From Tritrichomonas musculus (lineage: Eukaryota > Parabasalia > Tritrichomonadida > Tritrichomonadidae): a stretch of 64,000 bases of DNA. The translations under genes and the position numbers were made by a program. The notes under the pieces were generated by a model that saw only the letters and a program-made list of their open reading frames with translations, was not told where the DNA came from and did no database searches. Of this stretch, positions 1-64,000 are shown piece after piece (the first letter of the stretch is position 1; every line of letters starts with the position of its first letter). The DNA lies in NCBI GenBank assembly GCA_039105265.1, contig JAPFFF010000006.1, positions 3,286,001-3,350,000 on the forward strand, in the 5' to 3' direction.

Positions 1-222
1 TGTTTTCTTTTTTTTTTTTTTTTTTTGATCTAATTTTCATTTATGAAAGATTTGTTTCTTGAAGAAATATTTAATTTTTTTTTAATAAAAAAAATCAAAT
101 AAAAAAAATAATTAAATAAAACCTTTTTTATACAAATTTTATATAGTGTTAAGTGAAAATTTGAATCAGAAAGATTTTTATAATTTTCTGATTGATCTTT
201 GCGAATTTCGTTTTTAAAAATC

Positions 223-1815
223 ATGGATGAGCAAATACTTATCAGTCGGGATCAATATGAAAATGAATCAACTTCAATTCCTTTAAGCCAATGGAATATT
301 GAAGAGAAAAATAGAATTTTTCGAACAAGAAAGCTTTCATCATGTAAAAGTGTTAATAGATTTTTCAAAGAAACTGTAAGGCAAGGAATTTGTAATTCCC
401 ATCGTTCAGAGTTATACTTGTATCTTACAGAAATTGGTGAAATTTCTGAAGAATTAAAAGGTTTTTATAATGATGCTGTTTCATCAAAAACATATCCGCG
501 TTGCAGAAATATTATTGCATTATTTGGATATCCTGATTATGAGTTTTTTATTTCAAATGATATTATCGAAGATAATTTATCAATAATCAAAAATCAAAAT
601 CCAGGAATCACATTTTCGCCATTAATTCCATGTGTCTCATCGCTTCTTTCTCTTTTTTTCAAACAAGATATTGTTTATGTAGCTATTCAAACTATGATTA
701 ATAAAGATAATAAGTATTTCACCAAAACAAAATCAGAATTAATTACAATGATGAAAGCAATTGAAAAAATCATAAGTAATCATGCTAAAAAATTATTTGA
801 TTATTCAAAAATCCTTAAAATAAATATATCTGAAGTTGCACTTGTACTAATTCCATTTTTATTCTCAAACCGTGTTGACAAAAATGTTTCTCTTACTGTT
901 TTTGATGCATACATTTGTGATGGAAGAACCGCATTAGTAAAATATATTGTGGGAATCTTGTTAATTTTGCAATCTCAATTATTAAAGGCCAAATCACCAT
1001 CAGAATTTATTGATATTATTGTTTGCTACTTAGCATCTCTTAATAATCCAACTGAATTGTCAAAATTAATACACTTAACATTTAGTTTGAGCTATACAAA
1101 GAGTAAAAAAATAATGTATTTGGAGCGTCATGATAAAATAAAAAATAATGACTATTTATTATACAGGATTGGATCACAACTGCCTAAAATCGAAGAATTT
1201 TGCTCATTTCATCGTTTTTCGCCAATGTTTGGCTCATCAATGACAGGACTTCACACATATAACGGCAATTATTGTCCAACACGGATTTCAATTGATCATG
1301 TTGTCAATTCCAGTATCCATAATGGGAAACTGTTGACTGTTTCGCAATTTGAAAAATTAAAGATTAGATTTCATAGCAGACTTAGGAGATTTGACGCTTA
1401 TCCTGTTTATTTGCTATCTCGTGATGGATCAGCTTTTATGACTTTCTTCAAAAAATCAAAAAATTGTTCGCCTTGTATGATTATTATAAAAACTGAATCA
1501 AAAACAATAGGAGCCGTTTTTGATGACGACATTTATCCCAAATGTAAAAATAAGTATTATGGTTCGCCTTTAGCCACAGTATTTGATGTAACAAATGATG
1601 AAATTTACAAAACATCGTTGAAAAATGATTATTATTTGTCTGTTCAAATAGATTCTATTTCTATAGGTGGAGGAGCAACAGGTTGTGCAATATATTTAGA
1701 AGATTCATTTGAAACAGTTTTTAGTGATCCATGTGAAAGTTTCGACTCTCCTTCTTTGTTACCTTCTCAAAGAGTTTCTATCATTGATGTCGAACTCTAC
1801 AAACTTTCAATTTAA
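223..1815 (+). CDS. TBC-TLDc protein (TBC1D24-like), probable pseudo-RabGAP
   Basis: The 530-residue protein starts at the ATG at 223; the frame is open further upstream but has no earlier ATG. Residues about 45-270 look like a TBC (Rab-GAP) domain, entered by VRQGICNSHRSELYLYL, the usual R-x-G-I-P-x-x-x-R motif. Residues about 365-530 form a TLDc domain, with LSRDGSAFMTF, IGGGATGCAIYL and DPCESFDSP. TBC plus TLDc is the TBC1D24/Skywalker architecture, which acts in vesicle traffic and oxidative-stress resistance. The catalytic fingers look lost. Where active TBC proteins have D-x-x-R I read K-T-Y-P-R (89-93), and where they have Y-x-Q I read ITFSPL. So it may bind Rab or Arf GTPases or phosphoinositides without GAP activity. 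The domain assignment is firm for TLDc and good for TBC. Confidence 0.82.
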   Translation: MDEQILISRDQYENESTSIPLSQWNIEEKNRIFRTRKLSSCKSVNRFFKETVRQGICNSHRSELYLYLTEIGEISEELKGFYNDAVSSKTYPRCRNIIALFGYPDYEFFISNDIIEDNLSIIKNQNPGITFSPLIPCVSSLLSLFFKQDIVYVAIQTMINKDNKYFTKTKSELITMMKAIEKIISNHAKKLFDYSKILKINISEVALVLIPFLFSNRVDKNVSLTVFDAYICDGRTALVKYIVGILLILQSQLLKAKSPSEFIDIIVCYLASLNNPTELSKLIHLTFSLSYTKSKKIMYLERHDKIKNNDYLLYRIGSQLPKIEEFCSFHRFSPMFGSSMTGLHTYNGNYCPTRISIDHVVNSSIHNGKLLTVSQFEKLKIRFHSRLRRFDAYPVYLLSRDGSAFMTFFKKSKNCSPCMIIIKTESKTIGAVFDDDIYPKCKNKYYGSPLATVFDVTNDEIYKTSLKNDYYLSVQIDSISIGGGATGCAIYLEDSFETVFSDPCESFDSPSLLPSQRVSIIDVELYKLSI

Positions 1816-2232
1816 GTTATTAGTTTTTTATAAACGTTTTTTTTTTCAATTAATTTTGAAATAAAAAGCCGATAAATCAAATAAATATTTAAAACCCACT
1901 TTTCTATTAGTATTCAGATATTCTCGGAATGTTTATTTGTTATTTGAGTAACAAAACTTTTTTTTATAGATTAATTTTTAAATTTTCATGTTTTATAATG
2001 CTTATTTCGCTGTTTTTCTGTTTTGATATTTGGAATAATTGAATATTCAATGAACGAAATGAATTTTTTGAAAATAGATAATGATGATTAATATTATTTA
2101 TATATATGTTAAAAATCAAAGGAAACTTTATATAAATAAAAAAGTGGATTTAATTAAAAAGTGATATAATATCGTCACTTTTCACCTTATTTGAATTGGG
2201 TTAAATGTATTAAAACATATCAAAATCTTCGA
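1816..2232. other. Intergenic, AT-rich, no gene seen
   Basis: About 417 bp between two plus-strand genes. It contains short TA runs and a TCACTT (2175-2180) resembling the trichomonad initiator, 53 bp before the next ATG. I see no open frame of note and no structured RNA. Confidence 0.5.
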
Positions 2233-2973
2233 ATGAGTTTATTAAAAGATTCAACAAACTCGCCTGTTAAACCGCTCCCAACTCCTCTTAAGAACAAAAA
2301 ATCAACTGTATTTACTGTTCCAATTGAGCATACAATCAACATGAAAGCAATGATTATTACCGATCAAAATTTCGGTAAAACTCTTCCTTTAACTAAATCA
2401 ATTCCACATTGCATGAAAAGCTTGATGACGATCATAGCACGTGAATCTATTAACTGCATATTTATGATTGGTGATCTTGTCTACATTAATGAAAAAGATC
2501 CCAAGATTGAGCAAGCTAAAGAAATTTTAGGCAAAGTTTTTAAAGCACTTGAAATGATACCTATTCCTGTATACATTCTTGGTGGAGAACGAAATCGTCG
2601 TTTATTATACGATGTTAATTATGATGTTCCTCATTCAAACATTCACGTTGTATATGACTTTTTAATACGTATACACAATCCCAATCCGCCAATTGGTACG
2701 CCATCAAACTTTTATTTAACTCATGATTGCAAAAATCCACTTGTTCTAAAGGCAAATGAAATTGAATCATATGCAATTGAGCTTAAAAGGGCCCTACAAG
2801 ATGAAATATCAAATGAAGATTACCTTATTATTGGTCATTGTCAAGCCTATTATCAAAATGATACTGCCAAAGTTGCGTCAATCAAAGAATATTCCCCTGA
2901 CTTGCATCGTAGTGGATATGCTGTTCTAAAGCTCACTCCAGAAGGATTTAACTTAAACATTGTTGGAAGGTAG
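2233..2973 (+). CDS. Degenerate calcineurin-like metallophosphoesterase
   Basis: The 246-residue protein uses the first ATG of the frame, at 2233. The order of motifs recalls the metallophosphoesterase fold: AMIITDQNFG in place of D-x-H, MIGDLVY in place of G-D-x-x-D, ILGGERNR in place of G-N-H-(D/E), YLTHDC, and IIGHCQAY in place of G-H-x-H. The scaffold positions persist, but most metal ligands are replaced: the first His, the Asn-His of GNH, and the last His. The fold is therefore likely kept while two-metal catalysis is doubtful. VPS29 is a known example of a non-catalytic member used as a binding scaffold, but I see nothing that ties this protein to retromer. The first 30 residues are Pro/Lys-rich and probably disordered. 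Family membership is moderately supported, and a specific role cannot be given. Confidence 0.55.
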   Translation: MSLLKDSTNSPVKPLPTPLKNKKSTVFTVPIEHTINMKAMIITDQNFGKTLPLTKSIPHCMKSLMTIIARESINCIFMIGDLVYINEKDPKIEQAKEILGKVFKALEMIPIPVYILGGERNRRLLYDVNYDVPHSNIHVVYDFLIRIHNPNPPIGTPSNFYLTHDCKNPLVLKANEIESYAIELKRALQDEISNEDYLIIGHCQAYYQNDTAKVASIKEYSPDLHRSGYAVLKLTPEGFNLNIVGR

Positions 2974-3855
2974 GTTAATTTTATAATTACAATCATATAC
3001 ACCTGTATACACATTAAAATAAATATTTATATCCTAATTCCCAAATAAAAAGTATTTTTCCTTCTTCTTCTAAATTATAAATTTATAGTATCATTTGTTT
3101 GGAGTTGGTTTAAGGTTCTCCTTCCCAAAAAAAATGTAAATTATTCAATATTGAATTAACTCATAGAATAAATAATTCAATAGAGCATTTTTCGGAAAAA
3201 GTTTTGGTGAAAAATAAAAACATTTGACCTCAACGATTAAATCTTATTTTATTCAAAATTTTATTGATTTTTTAATTTTATGATTTCTATCTGTAAAAAA
3301 CAAAATCGATATGATTTCATAAATATATTATTATCAAATCATTTGAAATATATATCTATATAAATTTGATATTTTAATTAATTTTTAAAAACGATATTTA
3401 TGCATATTTTATTTGTGAAATCTCATTGAATTTATTCTTTTAAATTTGAAAGGAGAACTTTAAAAAAAATTAAAAAAGTTTGAGTGGGAAATAATCGTTT
3501 TTGGTTTTGGTGTGTTTTTTTTCATGTTGCAATGAAGCTTGACATGAAATATTTGGTATATATATTATAAATACATCAATCTATATTTTGAAATTCACTG
3601 TTTGAAAATGCAGTCATTATCATATGCTAGAATCAATATTTTATCGATAATATCTTAAATTTAAATGAAAGCGTGTTATTTTATCTTGCAATATCAATAA
3701 TGGAAAACCTGCATTAATTTAAGATTGGAAAATAGTATTTTCAAATACATTTGACTTATTTTTTTTGACTTTTGAAAAATTTGAATAGATTTAAAAGGGA
3801 ATTTGATCAAGGGTATTCAAATTTTAAGTCAAGGGAAATTTTTCCATAATTATAG
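2974..3855. other. Intergenic, AT-rich, no gene seen
   Basis: About 880 bp without a credible reading frame. A TTTGACCTCAACG stretch at about 3224-3236 recurs in variant form near 8034, 47645 and, reversed, near 13140. It may be a weak dispersed repeat or a shared upstream element. Confidence 0.45.
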
Positions 3856-4059
3856 ATGCAAGCCAATGAGCAATACTCCAGTATTATAGCTTCCCCTATT
3901 AATGCCGACGAGCTTCCCGTCTGTTTTGACAACGATTTGTTGAATGATGAAGATATAATTGACTTAACAACAAATCAAAATGATGAAGAAAATGGAAGTA
4001 TTATAGATTTAGCTCTGCAAGAAGCGGATGAATACCTCATATATGAAGTATATAATTAG
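3856..4059 (+). CDS. Small acidic protein with two SUMO-interaction-like cores
   Basis: The 67-codon ATG frame ends in TAG. Its base composition is clearly less AT-rich than the flanks and its codons look like those of neighbouring genes, so I think it is real. The peptide is strongly acidic. It carries two hydrophobic cores embedded in Asp/Glu: EDIIDLTT (about residues 35-42) and GSIIDLA (about 49-55). I-I-D-L-T matches the SUMO-interacting motif type of RNF4-like proteins (V/I-x-D-L-T with acidic neighbours). No domain, signal peptide or membrane segment is visible. It could also be a fragment of a larger gene, since the flanks offer no continuation. SUMO binding is inference from the motif alone. 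Confidence 0.45.
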   Translation: MQANEQYSSIIASPINADELPVCFDNDLLNDEDIIDLTTNQNDEENGSIIDLALQEADEYLIYEVYN

Positions 4060-4265
4060 AAATCTTGCCATATTTCAAAATTTTAAATTTATACATTTCA
4101 ATTTTAGACTAGGGATATGGCCAATTAATAAACTTATTTCCTTATCTAGTTTTTATTTTTTACTTTCTATTTAGTAAAATATTAAAAATAAAAAATAAAA
4201 AATGAGATTTTACGATGATAATTGATTTATTTATATTCAAATTATTTAAGCTTCTTATCACTATC

Positions 4266-6563
4266 TTAATCTGATTCCGAATCTTTATCTGAGTCTGAAT
4301 CTCTATCTTCATCTGAATCCAATATTTCTTGTTTTAATTTTAAGTAAGAAGAAAGTATAGGTTTAATGTTTGAATCATCATCATCATCAAAATCTAAATC
4401 GTCAAGATTTGATAATTTAGTAGTAATTGTCCTCGTCTTTTGTGATGAGCTAACAGAAGAATGTTTAACTGAGGTAAATGTTTTTACTGATTTGGTGATA
4501 GATGATGATTCACTCTGAACAGTTGATTGACTTGCTGAAATAGAAGTATTTTCTGAACTTTTCGCCGTAGACGAAGATTCACTAACTGAAGTAGAAGAAG
4601 ATTTTTTGCTAGCAGAGGTTTTTGAAGATGATGATGTCACTGCAGTTGAAGATGATAGTGCTACTTCTTTTGAAGTAGATGACCCAACCACTGCTTTTGA
4701 AATCAAAGTGTCTTGATCTGAATCAAAGTCAGAATTGGAATTTAAAAGAGCTAATGCTTTGGCAGCTGACGATGATGACTTAGATATTGATGTAGATTTT
4801 TTGGATGAAGATGATTTAATTGATGTAGATTTAGAAGATTTGATTGAAGTAGACATAGAAGTTATTGAAGCTTGGGTTGTGGAAGAAGATTCTGTAGAAA
4901 GAGATGCAGAATTCGAAGTAGACTTTGAAGATTTAACTGAAGTTGAAGTGGATGCTTTTGATGCTTTAGTCGTAGAGGAAGACTCTTTAGAAATTGACAT
5001 GGAATTTGGAGATGATGATTTCGTAACTGATGAAACCTTTTGTGAGGAAGATGCACTAATAGAGTTTGAAGTTGAATTAGCAGACACTTTTGAAGAAGTC
5101 GAAACGTCATTTGATGCAGATACTTTAATTATAGTCGATCCTTTTGCATTTGGATCTGAAGAAATATCAGTGGATCCATGCTTCCTAATTGAAAGATTGT
5201 TATTAGGTTCTTGAGGTTGCTTCACTGTAAATTTGGTGCTTATGGAGGTCTTTGTTTCTAATTCAGCTTCATCTGGCGATTTTACATGAAGTTTAACTGT
5301 GGTTTTCTTGTCAATTTTAGGTTCTTGGGATGCAGATTCTGAAGATTTGCTATTCAATTTCTTTTTCAACTGCGAAAGTTGTTTTTTCAGGTCTTCATTT
5401 TCTTTCTTCAACTCTGAAATTGTCTTCGCTTGCTTTTTGATTAGTTCATCTTTATCTTTATCTGATCCTCCCTTGTTTGAAGTATTATTAGCATCCATAA
5501 TTTCATCAACATATAAAAGTACTTCATCTGTATCAACATCTTCCAAACAGAAATCTAAATTTATAGTGTCATCATTATTATTTGATAATTCTGAATTGTC
5601 AAAGTCTTCGGCAAATTCTGCAATGGAACTATTTTGTGATAAACTTAATTTAAGGAAAATTTCACGAAATGTTGGTCTTTCTTGTGGATTTGATGACCAG
5701 CACCTTTCAATCACTGACTTAAGACCTTTTTTAATAGGGCATTTAAATTTTGGTCTGAGTCCTTGAGCTATCTTTGATGTGAGTGAGAAGGGTGTGAGCT
5801 TTTTAGCTTGAATTATATCATCATAAGCTCGTGTTCCTGTAATAACTTCGTACATCAAAATTCCAAATGAATAAACGTCAGCTTTGGTATTGAAATTATA
5901 ACTTTCAGTTACTTCAGGAGCCATGTATGCAACTGTTCCAACACTTGACATTGATTGTTTCATTGAATCTTGAGGATCGTAAAATTTAGAAAGGCCGAAA
6001 TCTGCAATGCATGGATGATAATTTTTGTCAAGAAGAATATTTTCGGGTTTCAGGTCACGATGAATTACAAAATGATTATGAAGAGTCATCATTCCTAATG
6101 CTATTCCAACCAGAATTATTTGCCTTTTTGTATTTGAATAATCTGATGGGCAAAGAGATTTAACCTCCTTGCCGAGTAAATCAGCAAGAGAACCATTAGC
6201 CATATAATCCATGAGGAAGGTAAGGTTAGCATTTCCATTAAAATCTTTGTAAGAAACTCCTCTAAATCTAATAATAGTTGGATGTTGAACTCGAATAAGT
6301 ATATTAACTTCTCTCAAAATATAATCTTGATCAGCTTTTGATTGAACAAAATTGGTTTTTGCTGCAAGTTTTTCTCCTGTACTTTTATTTTTAACTAGAT
6401 TTACAGAACCAAAACTTCCATTATTAAGCTTTTTAACAACTTCATAATTGTCAATTTCAAATAAGTACTTTGAGCTTACACTCGGTGTTTCTTTTTCAAC
6501 AACTTTAACAAGAGGTGGTAAACTGCTTTGTTTTTGATTGGGAGTAGCCGATTTCTTTTTCAT
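4266..6563 (-). CDS. TKL-like protein kinase with coiled coil and Ser-rich acidic tail
   Basis: The 765-residue protein starts at the ATG at 6561-6563. The kinase domain spans about residues 39-310: glycine loop NNGSFGSV (47-54), catalytic Lys69 in AAK, HRDLKPEN (168-175, Asp170), DFG (188-190), APE (215-217), and the late CWSSNPQERP motif. All catalytic residues are present, so it should be active as a Ser/Thr kinase of the TKL-like type common in trichomonads. A Lys/Glu coiled coil follows at about 375-410 (ELIKKQAKTISELKKENEDL). Then come about 300 residues that are more than half Ser/Thr, with short Ser-Ser-Lys repeats, and finally an Asp-rich stretch with D-S-D-x-D repeats, an obvious casein-kinase-2 type substrate. 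The tail is repetitive enough to leave a long spurious frame on the other strand. Substrates are unknown. Confidence 0.88.
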   Translation of the reverse strand: MKKKSATPNQKQSSLPPLVKVVEKETPSVSSKYLFEIDNYEVVKKLNNGSFGSVNLVKNKSTGEKLAAKTNFVQSKADQDYILREVNILIRVQHPTIIRFRGVSYKDFNGNANLTFLMDYMANGSLADLLGKEVKSLCPSDYSNTKRQIILVGIALGMMTLHNHFVIHRDLKPENILLDKNYHPCIADFGLSKFYDPQDSMKQSMSSVGTVAYMAPEVTESYNFNTKADVYSFGILMYEVITGTRAYDDIIQAKKLTPFSLTSKIAQGLRPKFKCPIKKGLKSVIERCWSSNPQERPTFREIFLKLSLSQNSSIAEFAEDFDNSELSNNNDDTINLDFCLEDVDTDEVLLYVDEIMDANNTSNKGGSDKDKDELIKKQAKTISELKKENEDLKKQLSQLKKKLNSKSSESASQEPKIDKKTTVKLHVKSPDEAELETKTSISTKFTVKQPQEPNNNLSIRKHGSTDISSDPNAKGSTIIKVSASNDVSTSSKVSANSTSNSISASSSQKVSSVTKSSSPNSMSISKESSSTTKASKASTSTSVKSSKSTSNSASLSTESSSTTQASITSMSTSIKSSKSTSIKSSSSKKSTSISKSSSSAAKALALLNSNSDFDSDQDTLISKAVVGSSTSKEVALSSSTAVTSSSSKTSASKKSSSTSVSESSSTAKSSENTSISASQSTVQSESSSITKSVKTFTSVKHSSVSSSQKTRTITTKLSNLDDLDFDDDDDSNIKPILSSYLKLKQEILDSDEDRDSDSDKDSESD

Positions 6564-8275
6564 TGTACAATTTGAGTTAAACGTTATATTAAGTTTTTGT
6601 TAACAAAAACTCATAAGTAACTTTTGTAAAAATTTATAATAATTGTTCTTCAAATCCTTCCTAATCAATAAATATAAAGATTTTTTTAATTATATAATGT
6701 AAGCTTGTAAATTTGGTGAAATAAACGTTTTTTGGGTTTTAAAAATCACCAAATGTAACCATATTATTGTCAAATAAAAATTATTAATATTTATTATTGT
6801 CATAAACCATTGAATTATTTGAAAGAGGAATTAAATGAGTTTTATCAAAAGTCATATTAATAATCGATAAGATTTTCTCAGTAAAAAAATGTTATTTTTT
6901 GAATATTACAAAATAATTGTATGATTTGTATAATATATCATATAAAATAATAATAAAAAGCTCAATTATATTGACGATGAAAAGCCAAATAACCGATTTC
7001 ACCAAAAGCCCAGGTCTTGGGCTTTTGGCGACAGCATTCAATTTTGAATAGTTTACATATATTTTGGAGATCACCAAAACGGTTTTTTTGGCGATGGTGA
7101 TTTGTAAAGCTTTCAAAATATCATATATAAAATAAAAAAAAAAAAAATAAGATATAAATATATAAAAAAATCAATAATAGCATTTTTTCAATTGAAAATA
7201 AATTTTTTTCATTTATATTTTAAATATAACCGATATAAAATGTATTTAAAATATTAATAGTATTTATATTTTTATGAATATATATAGCCGAGTAATTAAA
7301 TAAATTCATTGAATTTATTGAATGTTGATTCGTAAATTGAATTATTATTTAATCAAATATCATTTAATCATTTTATTTGATAGATTCCAAAATGCAGATT
7401 TTTCGGAAAATTTTCATTCAATTTTTTTTCAATTGAAAAAAGTACAAAATTTTGGAAAATCGCATTCAATTTTTTTTTCCCGACGGTTTAATAGAAAATG
7501 ACATGAGGATAAAAAAAATAAAAAAGTTACTTAAAAACCTGATTATTTTTATTAAAACTTTAAAAATACCTTTTTTTGTGACGGATCACTATTCGGATAA
7601 ACTTAATTATCAGAATAGTATAAATTTGTTCATTTTTGTCTAATAAATGATAGAGCTAGTATTAATAAAATTATTCCGCCATGAAAATAGAGTAAAACTA
7701 AAAAGGATTTCATCAATATTCAGGGTAAAAAAGGAAATATGCATAGTGAAAAACTTTAATATAAGAAGAATACATGGATCAAATGCATTAATGCCATCAT
7801 TAAAATCATACTCGTAAACATTTTTTGGCATATAATTAAGTAAAATGTTATATAAAAAGTTGAAATATTCTTAAGTCTGTAAAAAAAACGTAAAATCCAA
7901 GATCGTCATTACTTATGGCTTATGGGAAAAAACGCTTGTCTTTATAGTTGCTTGGTAAGCCGAAGAGTGATTAATATTCGCCAAAGAAAACAAATATGAG
8001 TGTGGCCACAACCGTAAAAATAACATTAAAATATTTGACCTTAACGTTTTTTCTAAAAAATCTGCATTTGAAGATCTATCTTTTATTTAATAATTCATAA
8101 GAAATAACTTTTTAAAAGATTTATTAAAATCGCCAAAAGACCAGAAAGAATCACCAAGACCAGGTCTTTTTTTTACATTTGGGTATATTTTACAAGCTTA
8201 TATAATGGGTAAAATTGGTTTTTTTTCATTTGAGAAGGTTAAGAATTCCTTTCAATAAAGATTTTAAGGTATATA
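6564..8275. other. Long AT-rich intergenic stretch, no gene seen
   Basis: About 1.7 kb with only short, low-complexity frames. It holds the perfect hairpin at 7002-7028, and a related sequence around 8132-8170 with repeated AAGACC/GGTCTT and CACCAAA words. It may be the remains of repeats. I see no RNA gene. Confidence 0.45.
7002..7028. repeat. Perfect 11-bp hairpin
   Basis: CCAAAAGCCCA, a five-base loop (GGTCT), then TGGGCTTTTGG. The stem is perfect and unusually GC-containing for its surroundings. Similar words (CGCCAAAAG, CACCAAGACC) recur at 8132-8160, and CACCAAA occurs at 6748. A dispersed element is possible. There is no T-run directly after it and no adjacent gene end, so I do not call a terminator. 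Confidence 0.5.
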
Positions 8276-8886
8276 AAGTCGGATTCAAAATGCTTAGGAC
8301 ATTCTCTCAAAAAAATTCTGATAAAAGTGAAAAACAAAATTTTCAATTGAATAGTAATAAAATCTCATTTATTTTAAGCCAAGAAGAGCAATATGAATAA
8401 ATCATACGCAAAAAAAGCATTTTTAAAAAAGAATCACCACTTTAAAACATCTCGAGAATAGATATTTATGCTCCAGATAGAAATTTCTTTAATTATTATA
8501 AATAAGCTAGGCTTTAAATTGGTGGTCATTTTAGGTTGGAAATGACCAGTATTAAAGCATTTTATAGCTCCAAGTGACCAGTTGCCAAAAAGTGGTCATT
8601 GACTATTTAAAGCATAGAAAATAAGATTAATGCTAGGTTTTACTATCCAGACGAGTTATCATAGAAAAAGTCATGGAACTATCCATATCCACTTCCAATT
8701 TTATCTTTTAGGTCTCAATAAAAAGATTTCTTCTAAAGTTTTCTTTTCTTATTTTCGTTTTATTTGAGCTTGACACTTTTTCATTTTCTGAGTATCTCTG
8801 AATTTCTTGCATGCAGCTTGGGACACTTTTGAATGGATTTCTATGGTAATTTAAAAAGTTTGTCCCAAGCTAATTGAATCCGACTT
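8276..8886. mobile_element. Mariner-type MITE (copy A) with TA target duplication
   Basis: The left end reads AAGTCGGATTC then AAAATGCTTAGGACA. The right end, reverse complemented, reads AAGTCGGATTC then AATTAGCTTGGGACA. This gives 26-bp terminal inverted repeats with four mismatches. The flanking dinucleotide is TA on both sides (8274-8275 and 8887-8888), the signature of Tc1/mariner insertion. The 611-bp interior has no transposase frame that I can recognise. It contains an 11-bp perfect inverted repeat at 8815-8825/8861-8871 (AGCTTGGGACA). The same terminal sequences bound a shorter copy at 47536-47699. It is non-autonomous and probably old. Confidence 0.6.
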
Positions 8887-8888
8887 TA

Positions 8889-9695
8889 GAATTCTATTTT
8901 TCATTTCACTTTGCAGGTGAGAAGTGTAAAAAATTGTGAGGAATCGGTTACAGTTTTATCCAAAATTAAATTAATTAGTATTACCATTTTATCACAATAT
9001 CTTTTATTTTTTTAAATTATAAATCTAATCTAAATTATTCTATTATGTTTTTCATTATAATATCACATATATTTTGAAAAATAATATATTTTTTTCTAAA
9101 TATATAGAGATAAAAATATTTTAATTATTATTAATAAAAAAATAAATGAAGTAGTTTTATAACTTTTTGAATATTTTAAGCAAGTTTTTTCAAAATTTGA
9201 ATGTGTGACTCGAAAAAAAGATAGAAATTTGAGCCAAATATGAAATTGATATATTTTTCATATTATCAAGAATAGAATAAAAATGCATAAATAAATATTG
9301 AAAATAGTGCTTTTTTCATATATCCAAAATAAAGCATCTATTGAAAAAGTGGGGAAGAAAAAGACGACATTCCAGTTTGTCTAAATAAATTTTTTATGAT
9401 TTAAGCTATAATAGTTCAAAAAAATCATATTAATAAAACTGTATTGTTATTAAAAAATATTGCAGATTTAATAATAATAAAAAAATTAAAAATTCCCAAT
9501 ATAATCGTATATTTTTATTACCAATTAATATTTTGTAAATAATTGAAAATCCATTTATCTTCACAAAATTTGAAATAAATCAAATCAAATAAATAAATAA
9601 AAATCAGAGAATATCAGCTTTTTTTTGAGAATGCCCTTATTCAAATTTTCTATCTATTTCAAGAATATAAAATAATCTTATTCAACATTTTATCT
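8889..9695. other. Intergenic, AT-rich, no gene seen
   Basis: About 800 bp of T- and A-rich sequence leading to the CK1-like gene. No frame, repeat or RNA is supported. Confidence 0.4.
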
Positions 9696-10649
9696 ATGGA
9701 ATCTCTTAAAGAACTTCCAAATGGTACGATGATATCTAAATACCAAATTGTATTCTTAATTGGGGCTGGTGGTTTTGGTCATGTTTACAAAGTAATTGAT
9801 CTTGATACTAACCAATCATTTGCATTAAAAACAGAACGAAATGATATTAAATATTCATTTTTAAAAAATGAGGTTGAATGTCTCGCGAATTTGAAAAATC
9901 CTTGCTTTCCTTGTATACATGCTCAAGGAACATGTGAAAAATTTAATTATTACGTCATGAATATGTACGGATTATCAATAAGCGATATCTGCCGATCTAC
10001 GAAACTTCCATTGTCTTTAAAGCTCCCAATTTGTTACAAGATGTTTACTATTATCAAAACTTTACATTACCTAGGATTCATTCATCGAGATATTAAACCA
10101 AGTAATTTTTTAATACAGCAATCTGCTACAGCTCCATTAGTATTGGTTGATTTTGGCTTAGCTGTTGCCTATATTAATCCAACTACTGGACTTCCTTATA
10201 AATTTGATCAAAAAAGTTTCGCAGGAACAAAGAAATATCTATCAGTTTTTTCGCATAAAAAGAAACAGTTCGGTAGAAGAGATGATTTGATTTCTTGGAT
10301 TTATTCTTGTGTCGAAATTATCACAGGTTCGCTCCCTTGGACGCCATGCGAAACAGAAACTGATTTAGTTTATGTAAAAGAAGTTATAAAGCCAGATGAA
10401 CTTTGTCGAAATATGCCAAATGCCTTTTGTAAAATATTCACGTATTTATTAACGTTGAGCGAAGAAGCAAATCCTTCTTATTCATCTATAGACAAAGATC
10501 TGAAAGATGCCATTAAAGAAAATAATATTGATTTAAAAGGCACTGATTGGATGAGCTTCTATATTGATAATGTTGATTTTGATGGAACTAGGAATTCTGT
10601 ATCAAACTTTAATGATGATAATGAAGGTAGAGGATGTAATATTTATTGA
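9696..10649 (+). CDS. Casein kinase 1 (CK1) family protein kinase
   Basis: The 317-residue protein is little more than a kinase domain (about residues 12-280). It shows the glycine loop IGAGGFGHVY (22-31), catalytic Lys45 in ALK, HRDIKPSNFL (130-139, Asp132), DFG (152-154), and FAGTKKYLSV where other kinases have APE. The segment GRRDDLISWIYSCVEI (193-208) is the CK1-type replacement of the DxWxxG region and fixes the family. All catalytic residues are kept, so it should be an active Ser/Thr kinase with preference for acidic or primed sites. The C-terminal tail is short and Asn/Asp-rich, ending in CNIY, which is not a good prenylation motif. The next gene is convergent, with 187 bp between the ends. 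Confidence 0.9.
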   Translation: MESLKELPNGTMISKYQIVFLIGAGGFGHVYKVIDLDTNQSFALKTERNDIKYSFLKNEVECLANLKNPCFPCIHAQGTCEKFNYYVMNMYGLSISDICRSTKLPLSLKLPICYKMFTIIKTLHYLGFIHRDIKPSNFLIQQSATAPLVLVDFGLAVAYINPTTGLPYKFDQKSFAGTKKYLSVFSHKKKQFGRRDDLISWIYSCVEIITGSLPWTPCETETDLVYVKEVIKPDELCRNMPNAFCKIFTYLLTLSEEANPSYSSIDKDLKDAIKENNIDLKGTDWMSFYIDNVDFDGTRNSVSNFNDDNEGRGCNIY

Positions 10650-10836
10650 AATTTGTTTGAATAATATAATTCTATCCAATTATACTATTGTTTGTTAAAT
10701 AAAAAAAAATCGTAAATAAAATAATTTGATTATCCAAAATTGTAATTTACTCCGATATAATAATGTTATTATTCAAAACATATATAGCATAATTATTTTT
10801 AAAAAAAACACTACATTTTTATCTATATTTAATAAA

Positions 10837-13089
10837 TCAAAAATTAAATATGTCAACTACATTTTCGATTCTCGAAAGAACATTCTGAAGATCGCTGAGG
10901 TAGGTTTCAGAATTGCCAATGCATTGTGCAAACCTTGTGAAGTATTCATTAGTCTCTAATAGAGGGTTATTGAATCTTGGTTTTGGCTTTCGTAGAGGAG
11001 ATGTCATTGGTGGTGGTGAAATACGTGAAACAGTAGTATTAGATCTCGTTAAAGGATGTATCTGGGGACGTTGATTGGCAGGTGATGCCATTTGTTGAGA
11101 TTGAGATAAGGGAGAAGTTTGCCCCATTAATAATAAATTCGCTTCATCAATCCAGTTTTTCATTTCCTCTAAATCATTTGCTATGTCAATTAACTTATTA
11201 AAGTAAGATCCTTCTTGTCTTGAATTATCATCTAATCCTAAATCATCAATTTTTGCAGAAAATGAGGCTTTGAGTTTTTTGAGATTATCTTGTGCTTTTT
11301 TCATTTCTGTTATAAGATCGGGCTTTTTTATGTAGTTTTCAGCGAGATTTCTTGCCTTTAGATCATTTATTTGTAATTCTTGATGACGAAGAGAGTAGAT
11401 ATCTGCAACTGCATTAAAGAAATTTTTCTTAACTTCCTTTAACTTCTCAAATTTTTGATATTCGCTTTGTGTTACTGACCAAATTTGATATCGGAGATTT
11501 ATGAGTTTATTCTTCTTTGTGAAACCTAAAGATTTGATTTTCTTTTGTTCGTCTGCAAGTCTTGATTGCTCAAATTGAATTTCATTTGCTAGTTGACTGC
11601 TCTTTTGTAATTGACTAATATAATTGGGAGATAGAGCTCTCTGTTGTTGTGGTTGTTGTGCATTGAAACTATTAAAAATAGTAAGAAAAGATGATTGCTC
11701 AATTTGTCGAGATAATGATTCTGCTATTTCGCTCAATCTCGTAATTTCTTCTTTCCCTTTCTTTCGAATTTCATTAGTAGCTGAAAGAATTTCATGTGCA
11801 TTCAAATCCTTTTTCAATAAATTATCGCTCGACAATAGGTAACTATCATGAATCATATTTGTTAGATTGATATTGAATTGATTTTCTGATAAATTCATCA
11901 TTGCGTATATTTTTTCAGCTTTTTTTTCCAATTCCTTGGAGAGATCGTACATGTCAGTGAGAGATAAATAATTATTAACAAAAGATTGTTTGTCAAATTT
12001 ATTTTTAATCTTGTCAAGTACTTTTTCTGATTCAAGATTATATTGAACTTTGAGACTATCAAAATAACTACATCCTGCTTTTAAGTGTGTTCTTAAAAAG
12101 TGGATAAATTGGGGACTTTCATGAACATCCTCTGGAGGGGAGGATGAAAAAACTGGTATTGTAATTAGGCGCAATAGCGTATGATCTACCAAATGAATAG
12201 ATTTCTTTTGAGAAAAGGCTTCAGATATAAATAAAAATAAAGGACGAAGTGATTGACTTTTTAAAAATGCCATTGAAAATGGAATCCAGATGTTGTTTGT
12301 AAGATCAAACATCCAAATTGGTTGATTTTGAGTTAATCCAAATAAAAAAACTAGTCCATAAATATATGATGTATAATAATTTGATGAATCAATTGCATTT
12401 TCGAATTCTGTTTGTATTGGTAATAAAGTACCGTTTTCAATATCAAGAAAATTTGCGATGTAAGTGAATTTTTTAGACCCAGCATTTAAATTAGTTTCAT
12501 CTTTACCAAAAAGAAAGAACGTTCCATCTTTTAAAAGTGTCAGACTATGATTAGTAAGTCTTGGAAGAGGGCTGTTGTTAATTAATTGAATTTGTTTTAC
12601 TTCTTGAGTAGTAATATCAATCACGTAAAGATCATTGAGAGTGCCATTTGGACCTGTCCCACCATATATAATAAGATGGCCTTGAGCATCACAATTAACG
12701 GCCTGATTTTTTCTAGCTGGGATATCTGTAGGTACAGTAAACCATTCGGTTGTATTCATGTAAATCCACAAATCATTATAAAAAGTTGTACTATTAGCTC
12801 CTCCAAAAAAAGCCATTCCTGAATATGTTGACGTTAAAGATTGACCCTCCCTGTAACCAAATGGAAGTTGATCAACAAACTCCCAAACATCACTATTTGA
12901 TTTTAAATACAATAAATACGACTTATTTGCATCATTTAATTTGCAAAATAATCTTTCTTCATGAAAGCAGAAGGTACGACTCGCATCGCTTTGAAGGAGA
13001 GTAGTCACTCTCGCTATTTTTTCAGAAGCGTTGTCATGAGAATCTAGTTTGAGGTTTTTTAATGATGGTGGGTCAAGAATATCAAGCAT
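10837..13089 (-). CDS. Kelch-propeller / coiled-coil protein
   Basis: This 750-residue protein has two halves. Residues about 60-330 contain kelch-type blades. The best are AFFGGANSTTFYNDLWIY, HLIIYGGTGPNGTLNDLYVI and FFLFGKDETN, the usual GG...(N)DL(W/Y) pattern; later blades are degenerate. From about 370 to 660 the sequence is Lys/Glu-rich heptads, with long coiled coils such as EIRKKGKEEITRLSEIAESL. A Gln/Pro/Ser-rich stretch (about 655-705) precedes a final short helix. Trichomonad kelch/coiled-coil proteins are usually cytoskeletal or trafficking adaptors, but no enzyme domain or targeting signal lets me say which. The start ATG is at 13087-13089. Confidence 0.75.
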   Translation of the reverse strand: MLDILDPPSLKNLKLDSHDNASEKIARVTTLLQSDASRTFCFHEERLFCKLNDANKSYLLYLKSNSDVWEFVDQLPFGYREGQSLTSTYSGMAFFGGANSTTFYNDLWIYMNTTEWFTVPTDIPARKNQAVNCDAQGHLIIYGGTGPNGTLNDLYVIDITTQEVKQIQLINNSPLPRLTNHSLTLLKDGTFFLFGKDETNLNAGSKKFTYIANFLDIENGTLLPIQTEFENAIDSSNYYTSYIYGLVFLFGLTQNQPIWMFDLTNNIWIPFSMAFLKSQSLRPLFLFISEAFSQKKSIHLVDHTLLRLITIPVFSSSPPEDVHESPQFIHFLRTHLKAGCSYFDSLKVQYNLESEKVLDKIKNKFDKQSFVNNYLSLTDMYDLSKELEKKAEKIYAMMNLSENQFNINLTNMIHDSYLLSSDNLLKKDLNAHEILSATNEIRKKGKEEITRLSEIAESLSRQIEQSSFLTIFNSFNAQQPQQQRALSPNYISQLQKSSQLANEIQFEQSRLADEQKKIKSLGFTKKNKLINLRYQIWSVTQSEYQKFEKLKEVKKNFFNAVADIYSLRHQELQINDLKARNLAENYIKKPDLITEMKKAQDNLKKLKASFSAKIDDLGLDDNSRQEGSYFNKLIDIANDLEEMKNWIDEANLLLMGQTSPLSQSQQMASPANQRPQIHPLTRSNTTVSRISPPPMTSPLRKPKPRFNNPLLETNEYFTRFAQCIGNSETYLSDLQNVLSRIENVVDIFNF

Positions 13090-13664
13090 TAGTTAAAAAA
13101 ATTTTTTCTCAAAAAAATGCTGAAGCAGTAGAACAAATATAAGGTCAAAATATTTTTTATATTTATAAAATGATAAATGAATGTAATTTGATTTAGAAAA
13201 AAGATATTCGATGCTGCAATTATTTTTATTCATATTCATAAAAATTTTATATTTCAGAGACTAACGATCAACAAGGTATTATTTTGGATTGAATTTTTTT
13301 TCATCACCATCAGATATGCTTTTAATTTACACTTATTTCCTGACATAAATTAAGTTTTTCTTCAAATTATCTAGATTTTTATTATTGCCTATGATTGTTG
13401 CTTAAAACTTTCTCTGATTTTATCTTTACAAATCATCTTAATTAAAAATTGATAGAACATATTTAAAAACCTCTAGCAATAATGGCAATTTTAGTTTAAT
13501 ATATTTTTATCTATGTATTCTTTATAAAAATTTTCTTTACTATTCTTTATTAACATATCTTTTTGAGAAAATGAAAATTTTATTTACAATTATTTGCGCA
13601 TTATTAAATGAGAATTGTATAATGCAAGTAAGAAATAAAAATTAAAGAACATGTTATCACTATT
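13090..13664. other. Intergenic between two minus-strand genes
   Basis: About 575 bp, AT-rich, with no credible gene. It contains the promoter side of the kelch gene, a reversed TTTGACCTT word near 13140, and the 3' flank of the Myb gene. Confidence 0.4.
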
Positions 13665-14348
13665 TTAAGGTAAATCATTGATCAAATTCTGATCAATTGA
13701 AATTCCTTCAATTTGGTGTGAGTTAACTTCAGCATTAGCTTGTGCTATAAGTTCAGGATAATTTTTAATGATGTCCATTGCTGAGTTTTGATCAAGGCTT
13801 AATTCTTCAGTATCTTTCCTTTTTAAAGTAGAATTCCATCTATTTTTCACTGCATTGTCAGTTCTTCCTGGAAGAAGACGAGATATTTCTGCCCATTTAG
13901 GACCAAAATTACTAACAACATAATATATAATTTGATCTTCTTCTTTTGTAAATGGAGTTTTTTTAATATTTGGATCAAGATGATTGCACCATCTTTCACG
14001 GCACTGTTTCGCTATTCGACCAGGTAATTGATCTGCAAGAGATGACCATTTAGTAGCTCCATTTTGAGATACCCAATTGATGATAGTTTGATCTTCTGAA
14101 CATGTCCAAGAACCTCGAACGATTTCTGGGTCAGCTACTTTTTTCCAGTGTGCAAGAACTTGTTTACTTGTTCTTCCAGCAAAATGAGAAGTAATCACAG
14201 ACCAACTTTCATTCTGATGAACAAGTTGAGCAAGAAGTTCATCTTCCTCTGGTGTCCATTTAGTTGAGTTTGATCGCATCCTATTTCGTGAACGTGTTGG
14301 GGCAAGTGCTGTAGGAGAACTGTTTGTTGATGTATTTTGTTCAATCAT
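13665..14348 (-). CDS. R1R2R3-type Myb DNA-binding protein
   Basis: The 227-residue protein starts at the ATG at 14346-14348. It contains three consecutive Myb repeats: about residues 29-75 (W31, W49, W68), 79-127 (W81, W101, W120) and 131-178 (F133 in place of the first Trp, W152, W171). Repeats 2 and 3 carry the recognition-helix signatures [15 protein letters not shown] and [13 protein letters not shown] typical of c-Myb-like proteins, so sequence-specific DNA binding is expected. The C-terminal 45 residues are Asp/Glu/Asn-rich. In T. vaginalis, Myb proteins regulate the ap65-1 gene and act in the nucleus; whether this is an orthologue cannot be told. An 18-bp direct repeat lies just upstream and may be a regulatory site. 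Confidence 0.9.
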
Positions 14349-14387
14349 TGAAATAGAAAGCAAAAAAAAAAATTTTAAAAAAATTTA

Positions 14388-14428
14388 TCGACCGTTTATT
14401 TGAAATATTGTCGACCGTTTATTTGAAA
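14388..14428. promoter_or_regulatory. 18-bp direct repeat upstream of the Myb gene
   Basis: TCGACCGTTTATTTGAAA occurs twice, at 14388-14405 and 14411-14428, with a 23-bp period, about 40-80 bp upstream of the Myb start codon. Read on the gene strand it contains AAACGG, close to the c-Myb site YAACGG. It could be an autoregulatory site. That is inference; a chance local duplication is the alternative. Confidence 0.4.
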
Positions 14429-16199
14429 ATTGTGAAATTTTTCATTCTTTTTTAAAATCAAATTCTATGAATATCTCAAAAAAATATTTAAAAACAGTAA
14501 TAAAAAACATAATTATATTAGATAAACTAATTATTAAGTTTGAATTTTTCTTTAAAATGCATATAATATAAAAAAATGATTTTTTTTTTTAATATTTTTT
14601 GGTTTTTTCTCAAAAAGTGAAAATTTCAATAACAAAAGAATATTTTGTAAAATTTTTCAGAAATCTCCCCTCCAATTCTTATCAAAATATATTGCTTTTA
14701 CTTGATAAAACATGGTAATAATTTTATAGAAAGAAGTTTCTAGACCTTTAATAAATTAGAAGTTTGTGTATGAATAAATGTAATAATAAATAGAATGATA
14801 ACTGAGATGATTTATTAGAATTAATGAAATCAAATATACATGAATAATTAAACTCTAAACAAAAAATTGTGTGGTGATTAATTTATCACAGTTAAAATTA
14901 ATTTCAAATTAAGACGTTCAAATTTACTCATTGTTGATGATAATAATTATGGTGAAAAGCATATATTCAAGTTATTAATAAATGAAAAGAATTAATTATT
15001 ATATGATCATTTATGAAATATACATTTTTGATATATATTCGAATATTTTAAAATTTGATCAAATTATATATTAATATATTAAAGAATGGTATTTATCATT
15101 GAGCTTAAAAAGTATGCTTAAATGTTTTAAAAACTGTTTCTAATCTTTAATTTCTACTTTTTTTTTTGGCAGGCTATTGATAGAAGGGAGGAAGATAAAC
15201 CGTTTACAATTTTAATAAAAAAAAGTAACTCATTTTATGATATTTAAAGCCAATCTCAAAATATATAGTTTATTATTTACATTTTAGTGATTTAAAGTGA
15301 TTGTATAAATAATACCTTTGAAATATATTAAGATAATTAAAGATTATTATAATTAAATTGAGAACTTTACACCTTTTTCATTCAAATTTTTACTTGTATT
15401 ATTTAATGATTGTATCGGACGTTTTTGAAACAACAAAGCGAATAATGTTTTGTATCGTATATATTGTATACATACTAATTTTAAAGAAAAACTTGACGGA
15501 AGATCTTTCTTTGCAAATTGATTTATACGACTTTCTTAAGAAAAATTGAATTTTATTTTATCAATGTCAAGGTATTAATGATACTATTATCAAAGATAAA
15601 CTTATTTTTATTTTTTGCATATATTTGAAATAATATTTCTAATATTAAATATTTCATGTGATTTTTATTCCATGCACATTAAAAAGAAAATTTTACTTTA
15701 AAGATGTATATCAATAGAAATTTTTATAAAATTGGTTAATATTTGTCTTTTATTTGTCATAAATTGAGTGTTTATTTTTTCAAATTTTATGACTAAGAAA
15801 ATTTAACCTATACGATCATTTATTCGCCTTTTTGAAAAAGCGATTAAAATAAAAATATCTTTATTTATACCGTCAAAATTTTAATAATATTTTGATGTTA
15901 AATATATAAGTTTAATTTAATTATATATAAAAGATTTGGTTTATATCTTCCAATAATTTGGCTCTTTTCACCCTTCTTTTGTGAGAATAACATTTTGAAT
16001 AAAAGATAAGAAATGCATTTTTAGCTCTTTTCAGTAACCAACAATTGTTTTAATATAAAAAAATTCTTCCAATCAAATAGCATATCAAAAACTTCATTCA
16101 ACATATTTTGGGAAATGTGCTAAAATGATATAAAAATGAAAAACAATTTTTAATCAATATATTTTTTATTTATTTGCACCATTTTTCTAATATTTGCAT
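14429..16199. other. AT-rich gene-poor stretch
   Basis: About 1.8 kb. The frames present are short, start without ATG and are composed of Leu/Ile/Lys/Phe codons expected from AT-rich DNA. I find no repeat, RNA or gene here. Confidence 0.45.
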
Positions 16200-17588
16200 T
16201 CATTCTTTTTTGCATCTATTATAATAATTCATTACATCATATAAATCTTCAAATTGATTATTTAAAATTTCTCTTTTTTCATTTACTAAGCCATATATTT
16301 GTATAAAAAAATCGCGGGGTGAATCAATTTCATTTGCAGCATAAATATCATTTAAGATTAAGGCCGGCCCTTCAAAGTTTCGGACAACTTTATATCTATT
16401 GACGTGCTTACTTTCTTTTTGAGTTCTATTGCTTTTGTCTATTTTTTGTAAGTAATACCTTGCTACAATATTGGCGCATGATATAGAACTAGATGAGGAA
16501 ATTCTTTCACTCCACTTTTAAGTTTTATATGACATAAACCATTCAACAAAACTGTTTACATCTGTATCAGGCCAAATAGTTTTACGCCATAGAATTTTAA
16601 ATAATTCAAATGGTATCAAATTATAGATATCTAATAATTTTCCGCCGAGGCAAGAATATTCCGCCTTGGCTCCACTGATACTTTTATGTGTCCGAATTGC
16701 ATCACTGAGATTCAGTTCATCCAATTTCTTTTTTATTATGACTGATTTTCCAATTGCACGTAAAATGTTCAACGCTGAATGGTCATTTTTGCAAGCTAAT
16801 CTAAACATTCCAAAGTAATTCTCCAACGGATGAGTTGAAATATGTTCAATATGGACAAAATCAAATTTTTGTAGAGCGAAAGATATTCCAATTATCGTGT
16901 TAAGCATTCTAGAATGAATTGGTGCTTCAGATTTACTTTCATAAAAATAATGTAGTAAAAAGTAAAATGCGGTTTCGAGCAGCTGTTGTCTTATTGCGTT
17001 GATAATAAAGTTAAATGGTGCTGTATAAAAAACAAAATTCCATTCGTTATTTTTGATCCCCACTTCTATCGTTTCGCTAGAAAACAATGTTTACGGATAG
17101 TGGTCCTTCATTTTTCCTGTTTGACTTAAATCAATTAATGTTTTTCCTAAGTTATATGAACTATCAGCTATATCTTCAGGTTTTGATGTTGAAAAATCAT
17201 TTAGCATCACTCCACTCTTGGCAAAATTACTTCTTAGCAGTTTTATTGAGTGGTTCTTTAATTTCCTTAAACTTTGCCTCATCAACAGCAACAATTGCAT
17301 TAAAGCCTTTGGAAAGATCATTTCAGAAATAAAGATTTCAATAATATCTCTGATTTTGTTTATATCAAAAAACTTTTCTAAGAAAGAATTGATGGACAGA
17401 GAAAACCAGCCTCTTAAAATTGTTTCGTTGGGCAGAGGTAAGAAGTTTCTGAGGCAATTATATGATTTTGCAGTGTATATGTATGCTATTGTACATGTTG
17501 ATAGGAAGTAATCGTTATATCTTCTTCCTTCTGGTTTTCTATTTTGATTTTGTAGTATTGTGTATATAAAAGTGTTATAAATACAAAT
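16200..17588 (-). pseudogene. P-element/THAP9-like transposase relic
   Basis: One continuous frame of 462 codons on the minus strand is interrupted only by two TAA codons, at 17091-17093 and 16518-16520, and ends at a TGA at 16200-16202. The order of recognisable segments is RRYNDYFLSTCTIAYIYTAK then SYNCLRNFLPLPNETILRGW (start of the P-type transposase core), then HISTHPLENYFGMFRLACK (resembling the S-Q-D-x-L-E-N-F-F-G-x-I-R motif of P elements) followed by NDHSALNILRAI. There is no ATG at the 5' end and no THAP zinc finger, so the N-terminus is lost. The nonsense codons without frameshifts suggest recent inactivation. I saw no clear terminal inverted repeats around it. Family assignment rests on motif memory and is moderately sure. 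Confidence 0.55.
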
Positions 17589-19198
17589 TTACATAAAAAA
17601 TTAAGAAAATGACCTATTTCTCAATTTCTTTACGAAATAATTATACACTAATTGTACAATATAATAATAATGAATATTTAAATATATTTTATTATGTAAA
17701 TAAGTTACTTTATATTCTCATTTTAAAGAAAAATGCAATTAATATTTTGCATTATTTTGAATTATTTTTCATCGTATATTTGTACGTTATTATTTTTTTA
17801 GTGATGTGAGATGATTATTTTAGGTGAAGTGAAGTTATTAGTGAAGTGATTCTTGAAAAATATAAATTTGCTCATCTTCATAAAAATATTAAAAAAATAT
17901 TTTTTTATAAAGTAAAATTATTAATGACTATATTATAAAAATAATTTAATATTTAATTTATTGAAAACCAAAAAATAATCACAATACAAACCAATTTATT
18001 TTTTTGGAAATTCAATTGAAAATCATCGTTTAATTGAATTTTTCATTTTTTTTTGTTAATTTATCTATTTAATATATTATTTAAAACTTAAATATAAAAT
18101 GCATATAGTATATAAATTATTATATATATATTATATATAAAATAAAATAATGTTTTAATAAAAATACTACTAGGATTAAAAATGTTTATTATTTCAATAT
18201 AAAAAATATAATAACTGAAAAAGTTAAAAATTTATTAAAAATAAAATAAAATATAAACAAGTGTATCTTTAGAAATTAAATGTTATTTAAACATATAAGT
18301 ATAAATATGTTATCAAAATATATATACTATAATAATTAATAAAGCAAAATTAAATATATATTTATATTTCATCAATTTTTATATAAAAAAATTATATAGC
18401 CTCTCAATTAGAAAAAAATTTTAATTCAGAAAAAAGAAAATAGAAATATCTCAAAAAAAGGAGTATAAAATTCTTATCCATTAAAGTATATTCTTAGTTT
18501 CAAAATAAAAATAAAGATATTATGATCAAAATTACAATATTTGGTCAATTTCTCTATATGAATACCTCTCGTTAACTCCACTTTTTCTATATATATATCC
18601 AACGTATAATTTTAATAATTGTCATCAGAATTTGTGGAAAAATAAATACCAATATTATTAATAATGATTGTTTCATCACATTTGTTTCACCAAGATAGAT
18701 AAAGCATCAAAATTTGTATACTGACTCAATTTTCTAAATTGAAGATAAATATCAAAAAAAATTTATATTTCTTGGAAGTGATTTAATCTAGGAATAAGCA
18801 ATAAAACATTGAGAAAGTTTATTTCTTGATCATCTATATATTTTATTACGGAATAATCTTTTTAAAATTATTTAGTGATATTTTCTTTGAAAAATTTCAT
18901 AATTGAATATAATCAAATTCAAAAGATTATGGTTGATTTGAATCTATTTTTTCAATTACCTAAACAAACTTTTTAAATAGCCAAAATCTACTGCAATTGA
19001 ATTTTGTCGAGATATTGAAAAAGAAAATAAAACCAATTCAAAAATTTATGTTTTTTTTTCTTTTCAATTTGAAATTTCAATTATCGTCCAAAATTTAAAT
19101 AATTATAAATAATTACATTCAATTTATGTTATCTTTCAATATTAAATTGAAATAATGAAGCGAAACTTGGTTCATTTTTTTATTGATTAACAAAAATT
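17589..19198. other. Extremely AT-rich upstream region of the CH coiled-coil gene
   Basis: About 1.6 kb dominated by A/T runs and TATATA stretches, especially 18080-18420. No gene is visible. The last 30 bases contain a possible initiator (19172-19177). Confidence 0.5.
19172..19177 (+). promoter_or_regulatory. Possible trichomonad initiator (Inr) of the CH coiled-coil gene
   Basis: TCATTT fits the T. vaginalis initiator TCA-Py-(T/A) recognised by IBP39. It lies 22 bases before the ATG, within the short 5'-UTR range typical of the group. The motif is short and frequent in AT-rich DNA. Confidence 0.35.
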
Positions 19199-22100
19199 AT
19201 GAGTTTAAGTAAAGTTGATGAGGAATGGATCCCACTACAGGAAAAAGTTTTTACGAGATGGGTCAACAGTCAGTTAAAAAATTCAAATATTTTTAAAGTT
19301 GATAATATTACCAAAGATCTATCAAGTGGAGTTACTTTGGTTGAATTAGCTAAAATTTTAACACGAAAAGATACATCGAGACCATGGGCAGAAGATCCAA
19401 AACGAAATGTAGATATGGTTCAAAATTGCGATTTAGCTGTTGACATGTTTACCAAAGATGGCGTTAAATTAATCGGTATTTCAGGGAAAGATGTTAACGA
19501 TAATAACGAAAAATTGATCCTTGGTTTAGTTTGGTCACTTATTTTACATTATTCGATTGGACAATCTGTAGATTCAGGTTCACCGAGCAAAGATAACAAC
19601 TCGTCAGGCAAAGAAAATAGACAATCATCCAAAAATTACAAAGAAGCTCTTTTATCATGGGCAAATGACAGAATATCAGATTATCCAAATATCAATAATT
19701 TCCAGCCTTACGACCTTTCAATGTGCGCTTTATTGGATTCCTACGTCCCTGAGAAAATCAATTATTATTCTCTCAATCCATCTGATTCCGAACACAATTC
19801 AGAACTTGCAACAAATGTTATGAACGAACTTGGAATCCCAATTTTAGTTTATCCAGATGATATAGCGAAAACGGGAAACAAAGTTGATCAAAAAACCCTT
19901 TTAACTCAGCTTTCAACGGCAAAAGTAGTTTTAGATAATAAATTATTAAGAGATGCCGAAGATAAACGTAAACAAGAAGAAGTATTGGCTCGCGAAAAAG
20001 CTGAAGAAGAGGCCGATAGAATTGAAAAAGAGAAGGAAAAAGCAGAATCAAGAGCAGAAGCAGAAAAAATTGCTCGCGAAAAAGCTGAAGAAAACGCAAA
20101 AATCGAATCAGAAAGAATTGAGAAAGAAAAGGCCGAAGCTGAAGCCAGAGCCGAATCAGAGAAACTTGCACGTGAAAAAGCCGAATCACAATCCGAAACA
20201 GAAAAAATAATTCGTGAACAGGCCGAAGCTAGAGCTGAAACAGAAAGAGACGCACGTGAAAAGGCTGAAGCAAGATCAGAACAAGAAAGACTTGCACGCG
20301 AACAAGCCGAATCAAGATCAGAAGAGGAAAGAAAAGCTCGTGAACAAGCCGAATCAAGATCAGAAGAGGAAAGACTTGCACGTGAAAAGGCTGAAGCTAG
20401 ATCAGTAGAAGAAAGAAAGGCTCGTGAACAAGCAGAAGCAAGAGCTGAAGCAGAAAGACAAGCACGTGAGAAGGCAGAAGCTGATGCAAAGGCTGAAGCT
20501 GACAGAATTACTAAAGAGAAAGAAGAAGCAGAAGCAAGAGCCGAATCAGAAAGAATTTCACGTGAGAAGGCAGAAGCTGATGCACGTGCAGACACAGAAA
20601 GAATGATGAAAGAGAAAGAAGAAGCAGAAGCAAGAGCCGAATCAGAAAGAATTTCACGTGAGAAGGCAGAAGCTGATGCAAAAGCAGAAGCTGACAGGAT
20701 TACTAAAGAGAAAGAAGAAGCAGTAGCAAGAGCAGAATCAGAAAGAATTTCACGTGAGAAGGCAGAAGCTGATGCACGTGCAGGCGCAGAAAGAATGATG
20801 AAAGAGAAAGAAGATGCATTAAATGAAACAGAAAGACTTACAAAAGCTCTCTCTGACGTACAATCACAATTTGAAGCCAATTCGCAATCGTTAACGTTAG
20901 CACATGAACAAATAGAAAAGCTTGAAAAATCTTTGTCCGAATCAGAATCAACGAACAAATCATTGACACTCAAAATTAACGAATTGGATGAAAATTACAA
21001 ACTTGAAATAAGTCGTTTAACACAAGCTCTTTCAGATTCTCAAAAAGAGAAAGAATCACTTTCATCCGAGCTTGAAAACTTGAATAAATCGTTCCAAAAT
21101 AACGAAGAACAAAGAAAGAAATTGGCCGAACAAATTGCTTCTCTTAAACATAATGCAAAAGTCGATCATGACAACTTGACTGCTGAAATTGCACAGTTAA
21201 AGATCACACTTGATCAGACACAAGAGAAATATAAAGCTGACCATGACAACTTAACTGCTGAAATCGCTCAATTGAAGATCACACTTGATCAAACAGAAGA
21301 GAAAAACCAAGTTGATCATGACCATTTAGTCTCAGAAATCGATCGTCTTAAGAGTGAACTAGAAGCATCCGAATCAAGAGGAAATGATTTATCATCAAAA
21401 TTATCTGAAGCTCAAGAAAATGCCAAAGTACAAAACGAAAACTTCGTCTCACAAATTAATCAATTGAAGAAATCATTAGATGACTCAGAATCAATGAGAA
21501 AATCATTATCAACAGAGTTAACAAATGCTCAAAATGAAAGCAAAGAATCAGTTCATCAATTAAAGTTAGTTATTTCTGACCTTGAAAATGAAAGAGTTCA
21601 ATTAATACAAAAGCTGTCAGATTCAGAAAAAGACCAAGAAAAGAACAAGAATGAAATTGAGCAACTTAAGAAAGTTCTAAGTTTAACTGAAAGCCAAAAG
21701 AACGGATTAGCTAAGAAATTGGATGAAATTGAAACCAAAGATAACAATGAAATTGCTAATTTAAAGAACGTTTTACAACTTGCTGAAAAACAAAGAGTTG
21801 ATTTAACTAACAAGATTGAAGAAATTCAACATATTGATAAAGAACACATTGATGAATTAACTAAAGAATTGTCAAGTACACAAGCCAAAAGAGATGAATT
21901 AACCAAATCTCTCACTGAAATACAAGAGAAATATAAAGTTGAAAATGATCATCTTATTAATGAATTAGAAGCATTGAAACTGGAATTAACAAAGTCAATG
22001 AAACTTAGCGAAGATTTGGCCAATAAATTACTCCTTAATAAAGCAATCGAACGAAATGAACTCTTCATATTAAACAGAGAAATTGCTAGAATTAACGATG

Positions 22101-25100
22101 CTTGGTCTAAATCTGAAAAATCAGGACAAGTCATAGCTGACCACCTTAAAGAAATGGAAAACAAGTTATCTGAATCTGAAGCACAATGCAATTCATTATA
22201 TAAGACTTTATCTGACGTTCAAGAAAAAGATCGTTGTGAAAATGAACGTTTGTTGGCACAAATTGAAACATTGAACAATGAAGTGAACTACACTAACCAA
22301 AAGAGAGTTGAGTTACAATCCCAATTAAATAATTTGCAACAAGAATATGATAGTTATCAAGTTGACACTACTGTTCAAATGGATATGTTGAAGAATAAAG
22401 TTTTCAACTTGAATTCAAATAACGAAAAATTAACTCAACAATTGTCTGAAGCTGACACTTGCAGAACTGAATTAGGAAAGAAACTTGTTGAAGTACAAGA
22501 AAAAGCTGGCTCCGAAATTGAACTTTTGACAAACAAATTGCTTGAAAATAAACAAATCGAAAGAAATGAAATCAACATTTTAAGCAGAGAGATCAATCGT
22601 CTGAACAAGGAGTTCGCAGATTCAGAGAATCATGTTTTGATGTTAACAAAGAGATTGAATGATGTCCAATACAAATCGAAACGTCAAATCAACGAAGCAG
22701 AAAACAAATACAAATCAATTGCCAAAGAATTAACAGATACGAAGAATCGTGCACAAATTGATTATGATCATTTCACATCAGACATGAATCACATGAAAGC
22801 CACACTTGATAAGACAGAATCACAAAAGAAAGAATTATTAAAACAAATGTCAATTTCACAAGAAAATGCTAAAGTCCAAATTGACACCCTTTATGCACAC
22901 AGTGAACAATTGAAAGAAGCATTAGAAACATCTAAGACCGAGAAACAAGAAATGATTGACAACTTCAATACAGAACAAAAGAAAGTTTCAGAAGAAATCA
23001 ACAACATGAAGAACGAAATTGAATACATGAAATCAGAAAGTGAACGATTGAAAACGAATGGCATCAAATTATGTCAACAATTACTGAAATCAGATTCAAC
23101 ATGCAATTCATTAAAGAACAAACTTTCCGAAATGCAAACACGCGCTAACAATAAGATTTCACAACTTCGAATCCAAATCAATGCATTGAAAGATGCATTA
23201 TCTCAAGCAGAAGCACAAAAGACCGATCTCATGAAGAAATCTGAAAATGCACAAGTTAGAGCAAATGATCAAATCAACAAACTCAACGGACAAATTGATA
23301 ATTTGAAGAATGCTCTGTTGAAGGCTGAAGGAAGAAATGCAGAAACAACAAAGAAATTAGATGAAGCACAAAAGAAGGCAGCAGGACAAGCTAAACAATT
23401 GAATGGTAAAATAAATGCACTGAAGGACAATTTGTCTAAAGCAGAATCACAGAAGGCGGAATTGGTCAAGAAATCAGAAGAAATGCAAACGCGTGCTAAA
23501 GAAGAAATGAAAGGATTGAATTCAAAGATTGATACATTGACAAAAGCATTATCTAAATCAGAATCACAGAAAGTTGAGACAACAAAGAAACTATTATCAA
23601 TTGAAGAAAACAGCAAAACAACGATCAATCAACTTTCATCAGAGAATCAAACGATGACACGCCAAATCACAGAACTACAAACACAAACATCGAAATTAAG
23701 CAATGAAGTAACACTCAGAGAAACAAATGTCAATGCATTAACAAAGAAACTTTCAGAAACAGAATCACAAGCACACAATGAAATTGATAAATTGAACAAA
23801 GAATTATCAGGAGCTCAAGCAAACAGTGCAGACTTGGCTGGCCGATTGAAGATCTTACAGAAAGAATACGATGACTACCAAGTTGATACAACAGTTAGAA
23901 TGGACATGCTGAATGACAAGGTCTTCAACTTGAACAGAACAAATGAACAATTGAATAAACAACTAAATGAAACAGAAGCAGCAAGAGTAGAATTGAACAA
24001 TAAATTATCAGAAACACAAAAACAAGATCAGAATAAGATTGATAAATTGAACAAACAATTATCATCGGCAGAAACGAATGGCAACGAATTAACAAAGAAA
24101 CTTTCAGAAACGAAAGAACGAGCAACAACCGAAATCAACAAATTAAATGACCAATTAACAAACACAACCGCCACCTGCACCGACTTGACAGATAAATTAA
24201 CGAAATTACAGAAAGAATACGATGACTACCAAGTTGATACAACAGTTAGAATGGACATGCTGAATGACAAGGTCTTCAACTTGAACAGAACCAATGAAAA
24301 ATTAGACAAACAATTGAAAGATGCTGAAGCAGCTCGCAATGAATTAGGCCAGAAACTTTCTGATATCCAAGTAAAGGCACATACTGAAATCGATAGATTG
24401 AACAAGGAATTAGTTGCCTCTGACAATAACAACAAAGAATTGACAAACAAGTTACTTGAAACTAAACAAATCGAAAGAAATGAAATCAACATTTTAAGCA
24501 GAGAAATCAATCGTCTTAACAAGGAATTTGCAGATTCAGAGAATCATGTTTTGATGTTGACAAAGAGATTGAATGATGTCCAACACAAATCGAAACATCA
24601 AATCAACGAAGCAGAAAACAAATACAAATCAATTGCCAAAGAATTAACAGATACGAAGAATCGTGCACAAATTGATTATGATCATTTCACATCAGACATG
24701 AATCACATGAAAGCCACACTTGATAAGACAGAATCACAAAAGAAAGAATTATTAAAACAAATGTCAATTTCACAAGAAAATGCTAAAGTCCAAATTGACA
24801 CCCTTTATGCACACAGTGAACAATTGAAAGAAGCATTAGAAACATCTAAGACCGAGAAACAAGAAATGATTGACAACTTCAATACAGAACAAAAGAAAGT
24901 TTCAGAAGAAATCAACAACATGAAGAACGAAATTGAATACATGAAATCAGAAAGTGAACGATTGAAAACGAATGGCATCAAATTATGTCAACAATTACTG
25001 AAATCAGATTCAACATGCAATTCATTAAAGAACAAACTTTCCGAAATGCAAACACGCGCTAACAATAAGATTTCACAACTTCGAATCCAAATCAATGCAT

Positions 25101-28100
25101 TGAAAGATGCATTATCCCAAGCAGAAGCACAAAAGGTTGATCTTAATAAGAGATTAGAAGATGTACAAGCCAAAGCCAACGATCACATCAACAATCTTAA
25201 CGGCCAATTAAGCTTATTGAAGGACAACTTGGCCAAGGCTGAAGCACAAAAGGCAGACTTCATGAAGAAATCAGAAGATGCACAAGCTCATGCAAAGAAT
25301 GAAATCAAACAACTTAATGGAAAGATCGACTCATTCAAGAAAGCATTATCTGAAGCACAAACACAAAAGGCAGACGTCACAAAGAGATTCGAAGATTCCT
25401 TAGCTAAAGCCAATGGCGAGATCAGCAAACTCAACGGGCAAATCGATAATTTGAAGAATGCTTTGTTGAAGGCTGATGGAAGAAATGCAGAAACAACAAA
25501 GAAATTAGATGAAGCACAAAAGAAGGCAGCAGGACAAGCTAAACAATTGAATGGTAGAATAAATGCATTGAAGGACAATTTGTCTAAAGCAGAATCACAG
25601 AAGGCAGAATTGGTCAAGAAATCAGAAGAAATGCAAACGCGTGCTAAAGAAGAAATGAAAGGATTGAATTCAAAGATTGATACATTGACAAAAGCATTAT
25701 CTAAATCAGAATCACAGAAAGTTGAGACAACAAAGAAACTATTATCAATTGAAGAAAACAGCAAAACAACGATCAATCAACTTTCATCAGAGAATCAAAC
25801 GATGACACGCCAAATCACAGAACTACAAACACAAACATCGAAATTAAGCAATGAAGTAACACTCAGAGAAACAAATGTCAATGCATTAACAAAGAAACTT
25901 TCAGAAACAGAATCACAAGCACACAATGAAATTGCCAAATTGAACAAAGAATTATCAGGAGCTCAAGCAAACAGTGCAGACTTGGCTGGCCGATTAGAAA
26001 TGTTACAGAAAGAATACGATGACTACCAAGTTGATACAACAGTGAGGATGGACATGTTGAATGACAAGGTCTTCAACTTGAACAGAGCCAATGAACAATT
26101 GAATAAACAACTAAATGAAACAGAAGCAGCAAGAGTAGAATTGAACAATAAATTATCAGAAACACAAAAACAAGATCAGAATAAGATTGATAAATTGAAC
26201 AAACAATTATCATCGGCCGAAACGAATGGCAACGAATTAACAAAGAAACTTTCAGAAACGAAAGAACGAGCAACAACCGAAATCAACAAATTAAATGACC
26301 AATTAACAAACACAACCGCCACCTGCACCGACTTGACAGATAAATTAACGAAATTACAGAAAGAATACGATGACTACCAAGTTGACACGACCGTCAAGAT
26401 GGACATGTTGAGCAACAAAGTCTTCAACTTGAACAGAACAAATGAAAAGTTGAACAAAGACTTGGCTGATGCACAAAGTGTTGGAAAAGAATTAGGCCAG
26501 AAACTTGTTGATACACAAGAAAGATCAGCCACAGAAGTTGACAATTTGAACCAACAATTGTCAACTGCTACAGCAAACTGCACCGAAATGAACACCAAAT
26601 TAGAGAAATTACAGAAAGAATACGATGACTACCAAGTCGACACGACAGTCAAGATGGACATGCTCAAGAACAAGGTCTTCAACATGAACATGACAATTGA
26701 AAAGTTAAGCAAACAGTTGACAGATGCAGAAAACAATGACGCCAACTTAACTAAAGAACTCTCAGACACGAAAGAACGGGCAGTTACAGACATCAACAAC
26801 TTGAATGACCAATTAACAACAGCATCAGCAAACTGCACGGAATTGACAGGCAAATTAGAGAAATTACAGAAAGAATATAATGATTACCAAGTTGACACGA
26901 CAGTCAAGATGGACATGATGAGCAACAAAGTCTTCAACTTGACCAGAACCAACGAAAAATTGAACAAACAATTGTCAGACTCAGAAGCAAGCAGGAACGA
27001 ATTAGGCCAGAAACTTTCCGATGCACAAAAGAAAGCAGATTCAGAAATCAACAGATTAAACAAAGGAATTTCAGATGCAGAATTCCATTGCAACCAATTA
27101 ACAAAGAAACTTTCACAAACCAAAGAACAAGATCATTCAAAGATTGACAAATTGAACCAACAACTGTCAACAGCATCTTCAAACTACAATGAATTGAATT
27201 CCAAATTAGAGAACTTACAGAAAGAATACAACGACTACCAAGATAACAACAAAGTCAGAATGGACATGCTTAAGAACAGAGTCTTCAATTTGAACATCAC
27301 AATCAATAAATTATGCCAACAATTGACTGACACTGAAGCAGAAAAAGATGATCTTTCAGAATCAAGAGAGCAAGCTAGAATTGAAATCGAGAAATTAAGT
27401 GAAGAATTGTTCACAGCTAAATCAAATTGCAAAGAATTAACTTCTGAGTTGAAAGAATTACAACATGAATATGATGGATATCAAGTCGACACGACAGTCA
27501 AGATGGACATGCTGAAGAACAAAGTCTTCAATTTGAACAGAACAAATGAAAAATTGAACAAACAATTGAAAGATTCTGAAACTGTCCGCAATGAATTAGG
27601 CCAGAAACTTTGTGATACACAAGAAAGATCAGCCACCGAAGTTGACAATTTGAACCAACAATTGTCAACCGCATCAGCAAACTGCACCGAAATGACAACC
27701 AAATTAGAGAAATTACAGAAAGAATACGATGACTACCAAGTCGACACAACAGTCAAGATGGACATGCTCAAGAACAAGGTCTTCAACATGAACATGACAA
27801 TTGAAAAGTTAAGCAAACAGTTGACAGATGCAGAAAACAATGACGCCAAATTAACTAAAGAACTTTCAGACACGAAAGAACGGGCAGTTACAGACATCAA
27901 CAACTTGAATGACCAATTAACAACAGCATCAGCAAACTGCACGGAATTGACAGGCAAATTAGAGAAATTACAGAAAGAATATAATGACTACCAAGTTGAC
28001 ACGACAGTCAAGTTGGATATGATGAGCAACAAAGTCTTCAACTTGACCAGAACCAACGATAAATTGAACAAACAATTGTCAGACTCAGAAGCAAGCAGGA

Positions 28101-30832
28101 ACGAATTAGGCCAGAAACTTTCCGATGCACAAAAGAAAGCAGATTCAGAAATCAACAGATTAAACAAAGGAATTTCAGATGCAGAATTCCATTGCAACCA
28201 ATTAACAAAGAAACTTTCACAAACCAAAGAACAAGATCATGCAAAGATTGACAAATTGAACCAACAACTGTCAACAGCATCTTCAAACTACAATGAATTG
28301 AATTCCAAATTAGAGAACTTACAGAAAGAATACAACGACTACCAAGATAACAACAAAGTCAGAATGGACATGCTCAAGAACAGAGTCTTCAATTTGAACA
28401 TCACAATCAATAAATTATGCCAACAATTGACTGACACTGAAGCAGACAGAGATGCAACACAAGAACAATCTAGAATTGAAATCGAGAAATTAAGTGAAGA
28501 ATTGTTCACGGCTAAATCAAATTGCAATGAATTAACTTCTGAGTTGAAAGAGTTACAACATGAATATGATGGATATCAAGTCGACACGACAGTCAAGATG
28601 GACATGCTGAATAACAAAGTCTTCAATTTGAACAGAACCAACGAGAAATTAGACAAACAATTGAAAGATTTTGAAGCAGCTCGTAATGAAATAGACAAGA
28701 AACTCTCTGATTCACAAGCACAATCACACACAGAAATAGAAAGATTGAACAAAGAATTGTCTGTTTCTGTTTCAAAGAGCGAGAAATTGACGACTGAATT
28801 GAATGAAGCCAAATCAAGCTGCACACAATTAACTGAGAAGTTAACACAATTCAAACACCAAGCAAATGATCAAATCGATCATTTGAAGAATGATTTGGCA
28901 GATTCAATCAACAGCAACAAACAATTGACTGACAAATTATCAGAAGTCAATCAAATCAAGAAAGACGAAGAGACACATTTGAACGAACAAATTGAACGTC
29001 TTCAGAAGTCATGTGATGAATCAGAGAACCATGTAAGAATGCTCACAAAGAGATTGAATGAAACACAAACAAAAGCAACCGAAGAAATCAGCAACATGAA
29101 GGAAAGACTGGCTGAATCTGATGCAAGAGTCACTGAAGCTTCACAAAAATTGAATGAAACAGAAACAAATGACAAGAATGAAATTGAAAGACTCAAGAAC
29201 GTTCTTTCTGACTTAGAAAAGAACAGAGTTGAATTGTATGACAAGCTACAACAATCAGAAGAAAAGAACGCTCAATTGACCAAAGACATGTCTGAACTTC
29301 AAGTCAAGATAAAAGTTGAAATATTCAATTTGACCTCTGAAATCGAACAATTGAAGAATGCGTTAGATAAATCACTCAATGATAACAAAGAACTCAACAA
29401 CAAGTTGCTTGAAACGAAGTCAATTGAGAAGAACAAAGTTGACATTTTGAACAGACAAATTGAAAATCTTCACAAAACTTTGAAAGAGTCAGAAAATCAT
29501 GTTCAAATGTTAACACAGCAATTTAACGATGTCCAAGTGAAAGCCAAAGAAGAGATCACAATAATGAAGAAGCATTTAGAAGAGACAGAAACAAGATGCA
29601 CTGAATTATCACAAACAATAACTGAAACAAGAAGTGAAAATGAATCTAAAATGACAGAATTGAATGACATGAAAATAACAATAGAAAACTCACAACGTCA
29701 AATCACTTCATTGACACAACAATTAACTGAAGAACAAGCGAAATCCAAAGTCAATGAACAAAAGTCAATCGATTTGACAGACCAATTATCCAAAGAAAAA
29801 GAAAAGGCACAAACTGACATCAATCTTTTGAAGTTCGCTTTATCTGACTCACAAGATCAAGCTGGCCAATTAATGCAAGAACTTTCAATGACAAAAGAAC
29901 AAGTTGATTCATTATCGCAAGAATTAAATGATGCTCGTAACACAGTTCAAGAACAGACAACTTCAATGATGACCGAAATCAACGAGCTTCGAAATCAACT
30001 CATTGAAACAGATACACAAAAGAACCAGCTTTCATCGAAATTGTCACAAACACAGAAGAATTACAACGCAGATGTCAACAAATTGTCAACAGCAATAGAC
30101 GAACTCGTGTCCGAAATAGACGTCCTTTCATCTGAAATCGCAGGAATGGCACAGTCATATGAAACGTTCTATTCAATCATCGGCCGCTTGAAGCAAACAA
30201 TTTCAACACTCGAATCACAAAAGAACCAACTTACAAACCAAATCATCGTCAATCAAACTTCAACAAACACCGAAATCACATCGTTAAAGAGAGAAATAAC
30301 AAACGCTGAAACAAGAGCAGAATCCGAGAAAAAGAAAGGAAAACCTTTAGATGGCGATAATCGTCAATATGCAAACATGAAGTTTGGTCTTTCAATGACT
30401 TTGAGAGGTTCTGATAATGATAACAACGCACAAGAAAAAACTTACGCTTTGACACTTGTCAAAAATTGCACCCACTTTTTGAATGAAGCCGGCTTGAAAC
30501 TTGATCTCACTGAAACTGATGATAACGATGAATACCAACAATTTACCTTCGGAAAGGATGATTGGAATACTGTCATCGACTCTTCTGAAAAGAAGGGAAT
30601 GGTCTGGGACGTTGCCGATCAATATAATTTGAATCCACCAGAAGGAACTCCATTCTACTTGTTCCCATTCCACGGAAGACATAATCAGCACTTCATTTAC
30701 CAAGATGGTTACATTTATGCGAAACAAAATGGCCAAGTTGTCACTTATGTCGGTGGTGATGTTCCATTTGTGATGATGGATCCTTGTGAATCCCTCAAAG
30801 ATAGACAAACATTTAAGATCCATTTAATTTAA
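19199..30832 (+). CDS. Giant tandem calponin-homology coiled-coil protein with C-terminal beta-trefoil-like domain
   Basis: The 3,877-residue protein has no interruption. Residues about 8-118 and 147-252 are two calponin-homology domains (FTRWVNSQLKNSN, LGLVWSLILHYSIG; ALLSWANDRISDYPNI), the actin-binding pair of alpha-actinin and ABP-120-type proteins. Residues about 255-560 are 13-14-residue Glu/Ala/Arg repeats (REKAEAxAxxER). From there to about 3,700 it is continuous coiled coil. The last 160 residues form a globular domain (FYLFPFHGRHNQHFIYQDGY, then QTFKIHL near the end) that resembles a ricin-type beta-trefoil. Within the coil, large in-frame tandem copies are seen: a unit starting at 22550 repeats 1,914 bp later (2,148 bp after a 234-bp insertion), and another unit repeats with a 1,104-bp period. 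Codons favour C-ending forms unlike most neighbours, suggesting high expression. It is likely an actin-linked cytoskeletal fibre or scaffold protein. Confidence 0.9.
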   Translation: MSLSKVDEEWIPLQEKVFTRWVNSQLKNSNIFKVDNITKDLSSGVTLVELAKILTRKDTSRPWAEDPKRNVDMVQNCDLAVDMFTKDGVKLIGISGKDVNDNNEKLILGLVWSLILHYSIGQSVDSGSPSKDNNSSGKENRQSSKNYKEALLSWANDRISDYPNINNFQPYDLSMCALLDSYVPEKINYYSLNPSDSEHNSELATNVMNELGIPILVYPDDIAKTGNKVDQKTLLTQLSTAKVVLDNKLLRDAEDKRKQEEVLAREKAEEEADRIEKEKEKAESRAEAEKIAREKAEENAKIESERIEKEKAEAEARAESEKLAREKAESQSETEKIIREQAEARAETERDAREKAEARSEQERLAREQAESRSEEERKAREQAESRSEEERLAREKAEARSVEERKAREQAEARAEAERQAREKAEADAKAEADRITKEKEEAEARAESERISREKAEADARADTERMMKEKEEAEARAESERISREKAEADAKAEADRITKEKEEAVARAESERISREKAEADARAGAERMMKEKEDALNETERLTKALSDVQSQFEANSQSLTLAHEQIEKLEKSLSESESTNKSLTLKINELDENYKLEISRLTQALSDSQKEKESLSSELENLNKSFQNNEEQRKKLAEQIASLKHNAKVDHDNLTAEIAQLKITLDQTQEKYKADHDNLTAEIAQLKITLDQTEEKNQVDHDHLVSEIDRLKSELEASESRGNDLSSKLSEAQENAKVQNENFVSQINQLKKSLDDSESMRKSLSTELTNAQNESKESVHQLKLVISDLENERVQLIQKLSDSEKDQEKNKNEIEQLKKVLSLTESQKNGLAKKLDEIETKDNNEIANLKNVLQLAEKQRVDLTNKIEEIQHIDKEHIDELTKELSSTQAKRDELTKSLTEIQEKYKVENDHLINELEALKLELTKSMKLSEDLANKLLLNKAIERNELFILNREIARINDAWSKSEKSGQVIADHLKEMENKLSESEAQCNSLYKTLSDVQEKDRCENERLLAQIETLNNEVNYTNQKRVELQSQLNNLQQEYDSYQVDTTVQMDMLKNKVFNLNSNNEKLTQQLSEADTCRTELGKKLVEVQEKAGSEIELLTNKLLENKQIERNEINILSREINRLNKEFADSENHVLMLTKRLNDVQYKSKRQINEAENKYKSIAKELTDTKNRAQIDYDHFTSDMNHMKATLDKTESQKKELLKQMSISQENAKVQIDTLYAHSEQLKEALETSKTEKQEMIDNFNTEQKKVSEEINNMKNEIEYMKSESERLKTNGIKLCQQLLKSDSTCNSLKNKLSEMQTRANNKISQLRIQINALKDALSQAEAQKTDLMKKSENAQVRANDQINKLNGQIDNLKNALLKAEGRNAETTKKLDEAQKKAAGQAKQLNGKINALKDNLSKAESQKAELVKKSEEMQTRAKEEMKGLNSKIDTLTKALSKSESQKVETTKKLLSIEENSKTTINQLSSENQTMTRQITELQTQTSKLSNEVTLRETNVNALTKKLSETESQAHNEIDKLNKELSGAQANSADLAGRLKILQKEYDDYQVDTTVRMDMLNDKVFNLNRTNEQLNKQLNETEAARVELNNKLSETQKQDQNKIDKLNKQLSSAETNGNELTKKLSETKERATTEINKLNDQLTNTTATCTDLTDKLTKLQKEYDDYQVDTTVRMDMLNDKVFNLNRTNEKLDKQLKDAEAARNELGQKLSDIQVKAHTEIDRLNKELVASDNNNKELTNKLLETKQIERNEINILSREINRLNKEFADSENHVLMLTKRLNDVQHKSKHQINEAENKYKSIAKELTDTKNRAQIDYDHFTSDMNHMKATLDKTESQKKELLKQMSISQENAKVQIDTLYAHSEQLKEALETSKTEKQEMIDNFNTEQKKVSEEINNMKNEIEYMKSESERLKTNGIKLCQQLLKSDSTCNSLKNKLSEMQTRANNKISQLRIQINALKDALSQAEAQKVDLNKRLEDVQAKANDHINNLNGQLSLLKDNLAKAEAQKADFMKKSEDAQAHAKNEIKQLNGKIDSFKKALSEAQTQKADVTKRFEDSLAKANGEISKLNGQIDNLKNALLKADGRNAETTKKLDEAQKKAAGQAKQLNGRINALKDNLSKAESQKAELVKKSEEMQTRAKEEMKGLNSKIDTLTKALSKSESQKVETTKKLLSIEENSKTTINQLSSENQTMTRQITELQTQTSKLSNEVTLRETNVNALTKKLSETESQAHNEIAKLNKELSGAQANSADLAGRLEMLQKEYDDYQVDTTVRMDMLNDKVFNLNRANEQLNKQLNETEAARVELNNKLSETQKQDQNKIDKLNKQLSSAETNGNELTKKLSETKERATTEINKLNDQLTNTTATCTDLTDKLTKLQKEYDDYQVDTTVKMDMLSNKVFNLNRTNEKLNKDLADAQSVGKELGQKLVDTQERSATEVDNLNQQLSTATANCTEMNTKLEKLQKEYDDYQVDTTVKMDMLKNKVFNMNMTIEKLSKQLTDAENNDANLTKELSDTKERAVTDINNLNDQLTTASANCTELTGKLEKLQKEYNDYQVDTTVKMDMMSNKVFNLTRTNEKLNKQLSDSEASRNELGQKLSDAQKKADSEINRLNKGISDAEFHCNQLTKKLSQTKEQDHSKIDKLNQQLSTASSNYNELNSKLENLQKEYNDYQDNNKVRMDMLKNRVFNLNITINKLCQQLTDTEAEKDDLSESREQARIEIEKLSEELFTAKSNCKELTSELKELQHEYDGYQVDTTVKMDMLKNKVFNLNRTNEKLNKQLKDSETVRNELGQKLCDTQERSATEVDNLNQQLSTASANCTEMTTKLEKLQKEYDDYQVDTTVKMDMLKNKVFNMNMTIEKLSKQLTDAENNDAKLTKELSDTKERAVTDINNLNDQLTTASANCTELTGKLEKLQKEYNDYQVDTTVKLDMMSNKVFNLTRTNDKLNKQLSDSEASRNELGQKLSDAQKKADSEINRLNKGISDAEFHCNQLTKKLSQTKEQDHAKIDKLNQQLSTASSNYNELNSKLENLQKEYNDYQDNNKVRMDMLKNRVFNLNITINKLCQQLTDTEADRDATQEQSRIEIEKLSEELFTAKSNCNELTSELKELQHEYDGYQVDTTVKMDMLNNKVFNLNRTNEKLDKQLKDFEAARNEIDKKLSDSQAQSHTEIERLNKELSVSVSKSEKLTTELNEAKSSCTQLTEKLTQFKHQANDQIDHLKNDLADSINSNKQLTDKLSEVNQIKKDEETHLNEQIERLQKSCDESENHVRMLTKRLNETQTKATEEISNMKERLAESDARVTEASQKLNETETNDKNEIERLKNVLSDLEKNRVELYDKLQQSEEKNAQLTKDMSELQVKIKVEIFNLTSEIEQLKNALDKSLNDNKELNNKLLETKSIEKNKVDILNRQIENLHKTLKESENHVQMLTQQFNDVQVKAKEEITIMKKHLEETETRCTELSQTITETRSENESKMTELNDMKITIENSQRQITSLTQQLTEEQAKSKVNEQKSIDLTDQLSKEKEKAQTDINLLKFALSDSQDQAGQLMQELSMTKEQVDSLSQELNDARNTVQEQTTSMMTEINELRNQLIETDTQKNQLSSKLSQTQKNYNADVNKLSTAIDELVSEIDVLSSEIAGMAQSYETFYSIIGRLKQTISTLESQKNQLTNQIIVNQTSTNTEITSLKREITNAETRAESEKKKGKPLDGDNRQYANMKFGLSMTLRGSDNDNNAQEKTYALTLVKNCTHFLNEAGLKLDLTETDDNDEYQQFTFGKDDWNTVIDSSEKKGMVWDVADQYNLNPPEGTPFYLFPFHGRHNQHFIYQDGYIYAKQNGQVVTYVGGDVPFVMMDPCESLKDRQTFKIHLI
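22550..26390 (+). repeat. Large in-frame tandem duplication inside the coiled coil
   Basis: Sequence from 22550 (KQIERNEINILSREINRL) recurs almost identically from 24464, a shift of 1,914 bp. After about 25130 the second copy carries an extra 234 bp (78 codons), so downstream matches are shifted by 2,148 bp (for example 23301 and 25449). All shifts are multiples of three, so the heptad register is preserved. The high nucleotide identity points to a recent event. Confidence 0.85.
26640..28580 (+). repeat. 1,104-bp in-frame tandem duplication in the coiled coil
   Basis: Four shorter units in the first half repeat in the same order in the second half with a 1,104-bp shift, which becomes 1,095 bp after a three-codon difference near 27345/28445. 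Each unit carries a variant of the LQKEYDDYQVDTTV-MDML-NKVFNLN motif. Thirteen copies of this motif occur between about 22340 and 28650, many spaced about 255 bp apart (85 residues). Confidence 0.8.
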
Positions 30833-31357
30833 TTTTTTTTTATATATAGAAAATAGATTATAGAGTTTTCATGAATAAACAAATAATCTAATTTTTTTAA
30901 AATTTATCAATATATATTCTATTTTTTTTTTTTCCCAAAAAGACCTTGCTCTTTTTTCTCAAAAATAAAATATTATTAGCTTTTCTTTAATATAATTATA
31001 TACATTTTTTTATTCATACTTGGAATTAGTATATTACTTTTACTGCTCTTTTTTAGCTGTATTTCAAGTTAAAACAAAAGTAAAATTTATTGGAAATTAT
31101 GTATAAAGGTAGAATAACTCTATCTTTCAAGAAGAACGAGATAGATTAAGATTTAAAATTATATTTTTATTGAGTATCAATTATTTACTTCATTTTTAAA
31201 AACTATCTTTGTTGGATATTTTCGTAATACATAGGAAATGCTATCGATAATGCTAAATAAAAATTTTGAGTGACTCATTCAAAAAATATCAAATTAACGA
31301 GAAAATATAGGTTAACAAAATTGAAAAAATATCAAAAAAAAAGTAAACGCACTCAAA
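30833..31357. other. Intergenic, AT-rich
   Basis: About 525 bp between two plus-strand coiled-coil genes. No frame or structured element is supported. Confidence 0.4.
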
Positions 31358-32740
31358 ATGAATCTTCCTCCAGGAGCAGAAAAACCGCGTAAAATCATGC
31401 CAAATAAAAAAAATCAACGCGTATTAAAAAGAGTACAATTTCCTGATCAGCAAACAGACAAAGCAAAAAGAGATATTCTTGAATTACAAAATCTCATAGA
31501 AAAAAAAAGCGCCGAAATTTCAAAATGGAAAACAGCTCTTGGAAGGAATGATCCAAAAGATGGATCATCAGCACTTGCAGAACTTAATAATCTTCAAGCA
31601 GCTTTCGAAAGGGTTAATAATATGGCAAAGGAAAGGCTCGAACCAGTTATAGCTCAATTAAACAAGACAAAATCTCATTATGAAGCAAAAGTATTCAAAA
31701 TGGAAATGTTTAAAAAAGCATCTAAAGAAAGAGATCATTCTTTAGATATCATTCAAGATAGAATCGATCATATTACAGCTGAATTGGATGCACCAAACAT
31801 CCTTCCTGTCGATTATACACCAATTCACGCAGTACTACAACAAACACAAAAAAAACAATGCGAAATCGAAGAAATTTACAGATCAAAGCAATTTTCTCTT
31901 TTTAACGAACGCTCTTTTTCTTTAATTAATGAAAATTTAGCCAAAAAGCTTAATTTACAACAAGAAGCAGAAAAACATTCGTCAAGAAAAGCACAATCTC
32001 TTAGAATGGAACACGAAGCTAGAATTAATCAGCCAGAACAAGTAATTGATGAAGAATGGATACTTGCCAGACATAAACTTGATAAATTACGTTTAATGCT
32101 GGAAGATGCTAAACGATCAGTTAAATATTTAAATGATACAGCTGAACAATTGGCAAATAGCAATAGAAGAGTTGCTGATGATTTAGCTAGAAGCCAGGAT
32201 GAGCTAGCGTATTTTTCGAAATTTTTACCAGGAGCTAATCATGATGAACTAAAGAATAAAACAGATGGCGTTTCGCGTTATGATTTAACAGTGCTTGAAG
32301 CACAAACAAATTCAGCTGATATATTATTAAATGTTGGTAAAATGAAAACAAAGTCAATCAAATCAAGTTTAGATTCATTAAAAAATAAATTGGCAGAATT
32401 ACCCGAATTAGTTAAAAAAGCAACTGAGAGCGCAGAACAGACTAAATATGAGCTCGAAAACTCTGAGAATACTTTGAAACAATCTCAAGAATTGAAAGCT
32501 GAACTATATTCGAGAAAAGTATTTGCAGAGGAAGAAGAGAAATTACTAAAAGAAAGAATTATACAGCAACAGAATGAATTAGAATCAATTCAAAGACAAA
32601 CTGAAGAGGCAAAGAACCAAATTGAAAAACAGAGAGCAATTATGCAAATGAACGAAGAAATGCAGAACTTAAAGACTATGAACTTTGATAAGTTTACTTC
32701 AACAATTTCAAACTTGATGAAGATGAAAAAGCAATTATAA
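31358..32740 (+). CDS. Coiled-coil protein of unknown function
   Basis: The 460-residue protein is almost entirely alpha-helical and Lys/Glu/Gln-rich. The first 30 residues are basic and probably disordered (MNLPPGAEKPRKIMPNKKNQ). Heptads run from about 35 to 145, 165 to 300 and 325 to 445, broken by a Pro-containing linker at about 147-155 (APNILPVDYTP) and a Gly/Pro kink near FLPGANHDEL. No enzymatic motif, membrane segment or signal peptide is seen. It resembles basal-body or flagellar coiled-coil proteins in general design, but that is only an impression; I do not recognise the family. The start ATG lies 4 bases after CACTC, and the frame has no earlier ATG. Confidence 0.7.
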   Translation: MNLPPGAEKPRKIMPNKKNQRVLKRVQFPDQQTDKAKRDILELQNLIEKKSAEISKWKTALGRNDPKDGSSALAELNNLQAAFERVNNMAKERLEPVIAQLNKTKSHYEAKVFKMEMFKKASKERDHSLDIIQDRIDHITAELDAPNILPVDYTPIHAVLQQTQKKQCEIEEIYRSKQFSLFNERSFSLINENLAKKLNLQQEAEKHSSRKAQSLRMEHEARINQPEQVIDEEWILARHKLDKLRLMLEDAKRSVKYLNDTAEQLANSNRRVADDLARSQDELAYFSKFLPGANHDELKNKTDGVSRYDLTVLEAQTNSADILLNVGKMKTKSIKSSLDSLKNKLAELPELVKKATESAEQTKYELENSENTLKQSQELKAELYSRKVFAEEEEKLLKERIIQQQNELESIQRQTEEAKNQIEKQRAIMQMNEEMQNLKTMNFDKFTSTISNLMKMKKQL

Positions 32741-33032
32741 TTTATTATTAATTATTATTAACGAATAAACCTGTTTTTATTATTATTAAAAGTTAATCAT
32801 TCTACTTTTTTTAATATAATGCATTTTTACGAATAGGACTTATTACCAATCCTTTTTGCATATTTGATGTTTGAACTTTTATTAATCATTTGTTCAAAAT
32901 ACTGATAATGATATTATTCGACATATTGAATGCTAAACTTAACATACAAATGAGACTTGAATGCTCAAAAAACGTTTTTTTCAATACGACCATTTATAAT
33001 CTAAAAAAGTTCATATCTGCGTTTATAATTTA
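32741..33032. other. Intergenic with promoter of surface-protein gene
   Basis: 292 bp, AT-rich. TCATAT at about 33011-33016 could serve as an initiator 17 bp before the next ATG. Nothing else is seen. Confidence 0.3.
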
Positions 33033-34685
33033 ATGCGATTATTCAATACAACAATCATATGCGGATTAATATTATCAAAATATACTGACTGCTCACCGTT
33101 ACTTTTATTTTCTCATCAAAGTTTTACACCTTCTTTAAGTTTTTCCTCTTTTCAATTATCACATTTTGCTCATACCGCCTTATACCTTCAGACTCAATCA
33201 AATTTATTAATTAGGAAGTCAGATTTTTCAAATTTTTTAAAAACTCCAATTATTGAATCTCGTCCTCCAATCACAACTTATGAACGAATATGTAGGGATA
33301 GACGCAATCCTGATGCTGTGCTTGATAATCTTAATTTCCAAATTTGCTCAACTGATTTTTATACAGATCTGAGTACAGTGAATACGTCAGGTGGTGCACT
33401 ATTTTTTGATGATGATCGAAATTCAATTACAATTACGCAATGCAATTTTGCATATTGCCATGCAGCTATTAATGGCGGGGCAATATATATAAAATATGCA
33501 TCCCAATTAATTATCAAATTTACATACTTCCAAGATTGCACCACTGGCTTTTTACATAATCATACAGGTGTTTCAGAAGCTAAGGGCGGGGCAATATATG
33601 CTAACTGTCTTGTGACTAATATCACAGCTTGCAATTTTTCAAGGTGCACAGTGGATTATGATATAACCAGGTATGGAGGGGCAATTTACTTTGCACGTTG
33701 TAGCGAAATGAAATCACAAGGCTTGTATGTTTATTTGTCTAAATTTGAAAGTTGCGGATCTGTTTCAGGCAGAACAAGTGTTACAAATGGAGGCGCGATA
33801 TATGTAAATTGCACATTAACGTTAAAATCAGATTATGTGGTTAATATCAGTTACACTAATTTCACCAACTGTGCGTATGGGGAAGGAGGCTCAATAGTTG
33901 ATATAAGTGGTGATGCAGACATTGTATACTTCCGGCATGTACAATTTGGAAGAGATCAGTTATATCAACCAGTTTACCCCCGTAATGATTATTATATCGT
34001 CAATGTCAACAATTCTCGTCTTGAAAGGCCAACAAAATTATTTTTATATAATGTTTCACTAACTGAAAATAATGTTGAACAACAGCCTGTTGTATTTCAT
34101 ATGCTAGGAAATAATATTTCAATTGCACATGGACCTAGCGATGTTGGATCCATATATTTATCAAGAGATAACGGAAATTATGCTTTACTCAATGAACAAC
34201 CTATCAATATGCTTGCTTACGTTAATTTATATAATATAAGTCGTTATTCATATCCTTATATTGTGGCACTGGAAGATAATCAAATATTTGTTCCATTTGC
34301 AACTCCAACTGCATCTGCAACAGAATCACTCACTCCAGCATTGACAAGTACACCAGCACCACAGCCAACATCAACAACATCAGCAGTAACATCATCTTCA
34401 AATACCTCTGAATCATCTTCATCAGGAATTTTGCCTCCTTCAGAAATTCTTTCAGCAACAGAAGTAATTGATGGTTCAGAAAACAATGCAAGCACCAAAT
34501 CCGGTGGTTTGAGTACAACAGCTATTGTCTTAATTGTTATTGCGGTTGTCATTATAATTATTACTGCAATATTGATTACTGTTTTATGCATCAGAAATGG
34601 TAGATGTGGTGGATCTAAAAATCAAATTATAGATGCCAGATCTGCTACAAATGATGAAGCAATTAGACGCTTCACTTATTTTTAA
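33033..34685 (+). CDS. Polymorphic outer membrane protein (Pmp)-like type I surface protein
   Basis: The 550-residue protein has a weak N-terminal signal-like segment (TTIICGLILSKYTDC). The ectodomain contains five or six GGA(I/L/S) motifs, at about residues 119 (GGALFF), 148 (GGAIYI), 185 (GGAIYA), 215 (GGAIYF), 253 (GGAIYV) and 284 (GGSIVD). They are spaced 30-40 residues apart with regularly placed Cys, the pattern of a Pmp-type right-handed beta-helix known from Chlamydia and from a trichomonad surface family. A Ser/Thr/Pro-rich stalk (about 415-475) precedes one membrane helix at about 494-518 (AIVLIVIAVVIIIITAILIT) and a short basic cytoplasmic tail ending RRFTYF. It is predicted to be displayed on the plasma membrane, possibly in adhesion; ligand unknown. 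Convergent with the permease gene. Confidence 0.85.
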   Translation: MRLFNTTIICGLILSKYTDCSPLLLFSHQSFTPSLSFSSFQLSHFAHTALYLQTQSNLLIRKSDFSNFLKTPIIESRPPITTYERICRDRRNPDAVLDNLNFQICSTDFYTDLSTVNTSGGALFFDDDRNSITITQCNFAYCHAAINGGAIYIKYASQLIIKFTYFQDCTTGFLHNHTGVSEAKGGAIYANCLVTNITACNFSRCTVDYDITRYGGAIYFARCSEMKSQGLYVYLSKFESCGSVSGRTSVTNGGAIYVNCTLTLKSDYVVNISYTNFTNCAYGEGGSIVDISGDADIVYFRHVQFGRDQLYQPVYPRNDYYIVNVNNSRLERPTKLFLYNVSLTENNVEQQPVVFHMLGNNISIAHGPSDVGSIYLSRDNGNYALLNEQPINMLAYVNLYNISRYSYPYIVALEDNQIFVPFATPTASATESLTPALTSTPAPQPTSTTSAVTSSSNTSESSSSGILPPSEILSATEVIDGSENNASTKSGGLSTTAIVLIVIAVVIIIITAILITVLCIRNGRCGGSKNQIIDARSATNDEAIRRFTYF

Positions 34686-35099
34686 TAGGATTCCTTATTA
34701 TTTCAAAATTGTTTACAATAAAATTTTTTTGTTATTAATATTTACATTTGCAAGATAAAATATTTTCTCTCATTGAACATTTCGTTACCATTAAATTAAA
34801 AAAATTTGCACATTTTTTTTGATACAATATTGAAATTTGCACCTTTTAGTTAATAAGTTATTTATATAAAGATAAAAAAAGTTGTCTTCCTCTATTTAAA
34901 GATATTATTAAATTTTTCATTCTATTCTCTTTTTCAATTTTTTGATATAACATTGAGATTTCATTGAACAAATTCAAATATTTGAATGGCTATAAAACAA
35001 AACAAAAAAAATACATATATATCGGCAATATAACGTTTTATAAATATTAAATATCTATTCTATAAAATCTTTTCTAAGCTAACATTTCAATAATAAAAT
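34686..35099. other. Intergenic between convergent genes
   Basis: About 414 bp of AT-rich DNA holding the 3' flanks of both genes. TAAA words, the trichomonad polyadenylation-type signal, are frequent but cannot be singled out. Confidence 0.35.
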
Positions 35100-36623
35100 T
35101 TATAATTTTGATTCAGTATTTTCATTGTTTGATTCTGAAACGCTATCATCTTGTCCTTCAGATCTGCTATCAACATTATCAATTTCACTGGAAAGTTCAT
35201 TGCTTTCTTTCTTTTCTTCGGCACTGTTTTCATCATCATCTTTTTGATCTGGGAGAATAGCATTAAGTAAAACACCAACGATTGTACAGATAGCAAGTGG
35301 GGAAATGCTGATTCCTTCAATGTTAACATTAACACCGCCAGCTGTGAAACCAAGACCAATGGTGACAATAAGTGCTGCGATCATCATGTTCTTGGCCTTT
35401 GTGATATTGACTTGATTGATGATTAAAACTTTCATTCCCATTGTAGCAATGATTCCAAACATAATCATTGAAGCTCCACCGATAACTGGTCCTGGGATTG
35501 AAGTGATGACTCCTCCTATCTTTGTTAAAAGTCCAATGCAGAATGCAATTATGCCTGCAAGTAAGATAAGCTTTGGATTATAATTCTTTGTAATGGCAAG
35601 AACACCAGTGTTTTCGCCATATGTGGTAATTGCTGGACCACCAAGGAGGCCAGCGATGAAAAGAGCAACACCATCACCAAGCAAAGTGAAATGCAAACCT
35701 GGATCTTCAAAGAAGTTCTTTCCTACAACTGCTCCATTCGTTGTAATGTCACCAAGATGCTCCATAAATGTAACAATTGAAATTGGACAAATCATTGCTA
35801 TGCTGTTCCAATCCCAATTCAAACCTTTATAGAAACTGAATGTTTCTTTTAAGCAATTTGGCTCAAAGAGAATCCAGTATGCATCGGTGATCTTACTATA
35901 GTCAATAACTTTGAAACAGGCTGAAACAATATAACCTCCAATAATTCCAAAAAGAACTGGGAAAGATGTCCAAATTCCTCTTGCTAATGTTGCAACACCT
36001 AAGATAATTAAAGCAGTAACAACAACTATAATCCAAACAGCATAAGTTTTCATGTTTTGTTCTCCTGTTTCTTCATTTGGTGTATAATTTCCAACAATAT
36101 AACTGCTAATAACTGAAGGTGCGAGTGTAAGTCCGATAACCATAATAACTGGGCCAACAACAATTGGAGGGAAGATCTTCTTAACACGTGCAGGACCAAC
36201 GAAATAAACAATTAATGAATAAATACAATATAAAACACCCGTCATTATAACAGCAACCTGTTGACCACCAATTACTTTATTTTTAATTTCTTGGCTGATA
36301 ACATTTCCTTGCTTATCTGTGAATTTAGCTTGATTTTGTTGCATTGCAGTAACAAAGGAGAAGGAACTTCCAAGAAATGTCGGAACTTTTCTTTGAGCAA
36401 TGAAATGGAAACATATTGTGCAAAGTCCTGCTGAAAGAATGGCAATTGATGGGCTTAATCCAGTGATTAATGGAACGAGAACATTTGATCCCATCATAGC
36501 TAAAACGTGTTGAACACCAAGGATAAAGTTCAAACCATATCGCTTGACTTTCTCAGGATTACCGCCACATTTTTCAATGGCTCTGTCAAAGCATGTGCAT
36601 TCTGGCTTCTTGCAGGAAGGCAT
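35100..36623 (-). CDS. Xanthine/uracil permease (NCS2/NAT family)
   Basis: The 507-residue, highly hydrophobic protein has about 14 membrane segments. GVQHVLAMMGSNVLVP (residues about 36-51) is the conserved QH motif region of the first segment. ENTGVLAITK (about 333-342) matches the NAT signature [QEP]-N-x-G-x(4)-T-[RKG], close to the UraA form, which points to uracil or xanthine rather than ascorbate. The cytosolic N-terminus is Cys-rich (PSCKKPECTC), and the C-terminal 45 residues are very acidic (DQKDDDENSAEEKKESNELS). Trichomonads cannot make purines or pyrimidines de novo, so nucleobase uptake at the plasma membrane is the expected role. An initiator-like TCATTT lies 12-17 bases upstream of the ATG. 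Confidence 0.93.
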   Translation of the reverse strand: MPSCKKPECTCFDRAIEKCGGNPEKVKRYGLNFILGVQHVLAMMGSNVLVPLITGLSPSIAILSAGLCTICFHFIAQRKVPTFLGSSFSFVTAMQQNQAKFTDKQGNVISQEIKNKVIGGQQVAVIMTGVLYCIYSLIVYFVGPARVKKIFPPIVVGPVIMVIGLTLAPSVISSYIVGNYTPNEETGEQNMKTYAVWIIVVVTALIILGVATLARGIWTSFPVLFGIIGGYIVSACFKVIDYSKITDAYWILFEPNCLKETFSFYKGLNWDWNSIAMICPISIVTFMEHLGDITTNGAVVGKNFFEDPGLHFTLLGDGVALFIAGLLGGPAITTYGENTGVLAITKNYNPKLILLAGIIAFCIGLLTKIGGVITSIPGPVIGGASMIMFGIIATMGMKVLIINQVNITKAKNMMIAALIVTIGLGFTAGGVNVNIEGISISPLAICTIVGVLLNAILPDQKDDDENSAEEKKESNELSSEIDNVDSRSEGQDDSVSESNNENTESKL

Positions 36624-36634
36624 TCTTCAAATTA

Positions 36635-36640
36635 AAATGA
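36635..36640 (-). promoter_or_regulatory. Possible initiator (Inr) of the permease gene
   Basis: Read on the minus strand this is TCATTT, fitting TCA-Py-(T/A). It is 12 bases before the start codon, the canonical distance in trichomonads. Confidence 0.4.
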
Positions 36641-38252
36641 AGTCAATTTCAGCATTCTTATTTTTAATGAAAAAACATCCCGTAGCTATTTCAGAAAAAT
36701 TTGAAAACTCTTTCAATGTAAACGTTTATAAGATTAGATAAAATTGATATATTTCCTAACTGGCATAAGTAATATAAATTTTATTTAATATATATGTATA
36801 ATATTATTTTTTATTAAAATTTATATGATTAAAATAATTATTTCTATGATTATAAACAAGAAATTTCCAAAACAAACTTTTGAATGATCCCAAAACCCAA
36901 AAAGAATAAAAAATATTTATCTTTATAAAAAATAATTTTAGTAAAAAATTTCATTTGTTATAATATTTTTAAATTAATTTTAACTTATAAATATTATATT
37001 TTAAGTCATATATTAATTCTATTGTGATACAATCAAAAACAATGCATTTTAATCAAAAAAATAATTTTATCAAAAAAGTGACCATTCAAACGTTTCAAAA
37101 ATCAAATTTTTTCATTGAAATTTTTTTAGCTACGTTCTTTCTCACAATTGGTTTTTACAAAACATGGCCATTACAAACATTTGTTTGGCCTTGTAGACAA
37201 ACCTGAATTACAAAAAAACATCAGGGAATAATTTAGTATTACATTATTTGATTCTTGTTGCAAATTTATTAATTGTTTTTTAAAAAAACTATTATTGTTA
37301 CATATAACTCAAATTGAGTACTCATTCAAATAACTAATCAACTATCAATTTTAATAATATTCTGGTAAAAAAAAATAAAATCATGAAAAAATCTATGGAT
37401 TCATTCACTTTGTCATTTAAATGTATAAAAATTTTAGAAAAGACACACAATAAAAATCTTTTTTTAAAAAATCTCAATATAAAACAAAATAGATGCGATT
37501 TTAATCTTTTTAATGAATTTACCAAAGGTAAGACAGAGTTAAAGCTTAAATATCAAAGATATATCATTTTACAGATGCCAACATGAAATATTTTCCTCGA
37601 GTTCCATTGTCTCCTGGCAAAAACAACTATTAATTATCATGTATAATAAAAAGGATATATGAAATATATTATATTGCATATCTGTTTTTGCAAAATTATC
37701 ATATAATAATTATTAGGATTTTTATATATCTATATTTTTTTTTTTGAAATGAAACAGATTTGAAACTTTTATTTTAATTATACATATTGCATACTGTCTG
37801 GAATTTATCTTTTGAGTGAAAGTCAATTTTAATTTCTACCCTATTTCGTAAAAATCATAAAAAGAATCCTCACAAAAAAGAAGTATTCTATCATCTATTA
37901 GTTGATTAAAAATTGGACCATTTATTTCTATTTAAATTGCTTTTTCTTTTACAAATGAATTAAATATTGAATTAATTTCATTATAAATAATTTAAAATCA
38001 ATATATATTTTTCTATTTAAACAATTACTAAGAAATTAATCAGTTAACAATAATTTCCAACTAGAAAATATATAAATACATTTATAAAAAATTGAATGAA
38101 TTTGAGAATTTGAACCATTCTCTCAACTTTTTAGATGTGGCATTCAATTATTCTGGAATCATTATGAATTTGATGATTTATAAAATTATCTTCTCCATTG
38201 AAATATTATCTTAACTTGATTAATTTCTTCAAAAAGTAATTATATTCAAAAT
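36641..38252. other. Long AT-rich intergenic stretch
   Basis: About 1.6 kb between divergent genes. Short frames at 37024 and 37383 lack codon bias or recognisable motifs and are not called. No repeat or RNA is supported. Confidence 0.45.
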
Positions 38253-40031
38253 ATGGAAGAATCCCCGCCATCAACTCAACAAAAACACGTCTTTTTCCAC
38301 ACAAAAACAGTTAATGGTATTGATGCAAAGTTTAAATTGATTAATGACGCTTTATCAGTTCCACAGTATTCTTTTGAAAATTTTGTTCCATATATTGATG
38401 AATTAATTCCAGAAATCCAAGATAGCACTTTTGCAGAAAATCTTCGTGATCCGTATGACGACTTTTTTGATTTTCAAGTCGTTATAGCAGACTTAATCGC
38501 ACAAAATGATATAAACGAGTTATATGAACATCCATCAGAACCACTTGAGCAACTTCTTGAAGGACTTAGAGCAATGTTTGATGCCGACATAATCAATAAC
38601 CTTACTGATTCTTTTCCATTAAATGCGGAGAAAATTCTTCAAAGCTTCAAGCCCGATTTGCAAAAATCATGTGCTGCAATAGCATCATTAACCCATGAAA
38701 ATGCAATCAACAAAAACTTTATTTTGTGGATTGGCAATGCATTAATACCACAACAATGGCATGGTTGTACATCAGCAGAAAATATGACAATCAAACTTGC
38801 AGGATATTTTATGAAATATCGTAGAGTTGTTAAAAATCATTCTCCTCATTGGGCAATTCTATCTCCTCAAGGTGATATCACCATTTATTTAGCTCAGGAC
38901 TTGAGCATTGTTGATAATTTTCATGTCAATAAGATTGAGAGTTCTCGAAGTGGACATTCAATCAGAGTTTTTAAAGATTCAAACATAGGTGCTCGACTCA
39001 TTCCATACGATCGAGAAACATTTGATACTTGGCTGAGTCCAGAACCTCTTCTCCCACGATGCCTTGCATATTACGCATCAATGATTCCAGAACAACTCAT
39101 TGATGCTTTCGAAACAGCAATTATTCAACCAGATACATATCTCTTACGCGCTATCCTTCACCATGATGTTTTGAAATTTAATGAAAAGAATCAAGAAGTA
39201 ATGGAAGCCCTCTTAACCATATTCTCATATCATAATCTTGTTCATAGGTTTTTGATGGCGTCTTGTGCTCTTGAATTTTCATCTTCAAATTTAGATGAAA
39301 ACAACGTTTTGAGAAGCAATTCACACGTTACACTTTTGTTTAAAGTTTATTACAAAAGATATGGAAGAGTATTATTCGATAACATATTAAAACCAATCAT
39401 CAACAAAATTAATGAATACGGACCACTTAATATTAAAGAAGAAGACACATCAAAGATTGGTCAAGTTGAAGAATTACTTAATTGGGTTATTGAAAAATTC
39501 TTAACAGGAGGTCCATTCATATCAGATGAATTTAGACATATGGCATCTGTTATCAAAACAATAACAGCAACAAGACTACGATCAAAACATGCTGTCTTTA
39601 ATGCCTTATCATCATTCTTCTGCCTCAGATTTTCTACTGCTATTATCGCTGATCCCAATGGCTATGATAGCACTATAGATCCTACAGTAACAGCTACAAC
39701 AGTTCCATTTGCCCAACTTTTGCAGCTTCCATTTAATTTACAGCCAATGACCGAACGTTATAATTATCTTGGAAAATTGAATGAAAAGATAATTGATCGT
39801 TATGAAGAAATTTACAATTATGTTTTAACTATTGCTGATATTGATCATCCAGTTGAATATAGGAAACCTTCACATGATGAAGTCGTAACCGCCATTAAAA
39901 AAGTTATGGAAATGCTGAATCAAAATAGACCTCAATTTGTGATGAAATATACAGAGCTTTACGAGAATGACTCTGATCACTCTGCTTCATCATTTGCAAT
40001 GTCTGATTTTATCACAAAATTGTTCAGGTAA
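38253..40031 (+). CDS. Ras GTPase-activating protein (RasGAP domain)
   Basis: The 592-residue protein carries a RasGAP fold from about residue 270 to 510. NNVLRSNSHVTLLFKVYYKR (351-370) matches the finger-loop region L-F-R-x-N-S-x-x-T-K, with Arg354 as the candidate arginine finger. GRVLFDNILKPIINKI follows, and FFCLRFSTAII (about 456-466) corresponds to the F-L-R-x-x-x-P-A-I signature. The Pro of the signature is replaced by Thr, but both Arg residues are present, so activity on a Ras-like GTPase is plausible. Residues about 145-255 contain beta-rich sequence (SPHWAILSPQGDITIYL) that could be a PH-like domain; this is uncertain. It is expected at membranes or in the cytosol in growth or phagocytosis signalling. 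Confidence 0.8.
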   Translation: MEESPPSTQQKHVFFHTKTVNGIDAKFKLINDALSVPQYSFENFVPYIDELIPEIQDSTFAENLRDPYDDFFDFQVVIADLIAQNDINELYEHPSEPLEQLLEGLRAMFDADIINNLTDSFPLNAEKILQSFKPDLQKSCAAIASLTHENAINKNFILWIGNALIPQQWHGCTSAENMTIKLAGYFMKYRRVVKNHSPHWAILSPQGDITIYLAQDLSIVDNFHVNKIESSRSGHSIRVFKDSNIGARLIPYDRETFDTWLSPEPLLPRCLAYYASMIPEQLIDAFETAIIQPDTYLLRAILHHDVLKFNEKNQEVMEALLTIFSYHNLVHRFLMASCALEFSSSNLDENNVLRSNSHVTLLFKVYYKRYGRVLFDNILKPIINKINEYGPLNIKEEDTSKIGQVEELLNWVIEKFLTGGPFISDEFRHMASVIKTITATRLRSKHAVFNALSSFFCLRFSTAIIADPNGYDSTIDPTVTATTVPFAQLLQLPFNLQPMTERYNYLGKLNEKIIDRYEEIYNYVLTIADIDHPVEYRKPSHDEVVTAIKKVMEMLNQNRPQFVMKYTELYENDSDHSASSFAMSDFITKLFR

Positions 40032-40330
40032 ATTAATTCATGTATTAATTTTTATTATAGTTTATAATAAATAAAAAAATAAAAGTATCATCTTTCTTTT
40101 TGTTTTTTAGATGAATTTATTACTTATTGTTCCAAGGTATCAATAGATAGAAGATTAATTTAATCTGATCTATATAATAATATAAGCAGTGAGCCATTAA
40201 ACGCAATTTTTCAAATAATTTACATGCACAATGCTAATTTAAATGTAAAAATGTCCCAAAATTTTGCATAAATTTAAATACTTAAATATATTTTCTTTTC
40301 TTTTTATTTGGAAATCAAACATACAAACAA

Positions 40331-41542
40331 TCATTTGCTTGTCACATATGGAGATGGATAATAAGATTTGCAAAAACTGTTGGGTATTTGCTGAAAATCA
40401 CTCATATTAATATGATTGGTTGATGATGGAGGATAAACACTTGAAACAAAATTATTTGCTGATAATATATCACTAGTGCAGCTTAAACTAGCACTTCTTG
40501 GCGCTGGATAAACACTTGTAGCAAAGCAAATTTTATTTTGTGAATTAAAATTCGAGCTGATCTGCTGTTCAGATTGAATTTGAATCTTCCTTTGATCTTT
40601 TGAGTAATAAATTATTTGGCTCTTAGGATTAAATGAACTTTCTGAATTTTTGATTAAATCAATATAGTTGAAGAACCTTTCTTTGTTGACATTGCTAGTA
40701 ATAAAACCTGGATCTCTTTGTAATCTCTCAAGGATTTGATTAAAACTAGGACGATCTGATGGCAATTTCGACCAACAATCTTCAATAAGTTTTCGATATG
40801 ATGCTGGAATATCTTTTTTGATATCTGGCCTTAAATCTTTATATACAACATTTTCAAGAAATTCTAACATACTTAAATTTGGATAATAAACCTTACCGAT
40901 TAATAACTCGTATAAGATAAAAGCAAAAGAATATACGTCAGTCTTTTGTGAATATTTGTTATCACAAATTGTTTCTGGGGCAAAATATATCGATGGTCCT
41001 CTATCGTTTGGTGATGGGGAACTAGTTACAGTATAAATTTTTGATAAACCAAAGTCAGCTATTTTTGCATATAGATTTGAATCAAGTAATATATTATCTA
41101 ACTTCAAATCACGATGTAAAATGTTGTTTGAATGCAAATAAGCCATGCCTGCTGCAATTCCATAAATTATAATTAGCTTTTGTGTTGAATCCCAACCATC
41201 AATAACAAAACCATTTCTTTCCAAATTTACAATACTTTGTAATGTACCTTTTGGAGCATATTCAATAATAATCATTGGTCTTGGAGAATTATCAAAATCG
41301 TAGAGGCTATACCCATAAAATTTTGTAATGCATGGATGACTTATTTTGGAATTTATATTTAATTCCCTTTCAAGAGCAGTGATATCATCTTTTTCACTAA
41401 TATGGTCATAATCAATTCTATTTATTGATATTTTGGCCACATATTCTTTTCCACTATCTTTATCTAAAATTTTATATGCATGAGCAAAGCACCCGCGCCC
41501 AATACAATCCAATTGTACAAATTTATTAATATCAACATACAT
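40331..41542 (-). CDS. TKL-like protein kinase with Tyr/Pro-rich tail
   Basis: The 403-residue protein has a kinase domain at about residues 8-275: GRGCFAHAY (15-23), catalytic Lys37 in VAK, HRDLKLDN (143-150, Asp145), DFG (163-165), SIYFAPETI as the APE region, and the CWSKLPSDRPSF motif. All catalytic residues are present. The stretch VNKERFFNYIDLI just after the domain matches a helix commonly found behind trichomonad TKL kinases. The C-terminal 120 residues are low-complexity and contain three SVYP/SYYP repeats (TSVYPAP, SSVYPPS, KSYYPSP), which could be docking or phosphorylation sites. It is a paralogue of the kinase at 4266-6563 by domain type, but without the Ser-rich tail. Confidence 0.88.
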   Translation of the reverse strand: MYVDINKFVQLDCIGRGCFAHAYKILDKDSGKEYVAKISINRIDYDHISEKDDITALERELNINSKISHPCITKFYGYSLYDFDNSPRPMIIIEYAPKGTLQSIVNLERNGFVIDGWDSTQKLIIIYGIAAGMAYLHSNNILHRDLKLDNILLDSNLYAKIADFGLSKIYTVTSSPSPNDRGPSIYFAPETICDNKYSQKTDVYSFAFILYELLIGKVYYPNLSMLEFLENVVYKDLRPDIKKDIPASYRKLIEDCWSKLPSDRPSFNQILERLQRDPGFITSNVNKERFFNYIDLIKNSESSFNPKSQIIYYSKDQRKIQIQSEQQISSNFNSQNKICFATSVYPAPRSASLSCTSDILSANNFVSSVYPPSSTNHINMSDFQQIPNSFCKSYYPSPYVTSK

Positions 41543-41551
41543 TCATTCAAA

Positions 41552-41557
41552 GAATGA
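41552..41557 (-). promoter_or_regulatory. Possible initiator (Inr) of the TKL-like kinase gene
   Basis: TCATTC on the minus strand, 9 bases before the ATG at 41540-41542, fits the TCA-Py-(T/A) initiator and its usual distance. Confidence 0.35.
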
Positions 41558-42283
41558 GGTGATAAAAATTTCCAAAACCGTTGTAAGGTGAATATTGACC
41601 ATATTACAAAACATATTGATTTTGGCAAAGATTTCGATTAATCGTTTATGATACATCTCACTTTATTCAGAATTTATAAAATCTGATTAATTTCATATAA
41701 TAATATATCAAATACTTAATAATAATCATTATACATATATATAAAAAATAACAAAGATTAAAAGATGGTAATATTATATAATTAATTATAATCATGCTGG
41801 ATATATATATAAATATTATTTTAATTTTCTATATTTTACATTTTTTATTTATTTCAAAAAAGTATCACTTAACTCTTTCAATTACAATTGAGCATAGAAA
41901 AAATAAAATATTTGACTAGTTTATTATAAAAAATAATGCATAAACAATTGAATATTTTTTTATTTATAATAAATTAAATAAAACTCAAAATGATATGATA
42001 TATCATCCGATAAATTGGCAAGAAAAAACTGGAATATATCATATATACAAAATAAATATATAATTACTAAATTTAATAAATCTTTTAATTTTTAAAAATT
42101 TAGATAAATATTGAGATAATAATGATTTTTTATCTCTTTTAATATTATATTTTTTCTCGATAAATCACAATAATATTCTTATAATAATGGAAAATATAAT
42201 AATAGATATCCAATCAAAAAATAAATATATTTATATATAACAAAAAAATCTATAATTACATATAACTTTTGGATATCCAAAAA
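41558..42283. other. AT-rich intergenic stretch
   Basis: About 725 bp with no credible frame; mostly A/T homopolymers and TATATA words. Confidence 0.4.
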
Positions 42284-42285
42284 TA

Positions 42286-42759
42286 GACTTGTTATTCTCC
42301 GATTCTCGAGATCGATAATTGATTGACTTTTTGATATCGATACATAAATATGCACTGATTCTCGAGATCGATTTCAGATATCGAGAATTATCTTTCTCAG
42401 TTTTTGATATCAGAATTTTCAATTAAACTTTTTGATAAATATATGATCGTATTTTAATCTCAAATATTTCATAAAAAAGAATGTTTTTTTTGATTTTAAT
42501 CTTAAAATAAACATCAATACATTATATTATATATTTTTAGATATTATAAAATCACAAATACCAATTATAAAAAAAGATGAATAAGTTTGAGATCTCGAGA
42601 TCTCGGTAATTGATATCAAGTTTACAATTATTTTCATATCACATTTCATATCTGATATCTTGATAATCGATAATCTCGATATCAGATTTTAAAACTAATA
42701 ATCGAGTATCAGATGCAAAAAAGTGACGTTTTTGATATCGATTCTCAAAATAACAAGTC
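42286..42759. mobile_element. Palindrome-rich TA-flanked inverted-repeat element
   Basis: GACTTGTTATT begins the element, and AATAACAAGTC ends it (an 11-bp perfect terminal inverted repeat). TA lies on both outer sides (42284-42285 and 42760-42761). Similarity between the two ends continues inward through GATTCTCGA/GAATCGATATC. The 474-bp interior is packed with ATATCGAT-, CTCGAG- and AGATCTCGAGATCT-type palindromes and has no coding frame. It looks like a mariner-type MITE or a related foldback element. It shares no terminal sequence with the other TA-flanked copies in this window. Confidence 0.5.
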
Positions 42760-42761
42760 TA

Positions 42762-43228
42762 TCCAAAAAATTTATATGCAATTGGCCCAAAAAAAGTATC
42801 CACAATGATATAATATAATTAATAATCCTAGAATATATAACTTATATCCGCAAATATAATCAAGATAAGCTTAAAACTAATAAAATACAAATTTTAAAAT
42901 AATGTATTTTTTAGTTTCCACACACATATTTTTCTAAGAATTCTTTTCAAAAAAGTTCAATTTGCATTCAAAATTGATAGAAATTTCCAAATTCCCCATT
43001 TTCCAATTTTCTTTATACTTTAAACAAATTAAAAATTTTTCTCCCAAAACCTCAATTAATCTTCCAATTACAGCATTTAATTAGTTTTATTTAATATGAT
43101 TTAAATATATAATTTTCATTATTATTTTGAAATTTCATTTTTTTTAATTATAACTGATTTTTTTGCTCTGAATGTGATATACTTGTTTTGCAAATCATTT
43201 AAATGATTGTTTCCCAATTTGCTGAAAA
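42762..43228. other. AT-rich 3' flank
   Basis: About 470 bp, with no gene or repeat that I can support. Confidence 0.35.
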
Positions 43229-43786
43229 TTATTTTTTTTTGGTTTTTAAATTTGTAAAAAATGGTTCAAAATTCAAGTAATCAAAGTCCAAATCAAGATC
43301 AATATATTTGTTTTCAGATGATTCATTTGGTGGTTGCTTTTCAAGATTGCTGTTTTCAAAAAATGATGTGAAATAATGATCATCTTCTTTTAATGATGCA
43401 AAAATAAATTCATCCATTAGATCAAATAAAGATGAATCTCGAAGTGATTTTTGTTGGCTTGATTGAATAAATGTATTTTTTGGCATTGATAAATTATTAT
43501 TTGTTTCTTCTTTTTTCGGAAAGTTTCTAATTGATATTGTATTATCACCAACAGTTGATGGGTCAATTTTCTTAATTGATTTTTTGTAAACTTTAACTGG
43601 AGGAGGTTTGAAATCGAGATTGCCTGTATTATCCATATTAATATGCGCTGGAATACCAACACATACAGGATATTCATAAATTAGTCGCCCTCTGCTATCT
43701 AAATTATAAATTAATGCAGGACTTCCGTCTTTTGTTTCAATTATTATTTTTTGAATATATTTGTGTCCATCTTTCCATCTTCCCAT
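43229..43786 (-). CDS. Small protein of unknown function with acidic C-terminus
   Basis: The 185-residue protein begins at the ATG at 43784-43786, directly after a run of T on the plus strand. The first 65 residues appear folded (MGRWKDGHKYIQKIII, SPALIYNLDSRGRLIYEYPV). The middle is Lys/Asn/Ser-rich. The end alternates acidic and aromatic residues (DLDLDFDYLNFEPFF), reminiscent of transcription activation domains. I do not recognise the family. A nuclear regulatory role is possible only by analogy with the tail; there are no DNA-binding motifs. Codon use matches that of neighbouring genes, so I believe it is expressed. Confidence 0.6.
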   Translation of the reverse strand: MGRWKDGHKYIQKIIIETKDGSPALIYNLDSRGRLIYEYPVCVGIPAHINMDNTGNLDFKPPPVKVYKKSIKKIDPSTVGDNTISIRNFPKKEETNNNLSMPKNTFIQSSQQKSLRDSSLFDLMDEFIFASLKEDDHYFTSFFENSNLEKQPPNESSENKYIDLDLDFDYLNFEPFFTNLKTKKK

Positions 43787-44754
43787 GCTTTTTTTTTTTT
43801 TTATTGACGTTATTTTCAAACCCTTATCAATTTTTTTTGAATAAGTTTATTCAATTATTTAAATGAGGTAAAAAGGAAAAATGAAATTTTGCTTTTAATT
43901 TAATTGTCTAGCCAATTAACTAAAAAACAATTTTAAACTATAAATCTATTTATTTTTTAAATAATTATAATATTATAATTTAATCAATATTATTCAAAAC
44001 AAACTTAAAATTGTTAAATAACTATGTCATTAAATTTTCATAGGAAACTCAATTTACATTCAAAAAAATGTAAATTGAGATATTGAAGAACTTTAAGTTA
44101 TCAAAAAATAATCATAAATTTGAGCCTAAAATTATGAAGTTCCTAATGATTAATTATTGACTCAAAAAAGCATTTGTGTTTTATTTTTCATTTTTTCAAA
44201 AATTAGCATAATGATATCATAAATATTCCTGAAATATTAACCAAGAGACTTTAAAAATATAACTTCATTTAAATATCGTTACCATAATACAAAATACCGA
44301 TTTTGAAAATTGATTGAAAAAATATTAAATTAATATTCATATTCTTTTTACAAACCCCCAAAATATTGAAACCATTCAAATGATAAAGTCATATAGTAAA
44401 ATCTCAATTTTCTCATATTATTTTTAGAAAATAATATTTTTGAATGGATAGATTGATTTTGTTTTTCTACTACCAATAACATTTAAAATAAACAAATATA
44501 AACAACAAAATATTGCTTAAAAAATATTCTATAATAAAAATATATTATATTTATAATCATTTATCATTATCATCAATTTGAAATGCATCAATTTTTAAAA
44601 TGCATATGATTATTTGATAATTAGTAAAACTTAATAATCTTTATCATTTTTTTTTTATCCGAATTCGTATATTATGAAAAGCTTTATATCAAAATAAATT
44701 AGCAAATTGACCAAAATTAACCTAAACCGCCACATCAAAAAAAGAATTTAAAAA
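43787..44754. other. AT-rich intergenic stretch
   Basis: About 970 bp with no frame of interest. It ends at the left target-site duplication of the 151-bp element. Confidence 0.4.
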
Positions 44755-44905
44755 TAGCCCTTCGGCGGTTTTGTAAAATACGGCTATTTGGTCGTTCATT
44801 GAATAGTTTATTTTACAAAATTTCTACGGCACACGGCAAAAGTGCAACTTTTTGAATACTTTACATAAAAAAATCTTCAATTACGGCATACGGCCGAAAG
44901 GGATA
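44755..44905 (+). mobile_element. 151-bp MULE-type MITE, copy 1
   Basis: The element begins TAGCCCTTCGGCGG, and its end read in reverse is TATCCCTTTCGGCCG, giving imperfect terminal inverted repeats of about 16 bp. It is flanked by an exact 9-bp target-site duplication, ATTTAAAAA (44746-44754 and 44906-44914). Nine-base duplications are typical of Mutator-like (MULE) transposons, which are known in T. vaginalis. The interior is non-coding and rich in CGGC words that stand out from the AT-rich background. A copy of the same length, apparently identical by eye, lies in the opposite orientation at 52738-52888. Confidence 0.75.
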
Positions 44906-45017
44906 ATTTAAAAAACACAAAGAAAAAAAAAAAAAAAAAAAAAAAAAATAAAATAAAATAAAAATAAAAACTAACATACAATACATAATATATAAAAAAT
45001 AAATAACAACAAATTAA
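44906..45017. other. Poly(A)-rich 3' flank of the TCAF-like gene
   Basis: Includes an uninterrupted A-run at about 44922-44948 next to the element's target duplication. This is low-complexity DNA. Confidence 0.4.
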
Positions 45018-47360
45018 TCAGCCTTGTAAGCTTGGTGCAACCTTCAACGTATTTAAAGTTGTTGCCAAATTCAAAGGAATTGGACGAAGTTTTTCCAAAA
45101 CGGGCAAAAAATTAAGCTGTATAGTAAAACACAAATCTCTAACAAAAGCAATCCATCTATCTTCAGGGACATCGTAAACCGGTGAATCAGAATTTTGTGA
45201 TTTCGCAATGATATTGGGAATAACTTTATTATTTACTTTCAAATTAATCAACCAAAGCTCTTCAAATAAGACTGGCATTTGGAATAAAGGCTTCTCTATT
45301 GGATCAAAAGACGGAAACAACTTTTTAAATACATGTGCTGCAACAAAGGCGCTAAGAGCATCTTCTGTCAGATGATCGAAACACCCATCTCGAACAGAGA
45401 CAAGTGCTAACATCATTAAACATCTAAATAGACCCGCTGTCGGTTTATCGGTAGAAAATAATATATCATTAATATCATCTTCAAGCATGACAATCGGATA
45501 ATGAGCAACAGGACGGTCATCAACAGTTTCAATATCAAAGACAATACGATAAGGTCGTACAATAGGGTAATTCATAAAATCCGAGAGAATTTTTATAATT
45601 TCTTCTATACGACCAAATAACTTATCAAAATCATCAATTTGCTTTAAATACTTACTTGGCAATGTAAAAATAATCGATTTAGAGACAAGTTCTCCCCAGG
45701 GAACATTTAGATCTTTTGTCTTTAAGTAAACATTCTTATCATTATAAACAGCAATTGGATAATGCACAACTTTTTCAAACGTTCCCTCAAAAAGTGGATT
45801 TGAAGATGGAACTTCATTTTTTTCAGTTTCGTCTTTTTCAGCTTCTTTTTCATTCAAATCTGTATTGTAAAATTCATCAGGAAATGATGATACAGCAATA
45901 TAAACTATACCACCAAATCGACTTATAAACTGAATTTCTACCTCATTTGCATTATTATTATTATCTTCACCTTTCTCATCTTTTTTCTCCTCGATTTTAA
46001 ATGAATTAACAACATTTGGCCACCTTTTCCAAGGTCCTTGCTTTGCAAGTAGGGATAAACTGTGTGAACCAACTTGAATAAATAAACATCTTGATTTATT
46101 TGCCAGACAGCTTGTGTCATGAAGATGTAGACAGCTCACTACTCCAGGTTGAAGCCAAAGACCTGTTGAAATTATAGATTCGTCTTGTAATTGTAGTGAG
46201 ACTTTAATATCTTCAGGCTCAACATCGTATGCGAGACCTGGAAAAGTTGATGCTTCAGGAGAAGGAATAATACAATCAATTGGTTGCTTTTGATATAAAT
46301 CCAGTAACAATATGATTATAATTACGTGATAAATATCTGGACAAATTAATCCGTTTTCGAGCTTATATTCAGTTAATTTGAGGTATTGCCAACAAAGATC
46401 AATTAAAAGAAGTATAAGGTGAATTTGATCTTTTCCTGAAACTAAGATATTATAACGAAGTTCTGTAACCAAGTCATCTAAATAGGCAGAATCTGAAGAA
46501 CATGTACCGGAGTTAATGAATCGGTTAAATTGGTCAACAAGAGAGTAAAAAATATATTTTTTGGTGGCGTCAAATGATTCATGGACATTAACAGCAAATG
46601 GTGTAGATGTATCTTCGGATAATGAGCAATAAGTAAATGAAAGACCAAATTTAATTAAAAATTTGTTAATTGGAATTGAACCTGAAAAATCTGTTCCTTC
46701 TTTAGGAATGTAAACACAACCAATACCTCCTCCATTTCTTATAAGATCTTTAATAGCTCTTTTTTTCTCAGAGTTATTTATATCAAAATATGAAGGAATA
46801 ATAACAAATTTGTTTTCTTGAAAGATTTCTGTACTAAATTCAGTAAATTGAACTTGAATTCCATGAGGATGAAAACATCCCTTTATCTCTGAATGATATT
46901 CACGTGGAATTGATATAAATTGGATTGGGTTAATTAATCCTTTCTTATCGTTAAGCCATATAATTGTGTTATGGATCAGTACTGCTGTATCGCCAGAATT
47001 AAAGTAATTGCGATTAAACATACAAACATGTCCAAAACAAACAACTCGACCAGTTTTTCTTACACCCGCTGCTAAAATTGGCATATCAATACCAGTTTGA
47101 GTAGAACCATCAAATGAAAGTGATGAAATAACAATCGGTATTGAATTCTCATCAAGGCAAGCAATCGGTACCATTCCAGGAGGACAATGAAAGGTTGAAC
47201 AATTTGATACCAAAAAATAAAATATTTCTTCGATTTCTGCAGGCGAAAAACCAAACATTGATGTCTCTGTTACATCTGATGAATATACTGTCGCAGGTTT
47301 GGCAATGTGTTTTGGGGATACAGGGATTGATGCTTTTGATGATGATGATCCGCACCCCAT
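45018..47360 (-). CDS. TCAF / M60-like family protein, N-terminally acylated
   Basis: The 780-residue protein should start at the ATG at 47358-47360, because this gives MGCGSSSSK, a textbook N-myristoylation (Gly2) plus palmitoylation (Cys3) signal for membrane anchoring. Residues about 70-150 resemble the N-terminal TCAF domain (PIACLDENSIPIVIS, AAGVRKTGRVVCFGH). Around 395-500, TGLWLQPGVVSC, IQVGSHS, WKRWPNVVNSF and SRFGGIVYIAV follow the M60-like domain order seen in TCAF proteins and bacterial enhancin-like peptidases. PWGELVSKSIIFTLPSKYL continues that pattern. The zinc-binding H-E-x-x-H expected after it is absent, so it is probably not a peptidase. Vertebrate TCAFs bind TRPM8 channels; here a membrane-bound regulatory role is inference. 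Confidence 0.75.
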   Translation of the reverse strand: MGCGSSSSKASIPVSPKHIAKPATVYSSDVTETSMFGFSPAEIEEIFYFLVSNCSTFHCPPGMVPIACLDENSIPIVISSLSFDGSTQTGIDMPILAAGVRKTGRVVCFGHVCMFNRNYFNSGDTAVLIHNTIIWLNDKKGLINPIQFISIPREYHSEIKGCFHPHGIQVQFTEFSTEIFQENKFVIIPSYFDINNSEKKRAIKDLIRNGGGIGCVYIPKEGTDFSGSIPINKFLIKFGLSFTYCSLSEDTSTPFAVNVHESFDATKKYIFYSLVDQFNRFINSGTCSSDSAYLDDLVTELRYNILVSGKDQIHLILLLIDLCWQYLKLTEYKLENGLICPDIYHVIIIILLLDLYQKQPIDCIIPSPEASTFPGLAYDVEPEDIKVSLQLQDESIISTGLWLQPGVVSCLHLHDTSCLANKSRCLFIQVGSHSLSLLAKQGPWKRWPNVVNSFKIEEKKDEKGEDNNNNANEVEIQFISRFGGIVYIAVSSFPDEFYNTDLNEKEAEKDETEKNEVPSSNPLFEGTFEKVVHYPIAVYNDKNVYLKTKDLNVPWGELVSKSIIFTLPSKYLKQIDDFDKLFGRIEEIIKILSDFMNYPIVRPYRIVFDIETVDDRPVAHYPIVMLEDDINDILFSTDKPTAGLFRCLMMLALVSVRDGCFDHLTEDALSAFVAAHVFKKLFPSFDPIEKPLFQMPVLFEELWLINLKVNNKVIPNIIAKSQNSDSPVYDVPEDRWIAFVRDLCFTIQLNFLPVLEKLRPIPLNLATTLNTLKVAPSLQG

Positions 47361-47535
47361 ATAATAGAAAAAAACGTTATTATAATTTTTCAAAGTATCA
47401 AATACTTTGACTTGATTTATTATTATTAGGAATTAAAATATTAATATTATTTAGAGATACATACTTACCCTCCATAAATTATACCAATTAAATAAATTCT
47501 GAGAAAAAAAGAAAAAGTTCATTTTCAATTTTTTA

Positions 47536-47699
47536 GATTAATTCAAAATGCTTAGGACAACTCTCAATTTTTTTCAATGTTTCCCTGAAAATCGTATATA
47601 ACTGTAATAGCATTTCTATGAAAATCTTTGACCTTCTAAATGAGAATATTTGACCTTAAAAATTGAAAAAGTTTGTCTAAATCTTTTTGAATCCAACTT
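47536..47699. mobile_element. Mariner-type MITE (copy B), degenerate
   Basis: The left side contains ATTCAAAATGCTTAGGACA, identical over this stretch to copy A at 8276-8886 apart from its first base. The right side reverse-complemented reads AAGTTGGATTCAAAAAG, then ATTTAGACAAAC, matching the other copy-A end with several changes. TA lies at 47700-47701 and a candidate TA at 47534-47535. Only about 164 bp long, it is an internally deleted or independent short derivative. It ends 35 bp before the start codon of the next gene. Confidence 0.45.
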
Positions 47700-47734
47700 T
47701 ACATTTTCGAGAGTAAACTTTTGAAATTATATTT

Positions 47735-49306
47735 ATGGAATATAAATTTAATCATTTTGATAATGATTCTGGTAATATAAATGAATTTGCATATGATTTT
47801 TCGTTGAATTATAACATTAAAGAAACAAATACAGACTATCAAGGATTATCACAACCTGAGTATGATGAATTTGAAGATTTGCTAAGAAACATTATTTCTG
47901 TAAAAGTTGACTCAGATAATCACAAGATCTCATTGCTTGAGAGATTAAGAGAAAAGTTAATCAAATTTAACAATACGAAAAAAAAAGCTTTAGATTTATC
48001 TCTTTTTAGAAAATATAAAACAATAGAATTTTTATTTAAATATTCATCAGATCAATATCCTGCTGCTATCCGTGAAGCTTCTTTATCGGCAATTGTTCCT
48101 TTTATTGCTGTTTATCCTGTTTTTACTGGAAATTTTGTATCTAACCATATTTATAAAATTTTAAATCAAGTATTCCAGAACTCTAAAATAGAAGAAAACA
48201 GAATATTATTATATCCATCTTATAAATGCCTTGGAAACATTATTCAGAATTTCATAACTCATCAATTCAACAGGAATTTATTAAATTATTTTATAAATAA
48301 TATTGATATTCCCAATTTTATCCAATCCGTCAATTTTATAGATAAATCAGATAGTTTATCTGTTAATTTTGCTATTTATAGTCTTTTTAATCAAAGTTAT
48401 TCTGCTGGAGAAAATGATGAATACATATTTTTCACCGACCAAACAATAATTCAATTATTATCCATATTAACAACGACCATATGCTCCACAATTAGTGAAG
48501 AAACATGTGAAAACAAATCTCATTTATATGCATTAAATGCGATAGATATATTTTTGCGTACAAATTCATATTCCCCAGAAGCTCGATATAATGGAATTAT
48601 TCAATCTGACATTCACAAATGTATAGAACGATATTTCAGGGTAGAAGGATTATTATCAGAAAAATGTACTGATTTAAGCATTATTAGTTCATTTTATCAG
48701 TTAGGAATACCTGATTTTTACAATTGCAAAACGGTTATTCTTCCGTTATTTGAATACATCATTCAAAATTCAAAGGTGATTGAAAATTCAAGTACCATAT
48801 CCAGTACTAATTATAATCATGATTACAAGCATATAAAAACACTTTGCCGCGTTATGAATGAATTAATTCAATTGAATTCAATTGAAATCATTCAATTTTT
48901 CTATGAAAATGACATTTTGAATAAATTGGCTTATTCACTGAAGGGGACAATAAGTTACCAAGAAAAATCATGGATTATTTTGATAATTACAAACTTGGTT
49001 GAAGTGAATTATTCATTGAAAAATTCAATACCAATGCATGACTTTTTCTTTACTGATCGTTGCATTGACATTTTTATAAATCTGCTCGGTGATGAAGATA
49101 ATAAATACGCAGAACAGGTTTTGCATGCTATTTATATTATTTTGGACGTTTGTGAAAAAAATGGAACCATAGAAAATTTGACTGAAATTATTTTACAAAA
49201 TGATGGAATCGATGCGCTCGAAAGACTTGAAAATAGTAATAATGAAGATATTTCTTCTATAGCTATCTTTATCAAAGGAATGATTATTCATCAATCTAAT
49301 GAATAA
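47735..49306 (+). CDS. ARM-repeat-like protein (importin-alpha-like C-terminus)
   Basis: The 523-residue, all-helical protein consists of repeated helix pairs of about 40 residues. AAIREASLSAIVPFIAVYP is an ARM/HEAT-type unit. The end of the protein, EIILQNDGIDALERLENSNN followed by EDISSIAIFIKGMI, recalls the last ARM repeat of importin alpha (G-G-L-D-K-I-E-x-L-Q-x-H-x-N). It lacks an importin-beta-binding N-terminus and the conserved Trp-Asn array, so it is not a true importin alpha. Trichomonads have many such ARM-like proteins of unknown role, probably protein-interaction scaffolds. A related gene lies at 50847-52304. The upstream region is occupied by a MITE to within 35 bp of the ATG. 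Confidence 0.6.
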   Translation: MEYKFNHFDNDSGNINEFAYDFSLNYNIKETNTDYQGLSQPEYDEFEDLLRNIISVKVDSDNHKISLLERLREKLIKFNNTKKKALDLSLFRKYKTIEFLFKYSSDQYPAAIREASLSAIVPFIAVYPVFTGNFVSNHIYKILNQVFQNSKIEENRILLYPSYKCLGNIIQNFITHQFNRNLLNYFINNIDIPNFIQSVNFIDKSDSLSVNFAIYSLFNQSYSAGENDEYIFFTDQTIIQLLSILTTTICSTISEETCENKSHLYALNAIDIFLRTNSYSPEARYNGIIQSDIHKCIERYFRVEGLLSEKCTDLSIISSFYQLGIPDFYNCKTVILPLFEYIIQNSKVIENSSTISSTNYNHDYKHIKTLCRVMNELIQLNSIEIIQFFYENDILNKLAYSLKGTISYQEKSWIILIITNLVEVNYSLKNSIPMHDFFFTDRCIDIFINLLGDEDNKYAEQVLHAIYIILDVCEKNGTIENLTEIILQNDGIDALERLENSNNEDISSIAIFIKGMIIHQSNE

Positions 49307-49646
49307 CTGAACTTTTTCAAGAGATAAATAATTGAATGCTCTTAAAAATTTTAAAATTTTTCTTTTGTATTGAATTTTTTTTTTTTTATTGAAAAAAAAT
49401 TCATGATAGCTGCAATTCTCAACCAAAGCTTTGATTTTAAAAATTAGTATAGTAAATATTAAGCTTGTAAATTTCTCGGACTTTTGTAAAGCCTAAAAAA
49501 TTTGGCAGTTTATAAAAAGATTTTGCAAAGCTAAATTAAAGTTTTTTCAATTTGGCATATTTTTTTCAATTAAATTGAAAAAATATCATTGAATTTTTTT
49601 TTTCCTTGTAAATTGCTTTATTTCATTTTATGAAAATATATCAAAA
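49307..49646. other. Intergenic, AT-rich
   Basis: About 340 bp with nothing recognisable beyond homopolymer runs. Confidence 0.35.
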
Positions 49647-50372
49647 AGAATATGCTATCGTGGACTCACAGATTTGTTTGACATTTTTAAATTTGCAGTT
49701 ATAACATACTCAAATGACCGCTTTTCCGATTCTCAGATACAAGAAGATAAGTTTTTCAAGCTTTGTTAACAGAAGAAGGAAAAACATTACAACAAAATAT
49801 TGATTTTTCAAATTTTAATCAAAAATCATTTCTACAGATTAACACCAATAATAAAGATGATTGCTTTAAGGGCATTCTAAATTTCATTTATACTAATTCA
49901 GGTAATAAATTTAATACCAACGAAATTCAATTTCATTTTTCAGTGGGGAAAAATCGTAAAAGTTCTTCAAGTCCCCACGATCAAAAATATAATATTTTAA
50001 ATATATTCGACTATAACAATAATGAAAATCAATTCAATGTTGAATGTACGAAAAACGCATTTTTCGGAGTAACATTTAATCGAATCAAAGTAAAACCAAC
50101 TTTTTATTCGATTCGATCAAGTGCCCTTTGAGAAATTTCTCGCTTCTTATCTTTTACATTTGAAGGATACAACGAGAAACAACAAAAGTGGGATACTGGA
50201 TGAAAGAACCAATTTGTTTGATTTCACAGAAGGGGGAGACTTTAAACAATTTGCTGTAAGATCAATAGATAATAACTATTCATCTTTCAAGTTGCTCCAA
50301 AATGAACCTGGAAGAGATGGTTATTGGGGTTTTCTTTCGGAGGTTTCGAAATTCACGGTGATATTTCATTAA
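49647..50372 (+). pseudogene. Relic of a discoidin (F5/8-C-like) domain protein
   Basis: Three overlapping frames make one broken protein. The first frame reads GLTDLFDIFKFAVITYSNDR and stops at 49767. The next, from 49763, contains CFKGILNFIYTNSGNKF and KVKPTFYSIRSSA. The third, from about 50121, contains ILDERTNLFDF, FAVRSIDNNYSSFKLLQ and GRDGYWGFLSEVSKF. The order matches the C-terminal discoidin-like domain of a large trichomonad family (G-I-L-N-x-L, P-T-x-Y-S-I-R-S, W-x-I-L-D-E-R, F-R-F-I-x-L-x-Q-T-G). Two frameshifts (about 49763 and 50121) and the missing N-terminal half mark it as a pseudogene. The family call is from memory of its motif order. Confidence 0.55.
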
Positions 50373-50846
50373 ATTGAATATTATCATTAAAAATAATCAA
50401 GCAAAATTATTATTTAAATTTAGTTTATTGCTCTTTTATTTATTTTAATTAAATTTTTGTAAACTTTCGATGACTTTCCATAATACATCAATTTCATTTG
50501 ATTTTCAATGATATATCATTGAAATCATCAGTTTAATTTTTTATAGTATTTTTATTAAAAAGTTATTCTATCGTTTGATATTCCAGAAAAAATAATTTGT
50601 AAACTAATCAATTATGTTATCATTTTTTTAAAAATATCTTTTTATAATGTAATTAAATAAATTTTCATTTAATATAAACAAATATACTATTTAAAAAACA
50701 TATAAATATAAAATATAAAAAGGAAATTATAAGATATAAACAGGTTATTATAGTATCTTATTTAATACATATAATTCAATGTGATATCTCAATGTGTATA
50801 TATTTGGTAACCATTCAATTCAATTTTTAAACCTTAGCAAACATCG
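50373..50846. other. Intergenic, AT-rich
   Basis: About 470 bp without a gene. It provides the promoter of the ARM-like gene; TCAATT words lie within 40 bp of the ATG. Confidence 0.35.
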
Positions 50847-52304
50847 ATGGATTTATATAAAATACCTTTTGAAGATTTATCATCATTTCGTTTATCAGAA
50901 ATTAATGCAGAAAATTCGGTTTCATTTTTACCAATTGATAATGGATGTACATTTGAAGAATTCATGCAACTATTCTCAAACATTACTTCGCCTGATTATA
51001 AAATCAATGAAGACACAAAAGGAGAAAATAATCAAATAAATATAATTAAGTATACTTGTCCATTTATTCAATATTTAATGTTAGACAATCCCGATATTGA
51101 TAATCTTTTTATGCAAATCGATAACGATCAATATTTACTTCTTTTATTTGCTAATATCCCAAACAATGAAGCAAAATTCCAAGTTTTATTTTTATACGAA
51201 TTATTATTTTGTAAGAGATTCATAAAAGACCCATCGAAATTTAACAATATATTTCTAAAATATTATTTTGAATGTACAAATATCGAGGATGAATATAGTT
51301 TTAGATGTTTTCATCAAACTTTATTTAATTTATTACTAAATTTTAGTTCAGGGATTGAAATATTTGATGAAGCTTTCTATAATCATCTTTCAAAAATTAG
51401 TCATATTAATTTTAATATCGACAAATGTATCTTAAATTTTATTCAAGCTTATTGCAAAATTATTCATTTATTTAATGAGAATAGTTTTTCTAAATTTGAC
51501 TTTATTGATGAAAGTTTTTATGATTTTATGGAAGAATTTACCAAAACAATTAATCTTGATCACAAAGAACTTGCAAATATAGCAGCTAAATCTTTTTTAC
51601 GAATTTCTGAAAATTCTTTTTTTAATTGGCTGTATCAAGAAGATTATTTTTTAGAATTTGTAGCTGAAATAATCCACAGATCAATAGATGATAATGATTT
51701 ATTTATCACAATTCTATTGTTTTATCGTTTAACCAATAATATTGTTTTACTAATAAAAGATCTAATACTTAATGTAATTATCATTAAATGTAAAAAATTG
51801 TCTGAAATTCCAGAATGGTCAGATATTGAAAACAAAGTTGCTAGAAAGATTATCAAATCATTTCATTTCTTGTTTAATAAACTTGGAAACCAACATTGTT
51901 TTCCATCATTTGAACACAAAATATCAATGATGACTTTTCTATTACACTTGTATGAAAAATCCATTTATTCAATTAAATTAAAAGCTATTGATTTTGTTTC
52001 AATTTTATTAGATAATTTTACAGATCCAAAAATTAATAATGATGCAATTAATTTAGCGGCATTGCTCTTCTCGAGAAGTTGCGAATTATTCTTTGATAAC
52101 GATTCATCTGTATTTCTTCTTTTGGCCGGCTATCAGTCGTTTCTTAGCAAAATGATTAAAATTGCAAATTTCAATGTTAAAAATATTTTTATTCAAAATG
52201 ACGCTATCTATATTTTGAATAAAATAATGGAAAATCAGTCAATAGACAGCACTTCTTACGAAGTTACAAATGAAATATTATCAATTCTTACAACAGAATC
52301 TTAA
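50847..52304 (+). CDS. ARM-like alpha-solenoid protein, paralogue of the 47735-49306 product
   Basis: The 485-residue, all-helical, Asn/Phe/Ile-rich protein has repeated helix pairs throughout. Its end, IFIQNDAIYILNKIMENQS, matches the corresponding position of the neighbouring ARM-like protein (IILQNDGIDALERLENSN). Both start with a short acidic segment before the first helices. The two are probably diverged products of an old duplication, with the discoidin relic inserted between them. There is no enzymatic motif, signal or membrane segment. Function is unknown; a scaffold or adaptor is the reasonable expectation for this fold. Confidence 0.55.
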   Translation: MDLYKIPFEDLSSFRLSEINAENSVSFLPIDNGCTFEEFMQLFSNITSPDYKINEDTKGENNQINIIKYTCPFIQYLMLDNPDIDNLFMQIDNDQYLLLLFANIPNNEAKFQVLFLYELLFCKRFIKDPSKFNNIFLKYYFECTNIEDEYSFRCFHQTLFNLLLNFSSGIEIFDEAFYNHLSKISHINFNIDKCILNFIQAYCKIIHLFNENSFSKFDFIDESFYDFMEEFTKTINLDHKELANIAAKSFLRISENSFFNWLYQEDYFLEFVAEIIHRSIDDNDLFITILLFYRLTNNIVLLIKDLILNVIIIKCKKLSEIPEWSDIENKVARKIIKSFHFLFNKLGNQHCFPSFEHKISMMTFLLHLYEKSIYSIKLKAIDFVSILLDNFTDPKINNDAINLAALLFSRSCELFFDNDSSVFLLLAGYQSFLSKMIKIANFNVKNIFIQNDAIYILNKIMENQSIDSTSYEVTNEILSILTTES

Positions 52305-52737
52305 AATAATTGCGAAAATTTTAATTAAACGGTTATGCTCAATTTTAGGCCAATTAAAGAAAAAATTTAAAATATTGGCCATTTCATTGTTTTTATTATA
52401 CATATGAATAAGTAAAACATTTCTTAGACATACTAATAAGCTGCTTTTTTTTTTATTTTTATTTTTAAATATTTACAATTATTTATATATTAAGATCATT
52501 TCCATTTCATGATCTTGTGCAAATTTCATAAATTTAAAATTTTCATATTAATAACAGCATATTGGTTAACGTTCTTTGATATTTATGCAAATGCTTTTTT
52601 ATATTCATTTTTAATTCTATTATCTTCTATAATCAACATTATTTGGTAATATCAAATCTTTTAAAACCTCAATACCGATTGATGCTTTTGCTCTTAAAAC
52701 AATCTCTTATTTTTCATTTTTATATGGAAAGCATAAC
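52305..52737. other. Intergenic, AT-rich
   Basis: About 430 bp without a gene, ending at the target-site duplication of the second 151-bp element. Confidence 0.35.
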
Positions 52738-52888
52738 TATCCCTTTCGGCCGTATGCCGTAATTGAAGATTTTTTTATGTAAAGTATTCAAAAAGTTGCA
52801 CTTTTGCCGTGTGCCGTAGAAATTTTGTAAAATAAACTATTCAATGAACGACCAAATAGCCGTATTTTACAAAACCGCCGAAGGGCTA
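52738..52888 (-). mobile_element. 151-bp MULE-type MITE, copy 2
   Basis: This is the reverse complement of 44755-44905. It has the same length and no difference that I can find by eye. It is flanked by AAGCATAAC (52729-52737) and AAGTATAAC (52889-52897), a 9-bp target duplication with one change. Its edge is only 75 bp from the start codon of the UBR/ankyrin gene, so it sits in that gene's promoter region. Confidence 0.75.
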
Positions 52889-52933
52889 AAGTATAACTTT
52901 TCAATGGAAAATTTTAAAAAACTTTTTCAATTA

Positions 52934-52939
52934 TCATTC
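52934..52939 (+). promoter_or_regulatory. Possible initiator (Inr) of the UBR/ankyrin gene
   Basis: TCATTC fits TCA-Py-(T/A) and lies 24 bases before the ATG, between the MITE and the gene. Confidence 0.3.
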
Positions 52940-52962
52940 AAATAAAATTTTCCCAATTTTGC

Positions 52963-55164
52963 ATGTTTAGCGATTTTTTTAATGTTAATGATAATTTAAT
53001 CACCTTGCGAGAATTCCAAAATAAAACTCTAAAAATATATAACCAAGATTCTTGTTTTGTCGTTTTGAGAGATGTTGCAGACGCTGCTAGTTTTTTAATC
53101 AGAACAATTTTAGATGATGATCCAGAAATCGAGTTTATTACAGTCAATCTTGAAGATGAATTTAATGATTTTTTTTTAATTTCAGATTATCTTAATAGAA
53201 AATTAATTCGAATCAACAGTGATAACAAAATATTTTTAAAACAAGCTTCAGAATTTTTTCAAATATCATCACTTATTCTTAAAATCGAAGAATTCGAAGA
53301 TCACTTTGAAAAAATGACTAAAAATGAAAATATTACTGCTCTCGAGACTTATGATTCAATCATTTGTAGTATTACAGAAAAAAATTACCAATGCATTGCT
53401 GAAAATATGTCATTTTTCAGTTTTATTGATGAAAACGATCCTGATTCTGATTACGAAATTTTCGGAAATATTATTTTAAAGTTTATTCTTAATAATTATC
53501 TTTCCGCTCCTTTATTATTAAAATTTGTTAAACTTCTTAACCAAAAGAAAGTTTCAAACACCATAGTAAATCTTGCATATAAAATTAAACAAGCATCAGT
53601 CAAAAAATACATTTTTCAAGTACTTGCTGATACAGGAATAGCCACAAATTTGCAATTTTACAATTTCGGAGATGAAACAGCATATAAACGGCTGTATGGA
53701 AATAGTTTATTAGAATTTGATAATGATGATGTTTGGGTTGATAAATCGCTTCTGCAATTTATAGAAAATGCTAATGATATCCGGAAAGAAATTGAAGATT
53801 ATGATATCAAAGACAGGATGTCCCAAAAAATTGATAAAAAGGAGGACGATCAAATAACTCAGAAAAAGTCATTTATTACTTCCTTCTTGAAGAAAAGTGA
53901 AGAAACCAAAGAAATAACAATGCCAAGATTTTGCGAAATCTGCCTAAATTTGAGAAGAAAAGGTGTCAATCCATCCGCTATTTGTAGTGCAATTAGAGAA
54001 GATGATGTTGATTCTTTTCAAAGGATATCTGCCAACGATAGTCTATTCAAATTTAACTCAAAAGTACCATTTTCACGATTTGAGTCCAAATCACTTCTTA
54101 TTCGCTGCAGCTTAGCAGAATATGCAGCATTTTTTGGTTCAATAAAATGTTTCAAATATATTCTATTGAATTATGATCGTAATTCCACTTTTTCTGAAAG
54201 CGAGAAAAATATTGTGAAATACGCCATTGCTGGTAGAAACATCGAAATCATTCGTTTATGTGAACAAAATGGTTGCTCTTTTGACAGTTACGCATTAAAA
54301 TGCTGCATCAAGTTCAGAAATTCAGAAATTTTTGAATGGATCATAATGAATAAGGTTCAGCTCTATGGAATGAATATGGGATGCACAATAAACATAACAG
54401 GAAGACGTTACGTGAAGCAGCCTTGGTTTGAGTGCTCAAAATGCAATCTTACTCGACCTTATGGATGCTGTCTGTACTGTGCAACGCACTGCCACAAGAA
54501 TCATCAACTTATATCTCGTGGTTCACTGACAGCATACTGCGACTGTAGTGTCAGAAACGAAGGCGAGCGTTATTGTCAGGGAATGGCGAAAGTTATCTGC
54601 AAAAAAGAAAATGAAACTGGCAATGAAAACAACAATAATAATGATAATGATAATATAGATGCGAATCACAATGATGCTAATGGTAATAATGATAATAACA
54701 ATTTGAATAATGACGATTTTGATAACGATGATGACTATGATAATGTAGAAGATGACGTAGTAAACTCTGATTGGGAGGTAGTAAATGATCTTATTCCTGT
54801 ACATTACCACGGATCTGATATGGTGAAGCACCTCGACCTCCTGAGTCTCTGTCAAGTTGATTATCTCGTTTATGCATGCATTAGACACCATAACTACAGC
54901 GCACTACACCGGCTAATCGAACTTGGAGCAAATCTTAAAGAAATGAGTCCAAAGTTTTTCATGATGGCAACACCAACCAACAATGTACGACTCGCAAAAC
55001 TTGCTATTATTCTCGGAAAACCTGAGTCAGGCAATAAATGCGTCTATGACACTTTTCCAAAATCAATGGATGAAGCTGACATGAGTAGACAAATGAAAAG
55101 GCTCGGAGCTGAAGCTATGAAAAAGCAGATAATCAATATAGAAAAAAATTGTACCATATGCTAA
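52963..55164 (+). CDS. DUF3447/ankyrin protein with an inserted UBR-type zinc finger
   Basis: The 733-residue protein has an N-terminal half (to about 330) of trichomonad DUF3447-type helical sequence. Ankyrin-like repeats follow (LAEYAAFFGSIKCFKYILLN, VKYAIAGRNIEIIRLCEQNG). Residues 474-545 form a UBR box: C474, then WFECSKCNLTRPYGCCLYC, CHKNH and YCDCSVRNEGERYC. The Cys/His spacing fits the N-degron-binding zinc finger of UBR4/UBR5-type proteins. An Asn/Asp-rich linker (about 555-600) leads to more ankyrin-like sequence (LVYACIRHHNYSALHRLIEL). The tail CTIC is a possible CaaX-like end. No RING or HECT domain is seen. From the UBR box onward the DNA is distinctly richer in G+C than the first half, suggesting fusion of two origins. 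It is probably an N-degron or ubiquitin-pathway adaptor. Confidence 0.75.
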   Translation: MFSDFFNVNDNLITLREFQNKTLKIYNQDSCFVVLRDVADAASFLIRTILDDDPEIEFITVNLEDEFNDFFLISDYLNRKLIRINSDNKIFLKQASEFFQISSLILKIEEFEDHFEKMTKNENITALETYDSIICSITEKNYQCIAENMSFFSFIDENDPDSDYEIFGNIILKFILNNYLSAPLLLKFVKLLNQKKVSNTIVNLAYKIKQASVKKYIFQVLADTGIATNLQFYNFGDETAYKRLYGNSLLEFDNDDVWVDKSLLQFIENANDIRKEIEDYDIKDRMSQKIDKKEDDQITQKKSFITSFLKKSEETKEITMPRFCEICLNLRRKGVNPSAICSAIREDDVDSFQRISANDSLFKFNSKVPFSRFESKSLLIRCSLAEYAAFFGSIKCFKYILLNYDRNSTFSESEKNIVKYAIAGRNIEIIRLCEQNGCSFDSYALKCCIKFRNSEIFEWIIMNKVQLYGMNMGCTINITGRRYVKQPWFECSKCNLTRPYGCCLYCATHCHKNHQLISRGSLTAYCDCSVRNEGERYCQGMAKVICKKENETGNENNNNNDNDNIDANHNDANGNNDNNNLNNDDFDNDDDYDNVEDDVVNSDWEVVNDLIPVHYHGSDMVKHLDLLSLCQVDYLVYACIRHHNYSALHRLIELGANLKEMSPKFFMMATPTNNVRLAKLAIILGKPESGNKCVYDTFPKSMDEADMSRQMKRLGAEAMKKQIINIEKNCTIC

Positions 55165-55450
55165 TATTTATTAATAATTGATATCATAATTTGTAAAATT
55201 CATTTTTTTTCCTTTTTTGTTAATAAATTATATATGTATTGGCTATTTTGTTTATTTATTATTTAAGTGTGTATGCTCAAAGATGATTTGTTTTTCGTTG
55301 AAAAACTTTTCGGGATGTATTTGTTCAAAGAAAAATTCACTGTTTTCATTGTATATTTTATGTAAATAATAAACATTTCATTTATAATGAAATCAGAATA
55401 ATATACAATAATATGGCATATTTTTATTTAAATAAAATATCAAAATTATA

Positions 55451-57577
55451 TTAAAACAAATTTAATAGATCATCATTGTTTGATGATTTGTTCTGTTGTT
55501 GAGGCTGCGAAGGACCCAAAGTTAAACCACCATTTACAGTACGAGGAATTCTTTGCGGACTCTGATTCTGTTGATTTTGATTCTGATATGTAGTAGGTGA
55601 ACCAAAAGGAGAAAATGAATTAAAATCATTACTTAAGTTTGACTGTTGACTTTGATTCGTCATATTAAAGTTAGAATTGAAGGATGGAGTTGAATTCAAA
55701 TTAAAACTGTTACTCTGACTTGGAGATGCTAAAGGCGATGTCATTTTAATATCTGATGCAAATGATGCATCTAAACTATTGTTAGAATTCATTTGATTTG
55801 TTTGACTTCTTTGATTTGGATTAGAAATTGGTTGTCGAGGTGGTGTAGGTGGTGCAGTTTGCACAGGCTTTGGCTTCAGTGCTTCCAATTCAGCATCAGT
55901 TGGTTTATCAATTGGACGGTCGAGTGATGATGCTGATTTGTACATCGTGATAGCATTCGCCATCCAAGCACAGATTCTCTTTTGAACATACAATTCACAA
56001 TTTGGCGATGCTGCTACTGTTGCTGCAACTTGAACCGCTCTTGCCATTATATTTTTATTTGATGCTTTTTTGAGAGATGCGATAATCTCATACATAGCTT
56101 CGGAGACGGATGGCGAACCTGAATGCTTCTTCCAGCTCTTAAATACACGTGGAAACTGTTCACGAAGGAATGCATCATTGTCAGCGACACTCATACATGC
56201 TGCAATTGATTTAAATGTTTGAGAGGTTATTTGGTCATCAGTTGTTGAATTAGCTAAATCTACTAATTTTGGTATTAAAACTGTTCTAACTGATGTTTCA
56301 TTGATAGATTTAACAATTTCTGGAAGACGTTTTAAACATTCTTTCTGAACTTGTTCGTTATCTGATTGAATTGCTTGGAATATGATTGGATATACGCAAT
56401 CGTTATGCAAACTTTTCTCTGTTTTGGCGAGAATAAGAGGAATTGATTGAAGTAATGCGATTGAAATGTGCGGTGGATCTTTAACTGCTGTTAAAAATGA
56501 AATTTTCTTAAAGACTTCCTCAGTGAATTCACTAACAGAAAATTTTTCAGAAACAGAAAAAATTGTTCCCAATAAAACTGGCGCGAATCGAGGGTCTGAC
56601 TTACATTCTGCGATTAAGATTGGTAATATTTTTGCTTTAGTCATCATTGGTGAAAAATTGTGTATCGCTGTTGCTAATCCTTTGAAAAAACCAAATTTAT
56701 CTTTCGGATCTTTGGCTATGATTAAATCAAGATAACGAAGAACTTTAATTGGAATAGTTTGAAACGGTTCTTGCGAAATAAGATTTTCGACACTTGGTCT
56801 TTGAAGCGGTGATGCATTAAAACATTGTCCCATGATAATCGAAAATTGTTCTGATACTTTTAATGCATAAATACTTGGATCAACTGTAGAATCAAATTCG
56901 TTCATATATTTTATTTTTCGTAGTTTGCTAGATGTTAACATTTCATATAAGATACAACAAAATGAAAAAACATCACTCTGTGGATAACCTTCTTTGTTAA
57001 TTACTACCTCTGGCGCTGTGTAGTTAATATCTGGCATTGTTGGGTCAATTTTAAAGAGAGGAAATGGCATTTGTGTTTGTCCTTGCGAAGACATCTGAAT
57101 AGACCAATCAAAATTAAATATTTTAACACCTAAAGTTTCATTTAAATATATTGCTGATGGCGTAAGTCCCATGTGAAGCATTTTGGCTCCGTTATGAATA
57201 AATGATAAACCATCCAAAATTTGATAACTGATATAACTACAATCAGTAACATCCATACTTCCAATGAGAGTAGTTAAACATGATGAAACTGGCTCTGATG
57301 AAAATGCGAGGTTAGAAACACTATCTTGAATTTGTAAAATCTTTAAAATTCGCGGATGAATAACTTTTTGCACTATTTTAAGTCCATTTAAATACCCTTG
57401 TAAACAAGGATTCTGTAATGACGGGTCTGGAATTAGTTCACTTAATAATTGCGAATCAATTTTCCAGAGACAAACACGCTGATTATTTATTCTCGATATT
57501 GCTGAATGAACCTTCCAACAGCCTGATGAAAAAATATAAGTTACTTTGTCATAATTTGATGAAATACCTGGACCCAT
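55451..57577 (-). CDS. SCYL2-like pseudokinase with HEAT repeats and clathrin box
   Basis: The 708-residue protein follows the SCYL architecture. Residues about 10-270 are a kinase fold with lost catalysis: HMGLTP replaces H-R-D-L, and NFDWS replaces D-F-G. The ATP Lys position (LWK) and APEVV remain. Residues about 280-540 are HEAT-type helices (ECLKRLPEIVKSINETSVRT). The last 140 residues are Asn/Gln/Ser/Pro-rich, with SPFGSP-type endocytic-like motifs, and end in DDLLNLF, a near-consensus clathrin box (L-hydrophobic-x-hydrophobic). SCYL2/CVAK104 binds clathrin and AP complexes in traffic between trans-Golgi, endosomes and plasma membrane, and the terminal box supports the same role here. 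Convergent with the UBR/ankyrin gene, 286 bp apart. Confidence 0.85.
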   Translation of the reverse strand: MGPGISSNYDKVTYIFSSGCWKVHSAISRINNQRVCLWKIDSQLLSELIPDPSLQNPCLQGYLNGLKIVQKVIHPRILKILQIQDSVSNLAFSSEPVSSCLTTLIGSMDVTDCSYISYQILDGLSFIHNGAKMLHMGLTPSAIYLNETLGVKIFNFDWSIQMSSQGQTQMPFPLFKIDPTMPDINYTAPEVVINKEGYPQSDVFSFCCILYEMLTSSKLRKIKYMNEFDSTVDPSIYALKVSEQFSIIMGQCFNASPLQRPSVENLISQEPFQTIPIKVLRYLDLIIAKDPKDKFGFFKGLATAIHNFSPMMTKAKILPILIAECKSDPRFAPVLLGTIFSVSEKFSVSEFTEEVFKKISFLTAVKDPPHISIALLQSIPLILAKTEKSLHNDCVYPIIFQAIQSDNEQVQKECLKRLPEIVKSINETSVRTVLIPKLVDLANSTTDDQITSQTFKSIAACMSVADNDAFLREQFPRVFKSWKKHSGSPSVSEAMYEIIASLKKASNKNIMARAVQVAATVAASPNCELYVQKRICAWMANAITMYKSASSLDRPIDKPTDAELEALKPKPVQTAPPTPPRQPISNPNQRSQTNQMNSNNSLDASFASDIKMTSPLASPSQSNSFNLNSTPSFNSNFNMTNQSQQSNLSNDFNSFSPFGSPTTYQNQNQQNQSPQRIPRTVNGGLTLGPSQPQQQNKSSNNDDLLNLF

Positions 57578-58832
57578 TTTGATATTTTTACATCACATTT
57601 CAAATTCGCATTTCGATTTCTTTTTTTTATCAAATTTGGTTTTTAAAAGAATATATCACAGAAAATATAAATTATAAATACAAAAACCCAAAAATATTAC
57701 ATTTATCTGGATTAATTATCAGTAAATTCATATTTGATTGAAATCTCATTTAATTGAATTGCCATATTGAATATTTTGACTATACATTGAATTTTATTCG
57801 TTTTTTTATAGAAAAGAATATTTGTATAATATCTTCGTATATTCTTTTATTTTTTTATTAATATTTAAGTTTATAAAAATATAATATTATAATAGTGAAA
57901 AATATACATATATAAATGAATAAAAAAAAATTCATTTTATTACCACCTAAAAAAAAATAAAGAAAGAAATAGAAAGAAAGATAAGATAAAACACTTATAA
58001 TATCAATAGCTTACAAAGAATATCAATTCATTGTTTTTGATAATTCATCAATAAATATGATCCATTAATATCTTAAACAAAATCGGATATCAAGAGGTTT
58101 TTCTATATATTATCTCGATGAAATCGATGATATCAGAATTACTTATAATATTATATATTTTGAATTACACCCAAAGATATAGATATCATTAGAAATCGTT
58201 TTGAAAAGCTTTCAATAAAATGGTTTTTCAAAGTAAATTCGGAAATCAAATTGACCAAAGTATAAATGAGTATCAACAATTCGTTAATCAATTTATTAGT
58301 GCCAGATTGCAATTAAATCTCATTAAAGAACTTTCACTTGAATAGGTGAAGGTATTAAATATAAACACAAAATCATTTCGAAAATGTTTGAAAATCATGA
58401 ATCAAAGATAAATAACGTTAAAAAATATTTTTCTAAAATGCTTATTTCAATCATTCATAAAAAATAGAAAATATTTTTAAAATTATTAAGTATTTTTTTC
58501 TTTAATGATAAAATAAATTCAATTGTCATTATTAATATTAAAATATAAAAATAAAAGTGTAAATATACTAAGCCAAAACGTAAAAGCATTCGAAAAAATT
58601 TGAGGTATATTGTATAAAAGGTTCATTGAATTTTTGAAAAAATAATTTTATTATTATCTCAATTCAATATTTCAATTTGAATATAATAATTGAAAACATT
58701 GAATAAATATAAAAAATATAATTTTATAAAAAGTTAAAGATAATAAAAATTGAGAAAGATAAATTACATAAAAATTTTTTTTGGAATTCGTAATGAGAGA
58801 CTGTATTATCATATCATTTTTAATTAAATCTA
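57578..58832. other. AT-rich intergenic stretch between divergent genes
   Basis: About 1.25 kb with no credible gene. A-rich purine tracts (GAAAGAAA repeats at about 57955-57985) are the only local feature. Confidence 0.4.
58814..58819 (+). promoter_or_regulatory. Possible initiator (Inr) of the metacaspase-like gene
   Basis: TCATTT, 14 bases before the ATG, fits the trichomonad initiator and the usual short 5'-UTR. Confidence 0.4.
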
Positions 58833-59684
58833 ATGGAAGATCGTTCAACATTTGTCGACAAACCAGACAAAGATCAAAAACACCCACACTTTGAGCATCG
58901 TACAGCCAAGATGTACAAGAAAAACAATGAATTCTCTGAAAAGAAATTCCAACGTGTTAGGCATGTTTCAAACAAGAAAGATCTTGTTAGTTCATTAAAA
59001 AGAATTGCCAAATGCTTAAACACTACAAACATATCAGAAGTTCCAACCGAAGGACTTCAAAAAGTTTGCCTTCTTTTGATCAACAATTATGAACATGATA
59101 AGCATGATCCAAAAGTCGGACCATTGAACGATGCATATCTCTTTGGTCTTCATCATCATCGTCTTGGCTTCAAAGTATTCTTCCTTCGTAACTGCGGTTG
59201 CCAACAATTCACACAATTCTTTGAATTGTTCTTAAAGTACACATTACAACAGTTAACCGTTTTCTACTCCGGAAGAGATTCAATTATTAATGGCAGCCAC
59301 GGAATTGAATTCGAAGATAACACAATCTCCAGCACAGAACTCGGAAAAATAGTCGCTGATAACTACAATGGACGCTGCAAGGCTCTCTTGGTCTCTGACT
59401 GTACAGCAGGAGGATCAGTTTTCGATATCTCATCTGTTCCAAACAACTCAGATTTGATTTTACTTTCCGTCAACAAGTCAACTGACCCAGACTCAAAAGA
59501 AGGAAGAAGGTCTCATGGCATTTTCACATATTACCTCTGCAAAGTTTTCAACGAATGTCCAAACATCACACCAAATAGACTTTGTGAGAGGATGAACGCT
59601 TACATTGAACGTTTCAACACATCATTCAATTGCCAAGTCACAAAACCAGGAGAAGAAGATCAACCAATCTACAGCACAGAATAA
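58833..59684 (+). CDS. Metacaspase-like protein (clan CD, C14), catalytic His missing
   Basis: The 283-residue protein has a caspase-fold core at about residues 75-260: VCLLLINNYEHD (first strand), then DAYLFGLHHHRLGFKVFFL, LTVFYSGRDS (142-150), and ALLVSDCTAGGSVFDI (184-199). The Cys position is kept (Cys190, S-D-C-T-A-G-G-S for the usual D-C-C-H-S-G-S). The catalytic His of Y-S-G-H-G is Arg148. Histidines nearby (NGSHGIEF) could hardly replace it. The later SKEGRRSHGIFTYYLCKVF is also typical of the group. It is therefore probably a proteolytically dead, regulatory homologue. Codon use is richer in C-ending codons than in most neighbours, hinting at good expression. There is no prodomain, signal or transmembrane segment. 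Confidence 0.78.
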   Translation: MEDRSTFVDKPDKDQKHPHFEHRTAKMYKKNNEFSEKKFQRVRHVSNKKDLVSSLKRIAKCLNTTNISEVPTEGLQKVCLLLINNYEHDKHDPKVGPLNDAYLFGLHHHRLGFKVFFLRNCGCQQFTQFFELFLKYTLQQLTVFYSGRDSIINGSHGIEFEDNTISSTELGKIVADNYNGRCKALLVSDCTAGGSVFDISSVPNNSDLILLSVNKSTDPDSKEGRRSHGIFTYYLCKVFNECPNITPNRLCERMNAYIERFNTSFNCQVTKPGEEDQPIYSTE

Positions 59685-60495
59685 ATTATCTATCTTACTC
59701 ATGAATACATTTAACTTAAATAAAAGTTAAATTTTTTTAAAAAAAAAATAATATCTTGTTTTTTTATCAATGCTTTTTAATTTAATTTTGTTTTATACTT
59801 ATTATTTGATGTTATAATTACTATTTCTCCTTTGCTTATTATTTGCATACTCATTGATCACTAACAATAAACTCTAATTTCAAAAACTTTTCAATTCTTA
59901 TTGATTTATGGAATATTAACTATTAATAAACATCAATCTTGAAATAGAATTCAAATTTCAGCAATATCTTTTGGTACTTTGAGATAGAGAATAATTTGTA
60001 ATTAATCTAAAGTTTAAATTAATCAATTTTTTAATCAATTTTTATAAATATAATAAGTTTATCACTAATATATAATATTTTAATACTATGATGTCAATTA
60101 TTTATGTCAACAATTTATTTATATTATTTAATTACGAAATTTATTAGAAAACCTTTTACTATTTGCGTGAAAAAATGGTAGTTACTCCATAACACATGTA
60201 ATTTAGCTCATTTATTTTCAATAAAAGTCAATTATTAATAATAAAAAAGAATAGTATGACAATTTGTTATACAATAAAAATTAATATTTTAAAGCAATGT
60301 TATATGATTTATAATTTAAATTTAAACTTCATTAAACTCAAATTATATTAAAATAATTAAATTTTATGAAAAATAGAATTTTATTCAATTTTTGCATAAT
60401 TTTCTCTCAATCATGATCTTTTTAATATAACTTTTTGAGAGAATATTTTCAAAGTCAATTATAAACTTTTTGGGAGCAATTTTAAAATTTTTAAA
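59685..60495. other. AT-rich intergenic stretch
   Basis: About 810 bp without a gene, repeat or RNA that I can support. Confidence 0.4.
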
Positions 60496-63400
60496 ATGAG
60501 CGTTTTAGAAATTAGAAATAAAATGAACAACATTCAAAATTCTCTTCTGGAATTTCTTGAGGAAGAGTCAGATGCAGAAGATAAATATGAAAATTTCATT
60601 AATTTAATCAGAGAAGAACAATTAATTAATGATGAATATCAAATCAAATCAATAATTCAATTAATAAGCGACATCGGGAACAATCATCAACGGAATCATA
60701 CTTTTATTTCTAAGATTGAGAAACTTTTAAGATATTTGAAACAAGATCTCCAAAATTATATTTCAAATTCAGATTTTTTCGAATATTTCAAGGATAACAA
60801 ACGAATCCTTCTATTTCTTCTTGAAGAAAAAATGATGATATTCGATGAAAACATTTTTTCACGAATTATAAGTGAAAGATTAGATAATATTCTCAATTTT
60901 AAATATTTTCAACCGGAAATCAAACCGTTTCTAACAAAAGAAATCATTGAAAAATACACAAATGAAAGTGTATATTTGAAATATGAAAAAATTATTGAAG
61001 AAATGAGGAAAGAAGTTGAAGAAGATTTCTATGAAAAACGACGAAAGGGAGAAAATGACGATAATTTATGTCAACTGATTCGAAATAACGAAATTGTAGA
61101 ATTTATCAAATTTGTTGAACAATCAAATACGTCACTTAACATTTATATTAAAACATCAAAATATGAAACAAATCAACTTTTGATTGATAATGAAGAAATC
61201 AGTCTGATTGAATATGCTTCATTTTATGGCTCGATCGACATCATCAAATACATGAAAGTGAAACAAATTAAACTGAGAAAATCGATGTGGATTTATGCGA
61301 TTCACAGCAGGAATGCAGAACTGATCCATTTTCTTGAAGAGAATCATGTTTTACCACCAAAAAAAGATTATGATATGATTCTTCGAGAATCGATTAAATG
61401 TCATCACAACGCAATTTCAGACTATATCATTAATAATTTAATTAAAGAAGAAGATCTACAAAATAGCATTGAAAACGATTTTTATAACAATTTTTATCGA
61501 TATGCAGTTGAATATCACAATTATTGCTTTTTCCCGAAAGACATGAAATACAAAAACATGTTTCTTTATTTATACAGATTTAAATATTACACACTTGTGA
61601 AACTTTATTTAACAGATGGAACAATTGATATTGATATAAATACGAGAGTTAAAACAATTACTATTTTAAATAATATTTTTAAATCAAAATCATTCATTAC
61701 ATTCAAATTCAACTTTTTCATGAAATTTGAAAATTATTTTTTGTTAAAGTTTAAATGAAACATTTAATAGGACAGCATTGATTCTTGCAGCAAGAGATGG
61801 TCAATCAGAAATTGTTGAATTATTATTAAGACAAAAAGGAATTAAAGTCAACAGCCAAGACATTTTCAATCACAAGCATTCATGAAATTCAATTCAACTT
61901 TTTTCATGAAATTGACAATTTGAAATATTCCTGGAATTTAAGCCAATCATTTGATGACACAGCGTTGATTTATGCAGCTAAAGGAGGCTACACAGAAATT
62001 GTTGAATTATTATTAAGCCATAAAGACATTGATATCAGCATCAAAAACATTTTAAATTAAAAACATTCATGAAATTTAAATCAAACTTTTTTCATTCAAT
62101 TGAAAATCTAAATAATTCATGGAATTAAAGTCAAATTTTTAATTATACCGCGCTTATTAATGCTATAATAGGAAGCCATATAGAAATTGTTAAATTATTA
62201 TTAAATAAAGGAGGTTCTGATATCATAAATGTCCGTGACATTTAAAATCAAAATTATTTATAACATTCAAATCTAACTTTTTTAATTGGATTTGAAATAA
62301 TGAATGATTTATGGAATTTTAATTGAATTATTAATTGTACACCTTTGATTCTTGCTGCAAATGATAATCGTATAGAAATTGCTGATTTATTATTAAAACA
62401 AGAAGGCATTGATATTAATAGCATCGACATTTTAAATCAAGAACTTTCATGAAATTTGAATTCAACTTTTTTAATAATATTAAAATTCATAATGATTTTT
62501 GGCATTTTAATATAACATTTTAATAAAACGGCATTGATTCATGCAGCAACTAGAGGTCAAGCAAGAATTGTCGAATTATTATTAAAACAAGAATGTATTA
62601 ATATCAACCTCGGAGACATTTAAAATTAAAAGCATTCATGAAATTTAAATCAAACTTTTTTCATTCAATTGAAAATTTAAATAATTCATGGAATTAAAAT
62701 CAAATATTTAATTATACAGCGCTTATCAAAGCTATAATGGGAGGTTATATAAAAATTGTTAAATTATTATTAAATAAAGGAGGTTCTGATATCATAAATG
62801 TCCGTGACATTTAAAATCAAACTCATTTATGATATTTAAATCTAACTTTTTTTCATTGGATTAGAAATAATGAATGATTTATGGAATTTTAATCAAATTA
62901 TTAATCATACACCTTTGATTCTTGCTGCATATCATAATCGTATAGAAATTGTTGATTTATTACTAAAACAAGAAGGCATTGATATTAATAGCTTCGACAT
63001 TTTAAATCAAGAACTTTCATGAAATTTGAATTCAACTTTTTTAATAATATTAAAATTCATAATGATTTTTGGCATTTTAATATAACATTTTAATAATACG
63101 GTATTGATTCATGCAGCAATTGGAGGTTACACCAAAATTGTCAAATTATTATTAAAACAAAAAGGTATTAAAGTCAACCTCATAAACATTTTAAATTAAA
63201 AAAGCATTCATTATATTCAAAACTAATTTTTTTTTTCATCGGATTTAATAATTGAATGTTTTATGGAATTTAAATCGAAAATTTAATGGCACGGCGTTGA
63301 TTGTAGCTTCAGTTTCTGGTTTTAAAGACATCGTTGAATTATTATTAAGCCATGAAGGCATTAAAGTCAACACACAAAACATTGAAAATTAAAAACATTC

Positions 63401-63950
63401 ATGAAATTCAAATACAAATTTTTGAATAATATTGAATCTTTGAATGATTTTATGGGATTCAAATGGAACATTTAATAACTCGGCGCTAATCGAAGCTGCA
63501 ATAAATGGTTATATAGATATTGTTGATTTATTATTAAGACAAGAAAGCATTGATGTCAACATCAAAAACATTTTAAATTAAAAACATTTAAAATGTTCAA
63601 ACCTAACTTTTTTATGGTATTTAAAAATTGAATGATTTATGGAATTTAAATGGAACATTTAATAATACGGCGTTGATTGAAGCTGTAAAAGGATACCATA
63701 CAAAAATTGTTGAATTATTGCTAAGACATAAAAACATTGATATCACCATCCGAAACATTTTAAATCAATGATATTCATGACATTCAAATTTACTTTGTTG
63801 ATGATATTAAAAATTTGAATAATTAATGCAATTTTCGAAAAAATAGTTTATCAAACAGCAATTGGCTTGGCAAGAAAAGGATCTAATATGGAAATTGTTT
63901 ATCTTCTATCCAAAGCGGAAAAGGTGATAAATCATAATGATTCCATATAG
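60496..63950 (+). CDS. DUF3447/ankyrin gene split into 13 coding blocks by uniform spacers
   Basis: The first block (60496-61677, 394 codons) is a typical trichomonad DUF3447 protein start: N-terminal helices, then ISLIEYASFYGSIDIIKYMK, WIYAIHSRNAELIHFLEENH and LVKLYLTDGTIDIDIN. The frame runs 27 codons into the first spacer and stops at 61756-61758. Twelve ankyrin blocks follow. Each encodes one repeat of the form FNxTALIxAAxxGxxxIVxLLL followed by xxxxIxVNxxxI. The final one (63846-63947) is followed by TAG. If spacers are removed, the blocks join in phase 0 into 804 codons without a stop or frameshift. I cannot tell from sequence whether this is a spliced gene, a silent repertoire or a pseudogene; the perfect frames favour function. 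Ankyrin solenoids bind proteins; the partner is unknown. Confidence 0.6.
61678..63845 (+). other. Twelve intron-like spacers between the ankyrin blocks
   Basis: Spacers: 61678-61762, 61865-61949, 62052-62137, 62243-62329, 62432-62518, 62621-62706, 62812-62899, 63002-63088, 63191-63281, 63384-63470, 63573-63657, 63760-63845, so 85-91 bp each. They share an order: AAATCAAAA near the start, CATTCATGAAATT, a CAAACTTTTTT or CTAACTTTTTT tract about one third in, then GAATGATTTATGGAATTTAA near the end. Most carry stop codons, and most lengths are not multiples of three. They do not begin with GT or end with AG. A direct repeat of the type ATTT(T)AA sits at both borders of most of them. Confidence 0.75.
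61763..63947 (+). repeat. Twelve ankyrin-repeat coding blocks, 102 or 105 bp, about 190-bp period
   Basis: Blocks: 61763-61864, 61950-62051, 62138-62242, 62330-62431, 62519-62620, 62707-62811, 62900-63001, 63089-63190, 63282-63383, 63471-63572, 63658-63759, 63846-63947. Ten encode 34 residues. Blocks 3 and 6 encode 35 through one in-frame codon. No block has a stop. Each begins with Phe/Ile-Asn (the last with Val-Tyr) and ends with an Ile codon. Blocks 3-5 (with spacers) are nearly repeated by blocks 6-8 at a shift of 569-570 bp. Confidence 0.85.
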
Positions 63951-64000
63951 CAAATGAAATGATCCATATTGGATAATAAAAATTACACGAATTTCCATCT

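Follow-up and report, generated by a model that had tools for sequence, protein, structure and literature searches.

An ankyrin gene of Tritrichomonas musculus with its repeats divided by putative introns that lack GT-AG ends

In exon-per-repeat ankyrin genes of animals, a repeat corresponds to a phase-0 exon and the introns have GT-AG ends, and in designed ankyrin repeat proteins the variable residues lie at surface positions of the repeat. The nonconventional introns of euglenids (PMC6221363; see also PMC4770533) have non-canonical, variable ends, leave the RNA by an unknown route and exist beside a normal spliceosome; PMC6221363 describes insertion at many new positions and a stable fold in which bases +4 to +6 are usually paired with bases -8 to -6. 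For some diplonemid species, most introns are described as lacking GT-AG in the presence of a near-complete spliceosome, with extensive pairing of the ends as the mark of the noncanonical introns (PMC12621601). The description of Amoebophrya comprises repeated non-GT-AG introns with short direct repeats across their borders, and introner families that extend across many genes and carry 8-20-nt inverted repeats (PMC7789003). In Trichomonas vaginalis, which belongs to the same phylum as Tritrichomonas musculus, the spliceosomal introns have GT/AG ends, with the branch site and the 3' end fused together, and the account in PMC12316389 gives 63 active introns in total and describes transcripts with multiple introns as absent.

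We analysed a 64,000-nt stretch of the T. musculus genome (the window), in which positions 60496..63950 of the plus strand hold an N-terminal exon, 11 full ankyrin blocks and a terminal block, divided by twelve spacers of 85-91 nt:

60496..61677, plus strand: N-terminal exon, 394 codons, of a family named DUF3447 in NCBI records (alternative end 61665)
61678..61762, plus strand: spacer 1, 85 nt, or 97 nt with the exon end at 61665
61763..61864, plus strand: ankyrin block 1, 102 nt
61865..61949, plus strand: spacer 2, 85 nt
61950..62051, plus strand: ankyrin block 2, 102 nt
62052..62137, plus strand: spacer 3, 86 nt
62138..62242, plus strand: ankyrin block 3, 105 nt
62243..62329, plus strand: spacer 4, 87 nt
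62330..62431, plus strand: ankyrin block 4, 102 nt
62432..62518, plus strand: spacer 5, 87 nt
62519..62620, plus strand: ankyrin block 5, 102 nt
62621..62706, plus strand: spacer 6, 86 nt
62707..62811, plus strand: ankyrin block 6, 105 nt, near-duplicate of block 3
62812..62899, plus strand: spacer 7, 88 nt
62900..63001, plus strand: ankyrin block 7, 102 nt, near-duplicate of block 4
63002..63088, plus strand: spacer 8, 87 nt
63089..63190, plus strand: ankyrin block 8, 102 nt
63191..63281, plus strand: spacer 9, 91 nt
63282..63383, plus strand: ankyrin block 9, 102 nt; even alone it exceeds the Pfam Ank cut-off (22.7 versus 21.1 bits)
63384..63470, plus strand: spacer 10, 87 nt
63471..63572, plus strand: ankyrin block 10, 102 nt
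63573..63657, plus strand: spacer 11, 85 nt
63658..63759, plus strand: ankyrin block 11, 102 nt
63760..63845, plus strand: spacer 12, 86 nt
63846..63950, plus strand: terminal block with stop codon TAG

The coordinates, counts and lengths that the initial annotation had given for this array (12 blocks including the terminal one, and 12 spacers) agree with our own; nine of the full blocks measure 102 nt and two 105 nt. Its description of every junction as the same is slightly too strong: ATT (Ile) is the last codon in all 11 full blocks, and 10 of them start with Phe-Asn or Ile-Asn, but one starts with Phe-Asp, and the terminal block, which closes with TAG at 63950, starts with Val-Tyr. TRF detects a 189-bp array at the locus with a score of 1272, more than expected by chance.

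Inspection of the blocks at 21 loci (218 of 102 nt and two of 105 nt) revealed no stop codon in any of the 220, one more unit of 221 being left unresolved; all 196 of the joins tested, ATT to TTT or ATT to ATT, are open, and a stop inside the spacer closes the upstream frame in 199 of 199 spacers. By parsimony, the blocks have undergone 4 nonsense changes versus 95.9 expected from spacer rates, together with about half of the core replacements expected (494 versus 912.7) and 262 core silent changes versus 268.3. Stepwise counting gives 26 nonsense changes in the block frame versus 101, compared with 64 versus 72 and 82 versus 108 in the two alternative frames. Among the more conserved codons, pN/pS lies between 0.45 and 0.75 across six distance bins, so that the comparison of replacement and silent change suggested at the outset argues against decay. 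Four codons of the block are hypervariable, with a 4.4-fold excess in the parsimony count; because silent changes at these codons are doubled as well (27 versus 13), and one spacer triplet is equally variable (63-64 changes per site versus a mean of 11), the case for positive selection alone is weakened. Taken together, the open blocks, the shortage of nonsense changes, the constraint on core codons and the hypervariable codons indicate, at the level of sequence, that the blocks are translated and selected as protein. Selection on the joined product, as originally proposed, is thus upheld.

The joined product matches Pfam ankyrin models (Ank_2, 239 bits; Ank, 227 bits; Ank_4, 162 bits), with repeats that match across the joins. 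Two-repeat models peak at the exact join, Ank_4 with 171 bits versus 132-149 for shifts of one or two residues and Ank_5 with 152 versus 117-143; Ank_2 gives the exact join no preference (236 bits versus 228-241 when shifted).

These results bear on the reading that the N-terminal ORF alone is a protein, with the repeats behind it a tandem pseudogene in decay. NCBI records for T. musculus are in keeping with it, as they end at the first stop codon and hold the N-terminal form only; M9Y10_027755 (388 aa), for example, coincides with the N-terminal ORF of locus L025 in length, start and end. A decaying array would, however, be at odds with 220 blocks free of stops, with core codons that stay constrained at large divergence, and with a nonsense deficit that has no comparable counterpart in the other two frames. 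We consider this reading barely credible, and the young pseudogene array listed as an alternative in the initial annotation is rejected on these grounds. Among the 61 blocks of loci L041-L048, located by means of a protein profile biased towards open ones, 3 contain a stop.

Examination of the spacer ends confirmed that these intron-like segments lack GT-AG: neither GT-AG nor GC-AG was found in any of the 196 internal spacers of the 21 loci at same-length shifts from -12 to +12. AT..AC ends occur in 12 of the 196, only at shift +11, where the joined product changes, and a single cut after ATT (offset 0) is the only product-neutral offset common to all 196. ATTT is present at both junctions in 186 internal spacers, and excision between these direct repeats had been put forward as a mechanism; if one copy is removed, the codon that directly follows Ile becomes a stop in 185 of the 186, and on sequence the idea is rejected. 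No signal of coding sequence was found in the spacers in any frame; the spacer frame has no three-base rhythm, nonsense changes in it number 69 versus 102 expected, and its silent changes are not in excess.

Retention of the spacers in the mRNA would require either that ribosomes skip them, as with mitochondrial byp elements and T4 gene 60, or that each unit is translated alone from an ATG in the spacer. The spacer is open in the next block's frame in about half of the distinct units (85/171), with ATGA overlaps common, as such a reading would have it. Many spacers, however, have no ATG, the spacer frame carries none of the coding signals just mentioned, and a ribosome landing on an ATT identical to its take-off codon would meet a stop as the following codon in those same 185 of 186 cases. 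We regard retention as very improbable.

Some spacer elements are nevertheless kept. The internal spacers have one long consensus in common, and a TGGnAT element lies near the 3' end in 179 of 196, 11 nt before the junction in 176 of those; it is also present in all nine spacers of the far-diverged array L049. Because the spacers overall change at approximately the rate of silent sites, strong constraint is apparent only for such elements as persist in distant arrays. In 173 of 200 spacers a further element, TCTAAC, lies no more than 50 nt from the start; it is also used by type B introns of T. vaginalis (PMC12316389), a likeness between the two species. Matches to ACTAACACACAG, sought as a branch-site-like element, with at most two mismatches number 5 in the window versus 2.9 expected, none of them inside the array. 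Rfam models gave no match above gathering in the window and one chance-level match (E 3.9) within 60400-64000, and the spacer is not recognised as a group I or II intron, a tRNA or another Rfam element.

An ordinary U2-type spliceosome that tolerates non-GT-AG ends might remove the spacers, with the TCTAAC-plus-T-run element as branch point. Such a route is one form of the intron reading and does not oppose it. A canonical-looking U2 (6 matches above cut-off) and U6 (2 matches just below) fit this proposal, as does the frequency of TCTAAC. GT, however, occurs near the 5' junction of 20 of 196 spacers, AG near the 3' junction of 48, and the two together in 4; TCTAAC occurs in just 2 of the 10 internal spacers of the window; and the 3' ends of the terminal introns have no final base in common with the internal ones. 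We hold this route to be less likely than not. Unlike the introns of T. vaginalis, the spacers lack GT/AG ends and stand in arrays of 7-30 units.

The lack of conserved GT-AG ends is a feature that the spacers share with the euglenid and diplonemid introns, as is their occurrence next to canonical-looking spliceosomal RNAs. From the euglenid introns the internal spacers differ in that a single long consensus unites them and they sit at one place within the repeat. They seem to differ also in their fold, which appears weak (mean z -0.39): RNAalifold returned no structure for the spacers, mutual-information pairs in them are neighbours as opposed to complementary partners, and the pairing of +4 to +6 with -8 to -6 reaches three pairs in 1 of 196 spacers, two in 19, one in 174 and none in 2. 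Pairing of the ends, the diplonemid mark, is suggestive in the consensus only (24/400 and 9/400 for 20- and 30-nt ends); it exceeds shuffles in 73 of 87 related spacers and is preserved no better than in random mutants (27/52). As in Amoebophrya, the spacers are repeated, lack GT-AG and have shared bases at their borders; here, in contrast to the introners, it is one repeat-exon unit that was duplicated, and the shared border bases are not the excision rule because the frame would be lost.

The proposal that further ankyrin genes with such spacers might exist proved fruitful. In similarity searches of the T. musculus genome the candidate loci number at least 71, spread over 25 contigs, of which loci 30 were examined; the exact junction pattern gave 580 matches versus 0 for a reversed control. 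Like arrays of blocks and spacers are present at 20 loci of one set and at nine further loci. Most of the arrays examined come with their own flanking gene parts: an N-terminal ORF of at least 376 aa lies directly upstream in 18 of 21 loci, and a related terminal block is present in 20 of 21. Spacer-profile matches fall inside arrays in 559 of 561 cases, the other two being weak, among 51 sequences mostly picked for arrays. The spacers examined occupy one fixed position in the repeat, as expected from tandem duplication of an exon-spacer unit.

The genomic arrangement has some features of a silent cassette bank, in which the blocks would serve as donors, by recombination or gene conversion, for an uninterrupted expressed ankyrin gene, with the spacers as homology arms. 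At least 31 of the 71 candidate loci lie on a single contig (C20), the units are arranged in higher-order duplications, two or more of the 21 loci share 5 of the 164 distinct blocks and 7 of the 140 distinct spacers, and the four hypervariable codons would suit such a bank. Yet no uninterrupted relative was recognised: the joined-junction pattern expected of spacerless copies gave 40 matches versus 66 in the control, the top one being a spacer end, and spacerless ankyrin matches are generic, with approximately 30-44% identity among the full-length open matches listed. N-terminal ORFs and terminal blocks would moreover be superfluous for donors. We judge the cassette bank unlikely, and less likely than the intron reading.

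The sequence thus presents blocks selected as protein, separated by non-coding, frame-breaking spacers with one common cut and no GT-AG, and of the readings left for those spacers, that of a new intron class fits best. We infer that the locus is probably a living ankyrin gene of a large family, transcribed and freed of its non-GT-AG introns at the RNA level. Each repeat would constitute one phase-0 exon, as in animal exon-per-repeat genes, with the 85-91-nt introns, unlike those of animals, belonging to a non-GT-AG class that interrupts each repeat at the beta-hairpin. Cuts in the RNA would fall precisely between the ATT codon and the following TTT or ATT, so that the joined repeats form a single uninterrupted ankyrin solenoid after the N-terminal domain. 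Growth of the array would come from tandem duplication of a single exon-plus-intron unit; as all these exons share a phase, unequal crossing over could add or remove whole repeats with the frame unharmed. The variable residues, which would lie at the repeat surface as in designed ankyrin repeat proteins, may bind ligands. More speculatively, the machinery may be parabasalid-specific, a spliceosome-independent (or GT-AG-free) intron system tied to this repeat family, in which phase-0 exons and recombining introns would form a shuffling repertoire of ankyrin recognition proteins with contact residues under diversifying selection.

If the spacers are spliced, Parabasalia would be added to the small number of lineages whose non-GT-AG introns leave the RNA by a route yet to be explained. 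With a sharply defined consensus, a single cutting position and copies in the hundreds, signals and machinery would then be unusually easy to dissect. In the NCBI records examined these genes break off at the first stop codon, so that a family of long ankyrin proteins, receptors or binders, would be absent from the protein set of this common commensal of the mouse gut. Interchangeable exons with hypervariable codons at the surface would constitute a candidate recognition repertoire.

The first junction is the least certain of all. At the present locus, an in-frame ATT could close the N-terminal exon at either 61665 or 61677. With the cut at the place used in internal spacers, the N-terminal frame is out of phase in most loci, and the first join works only with an exon end at an ATT 11 nt earlier. 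At L011, L025 and L026 this earlier ATT is directly followed by a stop. Owing to this frame problem and the stop after ATT, a stop-bounded N-terminal protein made on its own is possible. Among the 120 matches listed of 3589 (8000 candidates scored; top identity 53%), no protein record spans a join, and two unnamed protein records only read on through the first spacer.

The array gene in the window keeps the layout described in the initial annotation: after its N-terminal domain, 11 ankyrin blocks and a stop-bearing terminal block alternate with 12 spacers of 85-91 nt, with a tandem period of 189 (TRF) and a three-unit duplication relating blocks 3-5 to blocks 6-8. The domain and other window ORFs, of which those for the kinase and the caspase domain adjoin the array, are:

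60496 onward, + strand: N-terminal domain, the first 394 codons of the ORF starting at 60496
58833-59684, + strand: caspase-domain ORF (Peptidase_C14, 26.7 bits)
55451-57577, - strand: protein kinase ORF
19199-30832, + strand: single ORF of 3,877 codons

A genome-wide check for similar ankyrin genes, as proposed at the outset, revealed a large family. Used as a DNA query against 193,395,805 bases in 746 contigs (193.49 Mb and 756 contigs in the genome publication, PMC11978803), the array gave 48 matches, which resolve into 40 distinct loci spread over 14 contigs, contig C20 holding 25; with protein matches of at least 50% identity added from among those listed, the counts, which are lower bounds, rise to at least 71 loci on at least 25 contigs, at least 31 being on C20. 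An exact pattern made up of the spacer 3' element, nine unspecified bases and the block start matched 580 genomic sites, and its reversed control none. Thirty loci were examined: 21 including the window, eight more (L041-L048), and one further array, L049.

The window and the 20 fetched loci supplied 221 units, most of 186-188 bp and present in 7 to 30 copies per array; the boundaries of one of them, L018_1, could not be set, leaving 220 blocks for counting. Block length is 102 nt in 218 of these and 105 nt in the other two, both from the window, and no stop codon occurs in any of the 220, the two longer blocks being treated at their own length. The 199 inter-block spacers, mostly 84-87 nt, include lengths of each class modulo 3, and in each of them the upstream frame runs into a stop. 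Directly upstream of the array, 18 of 21 loci carry an N-terminal ORF that reaches 376 aa or more (the exceptions are L009, with a shorter ORF, L015 and L028). Related terminal blocks were seen in all but L026 (20/21). A protein-profile search, which favours open blocks, returned 58 of 61 stop-free blocks for L041-L048 and 10 of 10 for L049. A possible promoter element, ATATCACATTTC, is shared within 70 nt before the ATG by 13 of 15 loci, counted by eye, and is absent from the window.

Direct joining of each ATT to the next TTT or ATT yields an open frame in 196/196 spacers and leaves seven residues from the Asn of one repeat to the Thr of the next, the canonical ankyrin spacing. Of the Pfam models that cover two repeats, Ank_4 and Ank_5 peak at exactly this join, Ank_4 with 171.1 (144.7, 145.5, 132.2 and 149.3 at shifts of 1-2 residues) and Ank_5 with 152.2 (140.3, 117.1, 122.7 and 142.7); Ank_2 is flat and uninformative on the join (236.3 versus 240.9, 227.9, 227.5 and 240.6 at the shifts). 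The earlier proposal of selection on the joined product is supported. The cut can be moved without altering the product by at most 2 bases in most spacers and at most 5 upstream in a few, and directly after ATT is the only position common to all 196.

Replacement and silent changes in blocks, set against spacer rates as the initial annotation had suggested, point the same way, with core replacements at about half of expectation. On a parsimony tree of 216 units (excluding the two units of 105 nt and locus L042, which is nearly identical to L041), whose assumptions are violated by recombination among units, the block changes comprise 897 replacements, 289 silent changes and 4 nonsense changes, the last against 95.9 predicted from spacer rates; the count leaves out 22 changes that pass through a stop where a codon changed more than once, and 19 that start from inferred stops. 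Outside codons 3, 8, 11 and 12, replacements number 494 versus 912.7 expected and silent changes 262 versus 268.3; within these four, the figures are 403 versus 92.2 and 27 versus 13.0. A single-step count gives 26 nonsense changes versus 101 expected in the block frame, and 64 versus 72 and 82 versus 108 in the other two. Pairwise pN/pS lies above 1 (20.9 to 1.17) for six codons picked as variable, and at 0.45-0.75 over six distance bins for the remainder. The variable codons were picked after inspection of the data.

When the loci are split into two halves, the identical four top codons emerge in both; they match ankyrin-repeat surface positions, and three of them are positions varied in designed ankyrin proteins. 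One spacer triplet equals these codons in variability (63-64 changes per site versus a mean of 11), so the excess at codons 3, 8, 11 and 12 may be partly mutational. This triplet (columns 43-45 of the 216 units, consensus CATnnnATT), set in a spacer that is otherwise conserved, is in phase with the next block and is a stop in 1/216 units; columns 19-21 form a second, weaker variable site.

Spliceosomal consensus ends are lacking: at no same-length shift from -12 to +12 does any of the 196 spacers have GT-AG or GC-AG ends, which upholds the claim that no GT-AG pair fits. AT..AC ends appear in 12/196 at shift +11, where the product is altered; GT occurs in 20/196 in the interval that starts 21 nt before the 5' junction and ends 25 nt after it, AG near the 3' junction in 48, and both in 4. 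Excision between ATTT direct repeats, another early proposal, fails, as losing one copy places a stop right after Ile in 185/186; ribosome hopping from ATT to ATT is opposed by the same result.

Judged from sequence, the spacers are probably non-GT-AG introns removed from RNA. A unit would consist of an exon plus its own intron, multiplied in tandem; the most likely process is that the whole gene is transcribed and each spacer then excised, giving an ankyrin solenoid. A narrower version of this intron reading, and a rather doubtful one, is excision by a spliceosome with relaxed end choice that uses TCTAAC. The ordinary splicing machinery is present, with six U2-like genes over the cut-off that carry the usual branch-recognition stretch and two U6-like genes that bear an ACAGAGA box and score 42.5 and 42.0 bits against a cut-off of 44. 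A U1 search gave no match, nor did it give one in any control. TCTAAC may serve as a branch site and is present in 173/200 spacers overall but in only 2/10 in the window. Alternatively, another cutter acting with a ligase may be the agent.

Across loci, internal spacers have in common TTAAATCAAAA as their 5' part, a CATTCATnnnATTCAAATCTAAC-T-run, CATnnnATTGAAAA and, ahead of the 3' end, TTGAATGATTTATGGAATTT. TGGnAT lies within the last 40 nt in 179/196, 11 nt from the junction in 176. L049, a strongly diverged ankyrin array on C13 near 135749, has the same spacer architecture, retaining TGGnAT in 9/9 spacers and the 5' ATT, TTnAT and ATT elements in part, which indicates that this class of spacer predates the main family. 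Compared with silent sites, spacers change alike among close units and somewhat more slowly at larger distance (0.246 versus 0.357). An end-joining fold of the consensus is reached by 24/400 shuffles with 20-nt ends, 9/400 with 30-nt and 63/400 with 15-nt ends, and exceeds shuffles in 73/87 related spacers; it is no better conserved than in random mutants (27/52), spacer fold z-scores are about 0, and RNAalifold finds no structure.

The first junction is the weak point of the spliced-gene reading. With spacer 1 cut like internal spacers, the frame of the N-terminal ORF does not match that of block 1 at most loci, and phase is restored with the exon end at an ATT 11 nt earlier; in L011, L025 and L026 a stop immediately follows this earlier ATT. 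Spacer 1 may therefore be 5'-extended, or the N-terminal protein may finish at this point. At the window locus, either ATT codon is in phase with block 1. NCBI record M9Y10_027755 (388 aa), which covers the N-terminal part only, has the same length, start and end as the corresponding ORF of L025.

A search of literature mostly without subscription papers and preprints found no paper on such introns for Tritrichomonas or for DUF3447 in Trichomonas. All 63 active introns of T. vaginalis have GT/AG ends (PMC12316389), no gene of the annotated T. foetus genome exceeds two exons (PMC11415386), and introns are reported in 2,500 T. musculus genes (5.66%; PMC11978803); the comparator papers are PMC6221363 and PMC4770533 (euglenids), PMC7789003 (Amoebophrya) and PMC12621601 (diplonemids).

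Spacers are shortened to 69 nt in L016 unit 7, where the 5' part is gone between short repeats and ATT is retained, and to 60 nt in L021 unit 1. Among the matches listed, four on C15 (3257992, 3264642, 3271292 and 3277942) lie 6,650 bp apart, which suggests tandem duplication of complete array genes there. A natural 606-aa protein, P0005, carries a similar N-terminal domain that runs straight on into a single ankyrin block and then leucine-rich repeats, which we read as BspA-like.
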